Shown in pieces: positions 1 through 64,000 of a stretch of DNA of 64,000 bases. The stretch spans positions 310,001 through 374,000 of the forward strand of contig JACPUR010000001.1 of the NCBI GenBank assembly GCA_016192135.1. Direction: 5' to 3'. Origin of the DNA: Candidatus Tectomicrobia bacterium. Lineage in GTDB: Bacteria; UBA8248. The translations under genes were made by a program, and so were the position numbers. A model generated the notes under the pieces. That model was not told the DNA's origin, did no database searches, and was given only the letters and a program-made list of their open reading frames with translations. The stretch's first letter is position 1. Each line of letters starts with the position of its first letter.

Positions 1-741
1 TCTCCCCCGGCGCCCCCCGTGCCCGAGGTCCAGGCGGTCCCCCCCACCCCCCGGGAGCCCGCGCCCAAGCCCCCCGAGCCCGAAGCGAAGCCGCCCGAGC
101 CTCCGCAGGCATCCCGGCCGCCCGGGCCCCGGCCGGCGCCCCGGCAGGAGCAGGCGAGAGCGGTTCCTCCGAAGGAGGAACCGAGGGAGAAACCGAAAGA
201 GGAGCCCCGGCGGGAGCCGAAGAAGGAAGAGGCCAAGCCCCAGCGGGCGCGGCCGCCCCAGCGCCCGGCCCCGCCCCAGGACCCCCTCGCCATGTTCCGG
301 GCCCGGCCGAAGGGCCGCCCGGACGCGCCCAACCTCAAGCTCTCGGACGAGGAGGCGGATCGCATCGCCCGCGCCTCGCTCGAGAAGGATCTCAAGAAGG
401 AGGAGATCGGCGAGGCCATCTCGCTCGACACGCGGGACTTCCGCTTCTCCTCCTACTTCGCCCACATCAAGGAGCGCATCCAGAGCCACTGGAGCTGGCC
501 CCGCGAGGCGCGCGATTACTCGGGGAGGCTGGTGCTGCGCTTCATCCTCTCGGCGGACGGCCGGCTGCGCCAGGTGGAGCTCCTCACCTCCTCGGGGTAC
601 CGCATCCTGGACGACGAGGCCCTCTCCGCCGTCACAAAGGCGGCGCCCTTCAAGCCCTTCCCGCCGGGCCTGGGGCGCAAGTTCCTCAACATCGAGGGCA
701 CCTTCGTCTACGAGCACGCCGGCCGCCGGGTGGTGCCGTGA
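1..741 (+). CDS. TonB/TolA-like energy transducer, C-terminal part (5' truncated by window edge)
   Basis: The frame is open from base 1, so the true start lies upstream; a GTG at 19 is probably internal. The first ~90 visible residues are a Pro/Lys/Glu/Arg-rich linker of the kind that spans the periplasm in TonB and TolA. The last ~100 residues look like a TonB C-terminal domain, with the pattern IKERIQSHWSWP, then a strand, then DGRLRQVELLTSSG and a terminal beta strand. TonB passes proton-motive energy from ExbBD to outer-membrane receptors; TolA does the similar Tol-Pal job. The N-terminal membrane anchor is outside the window, so the choice between them is open. The next gene is separated by its own promoter. 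Confidence 0.8.
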   Translation, partial: SPPAPPVPEVQAVPPTPREPAPKPPEPEAKPPEPPQASRPPGPRPAPRQEQARAVPPKEEPREKPKEEPRREPKKEEAKPQRARPPQRPAPPQDPLAMFRARPKGRPDAPNLKLSDEEADRIARASLEKDLKKEEIGEAISLDTRDFRFSSYFAHIKERIQSHWSWPREARDYSGRLVLRFILSADGRLRQVELLTSSGYRILDDEALSAVTKAAPFKPFPPGLGRKFLNIEGTFVYEHAGRRVVP

Positions 742-751
742 AATGACTTTG

Positions 752-780
752 TTGACACCCCCCCACTCCCCGCCTACCAT
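752..780 (+). promoter_or_regulatory. sigma-70-type promoter for the DtxR-family gene
   Basis: A perfect TTGACA (752-757) is followed 17 bases later by TACCAT (775-780), four of six matches to TATAAT. It lies about 50 bp before the ATG at 829 and just after the upstream stop codon. Spacing and position fit a housekeeping promoter. Confidence 0.6.
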
Positions 781-828
781 AACCCGGCCCGGGGACGCGC
801 CCCGTCGTCCCCCGCACAGAGGCAGTAC

Positions 829-1488
829 ATGGTGGAACGCCTGAGCAAGCACGTCGAGGACTACCTGAAGAACATCTACAAGCTCCAGGCCGAGTCCGCG
901 CCCGTCTCCACCAAGTCCATCGCCGAGCGGATGAACCTCTCGCCGGCCTCGGTGACCAGCATGACCCAGAAGCTCCACCAGATGGAGCTGCTGGACTACA
1001 CCCCCTACAAGGGCGTCACCCTGACGGCGCGCGGGGAGAAAGTGGCCCTCGAGATCATCCGCCACCACCGCCTGCTTGAGCTCTACCTGAACCAGAAGAT
1101 GGGGATGGAGTGGCACAAGGTGGACGCCGAGGCGGAGGAGCTCGAGCACGTGCTCTCGGAGGAGCTCGAGGCCGCCATGGACCACGCCCTCGACTATCCC
1201 ACTCTCGATCCCCACGGGGATCCAATCCCGGCCAAGGACGGCACCATGGTGAGCGCGGAGGAGGAGGTGCTCACGGACATCCCCCCCGGCCGCGCCACCC
1301 GCGTCACCCGGGTGCTCCAGGACGACGCCGAGGTGCTCCGCCGCCTGGGCCAGCTCGGCTTCTATCCCGAGGCCGCCCTCGAGGTACGCCGCCAGGACCC
1401 GCTCGCGGGGACCGTCACCGTGATCCTCGGGGGAAAGAGCGTCACCATCGGCCGCGAGATAGCCCTGCGCATTTTCGCCGCGAAGTAA
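829..1488 (+). CDS. DtxR/MntR-family metal-dependent transcriptional regulator
   Basis: The product is 219 aa with the three-part architecture of the DtxR family. A winged helix covers residues 1-65 (SKHVEDYLKNIYKL; SIAERMNLSPASVTSMTQKL). A helical metal-binding/dimerisation domain follows at about 66-140 (HHRLLELYL, then EAEELEHVLSEEL, the usual His/Glu ligand helices). A C-terminal FeoA/SH3-like domain occupies about 148-219. Members repress iron or manganese uptake genes when Fe(II) or Mn(II) is bound. Which metal it senses cannot be read from the sequence. The neighbouring Dps and ferritin-like genes make iron plausible. A short GC hairpin (1489-1502) follows the stop codon. Confidence 0.9.
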   Translation: MVERLSKHVEDYLKNIYKLQAESAPVSTKSIAERMNLSPASVTSMTQKLHQMELLDYTPYKGVTLTARGEKVALEIIRHHRLLELYLNQKMGMEWHKVDAEAEELEHVLSEELEAAMDHALDYPTLDPHGDPIPAKDGTMVSAEEEVLTDIPPGRATRVTRVLQDDAEVLRRLGQLGFYPEAALEVRRQDPLAGTVTVILGGKSVTIGREIALRIFAAK

Positions 1489-1778
1489 GCCCCCTCAGGG
1501 GCGCTTTCCCGATGCAAGGTTTCCTGCGTCGCACCTGCCCCCTCCCGGTAGGCCCGCAGGGCCGCGCTCGATGACGAGCCGGCGGGCCGCCCGCCTGAAT
1601 TTCCCCCGCCTCACCCGCCCGTCTCTCCCTGAGCCGATTTCCGCCCAGCCCGGTCCCGCTTCCCGTTGCGGGCGCGGTTGGTGGGGCCTAATTTATAAAA
1701 GAAGACCTTCATGTTGCGGCCGGCCGGCCGCGCTTATTGTCTCAAAAATCCGCCGCCGATCCACAGAGAGGCAAAAAT

Positions 1779-2273
1779 ATGGCAACCCAGGCCGACAAGC
1801 TGCACCGGACCGCCAACGATCTTCCCGCCGAGACGCGGAAGGAGATCATCCCGCTCCTCCAAGCGTCCCTGGCGGATACCCTGGATCTGCAGACCCACAT
1901 GCGGCAGGCCCATTGGAACCTGAAGGGCCCGAATTTCTACTCGCTCCACAAGCTGTTCGACGAGGTCGTGGCTTCGGCGGGGATATGGATCGACGAGATC
2001 GGGGAGCGCATCGTGATGCTGGGCGGCCAGGCGAGGGGCACGGCCCGCGCCGCGGCGGCGGAGACGCGCCTGCCGGATTACCCGCTGGACATCACGGCCG
2101 AGCGGGATCATCTCCAGGCGGCGGTCGCGTCGCTCTCGACCTACTGCGGCTCGACGCGCGACTGCATCGGAGCCTGCCAGGACCTGGGCGACGAAACCTC
2201 GGCCCATATCTTCATCGAAACGTCGCGCGCCGTGGACAAGTACCTCTGGTTCGCCGAGGCCCACTTGCAATAG
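1779..2273 (+). CDS. dps: Dps-family ferritin-like protein
   Basis: The protein is 164 aa from ATG 1779, chosen because AGAGAGG precedes it and the family's usual N-terminus begins there; an in-frame start at 1737 would add an unlikely tail. It carries the Dps signature HWNLKGPNFYSLHKLFDEV near residue 50 and the WIDEIGERI helix, which supply the His/Asp/Glu ferroxidase ligands shared between subunits. Dps forms a dodecamer that oxidises and stores iron with peroxide and often shields DNA. The short Lys-containing N-terminus could bind DNA. A TATAAA at 1694-1699 may be a -10 element, but no good -35 is seen. The gene faces the DUF892 gene across a shared terminator. Confidence 0.92.
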   Translation: MATQADKLHRTANDLPAETRKEIIPLLQASLADTLDLQTHMRQAHWNLKGPNFYSLHKLFDEVVASAGIWIDEIGERIVMLGGQARGTARAAAAETRLPDYPLDITAERDHLQAAVASLSTYCGSTRDCIGACQDLGDETSAHIFIETSRAVDKYLWFAEAHLQ

Positions 2274-2294
2274 CGGGGCCTTCAGCGGGGCTGG

Positions 2295-2346
2295 CCGCAA
2301 CAAGGAGAGGGGCGGGCCTCCCGGTCCGCCCCTCTCCTTGTTGCGG
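2295..2346. terminator. Bidirectional hairpin terminator between dps and the DUF892 gene
   Basis: A 21-bp perfect inverted repeat (2295-2315 with 2326-2346, 10-base loop) sits between the two convergent stop codons. The stem contains CAAGGAGAGG on one arm and its complement on the other. There is no long U-tract. Position and perfect pairing still favour a shared terminator. Confidence 0.75.
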
Positions 2347-2353
2347 GCCGCCG

Positions 2354-2842
2354 TCAGGCGGCGTGCCTGAAAACATTCTTGACCGTGAGGGGCAGGCTCT
2401 GGTCCGCCAGCCACTGCGCCATACGCTCCTCCTCCTCCAGGATGCGCCGGCAGACGGAGGCGATCTCTGGGTCGCCGAAGTCCTCGGCCGCGACGATCAA
2501 GGCCTTGTACGAGGCGATCTCCAGGTTCTCCGACGCGTAGTCCGACAGGGCGTTCTTCACCTGCTCGTCCTTGAACAGGCCGGCCCCCAGACCCTGCTGC
2601 TTCCCGAAGAGCGTCCCCATCATGTTCTTCAGGGTGGATGTGGTCTCGCCCAGACGGGACACGCAACCTTCCACCATCTGGGCGTGGCGGCGGGTCTCTT
2701 CCAGGTGCTGCCGGTACCGCGACTGGGCCTCCGCCGGCGTTCCGTCCTTGACCCGCTTCTCCAGGATGTTGATGAGCGATTTCTCCATCGCGTAAGCGTC
2801 ATTCAGCCAGGAAACTAGAATATCCTTTCGTGCCTCGGCCAT
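2354..2842 (-). CDS. DUF892 / YciF-type ferritin-like protein
   Basis: The protein is 162 aa, all alpha, with the DUF892 start (SWLNDAYAMEKSLINILEKR) and the later helices HLEETRRHAQMVEGC, ASYKALIVAAEDFG and ILEEEERMAQWL. The spaced Glu and His residues are those that form the di-iron site in YciE/YciF ferritin-like proteins. These proteins are stress-induced in enterobacteria; their exact reaction is not settled. Start ATG 2842 is preceded on the minus strand by AAAGGAG. It is convergent with dps, which supports an iron or oxidative-stress theme. Confidence 0.85.
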   Translation of the reverse strand: MAEARKDILVSWLNDAYAMEKSLINILEKRVKDGTPAEAQSRYRQHLEETRRHAQMVEGCVSRLGETTSTLKNMMGTLFGKQQGLGAGLFKDEQVKNALSDYASENLEIASYKALIVAAEDFGDPEIASVCRRILEEEERMAQWLADQSLPLTVKNVFRHAA

Positions 2843-3231
2843 GTCATTCGCTCCTTTCGTCTAACATGAAACCACGCGCGGCAATGCCCGCTTGGGTGAG
2901 GCTCCGCCCCGGACGGGGGCAGCCCTTCCGCCCGCACGCATGTGCCCCAGGGGGGAAGGGCCCCTTCATCCTCGCGAAGATGCCCGGCGGTCATGAAAAG
3001 GCGGCGGATTGAGCGGTCTGGCGATCGGATGAGGAAACGGCGCAAAAAAAGCTTTTCAATCACTAAAAGTGGGATGAGGTGTGCGTCCTGTCAAGCGAAA
3101 TGCGGCCCCGACCCCGGGAGGCGAAAGCGAAGGGGCGAAAGGGCGGCCCGCGGGCCTTCATCGCCGGGGCGGCTTGGGGTATGCTTTCCCCGTTTTCCTC
3201 GCGCCGATGCCATTCATCCGAAGGAGGAGCC
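2843..3231. other. Intergenic region between the DUF892 and cupin genes
   Basis: This region must hold divergent promoters for the DUF892 gene and the cupin operon. No clear -35/-10 pair, hairpin with U-tract or credible small gene was found. The open frames across it have no ribosome site and no recognisable sequence. An A-rich stretch (3044-3051) is the only compositional feature. Confidence 0.5.
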
Positions 3232-3795
3232 ATGCCTGCCGCAAAGAAGGCCGCCGCCAAGAAGTTCGACCATCGCTTCCGCGCCATCTACGATAAGGAC
3301 GTGCCCTGGCAGGAGGACATCGCCCACGACCTCCTCACCCTCCCCAAGGGGGTGAAGGTCAAGATATTCGCCTACGACCCCGTGATGAAGCGGATCGATA
3401 TGAAGGTGAAGTTCCCCAAGGGCTACGTCGAGCCCGTCCACACCCACAAGAGCTGGCACTCCATCCTCGTCACCGGCGGGCGCATGTGCGTGGCGGGCAA
3501 GGATCTGCGCCCGGGCGACTACGTCTTCGGCTGGGACACGATGCACGGCCCCTACGAGTATCCGGACGGCTGCGAGGTCTTCGTCGTCTTCATGGGAGAG
3601 GGCACCCAGCACATCTGGAAGGAGGAGAAACACCTCCGCCACAAGAACGTCTGGCGGGCCGAGACGGCCGCCGGGAAGAAGGGCGTGAAGCACGGCCAGG
3701 AGGCGCGGGAGCGCGCCCTCGCGCGGTTGGCCAAGGGCAACGGCAGGAAATCGGGCGCCGCGAAGAAGGGGGTATCCAAGGGCAAGGGGAGATAG
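3232..3795 (+). CDS. Cupin-domain protein, first of a tandem pair
   Basis: The protein is 187 aa from ATG 3232, which follows an excellent AAGGAGG. A single cupin domain spans about 20-135. Motif 1 includes HTHKSWHSILVTGG and motif 2 LRPGDYVFGWDTMHGP, giving His residues suitable for one metal ion. The C-terminal ~45 residues are Lys/Arg/Ala-rich and probably disordered; the first ten residues are also basic. It resembles the ChrR-like or small-molecule cupins, but no substrate can be named. Its neighbour at 3801 is a close paralogue five bases downstream, so both are likely on one transcript with gpsA. Confidence 0.8.
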   Translation: MPAAKKAAAKKFDHRFRAIYDKDVPWQEDIAHDLLTLPKGVKVKIFAYDPVMKRIDMKVKFPKGYVEPVHTHKSWHSILVTGGRMCVAGKDLRPGDYVFGWDTMHGPYEYPDGCEVFVVFMGEGTQHIWKEEKHLRHKNVWRAETAAGKKGVKHGQEARERALARLAKGNGRKSGAAKKGVSKGKGR

Positions 3796-3800
3796 GCCCC

Positions 3801-4247
3801 ATGGCGGCGAGAAAGGACTCCTTCGGCCATCGCTTCCGGGCCATCCCGAACCGCACCGTCCCCTGGCAGGACAAGGAGGTGAAGCCTCTCCTCAACCAGC
3901 CCGACGGGGTGAAGATCAAGCTCTTCCACCGGGACCCCGGAATGAAGCGGCTCGACTTCATCGTGAAGTTCCCCAAGGGCCACGTCGAGGGGCGGCATAC
4001 CCACAAGAGCTGGCACACCTGCCTCGTCATGAAGGGGCGGGTCATCGTGGACGGCAAGACCTACCGTCCGGGCGACTACGTATTCGGCTGGACGGAGGCC
4101 CATGGCCCCCTCCACTACCCGGACGGCGCCGAGATCTTCGTCGTCTTCATGGGAGAAGGCTCCCAGCACGAATGGGTCGAGCCGGAAGGGGACGGAAAGG
4201 CCGGCCGGGCGGCGCCCCGGGCCAAGAAGAAGTCTGTCCGGCGCTGA
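3801..4247 (+). CDS. Cupin-domain protein, second of a tandem pair
   Basis: The protein is 148 aa and parallels the preceding cupin along its whole domain: HRFRAIPNRTVPWQDKE matches the partner's HRFRAIYDKDVPWQED, and HTHKSWHTCLVMKG matches its motif 1. Motif 2 (YRPGDYVFGWTEAHGP) is also kept. The basic tail is short. The five-base gap and shared sequence show a tandem duplication. Metal-binding His residues are retained in both copies, so both are probably active, perhaps as a heterodimer or with different ligands. Substrate unknown. Confidence 0.8.
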   Translation: MAARKDSFGHRFRAIPNRTVPWQDKEVKPLLNQPDGVKIKLFHRDPGMKRLDFIVKFPKGHVEGRHTHKSWHTCLVMKGRVIVDGKTYRPGDYVFGWTEAHGPLHYPDGAEIFVVFMGEGSQHEWVEPEGDGKAGRAAPRAKKKSVRR

Positions 4248-4264
4248 TCCCGCGGGGAGCATGC

Positions 4265-5284
4265 ATGAGCCTTCTGCGCATCGCCGTCATCGGGGCGGGG
4301 GCCTGGGGCACCGCGCTGGCCGATCTTCTCGCCGAGCGCGGGCACGAGGTCACCCTCTGGGTGTACGAGTCCGATCTCTGCGCCCGCATGGCGAGCTCGC
4401 GCGAGAACGATATCTACCTTCCCCGGGCGCGCCTGAACGGAGGGCTGCGCTTCACGTCCGATCTCGCCCAGGCCGCCTCGGCCGGGCAGGACCTCCTCCT
4501 CTCCGTCATGCCGAGCCACGTCGTGCGCGCCGTCTGGCGGAGGATGGCGGAGAGCCTGCATCCGGACGCCATCATTGTGAGCGCGACCAAGGGCATCGAG
4601 GAGAAGACGCTCCTCCTGCCCACCCAGATCATCGCCGAGTGCATGCGGGAGGGGGGCGCGGGGGACCGTCCCCTCGCTGCCCTCTCGGGCCCCACCTTCG
4701 CCCAGGAGGCAGCGGACCGGAAGCCGACCGCCGTCGCCGCGGCGTCGGAGGATGAGGAAGGGCCGGCCTGCGTCCAGGCCGCCTTCGCGGGCACCTGCGT
4801 CCGCGTCTACACGGCCCCCGATCCGATCGGCACCCAGCTCGGCGGCGCGCTCAAGAACGTGGTCGCGCTCGCGGCGGGCATCGCCGACGGCCTCGAGCTG
4901 GGCTACAACGCCCGCGCGGCCCTCATCGTGCGGGGCCTGGCCGAGATGGCCCGCCTGGGCACGGCCATGGGCGGCCACCCCGAGACCTTCGCCGGCCTCG
5001 CCGGGCTGGGAGATCTGGTGTTGACATGCACGGGCGACCTGAGCCGCAACCGCACCGTGGGGATGCGGCTCGGCAAGGGCGAGAAGCTCGAGGGCATCCT
5101 CGCCTCGATGACGGGGGTGGCCGAGGGAGTCCACACCGCCCCCGCCGCCGCCGGCCTCGCCCGCCGCCACGGCGCGGAACTCCCCATCTGCGCCCAGGTC
5201 CACGCCGTCCTCTTCGAGGGGAAGGACCCCCGGGAGGCCGTCAAGGAGCTCATGGCCCGGCCCCTCAAGGCGGAGCGGGTGTAG
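4265..5284 (+). CDS. gpsA: Glycerol-3-phosphate dehydrogenase [NAD(P)+]
   Basis: The protein is 339 aa, the usual length for GpsA. It starts at ATG 4265 with the Rossmann motif VIGAGAWGTALA. The substrate-binding region includes KNVVALAAGIADGL with its catalytic Lys, followed by LAGLGDLVLTCTGDLSRNR, diagnostic for the family. The enzyme reduces dihydroxyacetone phosphate to sn-glycerol 3-phosphate for phospholipid synthesis in the cytosol. It lies 17 bp after the cupin pair. That link is positional only; no functional connection is evident. Confidence 0.95.
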   Translation: MSLLRIAVIGAGAWGTALADLLAERGHEVTLWVYESDLCARMASSRENDIYLPRARLNGGLRFTSDLAQAASAGQDLLLSVMPSHVVRAVWRRMAESLHPDAIIVSATKGIEEKTLLLPTQIIAECMREGGAGDRPLAALSGPTFAQEAADRKPTAVAAASEDEEGPACVQAAFAGTCVRVYTAPDPIGTQLGGALKNVVALAAGIADGLELGYNARAALIVRGLAEMARLGTAMGGHPETFAGLAGLGDLVLTCTGDLSRNRTVGMRLGKGEKLEGILASMTGVAEGVHTAPAAAGLARRHGAELPICAQVHAVLFEGKDPREAVKELMARPLKAERV

Positions 5285-5395
5285 GGGAATGCGCCGGGCC
5301 GTCCATGTGTTGGGCGGGCGATAGCCTCTGCCGGAGCGTCCGTCCGTGACCCCGGCGCGTCGGAACGCGGAGCAGGTTTTTTTCAGGAGGAAACC

Positions 5396-5698
5396 TTGAG
5401 CGCATGCGTCGTGGTACACGTAGAGGTGAAGGACCCGGAGAAGTTCAAGGAGTATTCCGCGAAGGCTCCGGCCACGGTGGCCGCCCACAAGGGCGAGTTC
5501 ATCGTGCGCGGGCGGGTGGCCGAGGTCTTCTGCGGGGAGCACGACCGCAAGCAGGCCGTGGCCATCCGCTTCCCCAGCGTCGAGGCGGCGCGCGCCTGGT
5601 ATCGCTCGCCCGAGTACCAGGCCCTCATCCCGAACCGGGACGCGGCCGCCGAGATGACCTTCATCTGCCTTGAGGAGGCGGCCCCGCCCTCGCGGTAG
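5396..5698 (+). CDS. DUF1330-family dimeric alpha-beta barrel protein
   Basis: The protein is 100 aa. The start is TTG 5396, chosen because AGGAGG ends four bases earlier and no ATG gives the complete fold. The sequence follows the DUF1330 pattern: an opening strand (VVVHVEVKDPEKFKEY), a central VRGRVAEVF strand, AVAIRFPSVEAARAWYRSPEY, and a final strand after NRDAAAEM. The family folds as a ferredoxin-like dimer related to antibiotic-biosynthesis monooxygenases. No reaction is established for it. Confidence 0.8.
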   Translation: MSACVVVHVEVKDPEKFKEYSAKAPATVAAHKGEFIVRGRVAEVFCGEHDRKQAVAIRFPSVEAARAWYRSPEYQALIPNRDAAAEMTFICLEEAAPPSR

Positions 5699-5733
5699 GG
5701 GAATTCGTGTTCGCATCCCGATGGATTCCCGGC

Positions 5734-5757
5734 AGGGGCGTACGGCGATACGCCCCT
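5734..5757. repeat. REP-like inverted repeat
   Basis: A nine-base inverted repeat, AGGGGCGTA (5734-5742) against TACGCCCCT (5749-5757), with a six-base loop. It shares the outer AGGGGCG/CGCCCCT arms with the palindromes at 5790 and 19949, so it belongs to the same dispersed family. Confidence 0.6.
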
Positions 5758-5789
5758 AGCGCCGCACCGAGGCTCTTGCTGCATTTCGT

Positions 5790-5813
5790 AGGGGCGAGGC
5801 ATGCCTCGCCCCT
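5790..5813. repeat. Perfect 24-bp palindrome (dispersed family)
   Basis: A perfect palindrome with arms AGGGGCGAGGCA and TGCCTCGCCCCT and no spacer. The same core recurs at 19949-19976. It lies just upstream of the dehydrogenase start and could act on RNA ends or be a small REP/MITE-like insertion. Confidence 0.75.
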
Positions 5814-5839
5814 GCCGAACCGTCATGGGAGAAGATGAC

Positions 5840-6742
5840 ATGCCCCGAGGCAAGGTGGTGGGCTTGATCGGCATCGGGCGGATGGGGCTCCCCATCGCCA
5901 TCCGCTATTCGAAGGCGGGCTGGACGGTGCTCGGGCGGGACATCGCGCCGAGGCAGCAGGCCGCCTTCGCCAGGCTCAAGGGCGCGCGCAAGGCCTCGCT
6001 CGCCGAGATCGCCCGGGAGTGCCCCGTCGTCCTCTTCTGCGTCCCCTCGTCCAAGGAGGTCGCCTCCTGCCTCAAGGGCCGGGACGGCCTCCTGGCCAAC
6101 GCCTCCGGCCGGCTCGTGATCTACGATCTCACGACCTCGGATCCCCTGGAGACGCGGAAGAACGCCCGGGCGGCCGGGACCAAGGGCCACGCCTACCTCG
6201 ACGCCGGGATGAGCGGGGGACCGGGCGGCATCCTGGAGGGCAAGCTGACGCTGATGCTGGGGGGAGACAAGAAGGTCTTCGAGCGCACGAAAGCGGTCTT
6301 CGGCCCTTTCACCTCGAACCTCTTTCACCTGGGCGAGGTGGGCGCGGGCCACGCCATGAAGCTCCTCAACAACATGGTGCTCCACACCATCTACCTCGCC
6401 ACCTGCGAGGCCGCCCGCCTGGCGGAGAAGCTCGATCTCTCGGTCGCGGACATGATCCGCATCTTCAACGTCTCGACCGCCTACAGCTACATCAGCCGCC
6501 ACCGCTTCCCGAACAACATCCTGAACGGCTCCTGGAACGCCGCCGCTCGCGTCTACAATCCCTACAAGGACGTGGGCATCGCCGTGAAGCTCGGCCGCAA
6601 GCTCAAGGCCCGCATTCCCCATGCGGAGGAAACTTACGCCTTTCTCGCCAAGGCCGTGAAGCGGGGGATGATCGAGAAGGACTACTCGCTGCTCTACAAG
6701 GACTTCGGGAAAATCCAGAGGGTGAGACTGGGGAAGAAGTAG
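5840..6742 (+). CDS. 3-hydroxyisobutyrate dehydrogenase-family NAD(P)-dependent oxidoreductase
   Basis: The protein is 300 aa from ATG 5840, preceded by GGGAGA eight bases upstream; earlier in-frame ATGs at 5801 and 5825 fall inside the palindrome or ribosome site. The N-terminus holds the Rossmann motif GLIGIGRMGLPIA. DAGMSGGPGG (about residue 125) is the substrate loop, and the catalytic Lys lies in GHAMKLLNNM. The C-terminal domain is helical, as in beta-hydroxyacid dehydrogenases, which oxidise or reduce small 3-hydroxyacids such as hydroxyisobutyrate or tartronate semialdehyde. The exact substrate is not decidable here. It is followed by a terminator at 6810. Confidence 0.88.
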   Translation: MPRGKVVGLIGIGRMGLPIAIRYSKAGWTVLGRDIAPRQQAAFARLKGARKASLAEIARECPVVLFCVPSSKEVASCLKGRDGLLANASGRLVIYDLTTSDPLETRKNARAAGTKGHAYLDAGMSGGPGGILEGKLTLMLGGDKKVFERTKAVFGPFTSNLFHLGEVGAGHAMKLLNNMVLHTIYLATCEAARLAEKLDLSVADMIRIFNVSTAYSYISRHRFPNNILNGSWNAAARVYNPYKDVGIAVKLGRKLKARIPHAEETYAFLAKAVKRGMIEKDYSLLYKDFGKIQRVRLGKK

Positions 6743-6809
6743 GGGGAACGGTTCGGGGCGGGGCCAGGCGCGGAGTCCGGCGGGCCCGGCCGATCTGCCC
6801 GCGAAAATG

Positions 6810-6850
6810 ACGCCCCCCTTTCCGCCGCGGGAAGGGGGGCGTTTTGTTTC
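6810..6850 (+). terminator. Rho-independent terminator after the dehydrogenase gene
   Basis: An 11-bp stem, ACGCCCCCCTT (6810-6820) with AAGGGGGGCGT (6832-6842), is followed by TTTGTTTC. It lies between convergent genes and has the U-rich tail on the plus strand. Confidence 0.8.
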
Positions 6851-6902
6851 TTTTCGCTGCGCCCGGCCCCTTGGGTGGCCCGGCGAACCCGCGTCCGCGC
6901 CT

Positions 6903-7991
6903 TCAGGCCGAACAGGCCAGGCTGGCCGCGATGCCCGTGAAATCTTCGTACGTCTGGAGGTATTGGTCGACCATCCGGATGTGGCTGAACCGCTTCTGGG
7001 CGTGCGCCCGGATGGCCGCCCGGTCGAGCTCCAAGGTCCGGGGGACGAAGGAGGCCACCGACTCGGGGGAGTCCCCGTAGAAGCCGGTTTTCCCGTAATC
7101 GATCACTTCGCTCACGGCGCCCCGGTTGCAGGCGAGCACCGGCGTGCCGCACGCCATCGCTTCGACCATGACGTTCCCGAAGGGCTCCTCCCACTCGATG
7201 GGGAAGAGCAGGGCGGCCGCGTTCTTGAGCAGTTCATTCTTCTGCGCGTGGGCCACGCGCCCGATGTAGGTGACGTGCTTCCCGTCGATGCGGGGGCGGA
7301 TGTGCGCGGAAAAGTAATCCTCCTCTTCCAGGTTTTCGGGCGCCCCCGCCAGGACGATGGGGAGCGAGGCCTTCCCGGCGATTTGGATGGCGCCCAGCGG
7401 ATTCTTCAGCGGGGACATGCGGCCGAGGAAGGCCAGGTACTTGCCGGGAAGATACGAAGGCTCGTAGGCGTTGACGTTGACGCCGTTATAAATGATCCGG
7501 ATGTTCTGGCGGCGCGCGGGCGGGACGGAGGCGATTTGAGAGTGGGTTTGGGCGATGATCGGAACGTCCGGATAGCGGCTCAGGATCCACAGATCGTCGG
7601 GCGTCAGCGCGCTGTTGATCCTGTGGAAGATGGGGGTCCTGGAAAGGGTTCCGATGGGGATTGCGCGGCACCCCAGATGGCAATGGATGATGTCGAATGA
7701 TTCGGCCTCTCGAAGGGCCTCCACGAGGTTCGCGTTGGCGTAACCCTCGTAGGTCCAGGCTTCTCCCCGGGCCATCGCGTCGATGAGGTTTACGTCGCAG
7801 GCCGGGCGGAGCCTGCCATCCGTTCGGGAGTCTCCCGAGGCGAAAAGGGTCACTTCATGGCCGCGCCTTACGAGCTCCTCGGTCAGCAGGTGGACGATGG
7901 CCTCCGTTCCCCCGTAGTGGGAGGGCGGGACGCTGGCCCACAGGGGGGCGATCTGGGCGATTCGCAGGGGTGCATGGCGGACGGTCGCCAT
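6903..7991 (-). CDS. Glycosyltransferase family 4 (GT-B fold)
   Basis: The protein is 362 aa from ATG 7991; the frame stays open upstream, but sequence before this Met is not protein-like. The N-terminal half starts LRIAQIAPLWASVPP with HYGGTEAIVHLLTEEL, the donor/acceptor cleft region of GT4 enzymes. The C-terminal half has LAFLGRMSPLKNP and the EX7E nucleotide-sugar motif in EEPFGNVMVEAMACGTPV. GT4 enzymes retain the donor sugar's configuration. It is the last gene of the minus-strand polysaccharide cluster, separated by about 325 bp from the next gene upstream, so it may have its own promoter. Donor and acceptor unknown. Confidence 0.88.
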   Translation of the reverse strand: MATVRHAPLRIAQIAPLWASVPPSHYGGTEAIVHLLTEELVRRGHEVTLFASGDSRTDGRLRPACDVNLIDAMARGEAWTYEGYANANLVEALREAESFDIIHCHLGCRAIPIGTLSRTPIFHRINSALTPDDLWILSRYPDVPIIAQTHSQIASVPPARRQNIRIIYNGVNVNAYEPSYLPGKYLAFLGRMSPLKNPLGAIQIAGKASLPIVLAGAPENLEEEDYFSAHIRPRIDGKHVTYIGRVAHAQKNELLKNAAALLFPIEWEEPFGNVMVEAMACGTPVLACNRGAVSEVIDYGKTGFYGDSPESVASFVPRTLELDRAAIRAHAQKRFSHIRMVDQYLQTYEDFTGIAASLACSA

Positions 7992-8316
7992 GGAGAGGGG
8001 CCCTCCAAGCCATGAGGCTTGCGCGATGGGAGAGGCGGCTTCTCCCGCTAGTGGTTTTCGGGTGCGGGCGCTCGGCGCGGCGGGCGCCCCCGGGGGGCGA
8101 ACGTCCTCACGCGCGCCCCACCCCAGGCGGCTCGGGCTGGTGAGGCAAAAGGGGGCATGGGAGGAACTCAGCTGTCCCTTTTGATTCGACAAACGGACTG
8201 CGTCGCGTTCCGGTTCCTGCGAAATGGGAGGGGAATTCCGTTTCGGGGCGCTTTTTTGAAGAAGGCCACTCTTTTTTTGCGTGCATTCGGCGTTCGAGAA
8301 CGGGCTTTCGCGGTTT
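7992..8316. other. Intergenic region upstream of the GT4 gene
   Basis: Between the GT4 start and the end of the next minus-strand gene. It contains two T-runs (8251-8257 and 8271-8278) that read as A-runs on the coding strand, and a short inverted repeat CGTTC/GAACG near 8290. No convincing promoter, terminator with correct U-tract orientation, or small gene was found. Confidence 0.4.
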
Positions 8317-9498
8317 CTATGCGGCGGGGACCGGGGCGCCGGCGAGTTCCAGCATCCGGGTGAGGACGCGCTCGGCCGAGAAGAACTCTTCCGCGATTTC
8401 CCGGGCGGCGCGGCAGTGGGCCGGATAATCCGCCCGGATCTTCTCGAACGCCTCCAGGATGTCTTCCATCGTCCGGAAGGGGAAGAGACCCCGCCCCGCC
8501 GGAAGGACCGCCCCGAAACCGGTGTCCTGCGTGACGGCGGGCCGTCCCGCCGCCAGGAAGCAGGCGGTGCGGTCGCTGAACCAGCCCGTCCAGGGGCGGA
8601 CGTACTGGTCCTTGGCCACCGTGAACTCGCCGCGGGCGGCGAAAATATAGTCGCGGTACGAGTGGATGCTGGTGGTGAGGGAGATGGCGTCCACCACGCG
8701 CCAGCCGTGCGATCGGAGCATCCGGAGCACATCCTCCTTGTTCGTGGCCAGCGCCATCTCCAGGGGCTCGCGGGTGCGCCCGGGAAGCTCCACGAACTTC
8801 AACAGTTCGAGGTGCTTGCTCCACAGGTAGGTTTCCCCCTCCCATACCGCGTCCTTGCCCGTCTGCTGCCAGCTCGTGATGGTGGTGAAGGGAGCGCCCG
8901 GCGCGGGCGCCTCCGGCCCCCGCCACCAGTCGAGGACGACGGGCTGGCGCGTGGGCAGGAAATCGTGCCGGGTCGCCGGGATGCGGCATCCGGGCTTGCC
9001 GATATTTTCCCCGAAGGTGAACAGGTGGGTGTGGGCATCCAGCATCCCGGCCATCGATTCGCTCCCCGAGGCCACCTCCACCTGGGCCAGGAAGGGGTCC
9101 GATTCCGCGTAGATCCGCATGGGGACCCGCATGTGCTCCTCCCGGAGGATGGTCGTCCCCGTCACGTTCACCAGCATCTCCGCCTCGCCGAGCAGCCGGT
9201 CGAGGGCGGCGGGAGAGAGGCCGTGGAGGCTCCCGTCGGCCGCCGAGCGGTAGGACCACCGGCCCTTCAGGCCGCACCAGGACAGGAGGCCGTCCAGGTA
9301 GCGCGTGGTGTAGGCGCAGCTGCTGGAGATGGCGTTCTGCTCGGGGTCGAATGGCCAGGATCCCGTGTCCTCGATGTAGTAGACGTCGTAGCCCAGCCGG
9401 CGGAAGCCCTCGATGTAGTGGAGGGCCTGCCAGGCCACCCCGGCGAAGGGCGATTGGCCCATGAATCCGATGACGATGAGCTTCGGTTTTTTCGGCAT
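8317..9498 (-). CDS. Glycosyltransferase-like (GT-B, CgeB-like) protein, paralogue 1
   Basis: The protein is 393 aa from ATG 9498. It opens with LIVIGFMGQSPFAGVAWQ and YIEGFRRLGYDVYYIEDT, typical of a GT-B N-terminal domain. It ends with the nucleotide-sugar-domain pattern GEFTVAKDQYVRPWTGWFSD followed by AAGRPAVTQDTGFG. A paralogue at 11018-12190 shares this plan throughout. The best guess is a sugar transferase acting on the cluster's polysaccharide, similar to CgeB-type proteins. I cannot assign donor, acceptor or CAZy family. It lies downstream of a methyltransferase gene with a 74-bp gap. Confidence 0.7.
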   Translation of the reverse strand: MPKKPKLIVIGFMGQSPFAGVAWQALHYIEGFRRLGYDVYYIEDTGSWPFDPEQNAISSSCAYTTRYLDGLLSWCGLKGRWSYRSAADGSLHGLSPAALDRLLGEAEMLVNVTGTTILREEHMRVPMRIYAESDPFLAQVEVASGSESMAGMLDAHTHLFTFGENIGKPGCRIPATRHDFLPTRQPVVLDWWRGPEAPAPGAPFTTITSWQQTGKDAVWEGETYLWSKHLELLKFVELPGRTREPLEMALATNKEDVLRMLRSHGWRVVDAISLTTSIHSYRDYIFAARGEFTVAKDQYVRPWTGWFSDRTACFLAAGRPAVTQDTGFGAVLPAGRGLFPFRTMEDILEAFEKIRADYPAHCRAAREIAEEFFSAERVLTRMLELAGAPVPAA

Positions 9499-9572
9499 CC
9501 GGGCGTTCCCTTGGCGCCGGCGGGCGGCTCCGCGCGCTCGAGGATAGATATACGTGGTTGTCGGGCGGGGGA

Positions 9573-10232
9573 CTAGGGCCGGGGGAGCTCCCAGCCCGGA
9601 GGCTTGGAGAAGAGTGAGAACAAGGCGTCGATGGCCACGCCGTTCTTCTCTCCCCGGTGGACCTCCTCCGAATCGAGCGCGCAGCCCACGTTCAGGAAGA
9701 GGTCTCGGTAGGTCCGCACGTGCCAGCGGGAAAGCAGATAGTCCTGCGTGCCTCCGCAGGTGCTCACGAGCAGGAGCCGCCCTCCCGGCCGGAGCGAGTC
9801 GACCGCCTGGGCGGCGAACCAGCCCACCTCGAAGAACGTGTAGAGCCATCCGAAGTAGTAGATGACCTCGCTGATCACGATCAGGTCCCAGGGGCCGCCG
9901 GCCCCGAGGTCCATCTCCATGGCGTTCGCCACCCGGAACTCCACGTTCCCCGCCCCCGCGGAGGACCGCCGGGCGCGCTCGATGGCCGAGGGAGCGATGT
10001 CCACGCCCACGACGCTGTCGCACAAGGAGGCCATCCGCCGGGTGAAGGCCCCTCCGCCGCAGGCGATCTCGAGGGCGCGGGGGTAGCGGCGCCCCTCCAG
10101 CATCTCCAGCAGCCGGGCGTACTTCGCCTTCTCGAAGGGGGACGACTCGAAGTCCCAGAAGTCCCCCTCCTTCCAGATGTTCTCGAAGAAGCCCTCGGCC
10201 TTCGAGTGGATGAGGCTGCGGTCCCGGTTCAT
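9573..10232 (-). CDS. Class I SAM-dependent methyltransferase, NodS-like
   Basis: The protein is 219 aa from ATG 10232. The SAM-binding motif I is ALEIACGGGAFTRRM (about residue 52), followed by acidic SVVGVDIAPSAIERA and motif VRPGG-like LRPGGRLLLVSTCGG. The overall order and the helix FFENIWKEGDFWDFESSPFE resemble NodS, the N-methyltransferase of Nod-factor synthesis. Next to a ChbG-type deacetylase this is suggestive: NodS methylates a sugar amine exposed by deacetylation. That pairing is an inference. Eight bases separate it from the deacetylase gene, so they are surely co-transcribed. Confidence 0.82.
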   Translation of the reverse strand: MNRDRSLIHSKAEGFFENIWKEGDFWDFESSPFEKAKYARLLEMLEGRRYPRALEIACGGGAFTRRMASLCDSVVGVDIAPSAIERARRSSAGAGNVEFRVANAMEMDLGAGGPWDLIVISEVIYYFGWLYTFFEVGWFAAQAVDSLRPGGRLLLVSTCGGTQDYLLSRWHVRTYRDLFLNVGCALDSEEVHRGEKNGVAIDALFSLFSKPPGWELPRP

Positions 10233-10240
10233 GGATTCTC

Positions 10241-10984
10241 TCACTCCGCGGCGGGAGTGAGAATGCCCGATCGGATCGCCTGCTGCACGGCCCGGAACGA
10301 GCAGAGGGAGATTTCCAGCCCGGGCAGCGCCTCGCGCACCTTCGGGCTGCAGAGGACCCTTACCTCCTCCGCGCGCTCGGCCAGGTAGGGGGAGGCGAAA
10401 TCCGCCCCGATGCCGGGATGGCAGCACAGCTCCGTCACGCCCGCCGGAAGCTCTTCCAGGAGGCCGAGCAGATGCCGGACCGTGAGGAAGTCGGGGATGG
10501 AGCGGCCCTCGGCGGTCTGCCCGTAGAACCTGCCGCAATAGGATATCTCCGGCGTGACCTCCCGCAAGGGAACCCCGAGCCGCTCCGCCGCTTCCATCAG
10601 GATGGAGCGGACGGGCTCGGTGCGGTGGAAGTGCTGGTGGGAATCCAGGTGCGTCGGTTCCATGCCGGCGAGCTTCCGGAAGGCCTGGATCTGCCGCCGG
10701 ACCTCCCTGCGGACGGCCGCCTTGTCCTGGCGCGGGACCACCTCGTAGAGCAGCTCCCAGTTCCCGCCGGGGCAGACCCACTCGCCCAGGTCCACGTGGA
10801 GGCCCAGGCTGAGCGCGGCGTTCCCTCGTGCGTAGGCGGCCGCCCCGGCGGCGGCGGGCCCCCGGACCATGAGGCTGGCGCTGGTGAGGATGCCGTGCTC
10901 ATGCGCTTCGATGATGCCGGCGTTGATGCCCCGGCTCAGGCCGAAATCATCTCCGTTCACGATGAGAAGCTTGGCGGCATCCAC
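10241..10984 (-). CDS. ChbG/HpnK (YdjC)-family carbohydrate deacetylase
   Basis: The protein is 247 aa with a GTG start at 10984. The metal-site motifs of this family are both present: NGDDFGLSRGIN near the N-terminus (catalytic Asp-Asp) and HLDSHQHFH near residue 115. ChbG removes an acetyl group from chitobiose-type sugars and HpnK from hopanoid N-acetylglucosamine. In this cluster it probably deacetylates an N-acetyl sugar in the exopolysaccharide or lipid-linked precursor. It is co-directional and close to the methyltransferase. Confidence 0.85.
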   Translation of the reverse strand: MDAAKLLIVNGDDFGLSRGINAGIIEAHEHGILTSASLMVRGPAAAGAAAYARGNAALSLGLHVDLGEWVCPGGNWELLYEVVPRQDKAAVRREVRRQIQAFRKLAGMEPTHLDSHQHFHRTEPVRSILMEAAERLGVPLREVTPEISYCGRFYGQTAEGRSIPDFLTVRHLLGLLEELPAGVTELCCHPGIGADFASPYLAERAEEVRVLCSPKVREALPGLEISLCSFRAVQQAIRSGILTPAAE

Positions 10985-11017
10985 GGTCTAGGCGGCCTCG
11001 GGTAGAAAACGGGTGAT

Positions 11018-12190
11018 TTACAGTCCGGCTTGGCGCAGGAGCGCCCCGAGAACGGTCTCGGCCCGGAAGTGCGTCTCCGCGATTTCCCGCGCGGCGCGGC
11101 AGTGGCGGGGGTAATCGCTGTCTATCTCGTCGATCGCGGCGAGGATATCATCCATGTCCCGGAAGGAGAAGAGGCCCTCGCCGGTCGGGAGGTTCTCGTC
11201 GAAGCCCGTGTCCTGGGTGATGACGGGCCTGCCGGCCGCGAGGAAAGTGGCGCTGCGGTCGCTGAACCAGCCGCTCTTGAAGCGGATGTTCTGGTCCTTC
11301 GCCACGGTGAACTCCCCCCGCGCGCCCCGGATGTAGTCGCGGTAGGGGAGGATGTCCCGGGAGATCGCGAGCGCCTCCGTCACCTGCCAGCCGTTCTCGC
11401 GCAGCCAGGCGACGGGGTCGGAGTCGTCGTAGGCGAGCGCGAGCTCGAAGGGGCGCCCCGCGCGGCGCGGCAGGTCCGCCACCTTGAGGAACTCCGTGTG
11501 CTTGGTCCAGGTGTAGGTCTTGCCCTGCCAGACGATGTCCTTGCAGGTCTGCTTCCAATGGGTGACGGTGGTGAAGGGGCGCGGCTTGCCGTTGGCCGGG
11601 GCCTTCTCCGGCTCCCACCAGTCCAGCGCGACGGGCTGCCGCGTCGGCCGGTAGGCGAAGGGCCCCGTCGGGAGGGGGCAGATGGGCCTGCCGATGTTCT
11701 CCCCGTAGGTGAAGTGGTGGGTGTGGGCGCTCAGCAGGCCGATGGTGAAGCGGTTGCCCTGGGCCACCTCGATCTGGGGCAGGACCGGATCCGTCTCGAT
11801 GAAGACGCGCACCGGGACGCGCAGGTGCTCTTCGCGCAGGATGGTCGCGCCCGTCACGTTCAGGATGGCGTCGGCCCGGCGGAAGATATCCCCGGCGGAG
11901 GAGGCGAGGGGGCCGTGGAGGCTTCCGTCCACCCCGGAGCGGTAGAGCCAGCGGCCGCCCATCCCGCACCAGGACATGATTCGGTCGAGGTAGCGCAGCG
12001 AGAAGCCGCAGTCTTCGGTGACGGTTTGCTGGTCGGCGTCGTAGGGCCAGGCGCCGGTGTCCTCGACGTAGTGGACCTCACACCCCAGGCGCCGGAGGCC
12101 TTCCAGGAAGTGGAGGAACTGCCACGCCACCCCGGCGAACGGCATCCGGGCGGCAATGCCCATCAGAACGACAGAAGGCCGGCCTTTCAT
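11018..12190 (-). CDS. Glycosyltransferase-like (GT-B, CgeB-like) protein, paralogue 2
   Basis: The protein is 390 aa from ATG 12190, five bases after the ABC exporter stop, with GGAGA inside the end of that gene as ribosome site. It matches the 8317-9498 product segment by segment: FAGVAWQFLHFLEGLRRLG, VNVTGATILREEHLRVPVR in place of the partner's VNVTGTTILREEHMRVPMR, then YRDYIRGARGEFTVAKDQ and AAGRPVITQDTGFD. Two copies in one cluster suggest successive additions of similar sugars. Donor and linkage are unknown. Confidence 0.72.
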   Translation of the reverse strand: MKGRPSVVLMGIAARMPFAGVAWQFLHFLEGLRRLGCEVHYVEDTGAWPYDADQQTVTEDCGFSLRYLDRIMSWCGMGGRWLYRSGVDGSLHGPLASSAGDIFRRADAILNVTGATILREEHLRVPVRVFIETDPVLPQIEVAQGNRFTIGLLSAHTHHFTYGENIGRPICPLPTGPFAYRPTRQPVALDWWEPEKAPANGKPRPFTTVTHWKQTCKDIVWQGKTYTWTKHTEFLKVADLPRRAGRPFELALAYDDSDPVAWLRENGWQVTEALAISRDILPYRDYIRGARGEFTVAKDQNIRFKSGWFSDRSATFLAAGRPVITQDTGFDENLPTGEGLFSFRDMDDILAAIDEIDSDYPRHCRAAREIAETHFRAETVLGALLRQAGL

Positions 12191-12195
12191 GACGC

Positions 12196-14037
12196 TTACT
12201 CTCCCGGTGCGGCGGGAATAGGCTCATGCCGTGCGATCTCCATTTGCTGCCGATAGAGGCTGGCGTAGAGGCGGTCGAGCGCCACCAGCTCCGTGTGCGT
12301 CCCCGACTCCACGATCCGGCCCCGATCCAGGACGATGATACGATCGGCGTTGCGGATAGTCGAGAGGCGGTGGGCGATGATGAAGGTCGTCCGGTTTTCC
12401 ATGAGGCGGTTTAGGGCCTCTAGGAGCAGGCTTTCCGTCCGGGCGTCCAGGGCCGAGGTCGGCTCGTCCAGGATGAGGATGGGAGCGTCCTTCAGGAAGG
12501 CGCGCGCGATGGAGAGGCGCTGCTTCTCCCCGCCCGAGAGGGTGGCGCCCCTCTCCCCGACCACCGTGTCGTAGCCCTCGGGGAGGCGCTGGATGAAGTC
12601 GTGCGCGTTGGCGGCGATGGCGGCCGCCTCGATCTGCTCCCGGGTGGCGTCCGGCCGGCCGTAGGAGATGTTCTCAGCGACGCTGAGCGGGAAGATGAAG
12701 GACTCCTGGAGCACGATGGCCACCTGCTCGCGCAGGCAGCGCAGCCGGATGCCCCGGATGTCCTGCCCGTCCACGGTGATGCGGCCGTCCCGGGGGTCGT
12801 AGAAGCGGACCAGGAGGCTGACGAGGGTGGTCTTGCCCGCCCCCGTGGGGCCGACGATGGCCAGCGTCTCGCCCGGGCCGGCCTCGAAGGAGATGTCCTT
12901 GATCGCCAGCTGCCCCCGCTCGTAGCCGAAAGCGACACTCTCGTAGCGGATGCGGCCCTCGAGTTTCACCTCGCGGGCGCTGGGCCGGTCCTCCACGTCG
13001 AGGGGGGTGTCGAGGATCTCCAGCGCGCGCTCCGCCCGCGCGGCCGCGTCCTGGATGGTCGAGGCCGTGTAGGTGATGGCGTTGAGCGGCGTATACAGCG
13101 ACTGTAGGTAGGAGAGGAAGAGGATGATGGTCCCTACCGTCACCTTCCCCTGCAGCACGTAGAGCGCGCCCAGGTACATGATCCCCGCGGTGCCCACCGA
13201 GGTCACGAGCCCGACGAAGAGCTTGAACCACATGTCCGCGTGCGCGGAGCGCTCGTAGGCCGTGACCGTCTGGTCCGCGAAGGAGCGGAAGCGCGCCTGC
13301 TCGATCGGCTCCCGGGTGAAGGCCTGGACCGCCGGGATCGCGCTCATGGCCTGTGCCACCATGGCCGCCATCTGCCCTTCGAGGTGCCTGCGTTCACGGC
13401 CACGCTGCTGCATCGGCTTCCCAAAAATCCGGATGGAGAGGATCAGGAAGGGGGCCACCCCCATGGCGAGCAGCGTCATCGTGGGCTCAAGGCGCCACAT
13501 GATGACGAACATAGCCGCCAGCATGACCAAGGATTGAAGGGCAGGCAGCAAGGCGCCGCCGATCAGGGAGTTCGCGCAGTAGGTGTCCCCGGTCACCCGG
13601 GCCACGGTGTCGCCAACGGGCCGGCGGTTGTGGAAGGTCAGCGAGAGGCGCTGGAGGTGGTGAAAGATGTCCGCCGCCAGATCGTACACCATCCGCTGGC
13701 CCAGCCGGACGGTGGAGACGAGATTGATCTGGGTCATGAGCCAGGCCAGCAGGAAGAGGATCAGGGTGCTGGCGCATACCCAGACGAGCAGCCCCTCCGG
13801 GGTTTCGCTCCCCGGCATGTAAGAGAATATCCCGTCCACCGCGCCGGAGTGCTGGCCGAGCACCTGGTCCAGCAGGATTTTCATCGGCCAGGGTTTCAGC
13901 ACCTCCAAGCCGATTTCGAGGAACAGGGTCAGCAGGACGGTCCCGAATTGCGCGCGATGGGGCCATAAATAAGCAAGGAGGCGCCCGTACATCTTCATGC
14001 GGTGCGCGCCCCCGCGGGGCGGATTTTGCGTACTCAT
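12196..14037 (-). CDS. MsbA-like ABC exporter (fused permease and ATPase)
   Basis: The protein is 613 aa. Residues 1-340 form a six-helix ABC type I exporter domain. Residues 360-600 form the nucleotide-binding domain with Walker A GPTGAGKTTL, signature LSGGEKQRLSIARAFL, Walker B ILILDEPTSALD and H-loop AHRLSTIRNADRI. Such half-transporters work as homodimers and flip lipids or lipid-linked glycans across the inner membrane. Start ATG 14037 overlaps the upstream gene's stop by four bases; an internal ATG at 13998 would remove a poor N-terminus. In this context, export of a lipid-linked sugar is the likely role. Confidence 0.9.
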   Translation of the reverse strand: MSTQNPPRGGAHRMKMYGRLLAYLWPHRAQFGTVLLTLFLEIGLEVLKPWPMKILLDQVLGQHSGAVDGIFSYMPGSETPEGLLVWVCASTLILFLLAWLMTQINLVSTVRLGQRMVYDLAADIFHHLQRLSLTFHNRRPVGDTVARVTGDTYCANSLIGGALLPALQSLVMLAAMFVIMWRLEPTMTLLAMGVAPFLILSIRIFGKPMQQRGRERRHLEGQMAAMVAQAMSAIPAVQAFTREPIEQARFRSFADQTVTAYERSAHADMWFKLFVGLVTSVGTAGIMYLGALYVLQGKVTVGTIILFLSYLQSLYTPLNAITYTASTIQDAAARAERALEILDTPLDVEDRPSAREVKLEGRIRYESVAFGYERGQLAIKDISFEAGPGETLAIVGPTGAGKTTLVSLLVRFYDPRDGRITVDGQDIRGIRLRCLREQVAIVLQESFIFPLSVAENISYGRPDATREQIEAAAIAANAHDFIQRLPEGYDTVVGERGATLSGGEKQRLSIARAFLKDAPILILDEPTSALDARTESLLLEALNRLMENRTTFIIAHRLSTIRNADRIIVLDRGRIVESGTHTELVALDRLYASLYRQQMEIARHEPIPAAPGE

Positions 14038-16631
14038 ATATTCGAGTTGTCCCCGTTATTTTCGGCGAGAATCACTCCCTCGCCCTTCTCCTTCAAAACG
14101 CGCAGAAGCTTGCCGGCCGCCGCCGCGCAATCGCGCAGGACGGCCGCCCCCAGAAAGAAAGCGCTCGTCCCCAGGATGCCCGCCGCCAGGTACGCCCCCT
14201 CCCGGGCCGCCTCGAGCCCGAGCAGGGCCAGCAGGCCGCCCAGGGCGGCGCCCCCGGCCGAAGGCCTGGGCCAGATGCGGAAGCGGAAGAGCTGTTTTCC
14301 GGCTCCGTGCTCCTCCACCGCCGTCCGCAAGCGGACCCCGCCCAGCAGGCCGCCCCGGACCTCGAGATCCCACCGGTCGAATTCTCCCCCCGGCAGCACC
14401 TGGGCCCGGGCCTTCCGCAAGCCGTTCATGAGGGACTTCAACATATCATCCAGGGCGCACCAGCGCTCCCGCCAGAGTGAGACCCGCCGGGGCCCCGGCA
14501 GGGCGAGGCAGGCGAGCCGGGCCGAGCGCCAGGGGGTCAAGCCGAAGGCCAGCCGGCCCCACAGGCGCGCCAGGGGCTGCATCAGATGGAGGTACATGGT
14601 CAGCCCTTGGCGCTTCCATCGCTCCTCCCGGGTCCCGAAGTGCGAGCGGGCGGCGCTCAGGGCGGCCTGGCCCAGCGCCGTCAGCACCGCCAAGGCCAGG
14701 GGCACGCCCGCCCACAGGAGGAGCGGCCGCCAGAGCAGGCCGAGGAGGGTCATGCATCCGAGCAGGGCGGTGATCAGGTACCACTCCGGCATGAGGGTGA
14801 GGCACGCGAGGGGCGCCGGGGAGGGCTTGTAGAGCGACTGGAAGGGGGCGCTCCCCCACACCCCGTGGAACACCCGGCTCCGCAGGGACGAGAGATGCTG
14901 GATCAGCCCCTGTCCATAGATGCGGCCCGCCCACATCGCGTGGCCCGCGGCGTTGTACTTCTCGGGCCACTTCCGCTCGAGCATGGCCTCGGCCTTCCCG
15001 TAGCCCTTCTGCTGGCGCCAGTAGGCCCGGACGGCGTTCCGCCGGTGGTGCCACACCATCGCGGCCGGATGGAAGCCGATGGTCCAGCCGCGCTCCTGGA
15101 TACGCCAGCAGAGGTCCACGTCGTCTCCCGCCACGCGGAACTGCGTGTCGAAGCCGCCCACCGCCTCGAGCGCGGCGCGGCGGAAGGCCATGTTGCATCC
15201 CGGGATGTGCTCGGCCACGCTGTCGGTCAGGAGGACGTGGTTGGGGCCGCCGGGCGCGTTGGCGACGCAGTCGGCCACCAGGCCGTCCTCCGCCGGCGGC
15301 AGGTTCGGGCCGCCGACGGCGGCGTGCCCGGTCCGCAGGAAGGTCGCCGCGAGATAGGTCAGCCAGTGCGGGTCGGGCCGGGCGTCGTCGTCGATGTAGG
15401 CCACGATCTCGCCCGCGGCGTTTTGCCAGCCCGTGTTGCGGGCGCTGGAGAGGCCCCGGTTCTCGGTGCGGATGAGGCGGAAGGCGGGGAAGCCAGAGGC
15501 GATCCGGGCGGTGGCGTCCGTGGAGCCGTCGTCCACCACGATCACCTCGTACTCGCCCGGGTAGTCGAGCGCCTGGAGCCCCTCGAGGGTGTCGCGGATG
15601 GTGCGGCCTCCGTTGTAGGAGCACACCACCACCGAGGCCCTGGGCCAGGGGAGCGACGCCTGGAAGGGGGCCTCCTCGAACGCCTGCCGGACGGAGAGCA
15701 GGGCCCGCTTGGGCTCCCGCTCCCGGGTGGTCAGGCCGAAGTCCCAGTCCTCGATGTCGAAGCCGCCGCGGTACCACTCGTCCGTCCAGGAGAAGACGAA
15801 GGCGCCGGCGCAGCCTCCTTCGAAGGAGGCGCGCACCTGCCACTCGAGCGCCTGGGCCTGAGCCTTCTCCCCGTTGCGGCGGCTGTCCAGGCCGATCTCG
15901 GCCATGACCAGGGGGCGATCGCCCGCCAGGTTGTGCAGCCGGGCGAGGTAGGCCTCGTAGGTCTCCCGCCGCTCCAGGTAGACGTTGAACGTGACGAAAT
16001 CGAGGAAGGGGAGCTCCAGGTATTCCGTCGTGGGATAGTTGACGTAGGTGACGAGCCCGTCCGGGTCCTCCGCCTTGACGGTTTCATAGAGCCGGCGGAT
16101 GAAACGCTCGACCTTCCGGCGGCCGTGCCAGCGGACGATGGGGGCGGGAATCTCGTTCCCCACCGTGTAGCAAAGAAGGGCCGGGTGTCCGGCCAGCTTC
16201 CTCGCCTCCGAGCGCATGCGGTCAATGATGGACCAGGCCGTCTTGCGGCTGTCCAGGAAGGTGACGTGCTGCTCCCAGGGAAGGCCGGCCATCACGTAGA
16301 GGCCGTGGCGCAGGGCCAGATCCAGCATCCACCTGGGCGGGACGGTGTAGGTCCGGACGGCGTTCAGGCCGTTCGCGGCCATCATGGCGAAGTCCCGCTC
16401 CGCCGCCTCGGGGCGGTGGAACTCGTTGCCGTAGGCGTCGGGGCGGAAGGTACCGTAGGTCACCCCGCGCACCCAGAGCTTGCGGCCCCCGGCGCAGAGG
16501 AACTTCCCGCGCGCCTCCGGGCGGCCTGCGCCTTCGATGGCTTGGGAGGGCGGGGCGGCGAGCGCAACTCCGGCGGCGGAATGGCCGTTCCCTTCCGCCG
16601 CCGCGGCCATATGGGTTTCTTCAGGTCTCAT
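14034..16631 (-). CDS. Glycoside hydrolase-like domain fused to family 2 glycosyltransferase
   Basis: The protein is 865 aa with two enzymes in one chain. Residues about 40-310 look like a (beta/alpha)8 glycosidase of the GH2/GH5 type: FLCAGGRKLWVRGVTYGTF, YTVGNEIPAP containing the Asn-Glu acid/base pair, and MAEIGLDSRR with the candidate nucleophile Glu. Residues about 335-600 are a GT-A family 2 transferase (SVVVCSYNGGRTIRDTLEGL, VVDDGSTD, AYIDDDARPD, GGFDTQFRVAGDDVDLCWR). Membrane-like segments follow at about 620-670, and a small membrane-associated C-terminal region. It may extend and trim, or assemble, the exported glycan. The arrangement is uncommon but not unique as far as I recall. 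Confidence 0.85.
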   Translation of the reverse strand: MRPEETHMAAAAEGNGHSAAGVALAAPPSQAIEGAGRPEARGKFLCAGGRKLWVRGVTYGTFRPDAYGNEFHRPEAAERDFAMMAANGLNAVRTYTVPPRWMLDLALRHGLYVMAGLPWEQHVTFLDSRKTAWSIIDRMRSEARKLAGHPALLCYTVGNEIPAPIVRWHGRRKVERFIRRLYETVKAEDPDGLVTYVNYPTTEYLELPFLDFVTFNVYLERRETYEAYLARLHNLAGDRPLVMAEIGLDSRRNGEKAQAQALEWQVRASFEGGCAGAFVFSWTDEWYRGGFDIEDWDFGLTTREREPKRALLSVRQAFEEAPFQASLPWPRASVVVCSYNGGRTIRDTLEGLQALDYPGEYEVIVVDDGSTDATARIASGFPAFRLIRTENRGLSSARNTGWQNAAGEIVAYIDDDARPDPHWLTYLAATFLRTGHAAVGGPNLPPAEDGLVADCVANAPGGPNHVLLTDSVAEHIPGCNMAFRRAALEAVGGFDTQFRVAGDDVDLCWRIQERGWTIGFHPAAMVWHHRRNAVRAYWRQQKGYGKAEAMLERKWPEKYNAAGHAMWAGRIYGQGLIQHLSSLRSRVFHGVWGSAPFQSLYKPSPAPLACLTLMPEWYLITALLGCMTLLGLLWRPLLLWAGVPLALAVLTALGQAALSAARSHFGTREERWKRQGLTMYLHLMQPLARLWGRLAFGLTPWRSARLACLALPGPRRVSLWRERWCALDDMLKSLMNGLRKARAQVLPGGEFDRWDLEVRGGLLGGVRLRTAVEEHGAGKQLFRFRIWPRPSAGGAALGGLLALLGLEAAREGAYLAAGILGTSAFFLGAAVLRDCAAAAGKLLRVLKEKGEGVILAENNGDNSNI

Positions 16632-16650
16632 CGAGGGTTCCGCGGCGGCG

Positions 16651-17673
16651 TCAACGAGCGTGGGAGCCGTTTACCGCCAGGCATGGCGCCAGCGTATTCG
16701 CCGGGCCGGTATGCCACGCCCAGGCCGTCTGGACGATGGTCCGCAGATCGGCGAAAAGCGGTTTCCAGCCGAGAACCTGGCCGGCCCGGGACGGATCGGC
16801 GACCAGGATGGCGGGGTCGCCCTCCCGGCGGGGCGCGGTCCGCAGGGGCAGCTCGTGGCCGCTCAGGCGCTCGACCGCGCGGATGACGTCCAGCACGGTG
16901 TGGCCGTTGCCGGTGCCCAAGTTGAGCGGGGTGCTCTCGCCGCCGGCCAGGAGGTACTCGAGGGCCTTCACGTGGGCGTCGGCCAGGTCGCAGACGTGGA
17001 TGTAGTCGCGCATGGCCGTGCCGTCGGGGGTGGGGTAGTCCGTGCCGAAAATCTCGACCTGCGGGCGGAGCCCCAGGGCGGCCTGGATCACCAGGGGGAT
17101 GAGGTGAGTCTCGGGATCATGGTGCTCGCCGATCTCCCCCTCCGGGTCGGCGCCCGCCGCGTTGAAGTAGCGGAGCGCCGTCCAGCGGAAGCCGTGGACC
17201 TCGCCGTACCAGCGCAAGGCCTTCTCGGCCATGAGCTTGGTTTCGCCGTAGGGATTGATGGGCGCCTGCGGTTCGCTCTCCTGGATGGGGATGCGGGAGG
17301 GGATGCCGTAGGTGGCGCACGAGGAGGAGAAGACGATGTTTCTCACCCCCGTCTCGCGCATGGCCTCGAGGAGGTTCAGTGTGTTGATCACGTTATTGCT
17401 GAAATACTTGCCGGCGGCGCGCATGGACTCGCCGACGTAGGCGTAGGCGGCGAAATGGATGACGGCCTTGATGCAGTATTCGCGCAGGGCCCGCCTCAGG
17501 ATGGCGGAATCGGCCAGATCCCCCTCCACGAAGGAGCCCCACTTCACGGCCCAGCGGTTCCCGTTGACGAGGTTGTCGTACACGACCGGTTGATATCCCG
17601 CGCGCGACAGAAGCTTGCACGTATGGCTGCCGATGAATCCCGCGCCACCTGTGACCAGAATTGCCGGATTCAT
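16651..17673 (-). CDS. galE: UDP-glucose 4-epimerase
   Basis: The protein is 340 aa with the extended SDR features of GalE: TGGAGFIGSH nucleotide-binding motif at the N-terminus, SSSCATYG active-site Ser region, and the catalytic YGETK (YxxxK). RYFNAAGADP and RDYIHVCDLADAH further mark GalE over related dehydratases. It interconverts UDP-glucose and UDP-galactose in the cytosol and so supplies donors to the cluster. AAGGAG precedes ATG 17673. It is the first gene of the minus-strand polysaccharide operon, with 19 bp to the next gene. Confidence 0.92.
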   Translation of the reverse strand: MNPAILVTGGAGFIGSHTCKLLSRAGYQPVVYDNLVNGNRWAVKWGSFVEGDLADSAILRRALREYCIKAVIHFAAYAYVGESMRAAGKYFSNNVINTLNLLEAMRETGVRNIVFSSSCATYGIPSRIPIQESEPQAPINPYGETKLMAEKALRWYGEVHGFRWTALRYFNAAGADPEGEIGEHHDPETHLIPLVIQAALGLRPQVEIFGTDYPTPDGTAMRDYIHVCDLADAHVKALEYLLAGGESTPLNLGTGNGHTVLDVIRAVERLSGHELPLRTAPRREGDPAILVADPSRAGQVLGWKPLFADLRTIVQTAWAWHTGPANTLAPCLAVNGSHAR

Positions 17674-18270
17674 TTCCGAAGAACTCCTTTTCGCCTTCCA
17701 ATCCCATCCGGCGGCCCGTCTCCAGATTGGAGCCGGACTTTTGCCCGCCGGGCCCCAGTGGCCTGAGAGGATGGGCGACGGTTTGTAGACTGCGTTTAGC
17801 GGCTGATGAACGTGAGGCGGCTGTCTACACGGGAGGGCTCAGAGCGCCGCGCAGGAGTAGGCGGGAAAAGGAGAGAATCTTTCCAAGGCGGTGCATAAAA
17901 GCCTTCAAACTCCCCCAGGAGGACGACGAATTCCACGACCCTTTGTCGCCCATTCGCCGTTTTCCGCCCTTCGAATTGGGCGCCTCCAGATACTCCTGGC
18001 GGGACTAAAAGTCAATACTTTCAAGTTCCATTGGAGCGGGGCGACCCCACGCCGCCCGCCTTACTGGTGTAGCAATCGATCAGCCGCCGGGAAAAGTTCC
18101 CCCGGATGTTCTGGATGGGCGGAACCGCCCGTCCGGGGCACCATCATACTGCGAGTCCGGACGAAAAACGAGAGGATAATATTACTGAAAAGAAAGCAGG
18201 GAAAAGTACCGAAAATCGGACGAAATTTAGGGCGGGAACCTTACAGACTCAGTAATTTCCGGGCCAAAAT
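17674..18270. other. Long intergenic region upstream of galE
   Basis: About 600 bp with lower GC than its surroundings, which should hold the galE-cluster promoter. Apart from the galE ribosome site (AAGGAG on the minus strand) I see no clear promoter pair, no JUMPstart-like element and no credible coding sequence; the short plus-strand open frames lack ribosome sites. The drop in GC may mark a regulatory region or decayed DNA. Confidence 0.5.
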
Positions 18271-18372
18271 CTAATACCGGCGTCTTCGAATTCGCTCGGA
18301 GGCGCGGGCCAAATCCCACTGCAGGACAGCCACCAGGCCAGCCACCGCCATGAGGATCAGTACGGGCGCCAT
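18271..18372 (-). CDS. Possible 33-aa single-pass membrane miniprotein
   Basis: ATG 18372 on the minus strand is preceded by a strong TTGGAGGGGATC ribosome site. The 33-residue product begins MAPVLILMAVAGLVAVLQW, a hydrophobic segment long enough to cross the membrane, and ends with a basic tail (ERIRRRRY) before TAG. Strong SD, hydrophobic stretch and positive-inside tail are typical of real bacterial miniproteins. Against this, there is no homology I can name, and it stands alone in a long intergenic region. Confidence 0.45.
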   Translation of the reverse strand: MAPVLILMAVAGLVAVLQWDLARASERIRRRRY

Positions 18373-18442
18373 GATCCCCTCCAATTGCGCCAAGGGGGCG
18401 CATGATGGTGTAGGTGCTAAGCCTGAATTATAGACAGCCGGC

Positions 18443-18511
18443 GGTCCGAGGCAGTGACGCGAGTCACAGGACCGGCCTCTATCTCATTGATTTTATTGTC
18501 GCAAAATGCGA
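18443..18511. promoter_or_regulatory. Two operator-like dyads upstream of the peptidase-like gene
   Basis: An imperfect larger dyad has GGTCC (18443-18447) and GTGAC (18454-18458) mirrored by GTCAC (18463-18467) and GGACC (18469-18473). A second perfect dyad, TCGCA-AAA-TGCGA, lies at 18499-18511. Both are roughly 100-170 bp before ATG 18614. Such spaced dyads suit regulator binding. No regulator is implicated directly. Confidence 0.35.
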
Positions 18512-18613
18512 TGCCGCCCCTGCAATCCTAGCGGTCCGGAAGGATGTGGTAGAGTCTTTCCCCATCCCGTTGTGGCCTATCGGCACGAAGCGTCTATTCC
18601 TGGAGGGGGCGCG

Positions 18614-19585
18614 ATGATCAAATTCGACATGGCTCCGGCCGCCCGGAAGCTGGTGGACCACGTCATGGCCGTCAAGGCCGGGGAGAAGGCCCTCATCGTC
18701 ACCGACTCGGGCCGCTCCCCCCGCATCACCGAGGCCCTCGCCCACGCCATCGCCGGGACCGGGGCCAGGCTCGCCATCGTCGAGATGGCCCCCCACGCCA
18801 TGGGGGGCGTGGACCCCCCCGCCCACGTCACCGCCGCCGTCCAGGCCTCGGACGTGGTCTTCTTCCAGACCACCTCGGCCACCTTCCACACCGACACCAT
18901 GCGGAATGCGCTTGCGGGGGGCACCCGCACCCTCGAGATGTGGGGGTTCGAGGAGGAGATGATGGCGGCGGGCCCCCTCGGGGTGGACTACGCCGAGATG
19001 GAGCGCGTCACCGCCGCCCTGGCCGGGCGGATGACGAAGGGCCGGAGGGGGCGCTTCATCACCCCCGAGGGCACCGACTTCTCCTTCTCCATGGAGGGGC
19101 GCCCCGGCCTGGGCCTCCTCCAGCTCGCCCGCAACCCCGGCGAGCACTGTGCCTGCCCGGGCGGGGAGGCCGCCGTCTGCCCCGTCATGGGCTCGGCGGA
19201 GGGGGTGATGGCCAATCCCTTCTCCATCGAGCACCGGGCGCTCGGCTTCGTCGCGGAGCCCATGCGCATCGAGGTGCGGGGCGGCCGGGCGCACTCCGTC
19301 ACCGGCAGCCCCGCCGGGGAGCGCTTCTGGAGCTGCATCGCCGAGGCGGGGGAAGGCGCCCGGAACGTGGCCGAGTTCTCCATCGGCACCAACAACGCCT
19401 GCCGCAAGCGCACGACCGTCCGCGAGGCCAAGAAGGCCCTCGGCACCTGCCACGTGGCCTTCGGCGACAGCCAGAGCCTGGGCGGCGAGGTCAACGCCCC
19501 CTTCCACGTGGACATGATCTACGACAACCCCACCGTCTGGATCGACGACGAGATGGTGATGCGGGACGGGAAGATATTGGTGTAG
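18614..19585 (+). CDS. M29 aminopeptidase-like / NicX-like metal-dependent protein
   Basis: The protein is 323 aa from ATG 18614, behind GGAGGGGG. It begins with a helix then VKAGEKALIVTD, the start typical of the thermophilic (M29) aminopeptidase fold. Later parts include GSAEGVMANPFSIEH, ERFWSCIAEAG, VAEFSIGTNNACR, FGDSQSLGG and PFHVDMIYDNPTVWIDD. The Glu, His and Asp in these segments are where M29 enzymes and 2,5-dihydroxypyridine dioxygenase (NicX) bind metal. Whether it is a peptidase or a ring-cleaving dioxygenase cannot be decided. The small ABM-like protein 22 bp downstream would fit an aromatic or small-molecule pathway. Confidence 0.7.
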   Translation: MIKFDMAPAARKLVDHVMAVKAGEKALIVTDSGRSPRITEALAHAIAGTGARLAIVEMAPHAMGGVDPPAHVTAAVQASDVVFFQTTSATFHTDTMRNALAGGTRTLEMWGFEEEMMAAGPLGVDYAEMERVTAALAGRMTKGRRGRFITPEGTDFSFSMEGRPGLGLLQLARNPGEHCACPGGEAAVCPVMGSAEGVMANPFSIEHRALGFVAEPMRIEVRGGRAHSVTGSPAGERFWSCIAEAGEGARNVAEFSIGTNNACRKRTTVREAKKALGTCHVAFGDSQSLGGEVNAPFHVDMIYDNPTVWIDDEMVMRDGKILV

Positions 19586-19607
19586 GGCGCAAGGGAAAGG
19601 GAGGCTC

Positions 19608-19901
19608 ATGCACTCGCGCATCGGCATCTGGGAAGGCTCGCCCGAGGAGCTGGAGCGCTGGATCGCGCGCTCCCGGGAGCAGGTCAAGCCCGACATCCAA
19701 AAGGACCCCGGCCTCGCCGCCGCCTATTGGCTCGTGGATCGCTCGAGGGGCCGGGGCATGATCGTCACCCTCTGGGAGAGCCGGGAGGCCATGGAGGCGA
19801 GCGAGCAGGCCCGCCTCAAGCGCCAGTCCGGCACCACCGCCGCCACCGGCGCCCGGGTGGCGACCGAGCGCTACAAGGTGGTGGACTCGCTCGTCATGTG
19901 A
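19608..19901 (+). CDS. Small ABM-like dimeric alpha-beta barrel protein
   Basis: The protein is 97 aa from ATG 19608, preceded by GGGAGG. It has the ferredoxin-like beta-alpha-beta pattern of the ABM/DUF superfamily: HSRIGIWEGSPEELERWI, a mid-chain AAAYWLVDRSRGRGMIVTLW, then a helix (SREAMEASEQA) and a final RVATERYKVVDSLV strand. Members are small monooxygenases or binding proteins. No catalytic residue can be assigned. It is co-directional with the M29-like gene and probably in the same operon. Confidence 0.7.
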   Translation: MHSRIGIWEGSPEELERWIARSREQVKPDIQKDPGLAAAYWLVDRSRGRGMIVTLWESREAMEASEQARLKRQSGTTAATGARVATERYKVVDSLVM

Positions 19902-19948
19902 AACGGGAAAAGGGCATTCTGAACGAGCCTTGGGGTGATGTGTCTTTT

Positions 19949-19976
19949 GTAGGGGCGAGGCATGCCTCGCCCCTAC
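19949..19976. repeat. Perfect 28-bp palindrome (dispersed family)
   Basis: A perfect palindrome, arms GTAGGGGCGAGGCA and TGCCTCGCCCCTAC with no spacer. The inner 24 bp are identical to the element at 5790-5813. It lies between the ABM-like gene and a small membrane protein gene and could act as a transcript-end hairpin. Confidence 0.8.
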
Positions 19977-20008
19977 GGACCAAACCGGATTCCGGCAAGG
20001 AGTTCGTC

Positions 20009-20212
20009 ATGCTCCGCCACGCGCCGAAGATCGCCCTGGGCGGCCTCCTCGCCCTTCTCCTGGGGGCCGGGCTCATCCTCGCCATCATGGGGGGCCTGCT
20101 CCCGTCCGGGGAGCACCACCGCCTCGTGCGGCTGGGCGTGGTCCTCTTCCTGGGCGGGCAGGGGCTCCTCGTCGCGGGCCTGGCGGCCTGGGCGGCGCGG
20201 AAGGTGATGTAA
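20009..20212 (+). CDS. Small two-helix membrane protein
   Basis: The protein is 67 aa from ATG 20009, with CAAGGAG as ribosome site. Two hydrophobic segments, about 8-30 (IALGGLLALLLGAGLILAIM) and 41-62 (VRLGVVLFLGGQGLLVAGLA), are joined by a short polar loop, SGEHHR. I do not recognise a family. It ends two bases before the stop of the convergent alcohol dehydrogenase gene. Confidence 0.6.
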   Translation: MLRHAPKIALGGLLALLLGAGLILAIMGGLLPSGEHHRLVRLGVVLFLGGQGLLVAGLAAWAARKVM

Positions 20213-20214
20213 GC

Positions 20215-21312
20215 CTATCTCTCCGGCAGCCGGATCACCGACCGCAGCGTCTCGCCGCGCTCCATGGCCTCGAAGGCGGGCTCGGCGTCCTCGAGCCCGA
20301 TGACCTTGGTGACCATCCGGTCGAGATCGAGCTCCCCCGTCTCGTACCAGTGCGCGAGGAGGGGGAAGTCCCGCGAGGGCAGGCAGTCCCCGTACCAGCT
20401 CACCCGCAGCGCCCCGCCCAGCCCGAAGAACCGCTGGATCGGAAGCTCCATCTTCATCGTGGCGTCCGGCACCCCGATGAGCACCGCCGTCCCCGCCAGG
20501 TCGCGCGACCAGAGGGCCTGGAGGAGGGTCTTGGGCGTCCCCACGGCCTCGAAGGCGTAGTCCACCCCGAGGCCGCCGGTCAGGCGCTTGATCTCCTCGA
20601 CCGGGTCCCCCTTGGTGGCGTCCACCACGTCGGTCGCCCCGAACTCCTTGGCCCAGGCCAGCTTGTTCGCGGCGATGTCCACCCCGATGATGCGCCCGGC
20701 GCGGGCGAGCCGGGCCCCCTGGATGACGCTGCAGCCCACCCCCCCGCAGCCGAATATGGCCACCGTGCTCCCCCGCCGCACGCCCGCGGTGTAGAGGGCG
20801 GCGCCGACCCCCGTCATGACGCCGCAGCCGATGAGGCAGGCCTGCTCGGGCGGGCACGACGGAGGCACGGGGACGGCCTGCCTCGCCGCCACCACGGTGT
20901 GGGTGCAGAAGGTGCCGATGCCGATGGAGGGGCTGAGCCTGGCGCCGTCTTTTTTCGCGAACATCCGGGGCTGGGCGTTCAGGCTCGCGGCGCAGAGGTG
21001 AGGCCGGCCGATGGCGCAGAAGCGGCAGCTCCCGCAGGGCGCCCGCCAGGCCAGCACCACGTAGTCCCCTTTCTTGAGGCCCGTCACCCCGGGGCCCACC
21101 TCCTCCACGATCCCCGCCCCCTCGTGCCCCAGGAGGTAGGGGAAGTCGTCCCCGATCTTCCCGAGCTTGTAATGGAGGTCGGTGTGGCAGACGCCGCTCG
21201 CCTGCACCCGCACGAGCACCTCGCCCGGGCCCGGCGCCTCGACGACGATCTCCTCCACCTCGCAGCGCGCGCCCGCCTTCCTGGAAATCACGCCGTGGCC
21301 GGTGATGGACAT
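20215..21312 (-). CDS. Zn-dependent alcohol dehydrogenase (class III-like MDR)
   Basis: The protein is 365 aa. Catalytic zinc ligands lie in SGVCHTDLH and GHEGAGIV. The structural-zinc loop CGSCRFCAIGRPHLC has the standard C-x2-C-x2-C-x7-C spacing. The NAD-binding motif is AIFGCGGVGCSVI. The closest named groups are class III/formaldehyde and NDMA-dependent alcohol dehydrogenases; the sequence matches the group generally but does not fix the substrate. It would oxidise an alcohol or thiol-aldehyde adduct with NAD+. Confidence 0.88.
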   Translation of the reverse strand: MSITGHGVISRKAGARCEVEEIVVEAPGPGEVLVRVQASGVCHTDLHYKLGKIGDDFPYLLGHEGAGIVEEVGPGVTGLKKGDYVVLAWRAPCGSCRFCAIGRPHLCAASLNAQPRMFAKKDGARLSPSIGIGTFCTHTVVAARQAVPVPPSCPPEQACLIGCGVMTGVGAALYTAGVRRGSTVAIFGCGGVGCSVIQGARLARAGRIIGVDIAANKLAWAKEFGATDVVDATKGDPVEEIKRLTGGLGVDYAFEAVGTPKTLLQALWSRDLAGTAVLIGVPDATMKMELPIQRFFGLGGALRVSWYGDCLPSRDFPLLAHWYETGELDLDRMVTKVIGLEDAEPAFEAMERGETLRSVIRLPER

Positions 21313-21417
21313 GATGGGCCTCGAATTTTGAGGGTTCTCTCAGGCGTGGCCGTGGAGGAGGCATTCTAGCGGATGGCGCGCGGAGGTGTCATTCAGGTGA
21401 TTCGCGGAGGCCTACCC

Positions 21418-21460
21418 GGAATCCGCAGGGGCGGGTTTGAAACCCGTCCCTGCGGATTCC
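21418..21460. repeat. Near-perfect 43-bp inverted repeat, REP-like
   Basis: Two 21-base arms pair almost completely around a single-base loop at 21439, with one G-U wobble. The core includes GCAGGGGCGGGTTT and its complement. The outer sequence differs from the 5790/19949 palindromes but shares the AGGGGCG/CCCT arm. It lies between the alcohol dehydrogenase and CMD genes. Confidence 0.65.
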
Positions 21461-21475
21461 AATGGCCCGGCCCCC

Positions 21476-22027
21476 TCAATCCCTCAGCGGGGGCTTGGTC
21501 TTGTCCGGGACGTCCACCTCGAAGACGTTCAGGGCCATGGCGACGGCGGTGAAGTAGCCCACGAGCATGGTGAGCTCGACCGTCTCCTGCTCCCCGAAGT
21601 GATCGAGCGCGGCGCGGAAGCTCGCCTCGCTCACCCGGCCCCTCTCCTGAAGCTCCGAGACGAAGTCGTAGACGATCTTCTCGTCGGGCTTGAGGCCCGC
21701 CGGCCGCCGGCGCTCGAAGAGGGCGTCGATGGTTTCCTGCGCCACCCCGGCGCTCAGGGCCTGGGGGACGTGGACCTGCCATTCGTACTGGGCGGTCCAG
21801 GCCCGGGCCGTGGTCAAGACGGCGATCATCCGGAGGCGGGCGGGGATCTTGGTGACGAAGCGCATGTACTCGCCCACCTTCTGGAAGCGGTTGGCCGCCT
21901 CGGGCGCCCGCAGGAGGACCGTGAACGGCCCCATCACCTTTCCCCGCGGGCCGGCGGCGATCTCGTCGGCGACGCGGCGCTGCGCTTCGTTCATCTGCTC
22001 GTAGGTCAACATGCTCAGCCGGGCCAT
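21476..22027 (-). CDS. Carboxymuconolactone decarboxylase-family protein
   Basis: The protein is 183 aa from ATG 22027. It opens RLSMLTYEQMNEAQRRVADEI and has the CMD core ARLRMIAVLTTARAWTAQYEWQVH. In this branch the AhpD Cys pair is absent; the core has Glu-Trp and a His (EWQVH) instead, so peroxidase-type disulfide chemistry is unlikely. These proteins are common beside oxidoreductases of unknown pathways. It faces the same way as the alcohol dehydrogenase gene and the LysR gene upstream. Confidence 0.8.
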   Translation of the reverse strand: MARLSMLTYEQMNEAQRRVADEIAAGPRGKVMGPFTVLLRAPEAANRFQKVGEYMRFVTKIPARLRMIAVLTTARAWTAQYEWQVHVPQALSAGVAQETIDALFERRRPAGLKPDEKIVYDFVSELQERGRVSEASFRAALDHFGEQETVELTMLVGYFTAVAMALNVFEVDVPDKTKPPLRD

Positions 22028-22106
22028 GGCGCTCCTCGGGTGCTCGGGGGGGAATGAGGGCCGGCGGAGAAGATACGCGGCGGGAGGGGCCGGGACAACC
22101 GGCCGG

Positions 22107-23081
22107 CTAGTCCTCCGGCGCGGCCGGGGGAGCCGGCCGGCGCCTGGGCTCGTGGCCCTGCAGGCCAATCTCGGCCGCCGAGACGGCCGAGGGCGGGGCC
22201 TCTTCACCCCGGCGGAGCACCTCAATGAAGCGCTCCACGGTCGGGCTGAGGGGCTTCCCGCGCCGGTAGATGAGGGCGATGGGGCGCCGGATGGGCTCCC
22301 CCTCGATGGGGATGCCCACCAGGGTGCCGATGGCGAGCTCCTTCTGGAGGGCGGGCTCCGGCAGGATGCTCACCCCGGTCCCGGTCGAGACGGCCTGCTT
22401 GATGCTCTCGACGTTGTCGAACTCCATGACCACCTGGGGGCGCACGTCCGCGCGGCGGAAGGCGCGGTCCACCGCCTTGCGCACGGCCAAGTCCCCGTCG
22501 AAGTGGACGTAGGGCTCCCCGGCCAGCTCGGCCAGGCGGACGGCGCGCTTGCGGACCAGGTGGTGGGCCGGCGGGCAGACGAGGAGCATCAGCTCGTCCT
22601 GGAGGGGGACGACGGTGAGCGCCCGGTTCGCCGGGGGATAGGAGAGTACCCCCACGTCCGCCGAGTCCTCCAGCACCGACTGGACCACCTCCTCCGGGTG
22701 GAGGCACTCGAGCCGCACCCGGGCCTCGGGGTGGATCATGCGGAAGTTCTGCATGCGGGCCCCCATGGCGTGGAGGCCCACGGAGTAGATGGCGGCCACC
22801 CGGATGGTGCCGGCGATGCGCTTCTCGCGGCCGCCCAGCTCGGCCCGCACCCGCTCGAAGCCCTCCAGGAGCTTCCGGCAGGCGCGGTAGAACTTCACTC
22901 CCTCGGGGGTGACCTCGAGGGGACGCTTGCTCCGGTCGAGAAGCCGGACCCCCAGCTCCTCCTCGATCTGGCGGACGGCCTGGCTGGCGGCGGACTGGGT
23001 GACGTTGCTCTCCAGCGCCCCGCGGGAGAAGCTCTGGTGGCGGGCGACATGGCAAAAAAGCTGCAAGGTTTCGAGGTTCAT
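22107..23081 (-). CDS. LysR-family transcriptional regulator
   Basis: The protein is 324 aa from ATG 23081, preferred over the upstream in-frame ATG at 23120 because GGAGGGG precedes it and family members start MNLETLQLF. The N-terminal winged helix has SFSRGALESNVTQSAASQAVRQIEEELG. The remaining ~240 residues form the type 2 periplasmic-binding-like effector domain (VAAIYSVGLHAMGARM; VLSYPPANRALTVVPL). The effector and targets are unknown; candidates are the downstream CMD and alcohol dehydrogenase genes, which it could co-regulate in one operon. Confidence 0.88.
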   Translation of the reverse strand: MNLETLQLFCHVARHQSFSRGALESNVTQSAASQAVRQIEEELGVRLLDRSKRPLEVTPEGVKFYRACRKLLEGFERVRAELGGREKRIAGTIRVAAIYSVGLHAMGARMQNFRMIHPEARVRLECLHPEEVVQSVLEDSADVGVLSYPPANRALTVVPLQDELMLLVCPPAHHLVRKRAVRLAELAGEPYVHFDGDLAVRKAVDRAFRRADVRPQVVMEFDNVESIKQAVSTGTGVSILPEPALQKELAIGTLVGIPIEGEPIRRPIALIYRRGKPLSPTVERFIEVLRRGEEAPPSAVSAAEIGLQGHEPRRRPAPPAAPED

Positions 23082-23210
23082 GGCGATCCCCTCCACCATC
23101 TGGAACTTATGCTGAAGCATTAGCGCCGCTAATGCAAGACGGGCCGGGCCACGCGCTTTTTCAGCAGGAAAGGATTTGCCGAAGGAGGGGAATATGCTTC
23201 AGCTGGCCGC

Positions 23211-23978
23211 CTATGCCCCCGTCCCCAGCCGGTCTAGCATCCGCAGGAGGCCGTCCAGGATGGTGTAGGGGTGGGGCGGGCAGCCCGGCACGTAGAGGTC
23301 GACCGGAAGGAGGTTTCCCGCCCCGCCGTGGACTTCCGGGTGCCCGGCGTAGAGCCCTCCGGAGATGGCGCAGGCTCCCACCGCGATGACGATCTTGGGG
23401 GCGGGCGTCGCGTCGTAGGTCTTCTGGAGGGCCAGCCTCATGTTCTCCGTGACCGGCCCGGTGACGATCAGGCCGTCGGCGTGGCGGGGCGAGGCGACGA
23501 TCTGGATGCCGAAACGGGCGAGGTCGAACACGACGGTGGTGAGCACGTTGATGTCGGCCTCGCAGGCGTTGCAGCCTCCCGCGCTCACCTGGCGGAGCTT
23601 GAGCGAGCGGCCGAACAGGCGGCGGGCTTTCCCGTCCAGGGCGCGGGCCAGTTTCAATCCTTCCTCCCGCAAGAGGAGGTCCTGGCGCTCCCGGGCCGCG
23701 AGGCGGTAATCCCGGGTGAACCGGATGGCCCCCTCCGGGCAGGCCTCCTCGCACTCCCGGCAGAAAAGGCACTTGCCCAAATCCAGGCCCGGCTTTCCCC
23801 CGCCGAGGTCGATGGCGCCGGTCGGGCAAACCTCCGCGCAGGTCAGGCAGCCTTCGGCGCAGCGGGACCCGTCCACCCGGGGCAGGCCCGCATACCGCTC
23901 GGGAAGCGAGGGCGGCTCGCCCGGATACTTCGAGGTCCGGTGTCCCTGCCTAAAGCGCGCGGTCAGAACATCCAGCAT
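23211..23978 (-). CDS. hyfI: Ferredoxin-NuoB fusion subunit of an Ehr/Hyf-type complex (HyfH+HyfI-like)
   Basis: The protein is 255 aa. Residues about 38-90 form a two-cluster ferredoxin (HyfH/NuoI-like): CAEGCLTCAEVCP, unusual in having three residues between the first two Cys, and then canonical CLFCRECEEACP. Residues about 125-250 form a NuoB/HyfI-like small subunit with GGCNACEADIN, GACAISGG and PGCPPHP supplying the proximal [4Fe-4S] ligands. Together these would conduct electrons to or from the large subunit at the cytoplasmic face. It is the last gene of the six-gene operon, nine bases after the large-subunit gene. Confidence 0.85.
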   Translation of the reverse strand: MLDVLTARFRQGHRTSKYPGEPPSLPERYAGLPRVDGSRCAEGCLTCAEVCPTGAIDLGGGKPGLDLGKCLFCRECEEACPEGAIRFTRDYRLAARERQDLLLREEGLKLARALDGKARRLFGRSLKLRQVSAGGCNACEADINVLTTVVFDLARFGIQIVASPRHADGLIVTGPVTENMRLALQKTYDATPAPKIVIAVGACAISGGLYAGHPEVHGGAGNLLPVDLYVPGCPPHPYTILDGLLRMLDRLGTGA

Positions 23979-23987
23979 GGCGGTTCC

Positions 23988-25484
23988 TCAGAGGTCATGC
24001 CCGCAGTAGGACAAGTTGAAGCTCTTGTTGCACAGCGGGAAATCGGAGATCTGCTGGCCCCTCAGCGCCATCGCCAGCCCGACCCAGTTGTGGAAGGAAG
24101 GATCCACCACCTTGTACCGGCTCAGGCGGCCTTCCCCGTCCGCCGAGACGCAATGGCATATCTCCCCCCGCCACCCCTCGACGAGGGAGACGGCGAAGGC
24201 GCCCGGCGCAAGATCGCCGAGGGGCGACCGGACCGGGCCCGCGGGCAGCTCGCGGAGCAAGTTCCGGATCAGATCGGAAGACCGCTGGCACTCTAGCCAC
24301 CGCACCCACGCCCGGGCGTGGACGTCTCCCGCCTGGCCGAGGGAGACGGGGACCTTGACGCGCCTGAAGACGCCCGTTGGGTGATCCCGGCGCACGTCCA
24401 GCGGGACGCCCGACGCCCGGGCGGCGGGGCCCACCATCCCCAACTCGCCGCAGACCTCCCGGGAGATCCGGCCCGTCTCCTCGAGACGGCCCATCGCCGA
24501 GGAGGAGGCCCACATCAGCTCCACCGCCCCGGCCAGGTCGCGCATCGCCCCATCCAGCCTCGCGGCGAGCTCCGGGATCATGGCCTCCGTCAAGTCCAGC
24601 TTCACCCCGCCCGGGCACACCAGCCCCCGGCCGAACCGGTTCCCACAGAGGAAGGCGGTCATATTCAGGAAGTCGCCCCGGAGGCGGCCGCAGTAGGAGG
24701 CCGTGGGCAGGAAGCCCACGTCCCCGGCCAGGGCGCCCAAGTCGCCGGCGTGGTTCGCCAGCCGCTCCAGCTCCAGGGCGATACCCCGGACGGTTTCCGC
24801 CCTCGGCGGGACGGCGCAGCCCGCCAGCGCCTCCACCGCCTGGCAGTGGGCGGTCGCGTGGCCCACGCTGGTATCGCCCGCCAGCGTCTCGATGTAGTGG
24901 ATCCGCTTCTTGGCCTCCCCACCGGCCAGCGCCCGCTCCACCCCCCGGTGCTGGTAGCCAAGGCCGATCTCCAGGTGGAAGACCGCCTCGCCGTGGCACT
25001 GGAAGCGGAAGTGGCCCGGCTCGATCACTCCCGCGTGGACCGGTCCGACCGCCACCTCGTGCACTTCCTCTCCCTCGACGCGGTAGTACGCCGCCTGCGC
25101 GGTTTCTGGCCGGGGAGCGCCTAAGGAGGGAAACCGCACCGGCTTCAGCCACGGGTGCCCGGCGGGACGGAGGCCCGTCTGCTCGAAGATTTCCCGCTCG
25201 AAGAGGTGGGCCTGGGGACAGAGAGGGGTCAGCGAAGGGAAGGAATCCCCCCCCACCCTCGATCCCGCGGCGTACAGTTTGCCTTCGGCGTCATCCGCGA
25301 GGACGAGCAACAGGGCCGGGAACGCATTCTCCGGCCCGGAATCGGTGAAGTAGGCGGCGATCCGCAGGCCGTCCTGGAGTGCGGCGGAGGCGCGGCGGTG
25401 GAAATCCTCTGCCGGCCATTCCGGAATTTGAGCCCGCGGGGCGGCCTCGCCGCTCTTGAGCTGGAGGAACCCGGCGCGGCTCAC
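23988..25484 (-). CDS. hyfG: HyfG/NuoCD-like large subunit lacking NiFe ligands (Ehr-type)
   Basis: The protein is 498 aa starting at GTG 25484, which overlaps the upstream stop as GTGA. Residues 1-130 are a NuoC-like domain ending HPWLKPVRFP; the rest is a NuoD/group 4 hydrogenase large-subunit fold (HLEIGLGYQHRGVE). At the position of the N-terminal CGIC motif it reads ETLAGDTSVGHA (about 199-210), with no Cys. At the C-terminus it has DFPLC...C (Cys 485 and 494, eight residues apart) in place of DPCxxC. It cannot hold a normal NiFe centre. This matches the energy-converting hydrogenase-related (Ehr) group, whose redox partner is unknown. Confidence 0.85.
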   Translation of the reverse strand: MSRAGFLQLKSGEAAPRAQIPEWPAEDFHRRASAALQDGLRIAAYFTDSGPENAFPALLLVLADDAEGKLYAAGSRVGGDSFPSLTPLCPQAHLFEREIFEQTGLRPAGHPWLKPVRFPSLGAPRPETAQAAYYRVEGEEVHEVAVGPVHAGVIEPGHFRFQCHGEAVFHLEIGLGYQHRGVERALAGGEAKKRIHYIETLAGDTSVGHATAHCQAVEALAGCAVPPRAETVRGIALELERLANHAGDLGALAGDVGFLPTASYCGRLRGDFLNMTAFLCGNRFGRGLVCPGGVKLDLTEAMIPELAARLDGAMRDLAGAVELMWASSSAMGRLEETGRISREVCGELGMVGPAARASGVPLDVRRDHPTGVFRRVKVPVSLGQAGDVHARAWVRWLECQRSSDLIRNLLRELPAGPVRSPLGDLAPGAFAVSLVEGWRGEICHCVSADGEGRLSRYKVVDPSFHNWVGLAMALRGQQISDFPLCNKSFNLSYCGHDL

Positions 25485-26920
25485 CGGCCGCCCTCCATGT
25501 ATTGGAGCGCGTCGGACAGGAAAACTTGCAGGAAGTCCGGGATGTGCAGCCCCAGGAGAAGGACCAGGCCCATGAGGACGAGGATCGGCGCCCCGGTCAG
25601 GAGCGTATCGCGGTAGGCGGGGGCGGCGGTTTCCTCTCCGTCGGGGGCGGCGCCCTGGGAGGCGGCGAGCACGGTCCTCCCCAGCCCCATGAAGACGAGG
25701 AAGAGCAGGAAGAGAAGCGCCCCCCCGACCCAATGCCAGCCTTCCTCGAAGATGCCTCCGAGGATCAGGAGGAGGCTGACGAAGGGGCCGAACGGCGGGG
25801 TGCAGGCCACGGCGAACAGGCCGGCGAGGAACAGCGAGCCCGAGAGGGGCAGCCGGCGGACGGCGCCCCGGACGCGGTCCGTCGTCTTGGCGCCGAAGGC
25901 CCTGTGGATGTTGCCGGCCGAGAGGAACAGCACGCCCTTGGCCAGGCCGTTGTTGACCAGGTGGAGCAGCGCGCCCAGGAGGGCGGTCCCGCCGATGCCC
26001 GCGCCCAGCGCCAGGATGCCCATGTGCTCGACGCTGGAGTAAGCGAGCATCCGCTTGATGTCCTTCTGGCGCATCACGAAGGCCGCCGCCACGGCGACCG
26101 AGAAAAGGCCCAGCCAGAGGAGCAGCTGTCCGGCGAAGGCTCCCTCGCCCGCCGCCTTCAGGAGCCGGAGCGCCCGCAGGATCAGCAGGAAGGCGCAGGC
26201 CGTCATCCCGCCCGAGAAGAGCGCGCCCGCCAGGCCCGGCGCCTCGCCGTAGGCGTCCGGCTTCCAGGTATGCATGGGAGCGAGCCCCATCTTTGTGCCG
26301 TATCCGATTAGGAGCAGAGCGAAGGCCGCCCGGAGCCAGGGCCGCGAGAGCAGGGGCGCATTGGCGAGCAGGTCCTCCACCAGGAGGGAGGTGGGAAGCC
26401 CTTGCCGGACGGAGGCGTAGGCGAGGAAGAACGTCCCGAGGAGGGCGAGGGCGATGCCCACCGAGCTGATGACCAGGTACTTCCACGTGGCCTCGAGGGA
26501 GCTCGAGTTCCGGTTGAAATAGACGAGCGGAGCGCCCGCCAGGGTGGTCGCCTCCATCGCCACCCACATCAGCCCCCAGTGGTGGGCCCAGATGGTCAGC
26601 GTCGTCATGCTCAGGAACAAGAGCAGGCAGGCGCAGAACACGCGGTTGTCACGGTCGGAGCGGAACCGCAGGTAGCCGGCGGCGAAGAACGCGCAACACG
26701 CGAACAGGACGCTGACCAAGAGAAGCACCACCCGCCCCAGCGGATCGAGCGCCAGCCATCCGCCGAACTCCGGCCCTCCGGGCCGGAGCGCGGCGAGAAC
26801 GGTCAGCAGGAGATGCCCCAGGGCGGCGGCGGGCAGCAGCCAGGGCCTGGTTCGGTTGGAGCTCCAGGCGAACGCCGCTCCCGCGAGGGCGGCCGGCCAG
26901 GCGATGATGAAGTAGGGCAT
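25481..26920 (-). CDS. hyfF: HyfF-like proton-pumping antiporter subunit (NuoL/M/N family)
   Basis: The protein is 479 aa and almost entirely hydrophobic, with about 13-14 predicted helices. It has the antiporter-type core seen in NuoN/HyfF: WVAMEATTLAGAPLVYFNR with the conserved TM5 Glu, GYGTKMGLAPMHTWKPDAY with the TM7 Lys, and MLAYSSVEHMGILALG around the broken helix. Such subunits move protons (or Na+) coupled to redox change. It overlaps the large-subunit gene by four bases and follows hyfE by three. Confidence 0.87.
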   Translation of the reverse strand: MPYFIIAWPAALAGAAFAWSSNRTRPWLLPAAALGHLLLTVLAALRPGGPEFGGWLALDPLGRVVLLLVSVLFACCAFFAAGYLRFRSDRDNRVFCACLLLFLSMTTLTIWAHHWGLMWVAMEATTLAGAPLVYFNRNSSSLEATWKYLVISSVGIALALLGTFFLAYASVRQGLPTSLLVEDLLANAPLLSRPWLRAAFALLLIGYGTKMGLAPMHTWKPDAYGEAPGLAGALFSGGMTACAFLLILRALRLLKAAGEGAFAGQLLLWLGLFSVAVAAAFVMRQKDIKRMLAYSSVEHMGILALGAGIGGTALLGALLHLVNNGLAKGVLFLSAGNIHRAFGAKTTDRVRGAVRRLPLSGSLFLAGLFAVACTPPFGPFVSLLLILGGIFEEGWHWVGGALLFLLFLVFMGLGRTVLAASQGAAPDGEETAAPAYRDTLLTGAPILVLMGLVLLLGLHIPDFLQVFLSDALQYMEGGR

Positions 26921-26923
26921 GGG

Positions 26924-27565
26924 TCAGTCCTTCAGCGCCGTCAGACGGTCGGTGCTCTCGGTGGAGAATTCGCGGTTGATGTGGTGGATCACGATTCCCA
27001 TCGTGAAGATGGCCACGAACAGATCCAGCAGCACCGCGACCTCCACCAGGAAGGGCAGCGGCTCCAGCAACAAGAGCCCGAAGATGAAGATGCCGTTTTC
27101 CAGGACGAGGTAGCCCAGCACCTGGGTGAGGGCTTTCCGGCGGGTGGTCAGGACGAGGAAGCCCGTCAGCACGGTGGAGATCGAGGCGGACGTCAGCAGG
27201 TCGCCGCCCGGCCCCGGGGTGACGGGAAGGCGGTAGGACACGAACATGGCGAAGCCGGTCCCCAGCGCGCCCAGCACCAGCGACGCCGGAAAGGAGATGT
27301 AGGGTTCCACCTCGCGCCGGATGCTGAGTTCCTCCAGCGCCCGGACCAGCATCCTCGGCAGAATGACCCCCTTCAGGGCGACCGTTCCCAGGGCGACCAG
27401 GACAAGGCGCAGGTCGAGGTGAGGGCCCAACAGAAGGGGGAGGAGCCCCAGGACCGTCCCTTGGACGCAGACCACACGGATCACTCCGCGCAGGCTCGCC
27501 TTCCCCAGGATGAAGAAGTTGAGCAAGATCAGGGCGATGAACACCCCGTCGAGAAGGGTCGTCAT
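26924..27565 (-). CDS. hyfE: HyfE-like membrane subunit
   Basis: The protein is 213 aa from ATG 27565 with six or more hydrophobic segments. The conserved HyfE features are ALGTVALKGVILPRML, GFLVLTTRRKALTQVLGYLVLENGIFIFG (with the membrane Glu of the NuoK-like part) and a C-terminal MGIVIHHINREF. HyfE corresponds to NuoK plus extra helices in hydrogenase-4 and Ehr complexes. The start overlaps the preceding gene's stop as ATGA, a sign of translational coupling. Confidence 0.85.
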   Translation of the reverse strand: MTTLLDGVFIALILLNFFILGKASLRGVIRVVCVQGTVLGLLPLLLGPHLDLRLVLVALGTVALKGVILPRMLVRALEELSIRREVEPYISFPASLVLGALGTGFAMFVSYRLPVTPGPGGDLLTSASISTVLTGFLVLTTRRKALTQVLGYLVLENGIFIFGLLLLEPLPFLVEVAVLLDLFVAIFTMGIVIHHINREFSTESTDRLTALKD

Positions 27566-28479
27566 GGCATGTCCTTGACGGCCAGCAGGAGGGCGAAGGC
27601 GGCGAGGAGGCCTCCCCCGATGAGCAGCCGGGGGACGTGCACCAGCCGCAGGCGCGCCATGACCGACTCCACCACACCCACGAGCACGGCCACCGCCGCC
27701 AGGAGAGCGGCGTAGAGCCCCCAACCCCACGCCCCACCGAGCGGCAGGGCCGACGCCAGGAGGCCCGCCACGAGGGAGGAGAACAGGAAGAACTTGAGCG
27801 CGGCGCCATACAAGACGGCCCCCAGCGCGGGACCGCTGTGATCCAGCACCATCACCTCGTGGATCATGGTGAGCTCCAGGTGGGTGTTCGGGTCGTCGAA
27901 CGGGATTCGGCAGTTCTCGGCCAGCAGCACCAGGAAGACCGAGGCCGCCACCAGGAGCAGCGCGACCCGCGCCGCCGGGATGGGGCCCGAGCCCGCCGCC
28001 AGGATCATCCGGGAGAGATTCAGCGAGCCCGAAAGGCGGGCCAGGACGATGAGGGAGAAAAAGAGGGCCAACTCAGTGAAGCAGGCGAAGGTCACCTCGC
28101 GCACCGCCCCCATCCCCTCGAAGGCGGAGCCCGTGTCGAGGGCGGCGGCGGCGGTGAAGAACCGGCCCAGCGCGAGCAGGTAGGCGAACAGGATGAAGTC
28201 GCCCGTGAACCCCAACGGGGCTTCCACCCGCCCCACGGGGATGAACAGTCCCGCCAGGACCACCGAGGCCAGCCCCGCGGCGGGCCCCGCGAGGAAGACC
28301 CAGGTGGTGGTCCGGCTCAGAACCATCTCCTTCCGGAGCAGGCGCCAGATGTCGAAGTAGAGTTGAAGGAGCGGCGCACCCTTCCGTCCCGCGGCGAGGG
28401 CCTTCACCTTGACCACCACCCCGAGGAGGAGAGGGGCCCCGAGCAGGAAGACGACGGGGTGAAGGAGTCGCGCCGTCAT
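27562..28479 (-). CDS. hyfC: HyfC/NuoH-like membrane anchor subunit
   Basis: The protein is 305 aa from ATG 28479 with about eight hydrophobic helices. It retains NuoH/HycD-type hallmarks: YFDIWRLLRKE near residue 42, AENCRIPFDDPNTHLELTMIHE near residue 185 with the acidic residues of the quinone/proton-channel entry, and basic loops. In complex I and group 4 hydrogenases this subunit joins the soluble arm to the pump. It overlaps both neighbours by four bases (ATGA). Confidence 0.88.
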   Translation of the reverse strand: MTARLLHPVVFLLGAPLLLGVVVKVKALAAGRKGAPLLQLYFDIWRLLRKEMVLSRTTTWVFLAGPAAGLASVVLAGLFIPVGRVEAPLGFTGDFILFAYLLALGRFFTAAAALDTGSAFEGMGAVREVTFACFTELALFFSLIVLARLSGSLNLSRMILAAGSGPIPAARVALLLVAASVFLVLLAENCRIPFDDPNTHLELTMIHEVMVLDHSGPALGAVLYGAALKFFLFSSLVAGLLASALPLGGAWGWGLYAALLAAVAVLVGVVESVMARLRLVHVPRLLIGGGLLAAFALLLAVKDMP

Positions 28480-30461
28480 GGCTGCAATCCCATCGAGACG
28501 GCCAGCAGCGCCACGGCGAACACCGCCATGTACAGGACGTAGACCTGGATGCGCCCCTGCTGGAGGAAGCGGAGCCGGCCGAAGGCGAGCAGGGACCACC
28601 GCCACGCGGGGAGGATCCCGCGCTGGAGCGCCACGTCCTCCACGTGTGTCTCGAACCGGGCGGGCGCGGGAAAGGGCCCTTCCAGCCGGGGCGCGTGGAG
28701 GCGGGGGCGCAAGGCCCAGGCGAACTGACCCACCAGGAACTGCCCGAAGGAGGAGGCCGTGTACTGCATGCGGGGAGAAGGTGCCACGTAGCCGCAATCC
28801 CACGTCCCGGCGAGCGGGGCGGAGCCTCCCCGGCGGCGGAGCCAGAGGAAGGCGAGCGCGGCGCCGCCGATCAGCGCTCCGCCCACCGCGCTGATCCAGC
28901 CCACCGGGGCCATGGACAGGAGCAGGGGGTCGGTTCCGGGCGCCCAGGCCGAGATCGCGCGCCCCATGAAGGGCAGGACCGCCCAGGGGAGCAGGCCGAT
29001 GAGAAAGCATCCCGCGGCCAGGACGATCATCGGAGCGGTCATGGACGCGGGCGGCTCATGCGCGCCCCGGCAGGCGTCCGACCTCGGCTCCCCCAGGAAC
29101 ACCACTCCGTACACTTTCACGAAGCATGCGACGGCCAGGGCGCCCGTCATGGCCAGGAACGGCACCGTGAAGGCGGGCCATGCCCAGAACACCGCGGCAT
29201 GGCTCGACTGGAGGACCTGGAACAGGCCCAGGTAGATGAGGAACTCGCTCACAAAACCATTCAGCGGGGGGAGGCCGCAGATCGCGGCGGCCCCGATGAG
29301 AAACAGGGCCGCGGTCCGGGGCATTGACTTGGCGAGCCCGCCCATGCGGTCCATCTCGCGCGTCCCGGTGGCGTGGATGACCGAGCCCGCGCCGAGGAAA
29401 AGCAGGGACTTGAAGAGGCCGTGATTCCAGACGTGGAGGAGGGCACCGGCCAGCCCGAAGGCGATCCAATCCCCCCTCCCGGCCGAGCGGCCCATGAGGG
29501 CCAGGCCCAGGCCCATGAAGATGATCCCGATGTTCTCGACGCTGTGATAAGCCAGAAGGCGCTTCAGGTCGTGCTGGGCGATGGCGTAGGCGACCCCCAG
29601 CACCGCGCTCGCGGTGCCCAGGAGAAGCAGGAGGCCGCCCCAATACACCGGCGGTGCCGGGAGGATGGCCGTCATGCGCGCCAGCCCGTACACCCCCATC
29701 TTGATGAGCACCCCCGACATGAGGGCCGAGACGTGGCTGGGGGCGTTCGCGTGGGCCCCGGGGAGCCATACGTGGAAGGGCATGAGGCCCGCCTTCAGGC
29801 CGAAGCCGAGCAGGGAGAGCAGAAAAATGGCCGTCCACGGCCCGGCCGCCTGAGGCGCCGTCTCCAGGGCGGTCGAGCCGGTCGCCGAGTTCCAGAGGGA
29901 GAAAGCCGCAATCAGGGCGAGAGAGGCCAGGTGGGTGGCCGCGAGGTAGAGCCAGCCGCTCTCCCGCACGCTCGGCGCCTCGTCCTCCGTCGTGATGAGG
30001 AAGAAGGCGGCCACCGCCATCACCTCCCACGCGATCAAGAACAGGACCGCGTCGCGGGCGATGACCACCATCCCCAGCGCCCCGGCCATCAGGCCGAGGA
30101 AAAACCTCAGCCTGGCGGCGCTCTCGGGGTGGCGGGCCTCGCTCCAGTAGCCCAGCCCGTATATCGAGGCCAGGGGCGCGGCCACAAGGGTGGGAAGCAG
30201 GAAGACGGCGCTCAGGCCGTCGAGTGCCACCGAGAAGCGGCCCATGGGGAGGTTCCAGGCCCAGGAGAGCGCCGGGACGTTCCCGGCCATCGCGGATGCG
30301 GTGAGCCCCGCGCCTCCCAGGGCGGCCCCGGCGATCATCCCGGCCGCCGAGAGCCGTTCGCTCCGACCCGCGCCCCGGAAGGGGAGCAGGCCCGGCAAGC
30401 CGCTCAGCGCCATGGCGGCGATGCCCGCCAGGATCAATGCCAGGGAAACCCATTCATCCAT
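28476..30461 (-). CDS. hyfB: HyfB/NuoL-like proton-pumping subunit
   Basis: The protein is 661 aa from ATG 30461; an in-frame ATG at 30548 would add an unlikely Arg-rich leader. It has the NuoL/HyfB antiporter core: LIAWEVMAVAAFFLIT with TM5 Glu, GFGLKAGLMPFHVWLPGAH with TM7 Lys, LKRLLAYHSVENIGII and HGLFKSLLFLGAGSVIH. Extra C-terminal helices follow. It is the first gene of a six-gene operon (hyfB-C-E-F-G-I). Maturation genes for a NiFe centre are not seen in the window, which agrees with the ligand loss in the large subunit. Confidence 0.87.
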   Translation of the reverse strand: MDEWVSLALILAGIAAMALSGLPGLLPFRGAGRSERLSAAGMIAGAALGGAGLTASAMAGNVPALSWAWNLPMGRFSVALDGLSAVFLLPTLVAAPLASIYGLGYWSEARHPESAARLRFFLGLMAGALGMVVIARDAVLFLIAWEVMAVAAFFLITTEDEAPSVRESGWLYLAATHLASLALIAAFSLWNSATGSTALETAPQAAGPWTAIFLLSLLGFGLKAGLMPFHVWLPGAHANAPSHVSALMSGVLIKMGVYGLARMTAILPAPPVYWGGLLLLLGTASAVLGVAYAIAQHDLKRLLAYHSVENIGIIFMGLGLALMGRSAGRGDWIAFGLAGALLHVWNHGLFKSLLFLGAGSVIHATGTREMDRMGGLAKSMPRTAALFLIGAAAICGLPPLNGFVSEFLIYLGLFQVLQSSHAAVFWAWPAFTVPFLAMTGALAVACFVKVYGVVFLGEPRSDACRGAHEPPASMTAPMIVLAAGCFLIGLLPWAVLPFMGRAISAWAPGTDPLLLSMAPVGWISAVGGALIGGAALAFLWLRRRGGSAPLAGTWDCGYVAPSPRMQYTASSFGQFLVGQFAWALRPRLHAPRLEGPFPAPARFETHVEDVALQRGILPAWRWSLLAFGRLRFLQQGRIQVYVLYMAVFAVALLAVSMGLQP

Positions 30462-31022
30462 CAGCGAACCTTTCTTCCGCCCGGCGCGAGCCGGAACGGG
30501 GCGAAGCCGGAGGCCGCCTGCGGGGCGCCTCCCCTCGCGGAAATTCATGCAGAGCCGGTATTTTTAGCGTTCTCGGCGGCGAAAAATCCTAAAGAGGAGG
30601 GCCGTGGGGCCGCGGAGAGATGTGCAGGGAGCACGGAGGGGCGCCGGCCAGCGGAACGAACTCGGGGGGGAACTGAAAACCCCGGGGCGATGAGGCGCCC
30701 CGGGGGGAACTTGACGGTTCTTCTTGCGCTTCCAACTTGCCCTGCCTCCGGAAAAACGGACCCGTTCAGGGCGCAGACCCTGAACGGACCATGCAAGCAC
30801 GAACTATTGCCCCCCGGGGCGAAAAAGTCAAGCCGCAACCGGGAGCGAGGCCCCTCGTGGAATTTCAGGCCGGGTCCGGCGGGAGCTGTGCATCCGTTTG
30901 CCCGGCCCGGAGCCTGTGTCTTTGCTGGCGAATCGGGGAATTGGGGCTCTGCCTCGCAAGGAAGTGAGCAAAGGCTTGCGCACGCGATCTCCTGATAGCC
31001 TTGAAATTAAAGGCGCATGGGA
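30462..31022. other. Divergent intergenic region with two inverted repeats
   Basis: It separates the hyf-like operon from the cupredoxin operon. Two inverted repeats stand out: CCCCGGGGCG (30680-30689) with its complement at 30696-30705, and a ten-base stem 30762-30771/30778-30787 around CGTTCAGGG. Neither has a U-tract. I find no clear hyf-side promoter and no credible gene, although several frames are open through GC richness. Confidence 0.5.
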
Positions 31023-31038
31023 CGGCACGCGATATGCT
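31023..31038 (+). promoter_or_regulatory. Sigma-54 (-24/-12) promoter for the cupredoxin-cytochrome operon
   Basis: CGGCACG-CGAT-ATGCT: GG at 31024-31025 and GC at 31036-31037 are separated by exactly ten bases, and the sequence differs from the TGGCACG-N4-TTGCW consensus at two positions. Transcription would begin near 31049, 44 bases before ATG 31093. The operon it would drive ends in a sigma-54 activator gene. Confidence 0.65.
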
Positions 31039-31092
31039 CTTGCCGGGACAAGGGAACGTATGTTCGCCACCCTTCTCCCGGAGGAGTCGAAA

Positions 31093-31569
31093 ATGTCAAA
31101 AGCGAAGACCGCCTTGCTGGTGCTCGGAATTGCCCTGGGATTGATCTTCACGGCCCTTCAACCCTCTCCCGCGCAGGGGGCGGAGAGGGTCATCTACGTG
31201 CAGGCGATGGAGCCCAAGGGGGGCGTCACCGTCGACAAGGAGCCTTTCCCCGGCGGGGAGCTGCCCAAGGGAGGCGGCTACGTCCTCAAGAAGCCCGACG
31301 CGAAGGGCCGGTGGGAGGTTTCCACCTACACCTGGAATCCCTCTCAGATCATCGTCCGGAAGGGCGACCGCGTGACTCTCAAGATCATCGGAATCAACGG
31401 TGAGAAGCATACGGGGCTCATCGAGCACTATCATCCGAAGCAATTCACCGTGAAGCGCGGCGTCATCACCACGGTGAGCTTCACGGCGAATAAGGCGGGA
31501 CGGTTCCGGATCGGATGCGACGAGCATAAGCCCAGCATGGAAGGCGAGCTCATCGTCCTGGACAACTAG
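31093..31569 (+). CDS. Exported cupredoxin-domain protein
   Basis: The protein is 158 aa from ATG 31093 behind GGAGGAG. An N-terminal signal peptide (about 1-29, ends AQG-AE) exports it. The C-terminal ~90 residues resemble a plastocyanin/COX2-like cupredoxin: WNPSQIIVRKGDRVTLKIIG, then the first His in GEKHTG, and GCDEHKPSM giving Cys, His and Met ligands. That set suits a single type 1 copper. CuA would need a second Cys, which is missing. It may shuttle electrons to or from the cytochrome encoded next. It is transcribed from the sigma-54 element at 31023. Confidence 0.85.
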   Translation: MSKAKTALLVLGIALGLIFTALQPSPAQGAERVIYVQAMEPKGGVTVDKEPFPGGELPKGGGYVLKKPDAKGRWEVSTYTWNPSQIIVRKGDRVTLKIIGINGEKHTGLIEHYHPKQFTVKRGVITTVSFTANKAGRFRIGCDEHKPSMEGELIVLDN

Positions 31570-31577
31570 GAAGGGCC

Positions 31578-31614
31578 ACCCGGGCGCGCCCTTGCACAAG
31601 AGGCGCGCCCGGGT
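31578..31614 (+). terminator. Strong GC hairpin after the cupredoxin gene
   Basis: A 13-bp stem, ACCCGGGCGCGCC (31578-31590) with GGCGCGCCCGGGT (31602-31614), and an 11-base loop. No U-tract follows, so it may attenuate, process or protect the transcript rather than terminate it fully. Confidence 0.5.
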
Positions 31615-31641
31615 CGTTGGGGGCCGGAAAGGGGAGACGAG

Positions 31642-33228
31642 ATGATGTGGCGGGCGGGTCCCATCCTCTTCTTCCTCCTCGTTTCCTTCATGGGGGGGAT
31701 GACGGACCCCTCCGTTCTCCGCGCTTCGGAATCCGCTTCAAAGTCCATCGCGGAGGCGAGCCTGCTCTTCCGGCGCTATTGCTCGGCCTGCCATGGGCTG
31801 GAGGGGCGCGGAGACGGGCCCAACGCGCCTTCCCTCGGGGAAACCCAGCCGCGGGACCTGACCGACCCGGGTTACATGCGGAAGCTGAGCGACGCTCATC
31901 TTTTGAAGGTGATCGCAGAGGGCGGCCGGGCGGTGGAGCGTTCGCCCTTCATGCCCCCCTTCGGGCGCACCCTGCCGCCCGGCAGCCTTCGGGCGCTGGC
32001 CGCCCATGTCCGCTCCCTGCACGCGCGCAAGGAAAACACGGGCAAGCGGGAGGCGGGCCCCGAGGAGCTGGGTGCCCGCCTCGTCAAGGAACTGGGCTGC
32101 GCGAACTGCCACAAGATCGGAAACCTCTCCCCCCAGCCTGTCGCGCCTGCTCTGAAGCGCGCGGGAGAGAAATTCCAGGCACCGTGGCTTGTGGATTTCC
32201 TGAGGAAGCCGTCCCGCATCCGCCCCCATGGATATTTGCCCCTTTCCTATTCGAGGATGCCGAGTTTCCGGCTCTCCCAACCGGAGGCGGAGAAACTCGC
32301 GGCGTATCTCCTGGCCCAGGGGAAACCGGCCTCCTCGCTCCCGCGGGAAGCCCCGCAGGAGGAAGGGAAGGGGTTCCAGCTGCTCCTGCAGCATGGTTGC
32401 CGGGCCTGCCACAACTACGATGAAAACGGGGCCGTGGCGGGGCCCGACCTCGAAAAGCTGAAGGACCGCCTTCGGCTCGAATGGACGGCCCGCTTCATCG
32501 AGGACCCCCGGGCCTTTGATCGGGAAGCCTCGATGCCGGCCCTGGGCGTCCCGCCCGCGGATGCGCGCCAGATCGCCGCGCTGCTCGTGAAAGCGGCCGC
32601 GCCGAAGAAAAACAGGCCGGAGCTCGCGCAGCAGGGCCGGACCCTCTTCGAGAACCTGGGTTGCCCGGCCTGTCACGAGGGAGCGGATGCCGCGAAGCGG
32701 CCCCAGGGCCCGCCCGATCTGACCCACCTGGGGGACAAGCTGCAGCCTGCATGGCTGCGCGGCTTCTTGAAGGACCCCCATCCCTTGCGGTTCTGGCTCA
32801 AGGCGCGCATGCCGGATTTCCGGTTGAGCGATCGGGAGGCGGATGCCCTCGCCCGGTATTTCGAGCGCCACGGGAGGGATCCGCGGGCGAAAAACCGTCC
32901 CCTCGGCGAGCGGGCGGGGCCCGCGAATCCACTCAGCGTGGAAAAAGGCAAGGAGCTTTTCGAACTCTATGAGTGCGCGAAGTGCCATCCGTCTCCAGGT
33001 GCCGCCGTCCAGGCGGACGAGGACGCCGCTTCGCTGGCGCCCTCGCTCCGGGACGCGGGCCGGCGGCTGAAGCCGGGCTGGGTGATGCGCCTTCTCCGGG
33101 ACCCTCAGTCCATCTACCCTGGAACGAAAATGCCGGACTTCTTCTATAGCGGTGGCCAGCCCATCGAAGAAGACGCCGACGCCAAGATGGCCGCCCTCCG
33201 CGACTATCTCATGTCGCTCAAGCCCTAG
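31642..33228 (+). CDS. Exported pentahaem c-type cytochrome
   Basis: The protein is 528 aa with a signal peptide at about 1-29 and five CxxCH sites: CSACH 47-51, CANCH 153-157, CRACH 253-257, CPACH 341-345 and CAKCH 445-449. Each is at the start of a ~100-residue class I-like domain; from the second on, the domains contain a repeated WLxxFLxxP...MPxFRLSxxEA pattern that would provide axial Met and helix packing. The chain is therefore a string of monohaem domains. It probably acts as a periplasmic wire between the cupredoxin and a membrane complex. The sensor kinase gene follows. Confidence 0.88.
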   Translation: MMWRAGPILFFLLVSFMGGMTDPSVLRASESASKSIAEASLLFRRYCSACHGLEGRGDGPNAPSLGETQPRDLTDPGYMRKLSDAHLLKVIAEGGRAVERSPFMPPFGRTLPPGSLRALAAHVRSLHARKENTGKREAGPEELGARLVKELGCANCHKIGNLSPQPVAPALKRAGEKFQAPWLVDFLRKPSRIRPHGYLPLSYSRMPSFRLSQPEAEKLAAYLLAQGKPASSLPREAPQEEGKGFQLLLQHGCRACHNYDENGAVAGPDLEKLKDRLRLEWTARFIEDPRAFDREASMPALGVPPADARQIAALLVKAAAPKKNRPELAQQGRTLFENLGCPACHEGADAAKRPQGPPDLTHLGDKLQPAWLRGFLKDPHPLRFWLKARMPDFRLSDREADALARYFERHGRDPRAKNRPLGERAGPANPLSVEKGKELFELYECAKCHPSPGAAVQADEDAASLAPSLRDAGRRLKPGWVMRLLRDPQSIYPGTKMPDFFYSGGQPIEEDADAKMAALRDYLMSLKP

Positions 33229-33292
33229 AGATGACACCCCAGGCCGCCGCCGGGGCGGAGCCCGACCGCCCGGACATCCCCACGCCGAACCC

Positions 33293-33320
33293 TTTCTTTT
33301 CGAAGGGATGTTTCTATAAT
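33293..33320 (+). promoter_or_regulatory. Possible weak internal promoter before the histidine kinase gene
   Basis: A perfect TATAAT at 33315-33320 lies 30 bases before ATG 33351. The matching -35 region (TTTCTT at 33293-33298, 16-base spacer) is poor. In such GC-rich DNA a perfect -10 is noticeable. It could give basal expression of the two-component genes. Confidence 0.3.
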
Positions 33321-33350
33321 GGCGGCGATGGCAGCCAGGGGTGTCTTCTG

Positions 33351-34853
33351 ATGAGCGGCCGCGTCCTGAAAAAATTCTCTCTGCTGGGCGCCCTGATATG
33401 GGCAGGTTTGACCCTTGCCCTGGCCGTTTTTCTCACATATTTCATCGAGCGCCAGATGTTCCGGGACACCTCCCTGGCGAGCCTCGATTACTTCCAGGCG
33501 GTGACCGCCACCCTCCCCACGGAGGCCGAACTGAGGCGGTTCCGCCAAGAGGTCGGCGCCGCCAGGCTGGAGAAGGCGCTGGCGCCTCTCCTGGATGAGC
33601 GGAAGACCGTGGCCGTCAAGCTCTACGACGGATCGGGCCGCCTTCTCTACCATTCCCGCGCCCCCGAGCAGGCTGGAAAATCCTTTCCGCGCCACCCCAA
33701 TTTGGAGAGGGCTCTCGCGGGAGAGAAGACCTTCGGCATATCGGACCTCTCTCACCCGGAGAACGTCGCGGAGCGCCGCCTGGGGATCGGCCATCTGCTG
33801 GAGATCTATCTTCCCATCCGCGACTCCGCCACCGGGGCCGTCACCGGGGTGTACGAGATTTACACTTCCTTGGCTCCGTTCTATCAGCGCCTTTGGCGGC
33901 AGCGGATGGTTGTCTGGAGCATCGTGGTAGCGGGCGCCCTCACGCTTTACGTGGGGCTATTCGTCCATTTCAAGCGGGCTTCGTGGACCATTCTCGGCCA
34001 AGCCCGGGAAATCGGGGAGAAGGCGGAAAACCTGGAGCAGACCCTGGCGGAGCTCAAAAGCGCGCAGGCGGAGCTGCTCCGGAGCGAGCGGTTGGCCACC
34101 GTCGGAAAGCTTGCGGCGGGCGTCGCGCATGAGGTGGGCAATCCTCTCGGATCCATCATGGGAATGGCAGACCTCCTCCTTCGCTGCCAGGGCCGCTCCT
34201 GCGACAAGGCGGAGTGCGAGGAATACCTTGAACGGATCAACTCGGAGGTCATGCGGTTGAAGGGGATCATCCGGGCCCTGCTGGATTACGCGCGGCCCGT
34301 CCCCGCCCGGCTGGAGCCTCTGGACCTGAACGCCATCGCGGAAAAGACCCTGCCTCTTTTCCGAGTGCAGAAGGCCTACCGCTCCGTCCATGTCCGGACC
34401 GAGCTTGCGGATCCCGCTCCCCGCGCCTGGGGGGATGAGACGCTTTTGCAGCAGATATTCTTGAACTTGCTGCTCAACGCGGGCCAAGCCATGCAGGGCG
34501 AAGGGAGCCTGCTGATTCGCACGTGCAGCGATCCTCCCGAAGGAAGGGCGGACCTCCGCGTGGGTCCTCTCCGGCCAGGGGAGCGGGGAATCTGCGCTCT
34601 GGAGGTGCGCGACGATGGCCCCGGCATCGCCCCTGATTTGCTGCCTCGGATTTTCGAGCCCTTTGTGACCACGCGGGGCGCCGGTGAGGGCATGGGCCTG
34701 GGCTTGGCGGTTTGCCTCCGCCTCGTCGAGGAGCTGAAGGGCGCGATCGAGGTGGAAACCCGCCGGGGGGAAGGATCGTCCATCCGGATCTTGCTGCCGG
34801 GCGCGGGGACGGCCTTGGAAAAGCCAATCTTGGAGAGGCTCCCCGTTGAATAA
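33351..34853 (+). CDS. Membrane sensor histidine kinase (NtrB-like kinase core)
   Basis: The protein is 500 aa from ATG 33351. A TM helix (about 8-30) and a second one (about 185-207) bound a ~150-residue periplasmic sensor region. A coiled coil (AENLEQTLAELKSAQAEL) leads to the H-box GKLAAGVAHEVGNPLGS, then N-box NLLLNAGQAM and G-boxes DDGPGIAPDLL and GEGMGLGLAVC. The dimerisation helix after the His carries three Cys in CQGRSCDKAEC, which is unusual. It pairs with the sigma-54 regulator whose TTG start overlaps its stop. The location suggests it senses the redox process of the operon. Confidence 0.9.
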   Translation: MSGRVLKKFSLLGALIWAGLTLALAVFLTYFIERQMFRDTSLASLDYFQAVTATLPTEAELRRFRQEVGAARLEKALAPLLDERKTVAVKLYDGSGRLLYHSRAPEQAGKSFPRHPNLERALAGEKTFGISDLSHPENVAERRLGIGHLLEIYLPIRDSATGAVTGVYEIYTSLAPFYQRLWRQRMVVWSIVVAGALTLYVGLFVHFKRASWTILGQAREIGEKAENLEQTLAELKSAQAELLRSERLATVGKLAAGVAHEVGNPLGSIMGMADLLLRCQGRSCDKAECEEYLERINSEVMRLKGIIRALLDYARPVPARLEPLDLNAIAEKTLPLFRVQKAYRSVHVRTELADPAPRAWGDETLLQQIFLNLLLNAGQAMQGEGSLLIRTCSDPPEGRADLRVGPLRPGERGICALEVRDDGPGIAPDLLPRIFEPFVTTRGAGEGMGLGLAVCLRLVEELKGAIEVETRRGEGSSIRILLPGAGTALEKPILERLPVE

Positions 34854-36222
34854 CCGGGAGCGCCTCCTGGTGGTCGACGACGAAGAGAACATTCGCCTTT
34901 TTCTTCGGAAGCTCCTTTCCTCGGAAGGCTATGAAGTGGAAGTCGCGGCGTCCGGCGAAGAGGCGGTGAGCGTTTCGTCGGGAAATCCCTTCGACCTGTT
35001 TATCCTCGATCTGTTCCTCCCCGGCCAGGATGGGCTCGCGACCCTACGGAGACTCCGGAGAGGGTCCCCCGACGCGCCCTGCATCATCATCACGGCGCAC
35101 GGCACCATCCCCTCGGCGGTGGACGCGATCAAGTCGGGCGCCGAGGAATATGTCACCAAGCCGTTCCGGGCGGAGGAGATTCTGCATGCGGTTTCCCGCG
35201 CGCTGGAGCGGATACGGCTCTCGCGCGAGGTCGCCCGGCTCCGCAGGGAGCTGGAAGACCGGTATGGCATCGGCGGCTTCATCGGAAAGAGCGTTCGGAT
35301 CGCCGAGATGCTGCGGCAGGTGGAGCGGGTCGCCGCCTCCGTCGCGCCCGTGCTCATCTACGGAGAGAGCGGAACGGGAAAGGAGCTTCTCGCGCGGGCC
35401 ATCCATTTCGCCAGCCCGCGCCGGAAAGCCCCCTTCGTGGTCATCGATTGCACGGCGATCCCGGAGAATATCCAGGAAAGCGAGTTGTTCGGGCACGCAA
35501 AGGGGGCCTTCACGGGCGCCGTCGCATTGAAGCGGGGCCTCCTCGAGGATGCGGACGGCGGCACCGTCTTCCTGGACGAGGTGGGGGACCTCATGCCCGC
35601 CACGCAAGGGAAGCTCTTGCGCGCGCTGCAGCAGGGGACGTTCCGCCGGGTGGGCGACAACCGCCCGATCACTGTCGACGTCCGCGTGGTTTCGGCCACG
35701 AACAAGGACCTGGCCGAGGAAATCCGCCATGGGCATTTCCGCGAGGATCTTTTCTATCGTCTCTCCGTCGTCCGCCTGGAGGTTCCTCCGTTGCGGGAGA
35801 GGAGAGAGGATATTCCGATTCTTGCGGAGCATTTCCTGGAGAGGGCGGCGAAGCGCGGAGCCTCCAGGCGGAGGATCACCCCCGAAGTCCTGAACGCCCT
35901 GCTCGCGTGGGATTGGCCCGGGAATGTGCGGGAACTGGAGAATGCGATTGAGCGGGCGTGTCTTTTGTCGCAGGGCGAGGCGCTCGCGCTGGAGGACTTG
36001 CCGCCGGAGGTGACCAAGGGAGCCGGGGAGCTGGAGTTGGGGGAGGGCTCCGGGCGGTATTCGTTGGCCCATGCCCTCGCCCGGATGAGCCGCGGGGTGG
36101 AGCGCCAGATGATTTCGCGGGCGCTTTCGGCCTGCAAGGGGAACCGGACGGAGGCCGCCCGGTCTCTCGGCGTCAGCCGCCGAACCCTTTTGTACAAGAT
36201 GAAACGGCTGCACATTAAGTGA
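34846..36222 (+). CDS. NtrC-family sigma-54-dependent response regulator
   Basis: The protein is 458 aa with a TTG start at 34846 that overlaps the kinase gene by eight bases. The receiver domain holds LLVVDDEENIR and the phospho-acceptor Asp in LFILDLFLPG. The AAA+ domain has Walker A GESGTGKE, the sigma-54-contacting GAFTGA, Walker B TVFLDEVGD and WPGNVRELENAIERA. The C-terminal Fis-type HTH (NRTEAARSLGVSRRTLLYKMK) binds upstream enhancers. It very likely activates the sigma-54 promoter at 31023 and hence its own operon. Confidence 0.93.
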   Translation: MNNRERLLVVDDEENIRLFLRKLLSSEGYEVEVAASGEEAVSVSSGNPFDLFILDLFLPGQDGLATLRRLRRGSPDAPCIIITAHGTIPSAVDAIKSGAEEYVTKPFRAEEILHAVSRALERIRLSREVARLRRELEDRYGIGGFIGKSVRIAEMLRQVERVAASVAPVLIYGESGTGKELLARAIHFASPRRKAPFVVIDCTAIPENIQESELFGHAKGAFTGAVALKRGLLEDADGGTVFLDEVGDLMPATQGKLLRALQQGTFRRVGDNRPITVDVRVVSATNKDLAEEIRHGHFREDLFYRLSVVRLEVPPLRERREDIPILAEHFLERAAKRGASRRRITPEVLNALLAWDWPGNVRELENAIERACLLSQGEALALEDLPPEVTKGAGELELGEGSGRYSLAHALARMSRGVERQMISRALSACKGNRTEAARSLGVSRRTLLYKMKRLHIK

Positions 36223-36645
36223 GCCGATGGCATGCGTTCCTCGCGGGCGCCGAAGGAGGCGCGCCGGCGTCCCGCCGCCCGAGGCGGGCCTTCCCCGCGA
36301 AAGGCCGCCCGCATCGGCCCTTCCCGAATGCGCATGGCGGGGGCCACCGCTTGATGGCGCCTGCGCGTTCGGCACTTTCGGTGCCCAAAGTTTATAAAAA
36401 CCTCTGTAAATCCGGCCCATTTCCAATTACGGGGGCAATGCCATGCAAAGCCGGTTTCGATTGCCTTGACAAGATGGAGGACAGTGGCGCATATATAAGA
36501 GTATAAGTTCTTGTAGTATTTTTTTGCAAACTCATGATGTCTCACCTTTCATTCGGTGAAAAATATAAGGACTACACGCCGCTGATTTCATTCGGGGAGG
36601 GCCGCGGCGGAGGAACGGACAGCGGCTCCGGGAATATGAGCCGCC
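36223..36645. other. Intergenic region with candidate sigma-70 promoter
   Basis: It contains an exact TTGACA at 36466-36471. The -10 region behind it is AT-rich (CATATATAAG, 36490-36499) but best matches sit at 18 to 20 bases, so the promoter is only plausible. A perfect dyad GGCAC-TTTCG-GTGCC lies at 36371-36385. GG-N10-GC spacing is met there by chance because the dyad is symmetrical. No credible gene. Confidence 0.5.
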
Positions 36646-38049
36646 ATGGACAGCGACAGCCGGTTTTCCCGGCGAGATGTGAGATCGCCTTTCGGGCGGA
36701 GGGTCGAGGCCGTGAGCTTGAACAGGGCGCGCCTGAAATGGCTGACCATTCTGGCTCCGATTGCATACATGCTCATTCTCTCCGTTTTCTTCCTCACCGA
36801 ACATACGCATACCAATAAGCAATGGCTCCACAACATCTCCATGACGCTGGGCCTGGGATTGATTGGGGTGGTGCCGTTTTCTCTTTTCGTGTTCCACCGT
36901 GTCCGGCTGCAAGAGGAGGAGCTCGTCCGCCGGAGCGAGGCGATGGCCGCGCTCGCGGCCATCGGGAAGGCGATCACGGGTTCCTTCGATCTCGAGGTGA
37001 ATCTTCGTTCCCTCCTCGAGAGGGCGAGGGCGCTCATGGACGGTGAGGTCGCCGTGCTTTGCCTCGTCAACGGCCGGAGCGCATTGGTCCCCAAGGTCCG
37101 CCTCGGTCCCCAGGAAATTTTCAGTGAGCACCCCACCGACAGCGATTCCCCCTCAGGCCGGATGGACTGCATTCCCGGCCACATGAGTTCCCTCGGGATT
37201 TCCAGGGAAGATTTGGCGTGCTTCGGAATCAAGGATGGAGCGGTCAGGACGCTCTTGAAGGCGCCCATGCTGAACGAGGGAAAGATCATAGGCGCGCTGT
37301 GCATCGCCAGGACGACGTACCGCCTTTTCTCCTCCATCGAGGAGGAGGTGTTGAACGACCTCGCCACTTTGGCCGCCATCGCGGTTGAGAATGCCAGGCT
37401 GCAGGAGCAGCTGAAGAGCATGGCGCTGATAGAGGAACGGCAGCGAATCGCCAGGGAGATGCACGATGGGCTGGCGCAGGATCTGGCCTACCTTCACACC
37501 AAATTCGCGCATCTCGAGCAAAAGATCGCTTCGAGGCAGATCGACGAGTCCCTGGCCGATCTCAAAGAGATGAAGCAGGTCGCCCGGGAGGCATACGAGG
37601 AGGTCCGCCAGGCCATCCACGGCTTCCGAAGCATGGTTCCCCGCGGGCACGGCCTGATCGCCGCCCTGACCGATCATCTCGATCAGATTGAGGAACGCTC
37701 GGGGATCTCCATGAAACTGGCGGTGGCGGACGACGCGGCTTTACGGTTCCGCCCTTGGGTGGAAATCCAGCTGTCCCGGATCATCCAGGAGGCCTTGGCG
37801 AACGTCCGCAAGCATTCTCAGGCCAAGCATGCCTGGGTGGCCTTTCATGCGGAAAATGAAGTCGCGAAGGTCATCATCCGGGATGATGGCATCGGCTTTG
37901 AGCTGGACGGACCGGCCCGTGTCCATGGGCGGTCTTTCGGATTGAAGATCATGAAGGAACGGGCGGAAGAAATCGGCGGGGATCTCTTCATCTCCTCCGA
38001 GCCGGGGCAGGGGACGACGGTTGAGGTGCAATTGCCCCTTGGCTCCTGA
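36646..38049 (+). CDS. GAF-containing sensor histidine kinase (NarX/LuxR-type, HisKA_3)
   Basis: The protein is 467 aa. Two TM helices lie at about 30-48 and 65-85 with a short periplasmic loop. A GAF-like domain covers about 100-255 (LRSLLERARALMDGEVAVLCL; LNEGKIIGALCIARTT). The HisKA_3 box is ERQRIAREMHDGLAQDLAYL. The ATPase domain has HRFS-like variants with DDGIGFEL and GRSFGLKIMKERAEEIGG. Kinases of this type partner NarL-family regulators; the regulator gene follows after nine bases. The small periplasmic loop suggests sensing through the membrane or GAF domain. Confidence 0.9.
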   Translation: MDSDSRFSRRDVRSPFGRRVEAVSLNRARLKWLTILAPIAYMLILSVFFLTEHTHTNKQWLHNISMTLGLGLIGVVPFSLFVFHRVRLQEEELVRRSEAMAALAAIGKAITGSFDLEVNLRSLLERARALMDGEVAVLCLVNGRSALVPKVRLGPQEIFSEHPTDSDSPSGRMDCIPGHMSSLGISREDLACFGIKDGAVRTLLKAPMLNEGKIIGALCIARTTYRLFSSIEEEVLNDLATLAAIAVENARLQEQLKSMALIEERQRIAREMHDGLAQDLAYLHTKFAHLEQKIASRQIDESLADLKEMKQVAREAYEEVRQAIHGFRSMVPRGHGLIAALTDHLDQIEERSGISMKLAVADDAALRFRPWVEIQLSRIIQEALANVRKHSQAKHAWVAFHAENEVAKVIIRDDGIGFELDGPARVHGRSFGLKIMKERAEEIGGDLFISSEPGQGTTVEVQLPLGS

Positions 38050-38058
38050 GAGGCATCC

Positions 38059-38730
38059 ATGGATTCCATCAGGCTGCTTTTGGCCGATGATCACGTCCTC
38101 TTCAGGCAAGGATTGGCCCGCATGCTGCGGGAAGAACAGGGCTTCGACATTGTGGGGGAGGCCAGGGATGGGAGGGAGGCGATAGAGAAGGCGAGGGAGC
38201 TTATGCCGGACCTGATCTTGATGGACGTGTCCATGCCCCATATGAACGGCATCGAGGCCACCCGCCGGATCAAGGAAGAGCTGCCCTACGTGAAGATTGT
38301 GATGTTGTCCGCCTCGGATGAGGATTCGGACCTTTTCGAGGCCGTCAAGAACGGCGCCCAAGGATATCTTCTGAAGGACATGGAGCCCGGGGAGCTATTC
38401 GACATGGTGCGCGGCAGCTTTCGGGGGGAAGCGCCCATCTCCCGGAGAACCGCGAGGAAGATTCTCGGCGAATTGAGCCGTCATCCCCTGCCCCCCCGGG
38501 GGGGACACCCGTTTCAAGAAAAACTGAGCCCCAGGGAGCAGGAGGTCCTCGAGCACCTGACGAAGGGCCAGACCAACAAAGAAATCGCCTCCTCCCTCGG
38601 CATCAGCGAGAACACGGTGAAGAATCACCTGAAGAACATCCTGGAGAAACTCCACCTGAAGAACCGCGTCGAGGCGGCCGCTTACGCCTTCCGGGAGGGC
38701 CTGGCCGACGAACAAAAGCACAAGGCTTGA
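38059..38730 (+). CDS. NarL/FixJ-family response regulator
   Basis: The protein is 223 aa. The receiver begins [19 protein letters not shown], with the phospho-acceptor Asp in [13 protein letters not shown] and conserved Lys in GAQGYLLKD. The C-terminal LuxR-type HTH is [20 protein letters not shown] followed by [20 protein letters not shown]. It is the direct partner of the upstream kinase. The terminator at 38876 and the respiratory operon at 39030 lie downstream, so that operon is a reasonable target. Confidence 0.94.
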
Positions 38731-38875
38731 AAGGCGCGGCGATGGCTGCCTGATCGCGGTCCGGAAAATCGCGGGATCTCTAACCCCGCGATGCCGCTTT
38801 CCCGCTTCTCGAAGGTAAATCCCCCCGCGTCCTAACCCACTGTTCTTAAAAGAAAAATCAACGCGCTGGCCCGAT

Positions 38876-38902
38876 AGGGCTATCCGGCGGATAGCCCTTT
38901 TT
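38876..38902 (+). terminator. Rho-independent terminator after the NarL-type regulator gene
   Basis: A ten-base stem, AGGGCTATCC (38876-38885) with GGATAGCCCT (38889-38898), then TTTTTATCTTT. The U-run starts within the stem's last pair. It clearly separates the two-component genes from the respiratory operon at 39030. The remaining ~130 bp up to 39030 hold only an AT-rich CTAAATTATAG that could be a -10. Confidence 0.9.
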
Positions 38903-39029
38903 ATCTTTGCAAATGACCCTTCGGAGCCTTGGGAAAAGGGGGGGAAGTGCTAAATTATAGATAAACGGGTCTGATACTACACATTTCCGCTGTTGAAGAA
39001 GAGAAAAAGAGAAAGGGGCCTGGCCCGGG

Positions 39030-39530
39030 ATGAGAAGGGTGGCAAGCTGGTTCATCGTTGCCGTGGCCGTGATGAGCGGCGCGTACTGGCTCAACGCGGG
39101 CGCGCGCCCGGCGGTGGTCCAACCAATCGACTTCAGCCATCAAAAGCACCTCGCCATCAAGCTGCCCTGCGCCATGTGCCACAGGTTCTACGCGGCCCGC
39201 CAAAGCTCGGGCCGGCCCGGGGTCGCAATCTGCGCCATGTGCCATGCGGCGACGGCGCCCAAGAGTCCGGAGATGGTGAAGCTCCGCGGCTTCATCGACC
39301 AGAAGCGGGAAATCCCTTGGCAGCGGGTCTACAAGGTCCCGGAGCACGTCTTTTATTCGCACCGGACGCACGTGGTGGATGCGAAGGTGGAATGTGCCGT
39401 CTGCCACGGAGCGGTCGAGAAGCAAACGGCCGCCCTAACCGGCCCCCTCAAGCCGATCTCGATGGATGCGTGCATGAGCTGCCACCGGGATCGGAAGGTG
39501 ACGAACGACTGCAACGCGTGCCACAAGTGA
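39030..39530 (+). CDS. Pentahaem cytochrome c subunit (QrcA/ActA-like)
   Basis: The protein is 166 aa. An uncleaved or cleavable N-terminal helix (about 5-23) anchors or exports it. Five CxxCH sites lie at 47-51, 68-72, 122-126, 148-152 and 161-165. FSHQKH and YSHRTH, each before a haem site, are the distal-His motifs of class III (c3/c7) cytochromes. ActA of alternative complex III has five haems and QrcA six, so by number it is closer to ActA. It would take electrons from the quinol-oxidising core encoded next. Start ATG 39030; RBS GGGCCTGG is weak. Confidence 0.87.
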   Translation: MRRVASWFIVAVAVMSGAYWLNAGARPAVVQPIDFSHQKHLAIKLPCAMCHRFYAARQSSGRPGVAICAMCHAATAPKSPEMVKLRGFIDQKREIPWQRVYKVPEHVFYSHRTHVVDAKVECAVCHGAVEKQTAALTGPLKPISMDACMSCHRDRKVTNDCNACHK

Positions 39531-39537
39531 GGAATAT

Positions 39538-41967
39538 TTGAGACCCTTCAGCCGGAGAAACTTTCTCAAGATAGCGGGCGTCGCCGCCGCCGGGACGGCG
39601 GGAGTCGCCCTGGGCCGGGAGCGCGGGCCTCTTCCCGAAATCGGCGATCCGTGGCCGGACCGGGACGAGCGCTGGGCGGTTTCGGTCTGCCAGCTCTGCC
39701 CCGGCGGATGCGGGATTCGCGCCCGGGTGGTGGACGGGCGCGTGGTCAAGGTGGAGGGGAACCCCTTCCACCCCGTGAACCGGGGGCGTTTGTGCCCTCT
39801 CGGGCAGGCGGCTCCCCAGCTTCTCTATCATCCCGATCGGTTGCGAGTCCCCCTGGTGCGCGAAGGAGGGGGGGAGCTTCGTCCCATGCCGTGGGAGGGC
39901 GCCATCTCCCTGGTCGCGCGAAAGCTGAAAGAGTTGCGGGATCGGAGAGAAGCCCACACGGCGGTTTTTCTTTCGGGCTCCTGCCGCGGCCTGAGGGAGA
40001 AGTTCCTGCGGCGCTTCATGGCGGCCCTCGGCTCGCCGAACTATATCAGGGCCGGGAACATCTCCGCCGAGAATCCCGATCCGGCGCATGAGATGGCATG
40101 GGGAGCCGACCGCCCTCTCGCGCCGGATCTTTTCGCGGCCCGCTCCATCCTCTCCTTCGGCGCGCCCCTTCTCGAGGGCGGCCCGTCGCCCGTCTACCAG
40201 ATGCGCGCCTACGGCCGCCTTCGCCAGGGAGATGATCGCCCGAAGGGGGTCCTGATCCAGGTCGAGGCCAGGCGGTCGGCCACGGCCGAGCGGGCGGACA
40301 GATGGGTCACGGTCCGCCCGGGAACCGAGACGGCGTTCGCCCTGGGAATCGCCCACGCCCTCATTCTGGAGCATCTCTACGACGAAGATTTCGTGGAGCG
40401 CTACTGCGAGGGTTTCAACGACACGGCCGGGCCGGACGGCGCGGCCGTTCCCGGGTTCCGCGCCATCGTGCTGCGGGAGTTCACCCTGCCCCGCGTGAGC
40501 GAGGCCACGGGCGTCTCGCCGCAGACGATCCTGCACGTCGCGCGCACCTTCGCCAAGAATCAGCCGGGCGTGGCCGTCGGGCCCTCCGAGCTGGCGGCCG
40601 GGTCGCCCCGCCTGGGATTTCGGCTCGCCGTGGAATACTTGAACGCCCTCGTGGGCAACTTCGGCAAGGCGGGAGGAATGCTTCTCCAGGGAAAGCCGCC
40701 TCTCGGGGAATGGAAAGCTCCCAGGAGCGACGCGCTCACCAAGGAGTCGCTCGCCCAGCCCAGGATTGACGGGGCCGAGGAGGGCATCTACGCCCTCGCC
40801 GGCGATTCGAGCGAATCCCTGCCGGAGCGGATCCTCTCGGGCAGGCCCTATCCCGTGAAGGCCCTCCTCGTGGCGGGGCTCGATCCCCTCTTCGACCATC
40901 CCCGCGCCGGGGATTTCACGAAAGCCCTCGATCGCGTGCCTTTCGTGGTGAGCTTTTCCTCGATGCCCGATGCGGTGACCCGCAAGGCCCACGTGGTTCT
41001 GCCGGACGCGGTGTACCTTGAGCGCTGGGCCGAGGATTCCGTCGCCCACCTCGCCGGCTTCAACGCCGTGAGCCTGGGCCAGCCCGTGGTCCGCGGGAAC
41101 GACTCGCCGCCCGCGCTGGAGGACACCCTTCTCGCGGCAGCCAAGAAGATGGGCGGCTCGATGGCCGGAAGCTTCGAATGGAACACATTCGCCGACGCAA
41201 TCCTTGAGGCGGTGAATCCTCTCGCCGAGGCGGGCCGCGGATATGTCGCCTCCGATCCGGTCAAGGAACGGTTCCGGATGATCCTCACCCGCCAGGGGTA
41301 CTGGCAGCAGGAATTCAAGGACGCCGGCCAGTTCAAGGAGGCGCTCTTGAAAAGTGGCGCGTGGTGGGAACCGATGGGAGAAGGACAAGGCGCGGCTTCG
41401 TCGCCCGTCCATCCCGTGCGCAAATTCCAATTTTTCCCGGGCCGGCTTGACCGCCTCCTCTCGGGTTTCGAACCCCGGGCCCGGCGGGCGGCCGAGCCTC
41501 TCTTCGGCATGAAAACGACCGAGTCAAGGCTCCTCCCTGAAAACCCCCTTCCGGCGCAGCGGGCGAAAGGGGAATTCGAACTCATCCTGTTCCGCCCCTT
41601 GCCTCTGATCTCGGCCGTCTCGGCGGAGCTCCCCTGGATGCAGGAGCAGCTGGCCCCCCATGCGATGGGCAAGTGGGACAGCTGGGTGGAAATCCACCCG
41701 GACGACGCGGGACGCCTCGGGCTGCGGAACCACGACGAGGTCGAGCTGCATTCAAAGGCCGGGCGCCTTCGCACGAAAGTGCGCGTTTTCACGGGGATCA
41801 GGCCGGGGACCCTGGCCATGCCGGTCGGACTGGGCCGCGAGGAAGGCGGCCGGTGGGCGAAGGGCCGGGGAGCCGACCCGAGAAAGCTCGGCCGGATGGA
41901 GAAGGACCCGGTCTGGGGAATGGGCGTCTTCGACGCCGCGCCGGTTCGAATTCGACGGATTTCCTGA
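39538..41967 (+). CDS. Tat-exported molybdopterin-oxidoreductase-like subunit (QrcB/ActB-like)
   Basis: The protein is 809 aa with a TTG start at 39538 after GAGGA. It begins with a Tat signal (SRRNFLKIAG). The [4Fe-4S] motif is complete at Cys 51, 54, 58 and 86 (CxxCxxxC, then 27 residues to the last Cys). The rest follows the CISM family fold, including a C-terminal domain (WVEIHPDDAGRLGLRNHDEV). I see no Cys or Sec at the expected metal-ligand region (AGNISAENPDPAHEMAWG), which agrees with QrcB/ActB, where no molybdenum is bound and the subunit only relays electrons. Confidence 0.85.
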   Translation: MRPFSRRNFLKIAGVAAAGTAGVALGRERGPLPEIGDPWPDRDERWAVSVCQLCPGGCGIRARVVDGRVVKVEGNPFHPVNRGRLCPLGQAAPQLLYHPDRLRVPLVREGGGELRPMPWEGAISLVARKLKELRDRREAHTAVFLSGSCRGLREKFLRRFMAALGSPNYIRAGNISAENPDPAHEMAWGADRPLAPDLFAARSILSFGAPLLEGGPSPVYQMRAYGRLRQGDDRPKGVLIQVEARRSATAERADRWVTVRPGTETAFALGIAHALILEHLYDEDFVERYCEGFNDTAGPDGAAVPGFRAIVLREFTLPRVSEATGVSPQTILHVARTFAKNQPGVAVGPSELAAGSPRLGFRLAVEYLNALVGNFGKAGGMLLQGKPPLGEWKAPRSDALTKESLAQPRIDGAEEGIYALAGDSSESLPERILSGRPYPVKALLVAGLDPLFDHPRAGDFTKALDRVPFVVSFSSMPDAVTRKAHVVLPDAVYLERWAEDSVAHLAGFNAVSLGQPVVRGNDSPPALEDTLLAAAKKMGGSMAGSFEWNTFADAILEAVNPLAEAGRGYVASDPVKERFRMILTRQGYWQQEFKDAGQFKEALLKSGAWWEPMGEGQGAASSPVHPVRKFQFFPGRLDRLLSGFEPRARRAAEPLFGMKTTESRLLPENPLPAQRAKGEFELILFRPLPLISAVSAELPWMQEQLAPHAMGKWDSWVEIHPDDAGRLGLRNHDEVELHSKAGRLRTKVRVFTGIRPGTLAMPVGLGREEGGRWAKGRGADPRKLGRMEKDPVWGMGVFDAAPVRIRRIS

Positions 41968-41979
41968 GGATAAGTCTTC

Positions 41980-42669
41980 ATGGCGCGCTGGGGAATGGTC
42001 ATTGATTTGGACCGCTGCACGGGCTGCGGCGCCTGCACGGCCGCCTGCAAGGCGGAAAACAACATTCCTTTCGTGGGTCCTGAGGAGTCCGCCCGGGGCC
42101 GCGCCATCAATTGGATGGAAATGATCCCGATGGAAGAGCACGGCGAACACGGCGCGGAGGCGCCGATGATGCCGCGTCCGTGCATGCACTGCGACGACCC
42201 GCCTTGCACGAAAGTCTGCCCGGTCTACGCCACGTATTCGACCCCCGAGGGCATCGTGGCCCAGAATTTCGCGCGCTGCATCGGCTGCCGCTTCTGCATG
42301 GCCGCCTGCCCCTACACGGTCAAATTCTTCAATTGGTTCGAATACCGCGCAAACGGCACCCTCGGGAACCCCGACGTTTCGACGCGGCCCGCCGGAGTCG
42401 TCGAAAAATGCACCTTCTGCCATCACCGGCTCCAGCAGGCCCGGGAGCGCGCCCGGGCGGCCGGCCGCCCCTTCCGGGCCGGGGATTACGTCCCGGCTTG
42501 CGTGGAAACCTGCCCGTCGGAAGCCATCGAATTCGGGGATCTGGATGATCCCCGTTCGCGTGTCTCAAGGCTTCGGCGCAGCCCGCGGGCCCGGCCCCTG
42601 CTCCCCGAGCTCGGAACCAAGCCCAAAGTCGTCTATCTGGTGAGAGAGGAACGGCATGAGATCACGTGA
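41980..42669 (+). CDS. Four-cluster ferredoxin-like Fe-S subunit (QrcC/DmsB-like)
   Basis: The protein is 229 aa with 16 Cys arranged as four [4Fe-4S] sites: 13/16/19/23, 68/71/76/80, 100/103/106/110 and 144/147/174/178. This is the DmsB/PsrB/QrcC pattern of CISM complexes. It has no signal peptide of its own, so it should be carried through the Tat system with the molybdopterin-like subunit. It would pass electrons between the NrfD-like quinone site and the B subunit. In ActB the equivalent domain is fused; here it is separate, as in Qrc. Confidence 0.92.
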   Translation: MARWGMVIDLDRCTGCGACTAACKAENNIPFVGPEESARGRAINWMEMIPMEEHGEHGAEAPMMPRPCMHCDDPPCTKVCPVYATYSTPEGIVAQNFARCIGCRFCMAACPYTVKFFNWFEYRANGTLGNPDVSTRPAGVVEKCTFCHHRLQQARERARAAGRPFRAGDYVPACVETCPSEAIEFGDLDDPRSRVSRLRRSPRARPLLPELGTKPKVVYLVREERHEIT

Positions 42670-44029
42670 CGCCCTGGGCTCCGACGCTCATCTCCTCCGC
42701 CCGATCGAGGAAACGGGAAGGGGATTCTATGTCGCCGTGGGCTTCCTTCTCGCCGGAGTGGCCGCCGGCGCCGCCGCCTACTGGTTCCAGCTCACCCGCG
42801 GCCTGGGGGTGACCGGGCTGAATCAGCCCGTGAGCTGGGGCTTCTATGTGACCAATTTCGTCTTTTTCATCGGAATCAGCCATGCCGGCACGCTCATCTC
42901 CGCCATCCTCCGGATGAGCCAGGCCGAATGGCGCCGGCCCATCACCCGCATGGCCGAAGTGATCACTGTCATGGTCCTTTTCATCGGCGCGGGAAACATC
43001 CTTCTTGATCTCGGGCGCCCGGATCGCGCCTTGAACGTCCTCCTTTACGGGCGCTACCAGAGCCCGCTGCTCTGGGACGCGACGAGCATCTCCGCCTATC
43101 TGACCGCCAGCGTGTTCTACCTGTACCTGCCGCTCATACCCGACATCGCCATCCTGCGGGACCACTCCTCCAAATACCGCCTCTTCTACACGGTGCTCGC
43201 CCTCGGGTGGGCCGGCACAGAGGGGCAGATACGAATACTCAACCGGGCCGTCGCCATCATGGCGGTCTTGGTCATCCCCATCGCGGTGTCGGTGCACACG
43301 GTCGTTTCCTTCGTGTTCTCGATGACGCTCCAGCCGGGATGGCACAGCACGATCTTCGGTCCCTATTTCGTCGTCGGCGCCATCTTCAGCGGAATCGCCG
43401 CCCTCATCATCTTCATGGTCGTTTTCCGCCGCGTCTACCGGCTTGAGAACTACCTGCGCCACGTCCACTTCAACTACCTGGGCCTCCTGCTCATGACAAT
43501 GAGCTTCCTGTGGTTCTACTTCACCTTTGCCGAGTACATTACGGGGTTCTACGGAAACGAGCCCGAGGAGATGAAGGTCTTCTGGGTGAAGTTCACGGGC
43601 AATTACGCATTCTTCTTCTGGGCGATGGTGGCCTGCAATTTCGTCGTGCCGATGATCCTGCTGGGAATCCGCCGGTTCCGCACCATCCTGGGCATCCTCG
43701 TCGCCTCCATATTCGTGAGCGTCGGCATGTGGCTCGAGCGCTTCATCATCATCATTCCGACGCTCTCCCACCCGCGCCTTCCCTTGGATACGGTCGGTTA
43801 TATGCCGACCCTTGTCGAATGGGGCCTCATGGTGGGGTGCTTCTCCTTGTTCAGCCTTTTCTACCTGCTCTTCACGAAGATATTCCCCATCATCTCGATC
43901 TGGGAGATCAGGGAAGGACGGGAGGCCGGTCTCCGGGAAGTCGAAGAGCGCATTCGAAGCTACCTGCCGGAAGAAGGGGAGCCGGTGGCGGCCAGGCGCC
44001 TCATCGCAGAAGGAATCGAAAATGAATGA
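42656..44029 (+). CDS. NrfD-like membrane subunit (ActC/QrcD-like)
   Basis: The protein is 457 aa with about ten TM helices. Start ATG 42656 overlaps the Fe-S gene by 14 bases. NrfD/PsrC-family features include GFYVTNFVFFIGISHAGTLI, LLDLGRPDRALNVL, SPLLWDATSIS, and VHTVVSFVFSMTLQPGWHS. Those are regions where ActC and QrcD hold the quinone site and the putative half-channel for protons. The subunit would oxidise or reduce menaquinone at the periplasmic side. It belongs to the long, ActC/QrcD-type NrfD proteins, not to the shorter NrfD. Confidence 0.92.
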   Translation: MRSRDALGSDAHLLRPIEETGRGFYVAVGFLLAGVAAGAAAYWFQLTRGLGVTGLNQPVSWGFYVTNFVFFIGISHAGTLISAILRMSQAEWRRPITRMAEVITVMVLFIGAGNILLDLGRPDRALNVLLYGRYQSPLLWDATSISAYLTASVFYLYLPLIPDIAILRDHSSKYRLFYTVLALGWAGTEGQIRILNRAVAIMAVLVIPIAVSVHTVVSFVFSMTLQPGWHSTIFGPYFVVGAIFSGIAALIIFMVVFRRVYRLENYLRHVHFNYLGLLLMTMSFLWFYFTFAEYITGFYGNEPEEMKVFWVKFTGNYAFFFWAMVACNFVVPMILLGIRRFRTILGILVASIFVSVGMWLERFIIIIPTLSHPRLPLDTVGYMPTLVEWGLMVGCFSLFSLFYLLFTKIFPIISIWEIREGREAGLREVEERIRSYLPEEGEPVAARRLIAEGIENE

Positions 44030-44312
44030 GGAGACGCCGGAAGCGGGAAAGGTCTGGATGATTCAGCTGGGAATCCTCGCTCTGTTCTGGGTGTTCGTCA
44101 TCGGCATCATCGCCTGGATCGTCAGGCTCATCCGGATATCGCTCCAGCTGCGGGATATCCCTTCCGCCTCCATCGGAATCTCGCTGGTCGCCATCCCCGT
44201 CTTTATCCTGCTGCTGAGCCTCGCCAACTACGTGTTTTGGGGACTGCGTTCGGCCGCCTCGCAAGGGGAGCGGTCTGCCCATGCAGGGAAAGGAGGCATC
44301 GATGAACGCTAA
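44022..44312 (+). CDS. Small two-helix membrane protein of the respiratory operon
   Basis: The protein is 96 aa from ATG 44022, overlapping the NrfD-like stop by eight bases. Helices at about 15-37 (IQLGILALFWVFVIGIIAWI) and 50-72 (SLVAIPVFILLLSLANYVFW) are separated by a polar loop. Its C-terminus is basic. It overlaps the next gene by 11 bases, so translation of all three is coupled. It may be an accessory subunit comparable in place to the small ActD-F type proteins. I recognise no family. Confidence 0.7.
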   Translation: MNEETPEAGKVWMIQLGILALFWVFVIGIIAWIVRLIRISLQLRDIPSASIGISLVAIPVFILLLSLANYVFWGLRSAASQGERSAHAGKGGIDER

Positions 44313-45525
44313 GAATCGGCTTCGCTGGACGCTCATGTTCATCATTCTTCTTGCTTCCGTTCCTTCCGCCTCCCTTGCCGCCGGCCCCGCCGCCGTCTTG
44401 CCCGACAACCCTGTCGGCGGAAGCATGGTATTCGTCGAAAAGAGGTGCATCCTCTGCCATTCGATACAGGGATATGGGGGGACGAGGGGACCGGACCTCG
44501 GGCGGCTCCAGCTCAGCGGGGGCTTCCTGGCGATGGCGGGCATCATGTGGAACCACGCGCCGAAGATGATCTCCGCCTTGGCCCAGGAGAACATGTCGTT
44601 CCCGCAGTTCTCGACCTTGGAGATGAGCCAACTCGTCGCTTTTCTCTACACGCTGAACTATCTCGATCCCCCCGGGGATGCGCGCGAGGGAGAGGAGGCC
44701 TTCGCCGCGAAGCGGTGCGTTTCCTGCCACAGCGTGGGCGGGGCGGGCGGAAAGGTGGGTCCCGCCCTCGACCAGTACGGGCGTTTCGCTTCGCCTGTCT
44801 TTGTGGCCACGGCGCTTTGGAACAAGGGGATCCCGATGTCGGAGGCGATGGAGCGGGAGCGCATCCTCCGGCCCACGCTCAGCGGCCGGGACGTGCGCAA
44901 TATCGTGGAATTCATCCAGGCCCGTTCCCGCATATTTCCCGCTCCAGAGGTGCTGTTGCCGGTGTTCGTCCGCCCGGGAAACCCGCGCGAAGGAGCCTCG
45001 CTGTTCGTATCGAAGCAGTGCGTGAACTGCCATGCGGCCGACGAGATGAAGCCGGGGATTGGCCCCGCCTTGGCGGCGCGCAAGCTCAAGGTGAGCCTCT
45101 CGACCATCGCGGGCCGGATGTGGAATCACAGTCCGGAGATGTGGGCGGTCTGGAAGAAAAAGGGGATGTCTCCCATATCGTTCACGGTGGATGAGATGGC
45201 CGACGTGACCGCGTTCCTCTATTTCCTGCAATTCCAATCCCCCCAGGGAGATCCGGCCAGGGGCGCCGCTGTTTTCGCCGAGCAGGGGTGCGCGGGATGC
45301 CATAGCGCGGAGGGAAGCCGGAAGCCCATGGCGCCGGACCTGCGCGCCAAGGGGCCATGGGCGAGCGACATCGATCTCGCCCGGGAGATGTGGAACCATG
45401 CGGGCAACATGTATGGCACCCTCCTCGGCTCCGCGCGCGAGTGGCCGAAGCTCACCGAGCGGCATGTGGCCGATCTCTTGGCCTACGTCCGTTCGATTGG
45501 GGGGACACATAGGGCGAAGAAATAA
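44302..45525 (+). CDS. Exported tetrahaem cytochrome c with repeated domains
   Basis: The protein is 407 aa from ATG 44302, seven codons inside the longest frame, chosen for its AAAGGAGG. A signal peptide ends near residue 27. CxxCH sites are at 49-53, 139-143, 240-244 and 330-334. After three of the sites comes MWNHAPKM, MWNHSPEM or MWNHAGNM; the second domain has ALWNKGIPM in that place. Each unit of ~90 residues is thus a repeat of one class I-like domain, with Met or His of this motif as likely axial ligand. It probably accepts electrons from the pentahaem subunit. Confidence 0.87.
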   Translation: MNAKNRLRWTLMFIILLASVPSASLAAGPAAVLPDNPVGGSMVFVEKRCILCHSIQGYGGTRGPDLGRLQLSGGFLAMAGIMWNHAPKMISALAQENMSFPQFSTLEMSQLVAFLYTLNYLDPPGDAREGEEAFAAKRCVSCHSVGGAGGKVGPALDQYGRFASPVFVATALWNKGIPMSEAMERERILRPTLSGRDVRNIVEFIQARSRIFPAPEVLLPVFVRPGNPREGASLFVSKQCVNCHAADEMKPGIGPALAARKLKVSLSTIAGRMWNHSPEMWAVWKKKGMSPISFTVDEMADVTAFLYFLQFQSPQGDPARGAAVFAEQGCAGCHSAEGSRKPMAPDLRAKGPWASDIDLAREMWNHAGNMYGTLLGSAREWPKLTERHVADLLAYVRSIGGTHRAKK

Positions 45526-45661
45526 ACCGCCGTCTCCATTCGCCTGGAAGAGCGGCGGATGGGCATGCGGATTTCCCGCGGCCGGAGGAGCTTGGCCGAG
45601 GCCGGCATGGGCGGGCGTGGCTCTAAACTTCGTGCCGGGAATTCCGGCGGAGGAGGATGAG

Positions 45662-46024
45662 ATGGGGCGTTGTTTGGCGGCCGGCGGAGCGGCGGTTTTG
45701 GTCTTCTCCTGGCTTGCGGTCGGAGCGGCATCCGTGCAGGGCGACTCGGCCAAAGGGAAGAAAACCTACGACACGCTGTGCGTGGGCTGCCACGGGGAGA
45801 CGGGAAAAGGCGATGGGCCCGCCGCGGCCGCCTTGAATCCCAAGCCGAAGGATTTAAGCAATAAGACCCTCATGTCGGCCCTGACCGACGCGTTTCTCTA
45901 TGAGATTACCGCCAAGGGCGGCGCCGGCGTCGATCGATCCCCATTGATGCCCGGCTGGAACGGTACCTTGAAGGAACAGGACATTTGGGATGTCGTCGCC
46001 TACATGCGGAGCTTGGCCAAGTAG
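45662..46024 (+). CDS. Exported monohaem cytochrome c
   Basis: The protein is 120 aa from ATG 45662 behind AGGAGG. A signal peptide ends near residue 27 and CVGCH lies at 40-44, with SPLMPGWNG giving the axial Met. GETGKGDGPAAAALNPKPKD after the haem is typical of class I cytochromes such as those linked to terminal oxidases or ActE. It lies 136 bp after the tetrahaem cytochrome and is probably the mobile carrier of the module. Confidence 0.88.
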   Translation: MGRCLAAGGAAVLVFSWLAVGAASVQGDSAKGKKTYDTLCVGCHGETGKGDGPAAAALNPKPKDLSNKTLMSALTDAFLYEITAKGGAGVDRSPLMPGWNGTLKEQDIWDVVAYMRSLAK

Positions 46025-46070
46025 GCTGGTTCCCATTGGCGCGCGTCCCGGGCGTTCTCTCACGGCTTTC

Positions 46071-46093
46071 CCGCCGGCCGATCGAGCCGGCGG
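46071..46093. terminator. Hairpin between convergent cytochrome and cyclase genes
   Basis: An eight-base GC stem, CCGCCGGC (46071-46078) with GCCGGCGG (46086-46093), seven-base loop, between two converging stop codons. No U-tract on either strand, so terminator function is uncertain. Confidence 0.4.
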
Positions 46094-46174
46094 TAGGGGA
46101 GCCTGGCGAGGTGGATAGGGAGAGAGGATAGGGCGGAGAGGGGAGAACGGTTCCGGCCAGGCTGAAGAAGCCCC

Positions 46175-47527
46175 TTATGCCTGCCCAAGACGAAAAACGC
46201 GGACAGGCTCGGTGACGTTCTTGAAGTTATGTTCACCTAATGACTCCAGCCGGAACCTCTCATGCAATCGATCCGCGGTTTCCGGCCCGAGAAGCGCTTC
46301 CCCTCCAGCGGCCTGGGCGCATAGCCGGGCGGCGATGTTCGTCACCTGCCCCGTCGCCGTGAACGTCCATCTTTCCCCCGAGGCCCCGCGTATCTTCGTG
46401 GAGCCGACCAGGCATGCGCCCGAGTTGACGCCGATGCGCACCCGGATCGGGGGAAAGGCCGGATCGCGCTCGGCGTTGAGCGCCTCCGCCGCCCGCTGGA
46501 TGCCGAGAGCGGCCCGGACGGCCTCCTGGGGGTGGACGCGGGGGGAGCCGGACCGGAATAGGGCCATCAGGCCGTCTCCGGCCGTCTCGGTGACGTCCCC
46601 CCCGTGGCGGCGGATGAGGTCGAGGAAGCGGGCGAAGCAGCGCTCGATGAGGCAGTTCAACTGCTCCCCCGCCATCGCCTCGCTGAGCGAGACGTAGCCG
46701 GCGATGTCGAGGAACATGACAGTCACGTCCTGTTCGGTCTTTTCCAGGGCGGCGTCCGGCTCGCGCTCCAGCAGCTGAACCACGGCCGAGGGGACGAACT
46801 TGTTCAGGACATCCCGCGCCCGCTCCAGCCGGCGCAGGTTCGAATGGGCGAGCTGGTAGCCCTGGAAGACGAAGCTCACGAACACCGCCCCGACGCCAAG
46901 CAGCCCGCCCACCAGGAGTATCAAGGAGGTCTGGCGGAAGGCCTGCTGGCGGATCTTCTCGAATTCGGCCACCCGGATGGCCGCCACCGCGGTGAGCTTC
47001 TCCATGTCTTCCGGCCAGGCTTTTTCGGGCCTCCCGCCGTGCATGGTTTCCATGCCGGCCGTGGGAACCTCGCGGCCGCCTGCGTCCTTTAGGCGGCGCC
47101 CGAAGACGACGACGCTCCCGTCCCAGGGTGTCCGGCGGGCTTCTCCTCCGCCGCCCTCCGAAACAAAATCCAGAAGGGAAGGCATGTGCTGCCCGGTCTG
47201 CTCCGGGTCGCTGTGGGCGAGGATGGCGCCCGCCTCGTCCAGGATCGCCAGGTATTGGACATCCTCTTTCTTGGCCAGTTCCCGGAGGAGGACCTCGAAG
47301 CCCTCCCGATTCCAGCGCAGGTGCATCTCGGCGTGGACGGAGGCCTCGAGCGCGCTGATGAGGGCGGCGCCGCGAAGCGCCACCATCTTCTCGACGAATT
47401 CCGTCTGGCGCCGCGAGGAGCTGTAGAAAAAGAAGACGAGCAGCGTCAGAAGGACGCCCGTCGCGAAGGCGATGCCCCAGAAGGACGCAAAAGGCCGGTC
47501 CCTGAAAAATCCGGCTGCGCGGTCCAT
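46175..47527 (-). CDS. Membrane class III adenylate/guanylate cyclase
   Basis: The protein is 450 aa from ATG 47527. TM1 (about 14-33) and TM2 (about 195-215) enclose a periplasmic region with LQYLAILDEAG-like Cache character. The cyclase domain (about 255-450) has VMFLDIAGYVSLSE (metal Asp), AGDGLMALF (second Asp), VRIGVNSG and TATGQVTNIAARL, the Asn-Arg catalytic pair. These residues predict an active enzyme. Thr in place of the adenine-binding Asp is common in bacterial adenylate cyclases. It is the last gene of the efflux operon, 20 bp from cusB; the sensor may report periplasmic metal or envelope state. Confidence 0.88.
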   Translation of the reverse strand: MDRAAGFFRDRPFASFWGIAFATGVLLTLLVFFFYSSSRRQTEFVEKMVALRGAALISALEASVHAEMHLRWNREGFEVLLRELAKKEDVQYLAILDEAGAILAHSDPEQTGQHMPSLLDFVSEGGGGEARRTPWDGSVVVFGRRLKDAGGREVPTAGMETMHGGRPEKAWPEDMEKLTAVAAIRVAEFEKIRQQAFRQTSLILLVGGLLGVGAVFVSFVFQGYQLAHSNLRRLERARDVLNKFVPSAVVQLLEREPDAALEKTEQDVTVMFLDIAGYVSLSEAMAGEQLNCLIERCFARFLDLIRRHGGDVTETAGDGLMALFRSGSPRVHPQEAVRAALGIQRAAEALNAERDPAFPPIRVRIGVNSGACLVGSTKIRGASGERWTFTATGQVTNIAARLCAQAAGGEALLGPETADRLHERFRLESLGEHNFKNVTEPVRVFRLGQA

Positions 47528-47547
47528 CGGCCCTCCGGTGGTTCCGC

Positions 47548-48870
47548 TCAATGCGAAGAATGCCCCGCGTCCCCGCCTGATGGCGCGGCCCGCAGGCTCT
47601 CCGCCCGCAGGAAGAAGCTTCCCTCGGTCACCACGGACTCCCCGGGAACGAGCCCTTTGAGGACGGCGTAGAAGTCCCCCATCAGCGGGCCGAGCTGGAC
47701 CATGCGCTGAATGAATTTGCCCTCGTCGTCCTTGGCGGGAATGTACACCACCTGCCGCTCCCCGATGGTCTGGACGGCGGCCCGGGAAACGGTCAGCACC
47801 TTTTTCCCGTCCGGCGTAGCGAAGGAGACCGTCATGTACATGCCGAGCCGCAGCCGGCCGCCGGGGTTCGGGACCTCCAGGCGGACCTTCGCCGTCCGCG
47901 TCTGCGGGTCCACCCGCGGGTCGATGTAGGTGACGCGTCCCCGGATGGAAAGGCCGGGATAGGCCGGGGAGGTCAGGCTGGCATCCGACCCGACCGCCAC
48001 CGCCTCGAAGTCCCTCTCGTAAATATCGGCCACCACCCACACATCCGAGAGATCCGTCACCGTGAAGAGCTCCTGACCCATCCCCACCACTTGGCCCAAG
48101 TTCGCCGTACGGTTGATGATCACGCCGTCGATGGGGGCCGGGACCGTCACGTGCGAGACGATCTGGCTGGGACTCTTGAGGCCCTCGACGTGGGCGCGGC
48201 TCAATCCCAGGATGAAGAGGCGTTGCCGCGCCGCCTCGATCTCGGTGACGCGGCTCTCGCGGACGGCCGTGATTTCCTCGAATTCTTGACGGCTGGCCGC
48301 CCCAATCTCGACCAACTGCTTCACCCGCTGGAGCTTACGTTTGTCGGCCTCCGCCATGGCGGTCAGGGAGAGGTATTTCGCCTGGGTCTCCGCCAGGTCG
48401 TTGCTGAACAGGGTCGCCAGGGGCTCCCCCCGCCTGACGGGCTTCCCGAGCTCCACGTGCACCTTGATCACGATTCCGCCCACGATGGGGACGACCTTGA
48501 CCTCCTTGTAGCTGTTGGGCGTCACGACCCCAGGCACCCGCACGTCGCTCTTGGATTCGACGGCCCGTACCTGGGCCGTCTTGATGCCGGCCTTCGAGAC
48601 GGACTCGGCGGTCAGCGTGACCTCGGCCTCCGCCGGGACCTGTGCCTCGGCGGGAGGGCCGGGCGGGGCGGGGGCCCCGGAGGTGCCGGCGGGCGCCTGC
48701 ACGACGGAGGGAGTGCGGGCCAGGCCGTCAGTCCCCCTTCCATACGAGAAGAGACTTGCGATCAATGCTCCCGCCGCGATCAGGGCGGCTCCGCGAAGAA
48801 CTCTCATCCATCTTCCCGCGCGGCTGCGCGGCGAACGGGACTCCCCATTCCGTCCGAAGTTCCCAGGCAT
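47548..48870 (-). CDS. RND efflux periplasmic adaptor (CusB/CzcB-like)
   Basis: The protein is 440 aa from ATG 48870. A membrane or lipoprotein-like leader, helix about 25-45, is followed by a Pro/Ala-rich linker. The adaptor body has beta-barrel and lipoyl parts (VVPIVGGIVIKVHVELGKPV; VPAPIDGVIINRTANLGQVV), an alpha hairpin (ADKRKLQRVKQLVEIGAASRQE) and WVVADIYERDFEAV, the CusB-type signature. It links the inner-membrane pump to the outer-membrane channel. The C-terminus is His/Ser-rich (GHSSH) and might hold metal. Confidence 0.88.
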   Translation of the reverse strand: MPGNFGRNGESRSPRSRAGRWMRVLRGAALIAAGALIASLFSYGRGTDGLARTPSVVQAPAGTSGAPAPPGPPAEAQVPAEAEVTLTAESVSKAGIKTAQVRAVESKSDVRVPGVVTPNSYKEVKVVPIVGGIVIKVHVELGKPVRRGEPLATLFSNDLAETQAKYLSLTAMAEADKRKLQRVKQLVEIGAASRQEFEEITAVRESRVTEIEAARQRLFILGLSRAHVEGLKSPSQIVSHVTVPAPIDGVIINRTANLGQVVGMGQELFTVTDLSDVWVVADIYERDFEAVAVGSDASLTSPAYPGLSIRGRVTYIDPRVDPQTRTAKVRLEVPNPGGRLRLGMYMTVSFATPDGKKVLTVSRAAVQTIGERQVVYIPAKDDEGKFIQRMVQLGPLMGDFYAVLKGLVPGESVVTEGSFFLRAESLRAAPSGGDAGHSSH

Positions 48871-48883
48871 CTCGTCTCTCCTG

Positions 48884-50176
48884 TCAACGGGCTGCGCCCG
48901 CGTGGGCGCGCTCGATTTCGGTGGCGGCGTCGAAAATCTGCTTCAGGGCCTCCGTGAGGCCCATCTCGACCTCGATGTATCTTCTCTGCTCGGCGATGGC
49001 GTCGAGCAGCGACGTCCGTCCCAGCTCGTATGTCTTCCACACGACGTCCAGGTTGCGGCGCGCGATTTCCCAAACGCCCCCTTGGTAGATCTCCAGCGAG
49101 CGCTTGGCGGCCTCGTACTGGGCCAGCGAGGCGGCCACCTCCTGGCGGGCGGTGAGCCGGGCGTATGCGAGCCGGCGCTCGGCGGACTTCGCCTCGGCCA
49201 TCGCCGCGGCGATGTTGCCCTGGTTCTGGTTCCGGAAGGGGAGCATGATCGTGAGGCCCACGCCCACGAAATGGAACGTGTCCTCGATGTCCCTCATGGC
49301 GCCGGCTTCGGTCAGCCCCATGAGGTTGAAGCCCGACTTCATCCGCTGATAGCCCACATTGAAGCTCGCGTCCCACTTTCCTTCGGCCTTCTCCTTCTCG
49401 ATCTTGGCCCGGGCCAGCTCCGTCTCCGTCCGGGCGAGGGCCACGTCCGGCCGCGCCTCGATTTCCGCATTCGGGACTTCCTTGCGCTCCAGGGCGGGGG
49501 GGAGATTGGACAAGGAGCCGTTGAGCGCGAGAGGCGACTCGGGAGCCATGCCGGCCAGCGTCTTGAGCTGCAGGGTCGCGATCTCTACGCGGCTCCGGAG
49601 AATGCGACGGCTCGCCTCCAGGCGGTTGACCTCGACCTGGAGCAGGCTCTCCTCGAGCGAGGGCGCGGCGCCCTTGCGCACCCGTTCGCCGAGGACCCCC
49701 TGGGCGCGCCGGTTCGCCTGCAGGAGCTCCTCCGTGAAGCGGAGATTCCGCCGGGCGGCCAGCACCTCGCCGGCCTTCATCCGGACCTCGGCCCGCATCT
49801 TCCGTTCTTTGTCGCTGAGCTGCTTCCGTTTCATCTCGGCCTCCCGCTCGGCGACCCCGACCCGGCCCTCCAGGCGGCCGTTCAAATCCAACGGAATCGT
49901 CACCCCGACCCCGACATTGTTGTCCGGGCTGTAGACGCTCTTTTGCCCGCTGAATTCGAGCATCGGGTTGGGACGGAGCCCCGCCTGCCGGAGCCGCCCT
50001 CCCGCGGCTTCCACCTCGGCGCGCATGGCCTGGATCTCCGGATTTTGCGCGAGGGTTTGGGTCACCAGCCCTTCTACGGTGAATTCGCTCTTGCCCTCCA
50101 GCGGCTGCGCGCCGGGCGCTCCCGCGCCCATGAAGGTCCATCCGAGGAATATCGAGACGAAGAGGAGCTTCCGCAT
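48884..50176 (-). CDS. TolC-family outer-membrane channel (CusC-like)
   Basis: The protein is 430 aa from ATG 50176 with a signal peptide at about 1-23. Two OEP repeats with long alternating helices are present: LVTQTLAQNPEIQAMRAEVE and AGLRPNPMLEFSG, then the second-repeat RPDVALARTETELARAKIEKE. This is the pattern of CusC/CzcC-type channels. It would form a trimer that opens the efflux path through the outer membrane. There is a 13-bp gap to the adaptor gene and 13 bp to the FixH-like gene. Confidence 0.88.
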   Translation of the reverse strand: MRKLLFVSIFLGWTFMGAGAPGAQPLEGKSEFTVEGLVTQTLAQNPEIQAMRAEVEAAGGRLRQAGLRPNPMLEFSGQKSVYSPDNNVGVGVTIPLDLNGRLEGRVGVAEREAEMKRKQLSDKERKMRAEVRMKAGEVLAARRNLRFTEELLQANRRAQGVLGERVRKGAAPSLEESLLQVEVNRLEASRRILRSRVEIATLQLKTLAGMAPESPLALNGSLSNLPPALERKEVPNAEIEARPDVALARTETELARAKIEKEKAEGKWDASFNVGYQRMKSGFNLMGLTEAGAMRDIEDTFHFVGVGLTIMLPFRNQNQGNIAAAMAEAKSAERRLAYARLTARQEVAASLAQYEAAKRSLEIYQGGVWEIARRNLDVVWKTYELGRTSLLDAIAEQRRYIEVEMGLTEALKQIFDAATEIERAHAGAAR

Positions 50177-50189
50177 CGCAGCCGCCCGC

Positions 50190-50615
50190 CTACCGGACCG
50201 GGACGGAGAGGCGCGCGGAGCCTTTCCCGGCGGGCCCGTCCCACGTGATGGTCACCTGCCGCGTGCCGGAATCGGGGAAGCTGATGGTTCCGAGATACTG
50301 TCCCGGTGCTTTGCCCGGCGTCAGGGAGGCCCCGGCGATCATGGGAGCCATCCCCGGCATCGCCATGCTCGTGCTGAGCGTGACCTTGCCCGCGTCGATG
50401 GGCTTCTGGTTCGCGGAGGACTTGAACTCCAGGATGAATGAGTTCTTCCCCTGCTTCCACTGGCCGGACTCGCTGAGAAGGGCGATGGCGACGTCTTTCG
50501 TCTTGTGGGAGCGGATGGGTTTGAGCTCCGCCCCCGAGGCCGCGCCTCCGGCGAGGGACACGGACAGAAAGAGAATTCCGGCGGCGATCCAGAGCGGGGA
50601 GCGGTTCTTAGGCAT
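50190..50615 (-). CDS. Exported FixH/YtkA-like protein
   Basis: The protein is 141 aa from ATG 50615 behind AAAGGAG. A signal peptide ends near residue 28. The rest is an immunoglobulin-like domain of the FixH/YtkA kind: LLSESGQWKQGKNSFILEFK, DAGKVTLSTSMAMPGMAPM, GQYLGTISFPDSGTRQVTIT. The Met cluster (MAMPGMAPM) could bind Cu(I) or Ag(I). It sits between cusA and cusC, where other bacteria have CusF-like metallochaperones. A chaperone role is inferred from place and Met content. Confidence 0.8.
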   Translation of the reverse strand: MPKNRSPLWIAAGILFLSVSLAGGAASGAELKPIRSHKTKDVAIALLSESGQWKQGKNSFILEFKSSANQKPIDAGKVTLSTSMAMPGMAPMIAGASLTPGKAPGQYLGTISFPDSGTRQVTITWDGPAGKGSARLSVPVR

Positions 50616-50662
50616 CGTGTTTCTCCTTTGAGTTGTGCGCCTGGCGGCCAGGCGAATCGAAG

Positions 50663-53600
50663 CTAGACAACGGCATCCTGCGACTGCTCCGCGCGCGCCT
50701 CCTCGTGCCGCAGCTCGCGGCTCCTGAGCCAATAGAAGATGACGGGCGTGACGATGAGCACGTGGGCCAGGGAGCTCACCATGCCGCCCAGGACGGGGGT
50801 GGCCAAGGGCTTCATTATCTCGGCGCCCGTCGAGGTGCTCCACATGATGGGCAGGAGGCTCGCCACGATGGTGGAGACGGTCATGACCTTCGGCCTCAGG
50901 CGAAGCAGTGCCCCTTCGATGACCGCCTCCAGAAGGGTCTGGGGGGTGAGGCGGCCGCCCATCTCCTCCCGCTTCCGCTCCACGGCCTCCTCCAAGTAGA
51001 TCACCATCACGACCGCCGTCTGGACGGCCGTTCCGAACAGCGCGATGAAGCCGACCCAGACGGCCACCGAGAAGTTGTAGCCAAGGGCGTAAAGGAGGAA
51101 GACCCCCCCGACGAGGCTGAAGGGCACCATCAGGAGCACATGGGCCGCCTCGAGGAAGGAGCGGTAGGTCAGGTAGAGGAGCACATAGATCACCAGCAGG
51201 ACGACGGGCAGCACAATCTGGATGCGCTCCTTCGCCCGGATCTCGTTCTCGTACTGGCCGCTCCACTGGAAATAGTACCCTTGCGGCAGATTGACCGCCC
51301 GCGCGACGACCGGCCGGGCCTCGTCCACAAAGCTCCCGACGTCCCGCCCCCGCACATTGAGGAGCACGGCCACCACGAGCAGTCCGTTCTCGCTGGAGAT
51401 CATGGAGGGGCCGGCGACACTGCGGATTTCGGCGAGCTGGGCGAGGGGAATTTGCGTGCCGTTGGGGGCGGAGACGAGGACGCTGCCGAGCGCGTGCGGC
51501 GTCGCCCGGAATTGGGGGGCGTAGCGGACGCGCACGGGGAAGCGCTGCCGTCCCTCGATGGTCAGGGTCAGGTTGTTCTCCCCGATCGCCGTCTCCACGA
51601 CATCCTGGATGGCGCCGATCGTGATCCCGTAGCGGGCCGCCGCCACCCGGTTCACGCGCACGTCCAGATAGGGCGCCCCGGTGACCTGCTCCGGATACAC
51701 GTCGGCCGCGCCGGGAATCTTCCTGAGGACGTCGGCCACCGCCCTCGCCCTCCCCTCCAGGGTCTTGAGGTCGCTTCCGAATATCTTCAGGCCCACCTCG
51801 GAGCGGATTCCCGTCGAAAGCATGTTGATCCGGTTGATGATGGGCTGGGTCCAGATGTTCGAGACGCCGGGAAGGGTCGTCGCCTCGTCCATCTCGCCGA
51901 TGAGCTTCTCCCGTGTCATCCCCGGCCGCCATTGGGACTCCGGCTTGAGGCTGATGATGGTCTCGGTCATGTTGACGGGGGAAGGATCGGTCGAGGTATC
52001 CGCACGCGAAACCTTCGCCACGACCGAGGCGACCTCCGGGAACTTCTGGATGGCTGCATTTTGCTTCTTGACGATTTCGGTGGCCTGGGGAAGCGAGACG
52101 GCGGGATCGGTGACGGGCATGAACAGCAAGTCCCCCTCGTTCAGGGGAGGCATGAACTCCTTTCCGATTCGGGGGAAGAGCGCCGCCGCGGCGATGATGA
52201 GCAGGAAGGCCGCGGCGATCGTCAGGACGCCGTGCCTCAGGGACCAGTTCAGGATCGGCCGGTAGAGCGCCATGAGAAACCGCATCACGATGTTGTCCTC
52301 CTCTCCCCGGATACTGCCCCCGATCAGCAGGCTGCACAGAACCGGCACAAGGGTGACGGAGAGGATGGTCGCGCCCGTCATCGCCAAGGTTTTCGTATAC
52401 GCCAGGGGATGGAAGAGCTTTCCCTCCTGGCCGGTGAGGGCGAAGACCGGCACAAAGGCGAGGATGATGATCACCATCGCGAAAAAGATGGGCCGGCCGA
52501 CGAGCCGGGTGGATTCCAGGACCGTCTCGAAAACCCGGCGGCGATCCTTCGGGTCCACGCCCCGCTTCTCCATGAAACGGTAGGCGTTCTCTGTGACGAC
52601 GATGCCCGCGTCCACCAGAACGCCGATGGCGATGGCGATGCCCGCGAGCGACATGATGTTCGAGCTGATCCCGAAATAGCGCATGAAGAGGAAGGAGATC
52701 AGCACGGCGAGCGGAATCGGTATCGTCACGATGAAGATGGAGCGGATGTTCATCAGGAAAACGATGTTGATCAGGGTGACGACGGCGGCCTCCTCGAGGA
52801 GCGTCCACTTGAGCGTGTCGACCGAGCGCTGGATCAGCGCGGATCGATCGTAGAACGGGACGATTTTCACGCCCGCCGGGAGGCCCGCCTCTAGGTCCTT
52901 GATCTTCTCCTTGACGCGCGCGATCACGTCGATGGTGCTCACCCCGTAGCGGGCCACGACGACGCCCCCCACCGCCTCCTCGGTGCCCTTGACGAGGGAG
53001 CTGACCCGGAAGGCGTTCCCGATCTTCACCTCCGCCACCTGGCGGACGAAGATGGGCACTCCGTTTTCCGAGCCGACGACGATCTCTTCGATGTCCTTCA
53101 CGCTCTCGATCAGGCCGAGCCCGCGGACCACGGACCACGTGCCCGCCGCCTCGACGACGTTTCCGCCCACGTTCCGGTTGCTCCGCATGACGGCGTCCAC
53201 CACCATCGAGAGCGGAATGCGGAACGTCCGCAAGCGGTTCGGGTCGACGTCGATCTGGTATTGCTGGATTTCCCCCCCGATGCTGGCCACCTCGGCCACG
53301 CCGGGCACGGCGTTGATCTGATAGCGGATGAACCAGTCCTGCAGGGAGCGCAGGTCGCGCAGGGAGCGGCCTTTTCCCTCCACCGTGTACCAGAAGACGT
53401 GCCCCACCCCGGTCGCGTCCGGGCCGAGGACCGGGACGACGCCCTGCGGGAGGTTCTTGGAAACCAGGTTGAGGCGCTCGAGGACCCGCGTGCGCGCGAA
53501 GTAAAGATCCACGGAGTCCTCGAAAATCACGTAAATCATCGAGAAGCCGAACGCCGAGGAGGAGCGCACGACGCGCACGCCGGGGAGGCCCTGCAGGCTC

Positions 53601-53812
53601 ACCGTGAGGGGATAGGTGATCTGGTCTTCGACTTCCTGAGGGGACCGCCCCGTCCAGTCAGTGAAGACGATGACCTGGTTGTCGGATAGATCGGGGATGG
53701 CGTCTATCGGCGTCGTCCGGAGGGCCCAGTATCCCCATCCCCCGATGAGGACGAAGAGGCCGATGACCAGAAAGCGGTTCCGCAATGAGACTTCAATGAG
53801 CCAGTTGATCAT
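50663..53812 (-). CDS. cusA: Heavy-metal RND efflux pump (CusA/CzcA family)
   Basis: The protein is 1,049 aa, the usual size. It has 12 TM helices in two halves with large periplasmic loops. Typical stretches are [59 protein letters not shown] (TM4 with the proton-relay Asp) and [14 protein letters not shown]. The [11 protein letters not shown] version of TM4 suits the CusA (monovalent Cu/Ag) side of the HME family more than CzcA, but this is not decisive. It exports metal from periplasm or cytosol through CusBC-like partners encoded downstream. Confidence 0.92.
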
Positions 53813-53877
53813 GAGTGACCTTCTTCAGGGCCCGTCGCATGACTCCAGGCCGGAAGTTTTTCCCTTGGCGGATCTTC

Positions 53878-54021
53878 TCAGGCGCCGCCCGAGCCGGGAT
53901 GAATGTGGTTCCAGGGGTTCCGGCGCTCGGGGTTGCGAACTTCCCGGCCCCAGTGAACGAGGGCGAACGCCGCCACGAACAGGAGAACCGCGATCCCGAA
54001 CGGCGCGAACTGCCAGAACAT
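53878..54021 (-). CDS. 47-aa single-pass membrane protein
   Basis: ATG 54021 follows an excellent AAGGAGGGAATC. The product has one helix (WQFAPFGIAVLLFVAAFALV) and a C-terminal RNPERRNPWNHIHPG tail with two His residues. Its gene is 65 bp before cusA. It may be an accessory pump subunit. The His/Pro tail could touch metal. Confidence 0.65.
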   Translation of the reverse strand: MFWQFAPFGIAVLLFVAAFALVHWGREVRNPERRNPWNHIHPGSGGA

Positions 54022-54289
54022 GATTCCCTCCTTGCGGCCGGCGGCTTCTCGGGTTTTTGGCGGAGAAAGGGCCTCCGGAGGCATCGGTTTCCCCGCATCC
54101 TGGATGAGGGCGCGGAGCCGGTCCGAGCAGGCGCTTCTTCGCCATGCGGGAGTGGCGTCGTTTCCCTCGCGGACCACCGCTGCCGGACCGCGCTCATGGG
54201 AGCAGATGCTCTCCGGGCGCGGCTGTTCCTTCACACGAGGAACAGGCTGCCGCGGACGCCTGTCGGGCGTCAGGCCTATGAGAGGAAAA

Positions 54290-54643
54290 CTACGCCTGGA
54301 GGAGGAGGGACTTCGGAACGGGATCGGGGATTTGAGGAAGCGCCATCACCGGATTCTGGCTTGGGCGCGGCGCATAGGCTGCATAGGAATCGCGGAACTG
54401 CAGGGATTCGCCGGGGGAGGGAAACAGCATGCATATCCCGAGGGAGCATAGCTTTCCGGTGGTTTCGTGCATCGTGTTGGCGTCGTGTCCGGACGGGTGG
54501 GGCGTGCCCGCGTCATGGACCTCGGAGGAGGCCATGGCGCACATGGGCCGGCCCCCCGCGGCCATGTGAGAGGCCAGCGCGAACGGGCTCCAGAAAATCC
54601 AGAACGCCAGCAGCACAATCGCCGTTACGGTTCGCGTATACAT
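54290..54643 (-). CDS. Exported His/Met/Cys-rich protein of the efflux operon
   Basis: The protein is 117 aa from ATG 54643 with a signal peptide at about 1-25 (cleavage near ALA-SH). The mature part has HMAAGGRPMCAM, several His in SSEVHDAGTPHPSGHDANTM, and CSLGIC. The mix of His, Met and Cys is what periplasmic copper- or silver-binding proteins show. It is first in the minus-strand efflux gene group, about 270 bp upstream of the 47-aa gene. A TTGACG-N16-TACATT element (54652-54679 on this strand) lies so close to the ATG that the message would be nearly leaderless. I know no family match. Confidence 0.6.
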   Translation of the reverse strand: MYTRTVTAIVLLAFWIFWSPFALASHMAAGGRPMCAMASSEVHDAGTPHPSGHDANTMHETTGKLCSLGICMLFPSPGESLQFRDSYAAYAPRPSQNPVMALPQIPDPVPKSLLLQA

Positions 54644-55036
54644 ACCCGCCTAATGTACGCCCTCACGATATGGCGTCAAGCGAAAAGGAATATGGGTCGG
54701 TATCCCTTCTCCCGCTCATGCGCCGGGCATTGGAAGCGTCGTCCCTGCCCGAGACTCTTTGGTTCTTAGTTGCAAATCCAGGGCCAACGAAAGGGCATGG
54801 CCGCGAGACTGAAGGAGGGCAGGCTTTTTCCCGGTCGTCTGGATTTGGATTGAAAGAAAGTGACGGAGGGGAGGGGTCTATCGAAAGATCGGACGAGGCG
54901 GGAACAGACATGGGCCGGCACTGGCGAGACATTTTGCCTCGCGCATATGGCCGGGTCCTGCCCTTGGGCTAGACCCTCACGGGTGCTTCCCAGCCACTGG
55001 TGTTATGCGGGCTGCCCTTGAGCACGGGGGCCTTTC

Positions 55037-55155
55037 TCACTTCGCTGCCACCCTATCGAGTTGCCGGTACTGGATGGCCTCGGCCAGGTGGGCGGGGGCG
55101 ATGCTCGCCTCTCCGGCGAGGTCGGCGATGGTCCGCGCGAGCTTCACGCCCTGGG
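55037..55155 (-). pseudogene. ComM/YifB (Mg-chelatase-like) C-terminal fragment
   Basis: On the minus strand this reads GVKLARTIADLAGEASIAPA followed by HLAEAIQYRQLD and a natural stop after RVAAK. That is the well-known C-terminus of ComM/YifB ATPases. Nothing upstream continues the protein: the frame becomes unrelated sequence within a few codons. So about 35 of some 500 residues remain. Confidence 0.7.
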
Positions 55156-55289
55156 ATGGGAAACCCAGGAATCTGGGGAGCGCCTCAAGGCCTACCGCTG
55201 GGCAAGGGGCCTGACCCAGGAGGAGATGGCCCGGAAGGCCGGGGGGACCCTGGCGAGATGGGAGAGGGGATGGGGAGCCCGCCCCTAGC
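55152..55289 (+). pseudogene. XRE-type helix-turn-helix fragment
   Basis: The plus strand reads GERLKAYRWARGLTQEEMAR, then KAGGTLARWERG and a stop at 55287-55289. This is an XRE/Cro helix-turn-helix from which residues between helices 2 and 3 seem to be missing: relatives have a longer turn between AG and TLARWERG. There is no intact start. It abuts and slightly overlaps the ComM remnant on the other strand. Confidence 0.6.
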
Positions 55290-55480
55290 AGATTTTGAGA
55301 GAGAGGAGATATGAGACAAAAGGCCTCATTCCCTTGGGGGTGACCCTACTCTATTTGGTTACACACTAGCGCTTCGGATTATCGGGTGACTCCAGCTATA
55401 TTACACATTATCAAGCATTTTCCTGCCTTTCTTTTTTGTCGGCTTCGGGTTTTTGTGACTTTGATTCACCAGGCCGGCAT

Positions 55481-55496
55481 TGGAACAGATATTGCC
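55481..55496 (+). promoter_or_regulatory. Sigma-54 promoter of the Cache kinase operon
   Basis: TGGAAC-AGATA-TTGCC: GG 55482-55483 and GC 55494-55495, ten bases apart. The -24 box has one mismatch (A for C) and the -12 box is TTGC. Predicted start is near 55507, just before the first in-frame starts (TTG 55524, ATG 55545). Confidence 0.6.
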
Positions 55497-55544
55497 TGTC
55501 ATTCCTAAGCCAGGGCAAATCAATTGGCTAATGCGGGGGGCGGA

Positions 55545-57404
55545 ATGGTTGTCCGGTCATTGAAAGCGAAACTTTTCGTGGCCGTGGTTCTCCTGGGGGT
55601 ATTGCCATTTTCTTTGAGCGTGGTGGTGGAGGCCTATCTGGCCCATCGGAGGCTCATTGCCGAGACGAGGGAGAGGCTGGCGACGGCTCCTCTGCCGGTT
55701 CTCCGGCGGATGGAGATTCTCCTCTTCGCCCGCTGGAATGATGTGCACCTCCTTTCCCATATGCCGCTCTTTCAGGATTCGGAAGGTGTGGGATATCAAG
55801 CCGCGATTCTGCGGCGCGCGGCGGATCTCCATCAGCCCGATGCCTGGCTGGCGCTGGCCAACGAGAGGGGGCGCATTCTCGCTTCCAGCGATGAAAAATT
55901 TATGGACACTGATGCAAGCGAATCCCGCTGGTTTCGAGAGGCGGGTAAGATATCCTTCCGCGATTGGAGGGAAGCCGCCCGTTCCATGTACATCAGCGAG
56001 CCTTATGTTCCCCCCTCCGGCGACGGGCGGCTGGTGATGTGTTTCAATTCCCCCCTATACGACACAGGGGGGCGCTTCCGAGGGGTGGTCCACAGTGAGA
56101 TTAAGCTGAGCGCTCTGATCCCGTTCCTCTCCAGTCTGCGCATGGGCAAGACTGGGCGGGCGCTGCTCGTCCGGGGAGACGGAAAGATATTGCTCGACGA
56201 CCAGAACCTCCTCCCTCCCATAGCGAGGACCGTCGCTGGCCATCCAGCCTTCGTCCGGGTTCTCGCGGGAGAGATGCCGGTGGTGCGCGACCGCGATCTC
56301 GATGGCGACGCCGCTCTCGTGAGCGCCTTTCCCATCAGAGGATTCGGGCAGTATCCTGGAGTCAAGTGGTTCGTTCTTGTTTCCCAGAAGGAAAGTGAGA
56401 TATTCGCCCCAGTGAGATCCATGTTTCTCATTCACTCCACGGTGGGTCTTCTGGGGGTAGGTTTCATCTTCCTAGGAGGATTTTTCCTCTTCGACCGAAA
56501 GATCTCGAAGCCGGTGGGCCAGCTCATGGAGCGCGTCCACTCCCTGGAGACGCAGGGACCCATGCCCGAGGAAGACACAATGAACTATTCCGAGGATGAG
56601 ATCGGGCGGCTGGAGCGCGCCTTCAGCGACATGGTCCACAGCCTATCGATAAAGGAAAAGGCCCGGAAGGAACTCCAGGAGCGGCTCGTCCAAAAAGAAA
56701 GGCTGGCCGCCATCGGAGAGATGGTGGCGGGGGTGGCCCATCAAATCAAAAATCCCCTAGCCACCATCAAAGTCGTGTCACAGGCGCTTAGTGAGGAATT
56801 CTCCTCTCATGCTTCTACCCAAGTCGCTCTTTCTCGGATTGACAAAGAGGTCAATCGGCTGAATCGCCTCCTGCGAGCATTCTTTGACTTTGCGGCGCCC
56901 GGGGAGCTCCAAAAGAGCCCGTGCGATCTTCGGGCACTCGTCCAGGAGGCGCTTGCCCAGGTGGAAGAGAAGCGGGTGGAAGCAGGCGTGGAGGTCAAGG
57001 AGAAATACGCTGGTCCATTTCCCCTTCTTTTGTTGGATCCGCAACAGATGCTCCAGGTGTTCATCAATCTTTTCCACAATGCGGTTCAAGCCATGCCGAC
57101 AGGCGGTGTCTTGTCCATCGACGCCGGGGTGGACGGAGAAGGGGAGGGAGCGGCGCGCGGTGTAAGGGTCAGGGTATCCGACAGCGGGATCGGGATTTCG
57201 TCTGAAAATCTGGGCAAAATCTTCCAGCCATTCTTCACCACACGGTCCTCGGGCATCGGGTTGGGGCTTTCCCTCGTTTTCAAGGTTGTCCAGAAGCACG
57301 GGGGCGAGGTGCGCGCCGAAAGTCAGCCGGGGCGGGGAACCACATTCGAGCTTTTCCTTCCCTGCGGGGAGCCGCTTGCCGGTGCAGGAGGCCAGACCCG
57401 ATGA
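55545..57404 (+). CDS. Cache-HAMP sensor histidine kinase
   Basis: The protein is 619 aa from ATG 55545 (a TTG at 55524 is the alternative). TM1 covers about 8-30 and TM2 about 295-317. The ~265-residue periplasmic part between them has the double-Cache pattern (WLALANERGRILASSDEKFM; GKTGRALLVRGDGKILLD). HAMP follows (KISKPVGQLMERV), then the H-box GEMVAGVAHQIKNPLATIK, N-box FINLFHNAVQAM, and G-boxes SDSGIGISSENL and SSGIGLGLSLVFK. The periplasmic sensor suggests detection of a small ligand. Its ATGA overlap with the regulator gene shows tight pairing. Confidence 0.92.
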   Translation: MVVRSLKAKLFVAVVLLGVLPFSLSVVVEAYLAHRRLIAETRERLATAPLPVLRRMEILLFARWNDVHLLSHMPLFQDSEGVGYQAAILRRAADLHQPDAWLALANERGRILASSDEKFMDTDASESRWFREAGKISFRDWREAARSMYISEPYVPPSGDGRLVMCFNSPLYDTGGRFRGVVHSEIKLSALIPFLSSLRMGKTGRALLVRGDGKILLDDQNLLPPIARTVAGHPAFVRVLAGEMPVVRDRDLDGDAALVSAFPIRGFGQYPGVKWFVLVSQKESEIFAPVRSMFLIHSTVGLLGVGFIFLGGFFLFDRKISKPVGQLMERVHSLETQGPMPEEDTMNYSEDEIGRLERAFSDMVHSLSIKEKARKELQERLVQKERLAAIGEMVAGVAHQIKNPLATIKVVSQALSEEFSSHASTQVALSRIDKEVNRLNRLLRAFFDFAAPGELQKSPCDLRALVQEALAQVEEKRVEAGVEVKEKYAGPFPLLLLDPQQMLQVFINLFHNAVQAMPTGGVLSIDAGVDGEGEGAARGVRVRVSDSGIGISSENLGKIFQPFFTTRSSGIGLGLSLVFKVVQKHGGEVRAESQPGRGTTFELFLPCGEPLAGAGGQTR

Positions 57405-58861
57405 AGAATTCATCTTACCCTAGCCGGCGGGAAACGATTGGCGCCACAGAGAGGGGAGAGAGCCCAGGGGCCGTCCGGTTCCCGCGCAGGGTGCTCGTTG
57501 TCGAGGACGATCAAAATTTGCGGGAGAGCCTCCGGGAAGTTCTGGAGAAGATGCAATGCAAGGTGGAGGCGGTGGAGTCGGGGGAGGAGGCTCTCGGGCA
57601 CCTTCGAAGCCAACCAGTGGAGTTGATTCTACTGGACAATCGTCTTCCAGGCAGGAGCGGTATTCAGGTTCTGCGGGAAATCCGGGAGGCGGATGAGGAC
57701 ACCTTGGTCATCATGATGACGGCGTTTCCGGAGATCCGCATGGCGGTCCAGGCCATGAAGGAAGGCGCCTATGATTATATTCATAAGCCCTTTGAGCTGG
57801 AGGAACTTCGCATCCTGGTTGAAAGGGCTTTGGAAACCACGAACTTGAGGAACGAGGTGATCCGTCTGCGTCACATGAGCGGACTCCGGGAGACGGAAAC
57901 CACGCTCTGGGGCGATTGCCCGGCCATGCGCGAGCTTCGAGACCTCATCCAGGTGGTGAGCCAGACGCCCGATACCACTGTGCTCGTCCAGGGAGAGAGC
58001 GGAACGGGAAAGGAACTCGTGGCCAATGCCATCCACACGCTTAGTGAGCGGTGCAAGGGGCCGCTGGTGAAGTTGAACTGTGGCGGAGTCCCCGAAACCC
58101 TCTTGGAATCCGAGCTCTTTGGCCATGAGAAGGGGGCCTTCACCGGCGCCGGGGCGGCCAAAAGAGGGCTCATGGAGCTCGCCGACGGGGGGACTCTTTT
58201 CCTGGATGAGCTGGATAGCATGAGCCTCGGCATCCAGCCGAAGCTGTTACGCGTCCTGGAAGAGCGTGCTTTCAGGCGCGTGGGGGGGATAAGGGAAATT
58301 CCCGTGGACGTCCGAATCGTCGCGGCGACCAACCGGGATCTGAAGGCGATGATCGCGAAAGGCGAGTTCCGGGAAGATCTTTTCTACAGGCTCAACGTGA
58401 TGACCGTCTTTCTTCCTCCCTTGCGCGAGCGGGCAGGGGACATCCTCACGCTCGCCCATCTCTTCTTGGCCCGGCATAGTTCAAAATTGAGAAAAGAAAT
58501 CACCGAGATCAGTCCCGCTGCCCAGCAGATATTGCTTCTTTACCCGTGGCCCGGGAACGTTCGAGAGCTCGCGAACGTGATGGAGCGGGCGGTGATTCTG
58601 ACGCGAGGCTCGAGCATCCTGCCGATGCACTTGCCCATTGAAATGCAGCGTATCGATGCCCTTCCGGAGGCGGCCGGCCTGCCGGCCGATCTTTCCGAGA
58701 CTGATTTATCGCTGGAGGCTTGGGAAGAAGCGCATATCCGCAGGGTCCTCGATCTCTCAGGGCGTAATAAGTCTGAGGCGGCGCGGCGGCTGGGCATCTC
58801 TCGTTCGACTCTCCTTGAAAAGCTGAAAAAAGCGCAGCTCCCAAGTTCTTTCCCTGAATGA
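57401..58861 (+). CDS. NtrC-family sigma-54-dependent response regulator (second copy)
   Basis: The protein is 486 aa and overlaps the kinase gene by four bases. A ~28-residue Ser/Arg-rich extension precedes the receiver (VLVVEDDQNLRESL; phospho-Asp in LILLDNRLPG). The AAA+ domain has GESGTGKE, GAFTGA and TLFLDELDSM, and WPGNVRELANVMERA. The Fis-like HTH is NKSEAARRLGISRSTLLEKLK. All residues for sigma-54 activation are present. The next genes, from 59202, have a good sigma-54 promoter, so this regulator is the natural activator of the selenoprotein island and perhaps of its own promoter at 55481. Confidence 0.93.
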   Translation: MKNSSYPSRRETIGATERGESPGAVRFPRRVLVVEDDQNLRESLREVLEKMQCKVEAVESGEEALGHLRSQPVELILLDNRLPGRSGIQVLREIREADEDTLVIMMTAFPEIRMAVQAMKEGAYDYIHKPFELEELRILVERALETTNLRNEVIRLRHMSGLRETETTLWGDCPAMRELRDLIQVVSQTPDTTVLVQGESGTGKELVANAIHTLSERCKGPLVKLNCGGVPETLLESELFGHEKGAFTGAGAAKRGLMELADGGTLFLDELDSMSLGIQPKLLRVLEERAFRRVGGIREIPVDVRIVAATNRDLKAMIAKGEFREDLFYRLNVMTVFLPPLRERAGDILTLAHLFLARHSSKLRKEITEISPAAQQILLLYPWPGNVRELANVMERAVILTRGSSILPMHLPIEMQRIDALPEAAGLPADLSETDLSLEAWEEAHIRRVLDLSGRNKSEAARRLGISRSTLLEKLKKAQLPSSFPE

Positions 58862-59110
58862 TTTTCAGTCAGGCGCCCGGAAATCGGGCGATCCGCAAAA
58901 CCTCCCTGAAGTGCTTGCTCTCTCCGGCGAATTTCCCTGTCGCTCGTTCATGCTGTACGGAATTCGGCCAATCCTTCGGGAAGCGGGCCTCCCTCCCTGT
59001 GCGCCTTCGCCCGCCAGACGGCGGCCGGGCCCACTTACGAACCGCGTCAAATTCAGGGAAAAAGGCCTAAAAGAGCCTTTGGTCGTAAATTCTTTCCCCA
59101 CCCCGCCCCC
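58862..59110 (+). promoter_or_regulatory. Leader region with candidate enhancer dyad
   Basis: No gene is seen between the regulator and the sigma-54 promoter. A widely spaced dyad, TTACGA (59035-59040) and TCGTAA (59083-59088), lies 70-25 bases before the -24 box and could be enhancer half-sites. Between them AAAGGC/GCCTTT (59061-59066/59075-59080) forms a short hairpin that may also weakly terminate the regulator transcript. Confidence 0.35.
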
Positions 59111-59126
59111 CGGCACCTCCCTTGCT
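59111..59126 (+). promoter_or_regulatory. Sigma-54 promoter of the selenoprotein/cytochrome island
   Basis: CGGCAC-CTCCC-TTGCT matches TGGCAC-N5-TTGCW at all but the first base, with GG (59112-59113) and GC (59124-59125) exactly ten bases apart. Transcription should begin near 59137, 65 bases before ATG 59202. It is the best -24/-12 element in the window and directly follows the gene of a sigma-54 activator. Confidence 0.75.
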
Positions 59127-59201
59127 CTTCCATGCGTAACTGAATCCGGGGTGCGCCCCCGTATGGATCGGCGCGGCCGGCAGGTCTGAAGAGGAGGCTC
59201 G

Positions 59202-59780
59202 ATGATGAGGTATGGAAAGGTGTGGTTTTTGGCTTTGCTGCTCGGGGGGAGCCTGCTTCTGGCGCCTCCCGGAAGTCAGGCGGGCGGCCTCGACGCGGTC
59301 AAGGTAGGGGCGCCCGCTCCCGATTTCACGCTGCGCGATTGGAGCAGCGCCCAAAAGGAGCACACCCTGAGCGAGCTCAAGGGGGAAAAAGTGGTGGTGC
59401 TCCACTTCGGGAGCTCGAGCGACTGGGGCTATGTGAAGCAGATCGGCCCCATGAACGAGCTTTACAAGAAGTTCCGCGGGAAAGGGGTCGCCTTCTACAC
59501 GATTTACGGCCCTGAAACGGACGGAAAATGGCAGCCCAAGACGGACTTCGACCGGCTCGAACGGGCGAGAGGCCTCCGTTTCGCCTACGGCCTGCAAACG
59601 CATGGGCGCATGCTCGTCCCTGTCCTGGCCGACGAACTCGACAACCGGACTTTCAAGGCCTACGGGGAGACGCCCAACAGCGTGATCATCATCGACAAGG
59701 AGGGGAAGATCGTCTCCAAGATGGCCAATGCGGATGTGAAGGCGGTCGAGAAAGCCCTCAAAAATCTGGTCAGTGAGTAG
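59202..59780 (+). CDS. Exported thioredoxin-fold (redoxin) protein without active-site Cys
   Basis: The protein is 192 aa from ATG 59202 behind GAGGAGG. Its signal peptide ends near residue 28. The fold is AhpC/TSA-redoxin like (GAPAPDFTLRDWSS; VVVLHFGSSSDWGYVKQIGP; a cis-Pro-like loop ETPNSVIIIDKEGKI). At the site where such proteins have Cys or Sec it reads GSSSDW. The neighbour's GSST-U aligns here, so Asp takes the place of Sec. It is probably not a thiol enzyme itself; it may bind a ligand or partner the Sec protein. It is the first gene after the sigma-54 promoter. Confidence 0.85.
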   Translation: MMRYGKVWFLALLLGGSLLLAPPGSQAGGLDAVKVGAPAPDFTLRDWSSAQKEHTLSELKGEKVVVLHFGSSSDWGYVKQIGPMNELYKKFRGKGVAFYTIYGPETDGKWQPKTDFDRLERARGLRFAYGLQTHGRMLVPVLADELDNRTFKAYGETPNSVIIIDKEGKIVSKMANADVKAVEKALKNLVSE

Positions 59781-59792
59781 GGAGGAGAAGGC

Positions 59793-60398
59793 ATGTCTAA
59801 GTTAACGCGGTTCGGTCTGGGCCTCGCCGCTCTCGGCCTTCTGGGCTGGGCGGTTCCGGGGCACGCGTACACCCGGGAGGAGCTGGCGAAGTACGAAGAA
59901 AAGGCCATGATGGCGCCCGAGTGGACCCTTCAAGGCATGGACGGCAAGACATATAGCCTCAAGGACTACCGGGGCAAAGAGTACGTCGCCATCCAGACCG
60001 GGAGCTCCACCTGAACGATGTACAACGCGCAGTGGTCTGCTGCGCAGAAGCTCATCAAGAAGTGGGACGGGCGCTTCAGCAAGCTCCCTCTCAAGATCTT
60101 CACCCTGTACAACCAGGAAGCCCACCTCGACTGGCAGGCGAAGACCCTCGATGAGCGCACCGAGCGCGCCAAATGGCACGGCAAGCTCTGCGCCCTGACC
60201 ACGAGCCAGGAGCAGATCGAGTCGGTCGTCGTGGACAACCCCGACAATAAGACCAACATCGCCTACGGCCAGAATCCCAACGGCATCACGATCATCGATC
60301 CGGACGGGAAGATCATTTATTACCGCGACTGGTTCCGCTACGGCGAAGTGGACAAGTTCTTCGAGGATCTCTTCAAGAAGAAGACGGCGAGTCAGTAA
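59793..60398 (+). CDS. Selenoprotein: exported deiodinase-like/redoxin-fold protein (Sec at in-frame TGA 60012)
   Basis: Read through TGA 60012-60014 as selenocysteine, this is a 201-aa protein (Sec at residue 74). Start ATG 59793 has a perfect GGAGGAGAAGG. Signal peptide about 1-25. Before the TGA lies TYSLKDYRGKEYVAIQTGSS; just after it the same frame continues MYNAQWSAAQKLIKKW and keeps the thioredoxin fold to a proper end (PNGITIIDPDGKIIYYRDW). The motif GSST-U recalls the GSxTU of iodothyronine-deiodinase-like proteins. The ATG two codons after the TGA has no ribosome site. A GGUCU-looped hairpin at 60027 supports recoding. The reaction is unknown. Confidence 0.82.
60027..60045 (+). promoter_or_regulatory. 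bSECIS element of the deiodinase-like selenoprotein
   Basis: GCGCAG (60027-60032) pairs with CTGCGC (60040-60045); the apical loop is TGGTCTG. The loop has the GGUCU core known from the E. coli fdhF SECIS. 19 bases separate the TGA from this GGUCU, against 18 in fdhF by my count. This is strong sequence-level support for selenocysteine insertion by SelB. Confidence 0.8.
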
Positions 60399-60495
60399 TT
60401 GATGTCAGAACCCTTCACCCGGGTTGTTCACGCGCCCGGGTCGAAAGGACATAAACCCGCTCTTGGCTTTCACCGAGGGCATGAGGTGCCGGGCG

Positions 60496-61536
60496 ATGAG
60501 ACAAATCTTTCGGATGTTGAGCGGTGTTTGGATATTGGCGCTGGCGCTCGGTCCCGCCGGCGCGGCGGCGGCGGAGAAAATCCCTCTCGCCTACAAGGGC
60601 CAATCGGCCGCTCTCAGCTACCAGATCGACGTGAAGTCCCACCACGTGGTTTTCGACCATGGCGGGGGCGGCTGGCGCGGAAAAACCCCCGAGCGCTCCC
60701 ATCACGAGATCCTGAACTTCGATCTCAAGTCGCAGAAGAACCCGGGCGGAGTGTTGAGCCAGATCAGCACCTTCACCGGCGTCAACGGCAAGGGTTCAAA
60801 GCTTTGGGGGAAAGAAGGCGATGTGCCCGTCCTCTGGCTCAAGCGCGAACAGATCGTCGGCAGCAGCCAGCTCATGGACATGGACGCCCTGGGGAAGGTG
60901 GTGAAGGCCACCGGCGCCCCCCATTTCATGTCGCCGGGCTATAAGCAGAAGCCCGACCCGGATGGGCCCCCGATGGACCTGTACCGGGTCCTGACGATGA
61001 TTTTCCCGCAGTTTCCGGCTAAGGCCGTCGGCGTGGGCGACTCCTGGGTGGTGCGGGACAGGTTCATCGTCGGTCCCGCCGAGGACAAGGCCGACGCGAA
61101 TATCCAGCAGCGGAGCCACAAGCTTGAGGCCAAGATCCGGCGTGACTTCCGCCTCACCTTCAAGGGATTCGAGGAGCAGAAGGGTTACCGGGTGGCGCGG
61201 ATCGCGTTCGAGGGCAAATTCGGCACCGACATCAAGGGAATCGAGCCGAACAACGGCCACTACATCACCGCCACGGGCACGGCGGCGGGGGAGTTCCTGT
61301 TCGCCCCGGAGCAGGGCCTGCTGGTCGGGGCCGACTTCAAAAGCAAGTTCGACTTCAGCTACGCCACCGACGGTGTGCTCGTCGGGTACTACCTCACGCC
61401 CAAGGAGCGGATCAGCCTCCTTCTCGAGGACCGGACGACCCCGCCCATCCCTTGGCGCGCGGAGCAGCAGGTCCGGTTGGAATTGAAAAAGCAGACGGCG
61501 GGTATCGATCCGTCCGTGAAGAGAGCGTCCCGCTAG
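60496..61536 (+). CDS. Exported protein of unknown function
   Basis: The protein is 346 aa from ATG 60496 (an in-frame ATG at 60481 is equally possible). A signal peptide ends near AAA-EK. The mature protein is beta-rich, with segments such as LSYQIDVKSHHVVFDHGGGG, GVGDSWVVRDRFIVGP, AKIRRDFRLTFKGFEEQKGY and ITATGTAAGEFLFAPEQGLL. It has no Cys in the mature part and no haem motif. The ending TAGEFL/LVGADFKSKFDFSY pattern resembles bacterial surface or periplasmic beta-sandwich proteins (DUF6263-like). Its place between redox proteins suggests a binding partner or substrate scaffold. A weak hairpin (60417-60441) precedes it. Confidence 0.75.
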   Translation: MRQIFRMLSGVWILALALGPAGAAAAEKIPLAYKGQSAALSYQIDVKSHHVVFDHGGGGWRGKTPERSHHEILNFDLKSQKNPGGVLSQISTFTGVNGKGSKLWGKEGDVPVLWLKREQIVGSSQLMDMDALGKVVKATGAPHFMSPGYKQKPDPDGPPMDLYRVLTMIFPQFPAKAVGVGDSWVVRDRFIVGPAEDKADANIQQRSHKLEAKIRRDFRLTFKGFEEQKGYRVARIAFEGKFGTDIKGIEPNNGHYITATGTAAGEFLFAPEQGLLVGADFKSKFDFSYATDGVLVGYYLTPKERISLLLEDRTTPPIPWRAEQQVRLELKKQTAGIDPSVKRASR

Positions 61537-61563
61537 GGCCTTGGCGTGAAGGGGAGAAGAAGG

Positions 61564-62085
61564 ATGTGGAGCCGGCTTGTTAGGAAAGCGGCCGCCGTCG
61601 CGGGATCGGCCCTCCTGATGGTTCTTGCGGCCACGGGAACCCAGGCGGCAGGTGTGGGCGAGCCGGCTCCCTCCTTCACCCTCCTCGACGCAGTTTCGAA
61701 GCGGGAAATCCGGCTCCACGAGTTCCGGGGACGTACCGTGGTGATGTGGGTGTGGGACACGGTTTGCCCCCTCTGCCTGGACGAAGGCAAAGCCATTGAC
61801 CAGTTTATCGCCGGGCGCCCGGACCTCGCGGGACTCCTCGTCATCGAGCGGGGCGACGAGATGGATCTCGAAATCGAGGGGCAGATCTACCAGCCCCGGA
61901 TGCATCTCCTGGTGGACAAGAAGGCGGCGGTCGAGAAGAGCTACGGCCTCACCCGGCTGCCCGTGCTTATCATCGTGGATCGGACCGGGCGAGTTCGATA
62001 CCGGGGATCGTACGACGGGAATTGCCGGCTGGCGGAGCACATTGCCCGCATCGAGGCCGCAACGGTTTTACGTGGCTGCCTGTGA
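61564..62085 (+). CDS. Exported TlpA-like thiol oxidoreductase with CPLC site
   Basis: The protein is 173 aa from ATG 61564, which has GGAGAAGAAGG in front (GTG 61546 would add six codons). A signal peptide ends near TQA-AG. The TlpA/AhpC-like domain begins GEPAPSFTLLDAVSKREI, and the redox site is MWVWDTVCPLCLDEG with CPLC. The cis-Pro loop is GLTRLPVLIIVDRTGRVRY. It is a close paralogue of the CPV-U protein at 63165 (same WxWD...CP, ERxDE and later blocks), so it serves as its Cys counterpart. It probably handles thiol-disulfide exchange in the periplasm. Confidence 0.85.
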   Translation: MWSRLVRKAAAVAGSALLMVLAATGTQAAGVGEPAPSFTLLDAVSKREIRLHEFRGRTVVMWVWDTVCPLCLDEGKAIDQFIAGRPDLAGLLVIERGDEMDLEIEGQIYQPRMHLLVDKKAAVEKSYGLTRLPVLIIVDRTGRVRYRGSYDGNCRLAEHIARIEAATVLRGCL

Positions 62086-62101
62086 CTTTCAGGAGAAGGA
62101 A

Positions 62102-62656
62102 ATGATCGTCTTGAATCGCCTCAAGGGGGCAAGTCTGGCGGGCCTCTTTCTGCTCGGGCTGACAGGTCTCGCGCTGGCGGCCTCCCCGCCGAAGTCCAAG
62201 GAGCCGCAGAAAAAGGCCGCCAAGGAGGCCGTCGCGGTACCGGGCGCGGCATCGGCGGACCCGAGGTGGAGCGAGAAGCACCGGAAATATGAAGAGAAAA
62301 ACTGGGCATTCGATATCGTGAACGGCAACATCCGCTTCTCCCACGGCAATCACAAGAACCGCGACCGGTGGTTCCGGGCCTACTTCCGGCAGGGGTACTC
62401 GTGCGGAATCTGCCACAGCACGGCCGTGCCCCAGGATGACGGAAAAGGGTATGTGAAGATGAGCAAGGGGGACCCCCTCGCGACGGTTGAGGATATCCGG
62501 GACGCGAAGGACGAGGCGTACGCGTATGGGGTATCCATGCTCACTTGCTTGGGCAACTGCCACAACGGCTTCACGGCGCCCAACAACTGCGACTGGTGCC
62601 ACCTGCCCCAGAGCAAGCCGATCAAGGAAGGGCAGAAGGAGATCAAAAAATGGTAA
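62102..62656 (+). CDS. Exported three-haem-motif cytochrome with one CX3CH site
   Basis: The protein is 184 aa from ATG 62102 behind AGGAGAAGG. A signal peptide ends near LALAA. Sites are CGICH (101-105), CLGNCH (149-154, three residues between the Cys) and CDWCH (163-167). A RFSHGNHKNR distal-His motif precedes the first, as in class III cytochromes. CX3CH is rare and may or may not take haem with the normal lyase. Overlap with the next gene (ATG inside the last codons) shows coupling. Confidence 0.85.
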   Translation: MIVLNRLKGASLAGLFLLGLTGLALAASPPKSKEPQKKAAKEAVAVPGAASADPRWSEKHRKYEEKNWAFDIVNGNIRFSHGNHKNRDRWFRAYFRQGYSCGICHSTAVPQDDGKGYVKMSKGDPLATVEDIRDAKDEAYAYGVSMLTCLGNCHNGFTAPNNCDWCHLPQSKPIKEGQKEIKKW

Positions 62657-63165
62657 GGGGGAAAACGCGCTGGTTTGCCTGGACGGGGGCCCTCCTCCTG
62701 TCGGCGTCCCTGGGCTTTATGGCATTCCAGTATCTTTTCGCCCCGGCCGGAGAGAGTGCCCCCGACCTTCGCCTCCAGAATCTCGCTGGTGAAGAGATTC
62801 GCCTCTCTCAGTTGCGGGGGAAAACGGTGGTGGTCAATTTCTGGGCCACCTGGTGCCAGCCTTGTGTTTACGAGATTCCAGAACTGGCCCGCTTCTCCGA
62901 GTCCCAGCGCGACCGGAACGTGGTCGTCCTCGGGGTGGCCATGGACAAGAACGTGGACAAGGTGCGGGACTTTGTCCAGCGGTTCAAAGTCTCCTATCCG
63001 ATCGTGATCGGAGATATCGCCACCGCCCGGCTTTGGCAGGTACGGGGGCTTCCGATGACCTTCATCATATCTCCGGCGGGGAAGGTCGATCGGGTAATAC
63101 CGGGAGGAATCACCCAGGCCGCCTTGGAGGCGGCCATCCGGCCGCGTGCGGGAGGAGCCTCCTGA
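62650..63165 (+). CDS. Membrane-anchored TlpA-like thiol-disulfide oxidoreductase (CQPC)
   Basis: The protein is 171 aa from ATG 62650, overlapping the preceding gene's stop. One N-terminal TM helix (about 9-28). The domain has APDLRLQNLAGEEIRLSQLR, the classic VVNFWATWCQPCVYEIPEL with CQPC, and GLPMTFIISPAGKVDRVIPG with cis-Pro. It resembles ResA/TlpA reductants that reduce haem-site cysteines or other periplasmic disulfides. In this island it may reduce the Sec proteins or the cytochromes before haem attachment. Stop and the next ATG share one base. Confidence 0.9.
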   Translation: MVRGKTRWFAWTGALLLSASLGFMAFQYLFAPAGESAPDLRLQNLAGEEIRLSQLRGKTVVVNFWATWCQPCVYEIPELARFSESQRDRNVVVLGVAMDKNVDKVRDFVQRFKVSYPIVIGDIATARLWQVRGLPMTFIISPAGKVDRVIPGGITQAALEAAIRPRAGGAS

Positions 63166-63797
63166 TGCATGCCCGGCGGGATTTCCGGAAATTCTTCTCG
63201 GCCCTGTGCGCGGCCCTCATGGCAGTGGCCGTGTCGCCCGCGCCCTCGCTCGCGGTGGAGCTTTGCCAGCAGGCCCCCAATTTCAAGGCGTACGAGGTGG
63301 TGCAGGAAGAGGACTTCGACTTCCACGCCTACCGGAAGGGAAGCGTGACGCTCTTCTGGATCTGGGATTGGGCCAAGGAGTGCCCCGTCTGAGGGCCGGC
63401 GGGGAAGGCCCTCGGTGAGAGGGTCCAGCGTTTCTCGAAGCGGGGGGTCAAAGGCGTCCTCCTCGTCGAACGGGCGGATGAGAAGATGGTGGCCCTCGCA
63501 GCATACGGCATCTTCGGGGACAGCGTGCCCTACGCGACGGCGGTGGATCGCGGAGGAAAGACGGCGCGCGCGTACGGGCTCGATCCCGATCGCCTTCCCG
63601 CTATCTTCATCCTCGATCGGGCGGGCCGCATCCGCTACATCGGTTTCGAGGAAGACGTGAAGGCTCTCCTCAAGCAAACTGATTCCGAAATTGACCGCGT
63701 TGCAGATGCGCTCCTGAGAGAGAAGGGGCGGGATGCGGCTGACCTCCAGGGGATAAAGGGATTCAGTCCCCGCTGCGAAACAAAAGGGAGATCGTAA
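63165..63797 (+). CDS. Selenoprotein: exported TlpA-like protein with CPV-U site (Sec at in-frame TGA 63390)
   Basis: Reading TGA 63390-63392 as selenocysteine gives a 210-aa protein with Sec at residue 76. Start ATG 63165 overlaps the previous stop by one base. Signal peptide about 1-30. The active site is FWIWDWAKECPV-U, a CxxU version of the thioredoxin CxxC. In the same frame past the TGA the fold continues: VQRFSKRGVKGVLLVERADE, ALAAYGIFGDSVPYATAVDR, RLPAIFILDRAGRIRYIGF. These blocks match the CPLC paralogue at 61564. No sensible start exists just after the TGA. A GGUGA-looped hairpin at 63407 is well placed as SECIS. Confidence 0.82.
63407..63425 (+). promoter_or_regulatory. bSECIS element of the CPV-U selenoprotein
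   Basis: GGCCCTC (63407-63413) pairs with GAGGGTC (63419-63425), including one G-U pair; loop GGTGA (63414-63418). The loop starts with GG and lies 21 bases after the TGA, within the 16-37 range described for bacterial SECIS. A competing stem, GAGGGCC with GGCCCTC (63391-63397/63407-63413), would include part of the TGA and is less suitable. Confidence 0.65.
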
Positions 63798-63798
63798 G

Positions 63799-64000
63799 AT
63801 GAAGGGCTTCCGCGGCCGGTGGGTGGCGGCAGGGGTGCTCGCCGCAGTCGCCTTCTTGCCTTTCCAAAACCCCGTCGTAGCGCACGCGGAAACCGCCTCG
63901 AAGGGCCCCGCCCTCGATGGGGAGCGGCTGATACGCGATCTCAACTGCGCGGCCTGCCACCAATTGGGAAAGGGCCTCAAAAGCTCCTTTCCCGAGAACC
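63799..64000 (+). CDS. Exported cytochrome c, N-terminal part (truncated by window edge)
   Basis: ATG 63799 one base after the previous stop, with AGGGAG upstream. 67 residues are visible: a signal peptide (about 1-30, ends AHA), then a class I cytochrome c start with CAACH at 50-54 (RLIRDLNCAACHQLGKG). The gene runs off the window. It shows the island continues to the right. Confidence 0.85.
   Translation, partial: MKGFRGRWVAAGVLAAVAFLPFQNPVVAHAETASKGPALDGERLIRDLNCAACHQLGKGLKSSFPEN

Follow-up and report, generated by a model that had tools for sequence, protein, structure and literature searches.

A deiodinase-like selenoprotein (P2) of Candidatus Tectomicrobia bacterium shares a putative operon with a regulator and what looks like a complete reductant chain (CcdA, a ResA-type thioredoxin, a CxxC redoxin and a CxxU redoxin). 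The operon begins near the end of the 64-kb stretch of contig JACPUR010000001.1 analysed here (the window) and comprises nine co-directional, closely packed genes (P1-P9, positions 59202-65871, all on the + strand; Table 1), all nine of whose predicted products are exported or membrane proteins. With moderate confidence, we propose that the operon encodes a periplasmic reduction pathway under sigma-54 control: a relay from CcdA through P6 to P4/P7 would re-reduce the P2 selenol, which would reductively attack a periplasmic electrophile. The gene set, promoter, export signals, Sec positions and deiodinase-type active site of P2 are read from the sequence, and from them we infer the electron route.

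Table 1. Features of the P1-P9 operon and its regulators (positions are those of the window, continued past 64000 for P8 and P9).
Feature	Position	Strand	Evidence or remark
Sensor histidine kinase	55524-57404	+	Pfam: dCache_1, HAMP, HisKA, HATPase_c
Sigma-54 response regulator	57401-58861	+	Pfam: receiver, sigma-54 AAA+, Fis HTH
-24/-12 (sigma-54) promoter, CGGCACCTCCCTTGCT	59111-59126	+	sole exact YGGCACN5TTGCW match in the 64-kb window
P1, exported deiodinase-family protein, GSSSD replacing GSxTU	59202-59780	+	PF00837, 28.2 bits
P2, exported deiodinase-like selenoprotein, GSSTU	59793-60398	+	PF00837, 28.3 bits
In-frame TGA, putative Sec74 of P2	60012-60014	+	aligns with Sec130 of Dio2
bSECIS-like stem-loop, loop GGUCU	60027-60045	+	19 nt past the P2 TGA
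P3, exported protein, family none	60496-61536	+	no match in Pfam, NCBIfam or PDB searches
P4, exported redoxin, CPLC	61564-62085	+	PF08534/PF00578
P5, exported triheme c7-like cytochrome; CGICH, CLGNCH, CDWCH	62102-62656	+	PF14522 just under cut-off; motif scan
P6, membrane-anchored ResA/TlpA-type thioredoxin, CQPC	62650-63165	+	PF00578, E = 6e-24
P7, exported redoxin selenoprotein, CPVU	63165-63797	+	PF00578, E = 2e-12
In-frame TGA, putative Sec76 of P7	63390-63392	+	aligns with Cys71 of P4
bSECIS-like stem-loop, loop GGUGA	63407-63425	+	21 nt past the P7 TGA
P8, exported tetraheme cytochrome c	63799-65130 (window part to 64000)	+	four CxxCH
P9, CcdA	65143-65871 (outside the window)	+	DsbD_TM, E = 1e-17

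The sequence-only reading of this DNA had counted at least eight consecutive exported or membrane proteins, all of which we recovered; the operon is larger, with CcdA as its ninth gene. The last two genes pass the window end (P8 crosses position 64000 and P9 lies wholly outside), and extension of the contig, as that reading had suggested, showed that P8 continues, that CcdA follows 12 nt later, and that beyond P9 (65871) an opposite-strand gene ends the run. The intergenic gaps from P1 to P9 are, in order, 12, 97, 27, 16, -7, -1, 1 and 12 nt. Since most genes overlap or sit 1-16 nt apart, the layout argues for a single transcript and for predicted co-expression of P1-P9 from one promoter. No terminator-like site was found above chance, and the operon matched no Rfam family. 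CusA-type metal efflux genes are located near it.

At the sequence level, the operon has both the -24/-12 promoter and the enhancer-binding activator of a sigma-54 operon. A slightly looser -24/-12 pattern than the one matched here would be expected by chance 0.24 times per window and ~0.001 times in the 340-bp intergenic region. The kinase and the activator (NtrC/AtoC class in NCBIfam) lie directly upstream of the promoter and operon, so the earlier claim of one promoter with a dedicated sensor/activator pair stands. The region upstream of the promoter yielded no clear inverted repeat that could serve as an activator site.

By Pfam, profile and tree, P1 and P2 are predicted members of the deiodinase family (PF00837), which refines their earlier description as two redoxin-fold proteins, one with Sec and one with Asp. 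Both exceed the curated cut-off of 27 bits by narrow margins, and they share 34% identity. A profile built from P2, P1 and related bacterial proteins ranked Dio3 and Dio2 first among PDB sequences (E = 1e-15); P2 as a single-sequence query reached Dio2 at E = 0.07, a remote similarity. In a tree, P1 and P2 cluster with Dio2/Dio3 and bacterial deiodinase-like proteins, separate from ResA, P4, P6 and P7 (support 99/96). The predicted structure of P2 is of modest confidence (pLDDT 56), and its top structural matches are generic thioredoxin-fold proteins. The Dio2 proton relay comprises Ser127, Thr129, Tyr157, Glu160, His162 and His182 (PMC11592359). Five of these six residues are retained in P2 (Ser71, Thr73, Tyr106, Glu109 and His111, beside Sec74), leaving it with most of the Ser, Thr, Sec, Tyr, Glu and His network of the related thioredoxin-fold enzymes Dio2/Dio3; its second redox residue is Cys133. 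P2 differs from Dio2/Dio3 in being an exported bacterial protein with a reduced thyroid hormone loop: both P2 and P1 retain just a few residues of the omega-loop/Dio insertion, which binds the hormone, and neither has the make-up of a functional iodothyronine deiodinase. P2 is unlikely to act on true iodothyronine-like substrates, since it has no equivalent of His182 and little of the substrate loop is left.

Bacterial deiodinase-like selenoproteins of PF00837 have been described from the Sargasso Sea and in subsequent surveys (PMC1088965, PMC13188914). P1 and P2 share this family with them, and P2 has its Sec at the same site, within GSSTUTMY rather than GAITUPPY/F; P2 differs from them in its shortened loop and missing His182, and P1 in having neither Cys nor Sec. 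Two more Sec deiodinase-like genes occur elsewhere in the same genome. The Cys scan of P1 found no Cys or Sec anywhere in its sequence, with Asp at the Sec position; this rules P1 out as a thiol redox protein in its own right, and we regard it as a predicted deiodinase relative rather than an active deiodinase-type enzyme.

The TGA codons of P2 and P7 are credible as Sec codons because the only TGA in each gene falls precisely on the catalytic position of its family, with homology extending on both sides, and because tRNA-Sec (74.8 bits) and SelA (466 bits) are present in the genome. Related deiodinase-like genes matched within the phylum also carry TGA in the matched frame. Both downstream stem-loops fit the bacterial SECIS model as published. 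So do 24% of control codons, however (6% when the loop must begin with GG/GU, as it does in P2 and P7), and the stem-loops by themselves are therefore weak evidence; the one in P7 is not the minimum free energy fold when the TGA region is left free. That the TGAs are real stops, with P2 and P7 decayed or split genes, could draw on an ATG 3 nt past the P2 TGA and on stem-loops that are not strongly distinctive. The catalytic Sec/Cys column, the two-sided homology, the TGA-bearing relatives in the phylum, tRNA-Sec and SelA all speak against real stops, which we consider a very remote prospect.

P2 (and P7) might instead act as periplasmic selenol peroxidases in oxidant defence, fed by the CcdA relay or the cytochromes and induced through a kinase-sensed oxidant, a role that we consider distinctly unlikely. 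As far as we know, multihaem cytochromes and a Cys-less paralogue are not a usual part of peroxidase operons. AhpC/TSA and redoxin folds are present, the metal efflux genes lie nearby, and the selenoproteins known from prokaryotes include Prx-like Sec proteins (PMC13188914), all of which would fit such a role. P2, however, has the deiodinase network rather than the peroxiredoxin TxxC and clusters with deiodinases.

P4, P6 and P7 are, as judged from their sequences, ResA/TlpA-type proteins, in agreement with the three TlpA-like proteins (CPLC, CQPC and CPV-U) of the earlier reading; P6 scores 108 bits against the ResA subfamily model, below its cut-off of 170. P4 and P7 are sisters in the tree, and CPVU aligns with CPLC, making them a Cys/Sec pair. 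P9 has two membrane cysteines (Cys23 and Cys148, in SPC and TPC motifs), and together with the anchored CxxC thioredoxin P6 this DsbD_TM protein gives the combination shared by CcdA/ResA/TlpA relays (cytochrome c maturation, SoxV/SoxW). Beyond such relays, the operon adds two redoxins (one CxxU) and the deiodinase-like proteins. CcdA is the standard carrier of thiol electrons out of the cytoplasm. The earlier reading had drawn the electrons from the cytochromes; with CcdA as the ninth gene, the thiol/selenol branch has a source of its own, probably cytoplasmic thioredoxin, and P2 more likely receives its electrons from thiols than from cytochromes.

The two cytochromes of that reading are P5, with three haem motifs, and P8, with four, the latter built of four tandem monohaem domains; the two total seven haem sites. 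ResA and CcdA reduce CxxCH cysteines in System II, and CcdA and the ResA-type P6, perhaps with P4, could instead form a dedicated cytochrome c maturation branch for P5 and P8, with P1, P2 and P7 drawing on separate reductants or serving thiol repair only. The ResA likeness of P6, the presence of CcdA and the seven haem sites in the same operon are consistent with maturation. No CcsA/CcsB-type haem lyase was found in the operon, the two extra CxxC/CxxU redoxins and two selenoproteins would go unexplained, and helpers of this kind are missing from the annotated neighbours of the nearby tandem-haem cytochromes at 31642-33228 and 44281-45525; we consider this branch unlikely. P5 and P8 might also accept electrons in a Sox-like oxidation, with thiol/selenol carriers holding a sulfur or selenium substrate and CcdA/P6 keeping the carriers reduced, like SoxV/SoxW. 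In Sox systems SoxX is accompanied by the CcdA-like SoxV and the thioredoxin SoxW, and the four stretches of P8 that match the NCBIfam SoxX model total 88.9 bits, above its cut-off of 61. The tandem-haem protein at 44281-45525 passes the same model, so the P8 match reflects generic monohaem domains, and SoxA, SoxB, SoxYZ and SoxCD are absent from the nine genes; a Sox-like role seems improbable.

P3 was earlier described as an unknown beta-rich protein. No family or PDB relative was found for it in our searches, and it has a His-rich N-terminus and no Cys; its C-terminal half is rich in strands in a model of very low confidence (pLDDT 36).

Conservation of the gene set had been named beforehand as a refutation test, and it was negative in all genomes searched. 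P2, P3 and P5 were compared with 386 genomes and P7 with 290, including all 17 other genomes of the phylum; outside the phylum sampling was thin, as no more than two other phyla were queried with P2 and these contributed just 1 and 4 genomes. None of the four has an ortholog there: the best P2 matches are deiodinase-like proteins only ~23-29% identical, P7 matched generic thioredoxins (up to 36% identity over short stretches), P5 gave one meaningless match and P3 none. Scans of contigs with P2 alone or a P2/P1 alignment, and of viral contigs, returned no relative by a method that needs near-exact 8-residue stretches and is blind to divergent orthologs, and a plasmid search left P2 and P3 unmatched. 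The neighbourhoods of 12 other deiodinase-like genes contained no homologs of P3-P5 or P7-P9, and weak P6 matches there fall mostly on the deiodinase-like gene itself. The operon is a new arrangement of known families, and, as the sequence-only reading had held, its overall composition matched no described pathway in a limited literature search. The multi-selenoprotein operons SAO and Tso (PMC13188914) likewise have several selenoprotein genes per operon, and Tso has a DsbD-like part, but none of the operon genes reaches any SAO or Tso NCBIfam cut-off (TsoB, just 57 and 19 bits against 805; TsoA and TsoC, no match). P9 and P6 share only DsbD/thioredoxin domains with them.

In the periplasmic reduction pathway that we favour, a ligand sensed by the dCache kinase would lead the activator to turn the operon on. 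Cytoplasmic thioredoxin would reduce CcdA (Cys23/Cys148), which would pass electrons to P6 and thence to P4 and the selenoredoxin P7. The P2 selenolate, aided by its Ser/Thr/Tyr/Glu/His network, would attack a soft periplasmic electrophile in a deiodinase-like half reaction, accepting the leaving atom (a halogen, S, Se or O) in cationic form and protonating the product; P4 or P7 would then re-reduce the oxidised Sec (selenenyl-X), possibly via Cys133. Deiodinases are dimers, and P1 probably pairs with P2 in a structural role; with the omega-loop shortened, it would give the substrate pocket a different shape. P5 and P8 may connect the system to the respiratory chain, drawing electrons from an oxidative branch or feeding a second step. 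Against this pathway, the absence of orthologs of the gene set in the genomes searched leaves the partnership without comparative support, and no operon gene is dedicated to a named substrate, halogenated or other. The earlier suggestion of an oxidised, halogenated, sulfur or selenium substrate gains a real basis, for a halogenated or similarly electrophilic compound, from the membership of P1 and P2 in the deiodinase family. A more specific version, cobalamin-free, Sec-dependent reductive dehalogenation in the periplasm (or a C-X reduction of similar kind) by a deiodinase-like Sec enzyme and a redox-dead partner, recycled by a dedicated CcdA-CxxC-CxxU relay and coupled to respiration by the cytochromes, is a long shot.

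Neither the physiological reductant of deiodinases nor the function of their bacterial relatives is, to our knowledge, settled; the sharing of one operon by P2, the candidate reductant chain and the regulator brings both questions within reach of direct tests on a handful of purified proteins. P1, which adjoins P2 and lacks Cys, may be an instance of a redox-dead protein that assists a selenoenzyme.

As a check for horizontal transfer, we compared GC3 and codon usage of the operon with those of neighbouring genes: the operon falls within their spread (a deviation at least as large occurs in 7% of random gene sets), which speaks neither for nor against acquisition. The sensor/activator pair does deviate from its neighbours in codon usage.

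The source genome is a 3.9 Mb draft (96.8% complete), and within a contig of 379,839 bases the window spans positions 310001-374000; the 5.8 kb beyond the window end were also analysed (locus L002, window coordinate minus 52000). The sequence-only reading had placed a run of exported redox proteins under a -24/-12 promoter and a dedicated sensor/activator pair, and both are present: a histidine kinase and an NtrC-class activator lie upstream, and the 340-bp gap between the activator and the first operon gene holds one exact -24/-12 element, for which a looser pattern has a chance expectation of 0.24 per window. Nine same-strand genes (P1 to P9, in order) follow the promoter, with gaps of 12, 97, 27, 16, -7, -1, 1 and 12 nt. 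Sequence beyond 64 kb supplied the remainder of P8, then P9 (CcdA) and, after it, an opposite-strand gene, which makes CcdA very probably the last gene of the operon. Judged from the sequences, P1-P5, P7 and P8 have signal-peptide-like N-terminal stretches, P6 has an N-terminal membrane anchor, and P9 is an integral membrane protein.

Coordinates of the operon's regulatory and distal features and of neighbouring loci (window numbering)
Feature	Position	Remark
Cupredoxin-like protein, tandem-haem cytochrome, kinase/activator pair	30898-36222	
NarQ/NarL-like pair	36646-38730	
Qrc/DsrOP-like complex	39030-45525	
CusCBA/CzcA-type efflux system	47548-53812	minus strand
DUF2946-like small protein	54290-54643	
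dCache/HAMP histidine kinase	55524-57404	upstream of operon
NtrC-class activator	57401-58861	upstream of operon, next to histidine kinase
-24/-12 element CGGCACCTCCCTTGCT	59111-59126	sole exact match in 64 kb
P8, cytochrome with four monohaem domains in tandem	63799-65130	crosses window end
P9, CcdA-type membrane protein	65143-65871	beyond window end
ComM/YifB-type Mg-chelatase, C-terminal part only	65881-66360 (L002:13881-14360)	minus strand

The codon usage of the sensor/activator pair (55524-58861), which is shorter than the gene sets compared, lies at a distance of 0.387 from neighbouring genes (maximum 0.217 in 500 random gene sets). The operon, unlike the pair, lies at 0.16, and by codon usage a recent import of the operon is not strongly indicated. 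The ComM/YifB-type gene directly behind the operon seemingly lacks its N-terminal part, which may mark a rearrangement where the operon ends.

P1 and P2 score 28.2 and 28.3 bits against the Pfam iodothyronine deiodinase model (cut-off 27), and both also match the broader AhpC/TSA and redoxin families. Because the margin is narrow, deiodinase membership was tested by two further methods. A profile of P2, P1 and related phylum proteins compared with the whole PDB gave the mammalian deiodinases Dio3 and Dio2 as the two top sequences (E = 1e-15), and a maximum-likelihood tree set a deiodinase group including P1 and P2 apart from ResA, P4, P6 and P7 (support 99/96); the sister grouping of P1 and P2 had modest support (81/88) and long branches. 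By sequence, P1 and P2 are relatives of deiodinases. Beside its selenocysteine (Sec), P2 retains the Ser, Thr, Tyr, Glu and first His of the Dio2 proton relay (defined in PMC11592359); the second His is lost, and the hormone-binding loop is reduced to a remnant. In P1, Asp stands where P2 has Sec and cysteine is absent altogether, which excludes P1 as a redox enzyme of the thiol or selenol type. Since deiodinases are homodimers (PMC11592359), we infer as the simplest reading that P1 would be a structural partner of P2.

P2 and P7 each contain one in-frame TGA, aligning with the Sec column of deiodinases in P2 and with the second Cys of CPLC of the sister protein P4 in P7. A tRNA-Sec scoring above the family cut-off and a clear SelA are encoded in the genome, and TGA also occurs in the phylum's related deiodinase-like genes that were matched, two of them in the same genome. 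Stem-loops meeting the published bacterial SECIS model lie 19 nt after the TGA in P2 (loop GGUCU) and 21 nt after it in P7 (loop GGUGA); by themselves they add little, because the model is also satisfied by 24% of arbitrary codons in the same GC-rich DNA (by 6% if the loop must start with GG/GU). One of the two further genes in the same genome, with the canonical Sec motif GAITUPPF (L081:234-746), lies ~5 kb from the genome's tRNA-Sec gene (G000:C28:5467-5559). In nearly every phylum genome examined there are between one and three deiodinase-like genes of the Sec type with in-frame TGA (L004-L036), an unusual expansion of the family.

As is established for CcdA and DsbD, membrane proteins of this kind pass electrons of cytoplasmic thioredoxin on to CxxC proteins in the periplasm. 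P9 has both expected CcdA cysteines, 23 (SPC) and 148 (TPC); P6 is an anchored, ResA/TlpA-like protein with CQPC, and P4 (CPLC) and P7 (CPVU) are additional redoxins. With these parts and their active-site residues evident from the genes, we infer the relay order and the kind of substrate: in the most likely scheme, thiol electrons would come in via CcdA and pass through P6, then P4/P7, and this relay would re-reduce the Sec of P2 after reductive attack on an electrophilic substrate. The operon also encodes haem proteins, P5, which resembles c7 cytochromes and has two CxxCH sites plus a single CxxxCH, and P8, with four CxxCH; as the main rival, CcdA and P6 may act in the maturation of these two, a role that could hold alongside the relay. 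The cytochromes had been proposed as the electron source, which is possible for a second step and unneeded for the selenol branch.

Each component is of a kind already described (PMC1088965, PMC13188914): deiodinase-like selenoproteins of bacteria, CcdA/ResA relays, tandem-haem cytochromes and multi-selenoprotein operons. In agreement with the earlier statement that no described pathway of this composition was known, we found in a limited literature search no system uniting them, and none of the curated models of the Tso/SAO multi-selenoprotein operons fits. The novelty is the combination of known families in one operon, not the families themselves. A dehalogenation pathway, the more novel reading of the operon, is improbable.

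The sequence-only reading had made its proposal depend on conservation of the gene set in related genomes; by that measure it is weakened, as the set was seen in nothing searched and the association is known from one genome. Among 386 genomes, including all 17 others of the phylum (a sample of 18, all of one family), P2 had no orthologs, its only matches being canonical deiodinase-like proteins with ~23-29% identity over the P2 length (P2 and its neighbour P1 share 34%); P3 had zero matches and P5 a single, meaningless one. P7, searched in 290 genomes, matched distant thioredoxins only. Neither P2 nor P3 had a match among plasmids, nor did P2/P1 in scans of sequence collections, which required near-exact short stretches, and 12 other deiodinase-like gene neighbourhoods held no other operon genes, generic thioredoxin similarity aside. 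Since few genomes beyond the phylum were sampled (about one per genus) and the scans needed near-exact stretches, orthologs may exist elsewhere.

Elsewhere in the window, the Qrc/DsrOP-like complex comprises a c7-type cytochrome, a Tat-exported molybdopterin-family subunit, an FeS protein, an NrfD protein and a tandem-haem cytochrome, and is preceded by the NarQ/NarL-like pair; both stay below equivalog cut-offs throughout, generic haem models excepted. The tandem-haem cytochrome that lies with the cupredoxin-like protein is large, and the kinase/sigma-54 activator pair there is the window's second; tandem-haem cytochromes occur three times within 35 kb. The efflux system, of a heavy-metal type, is accompanied by the DUF2946-like protein.
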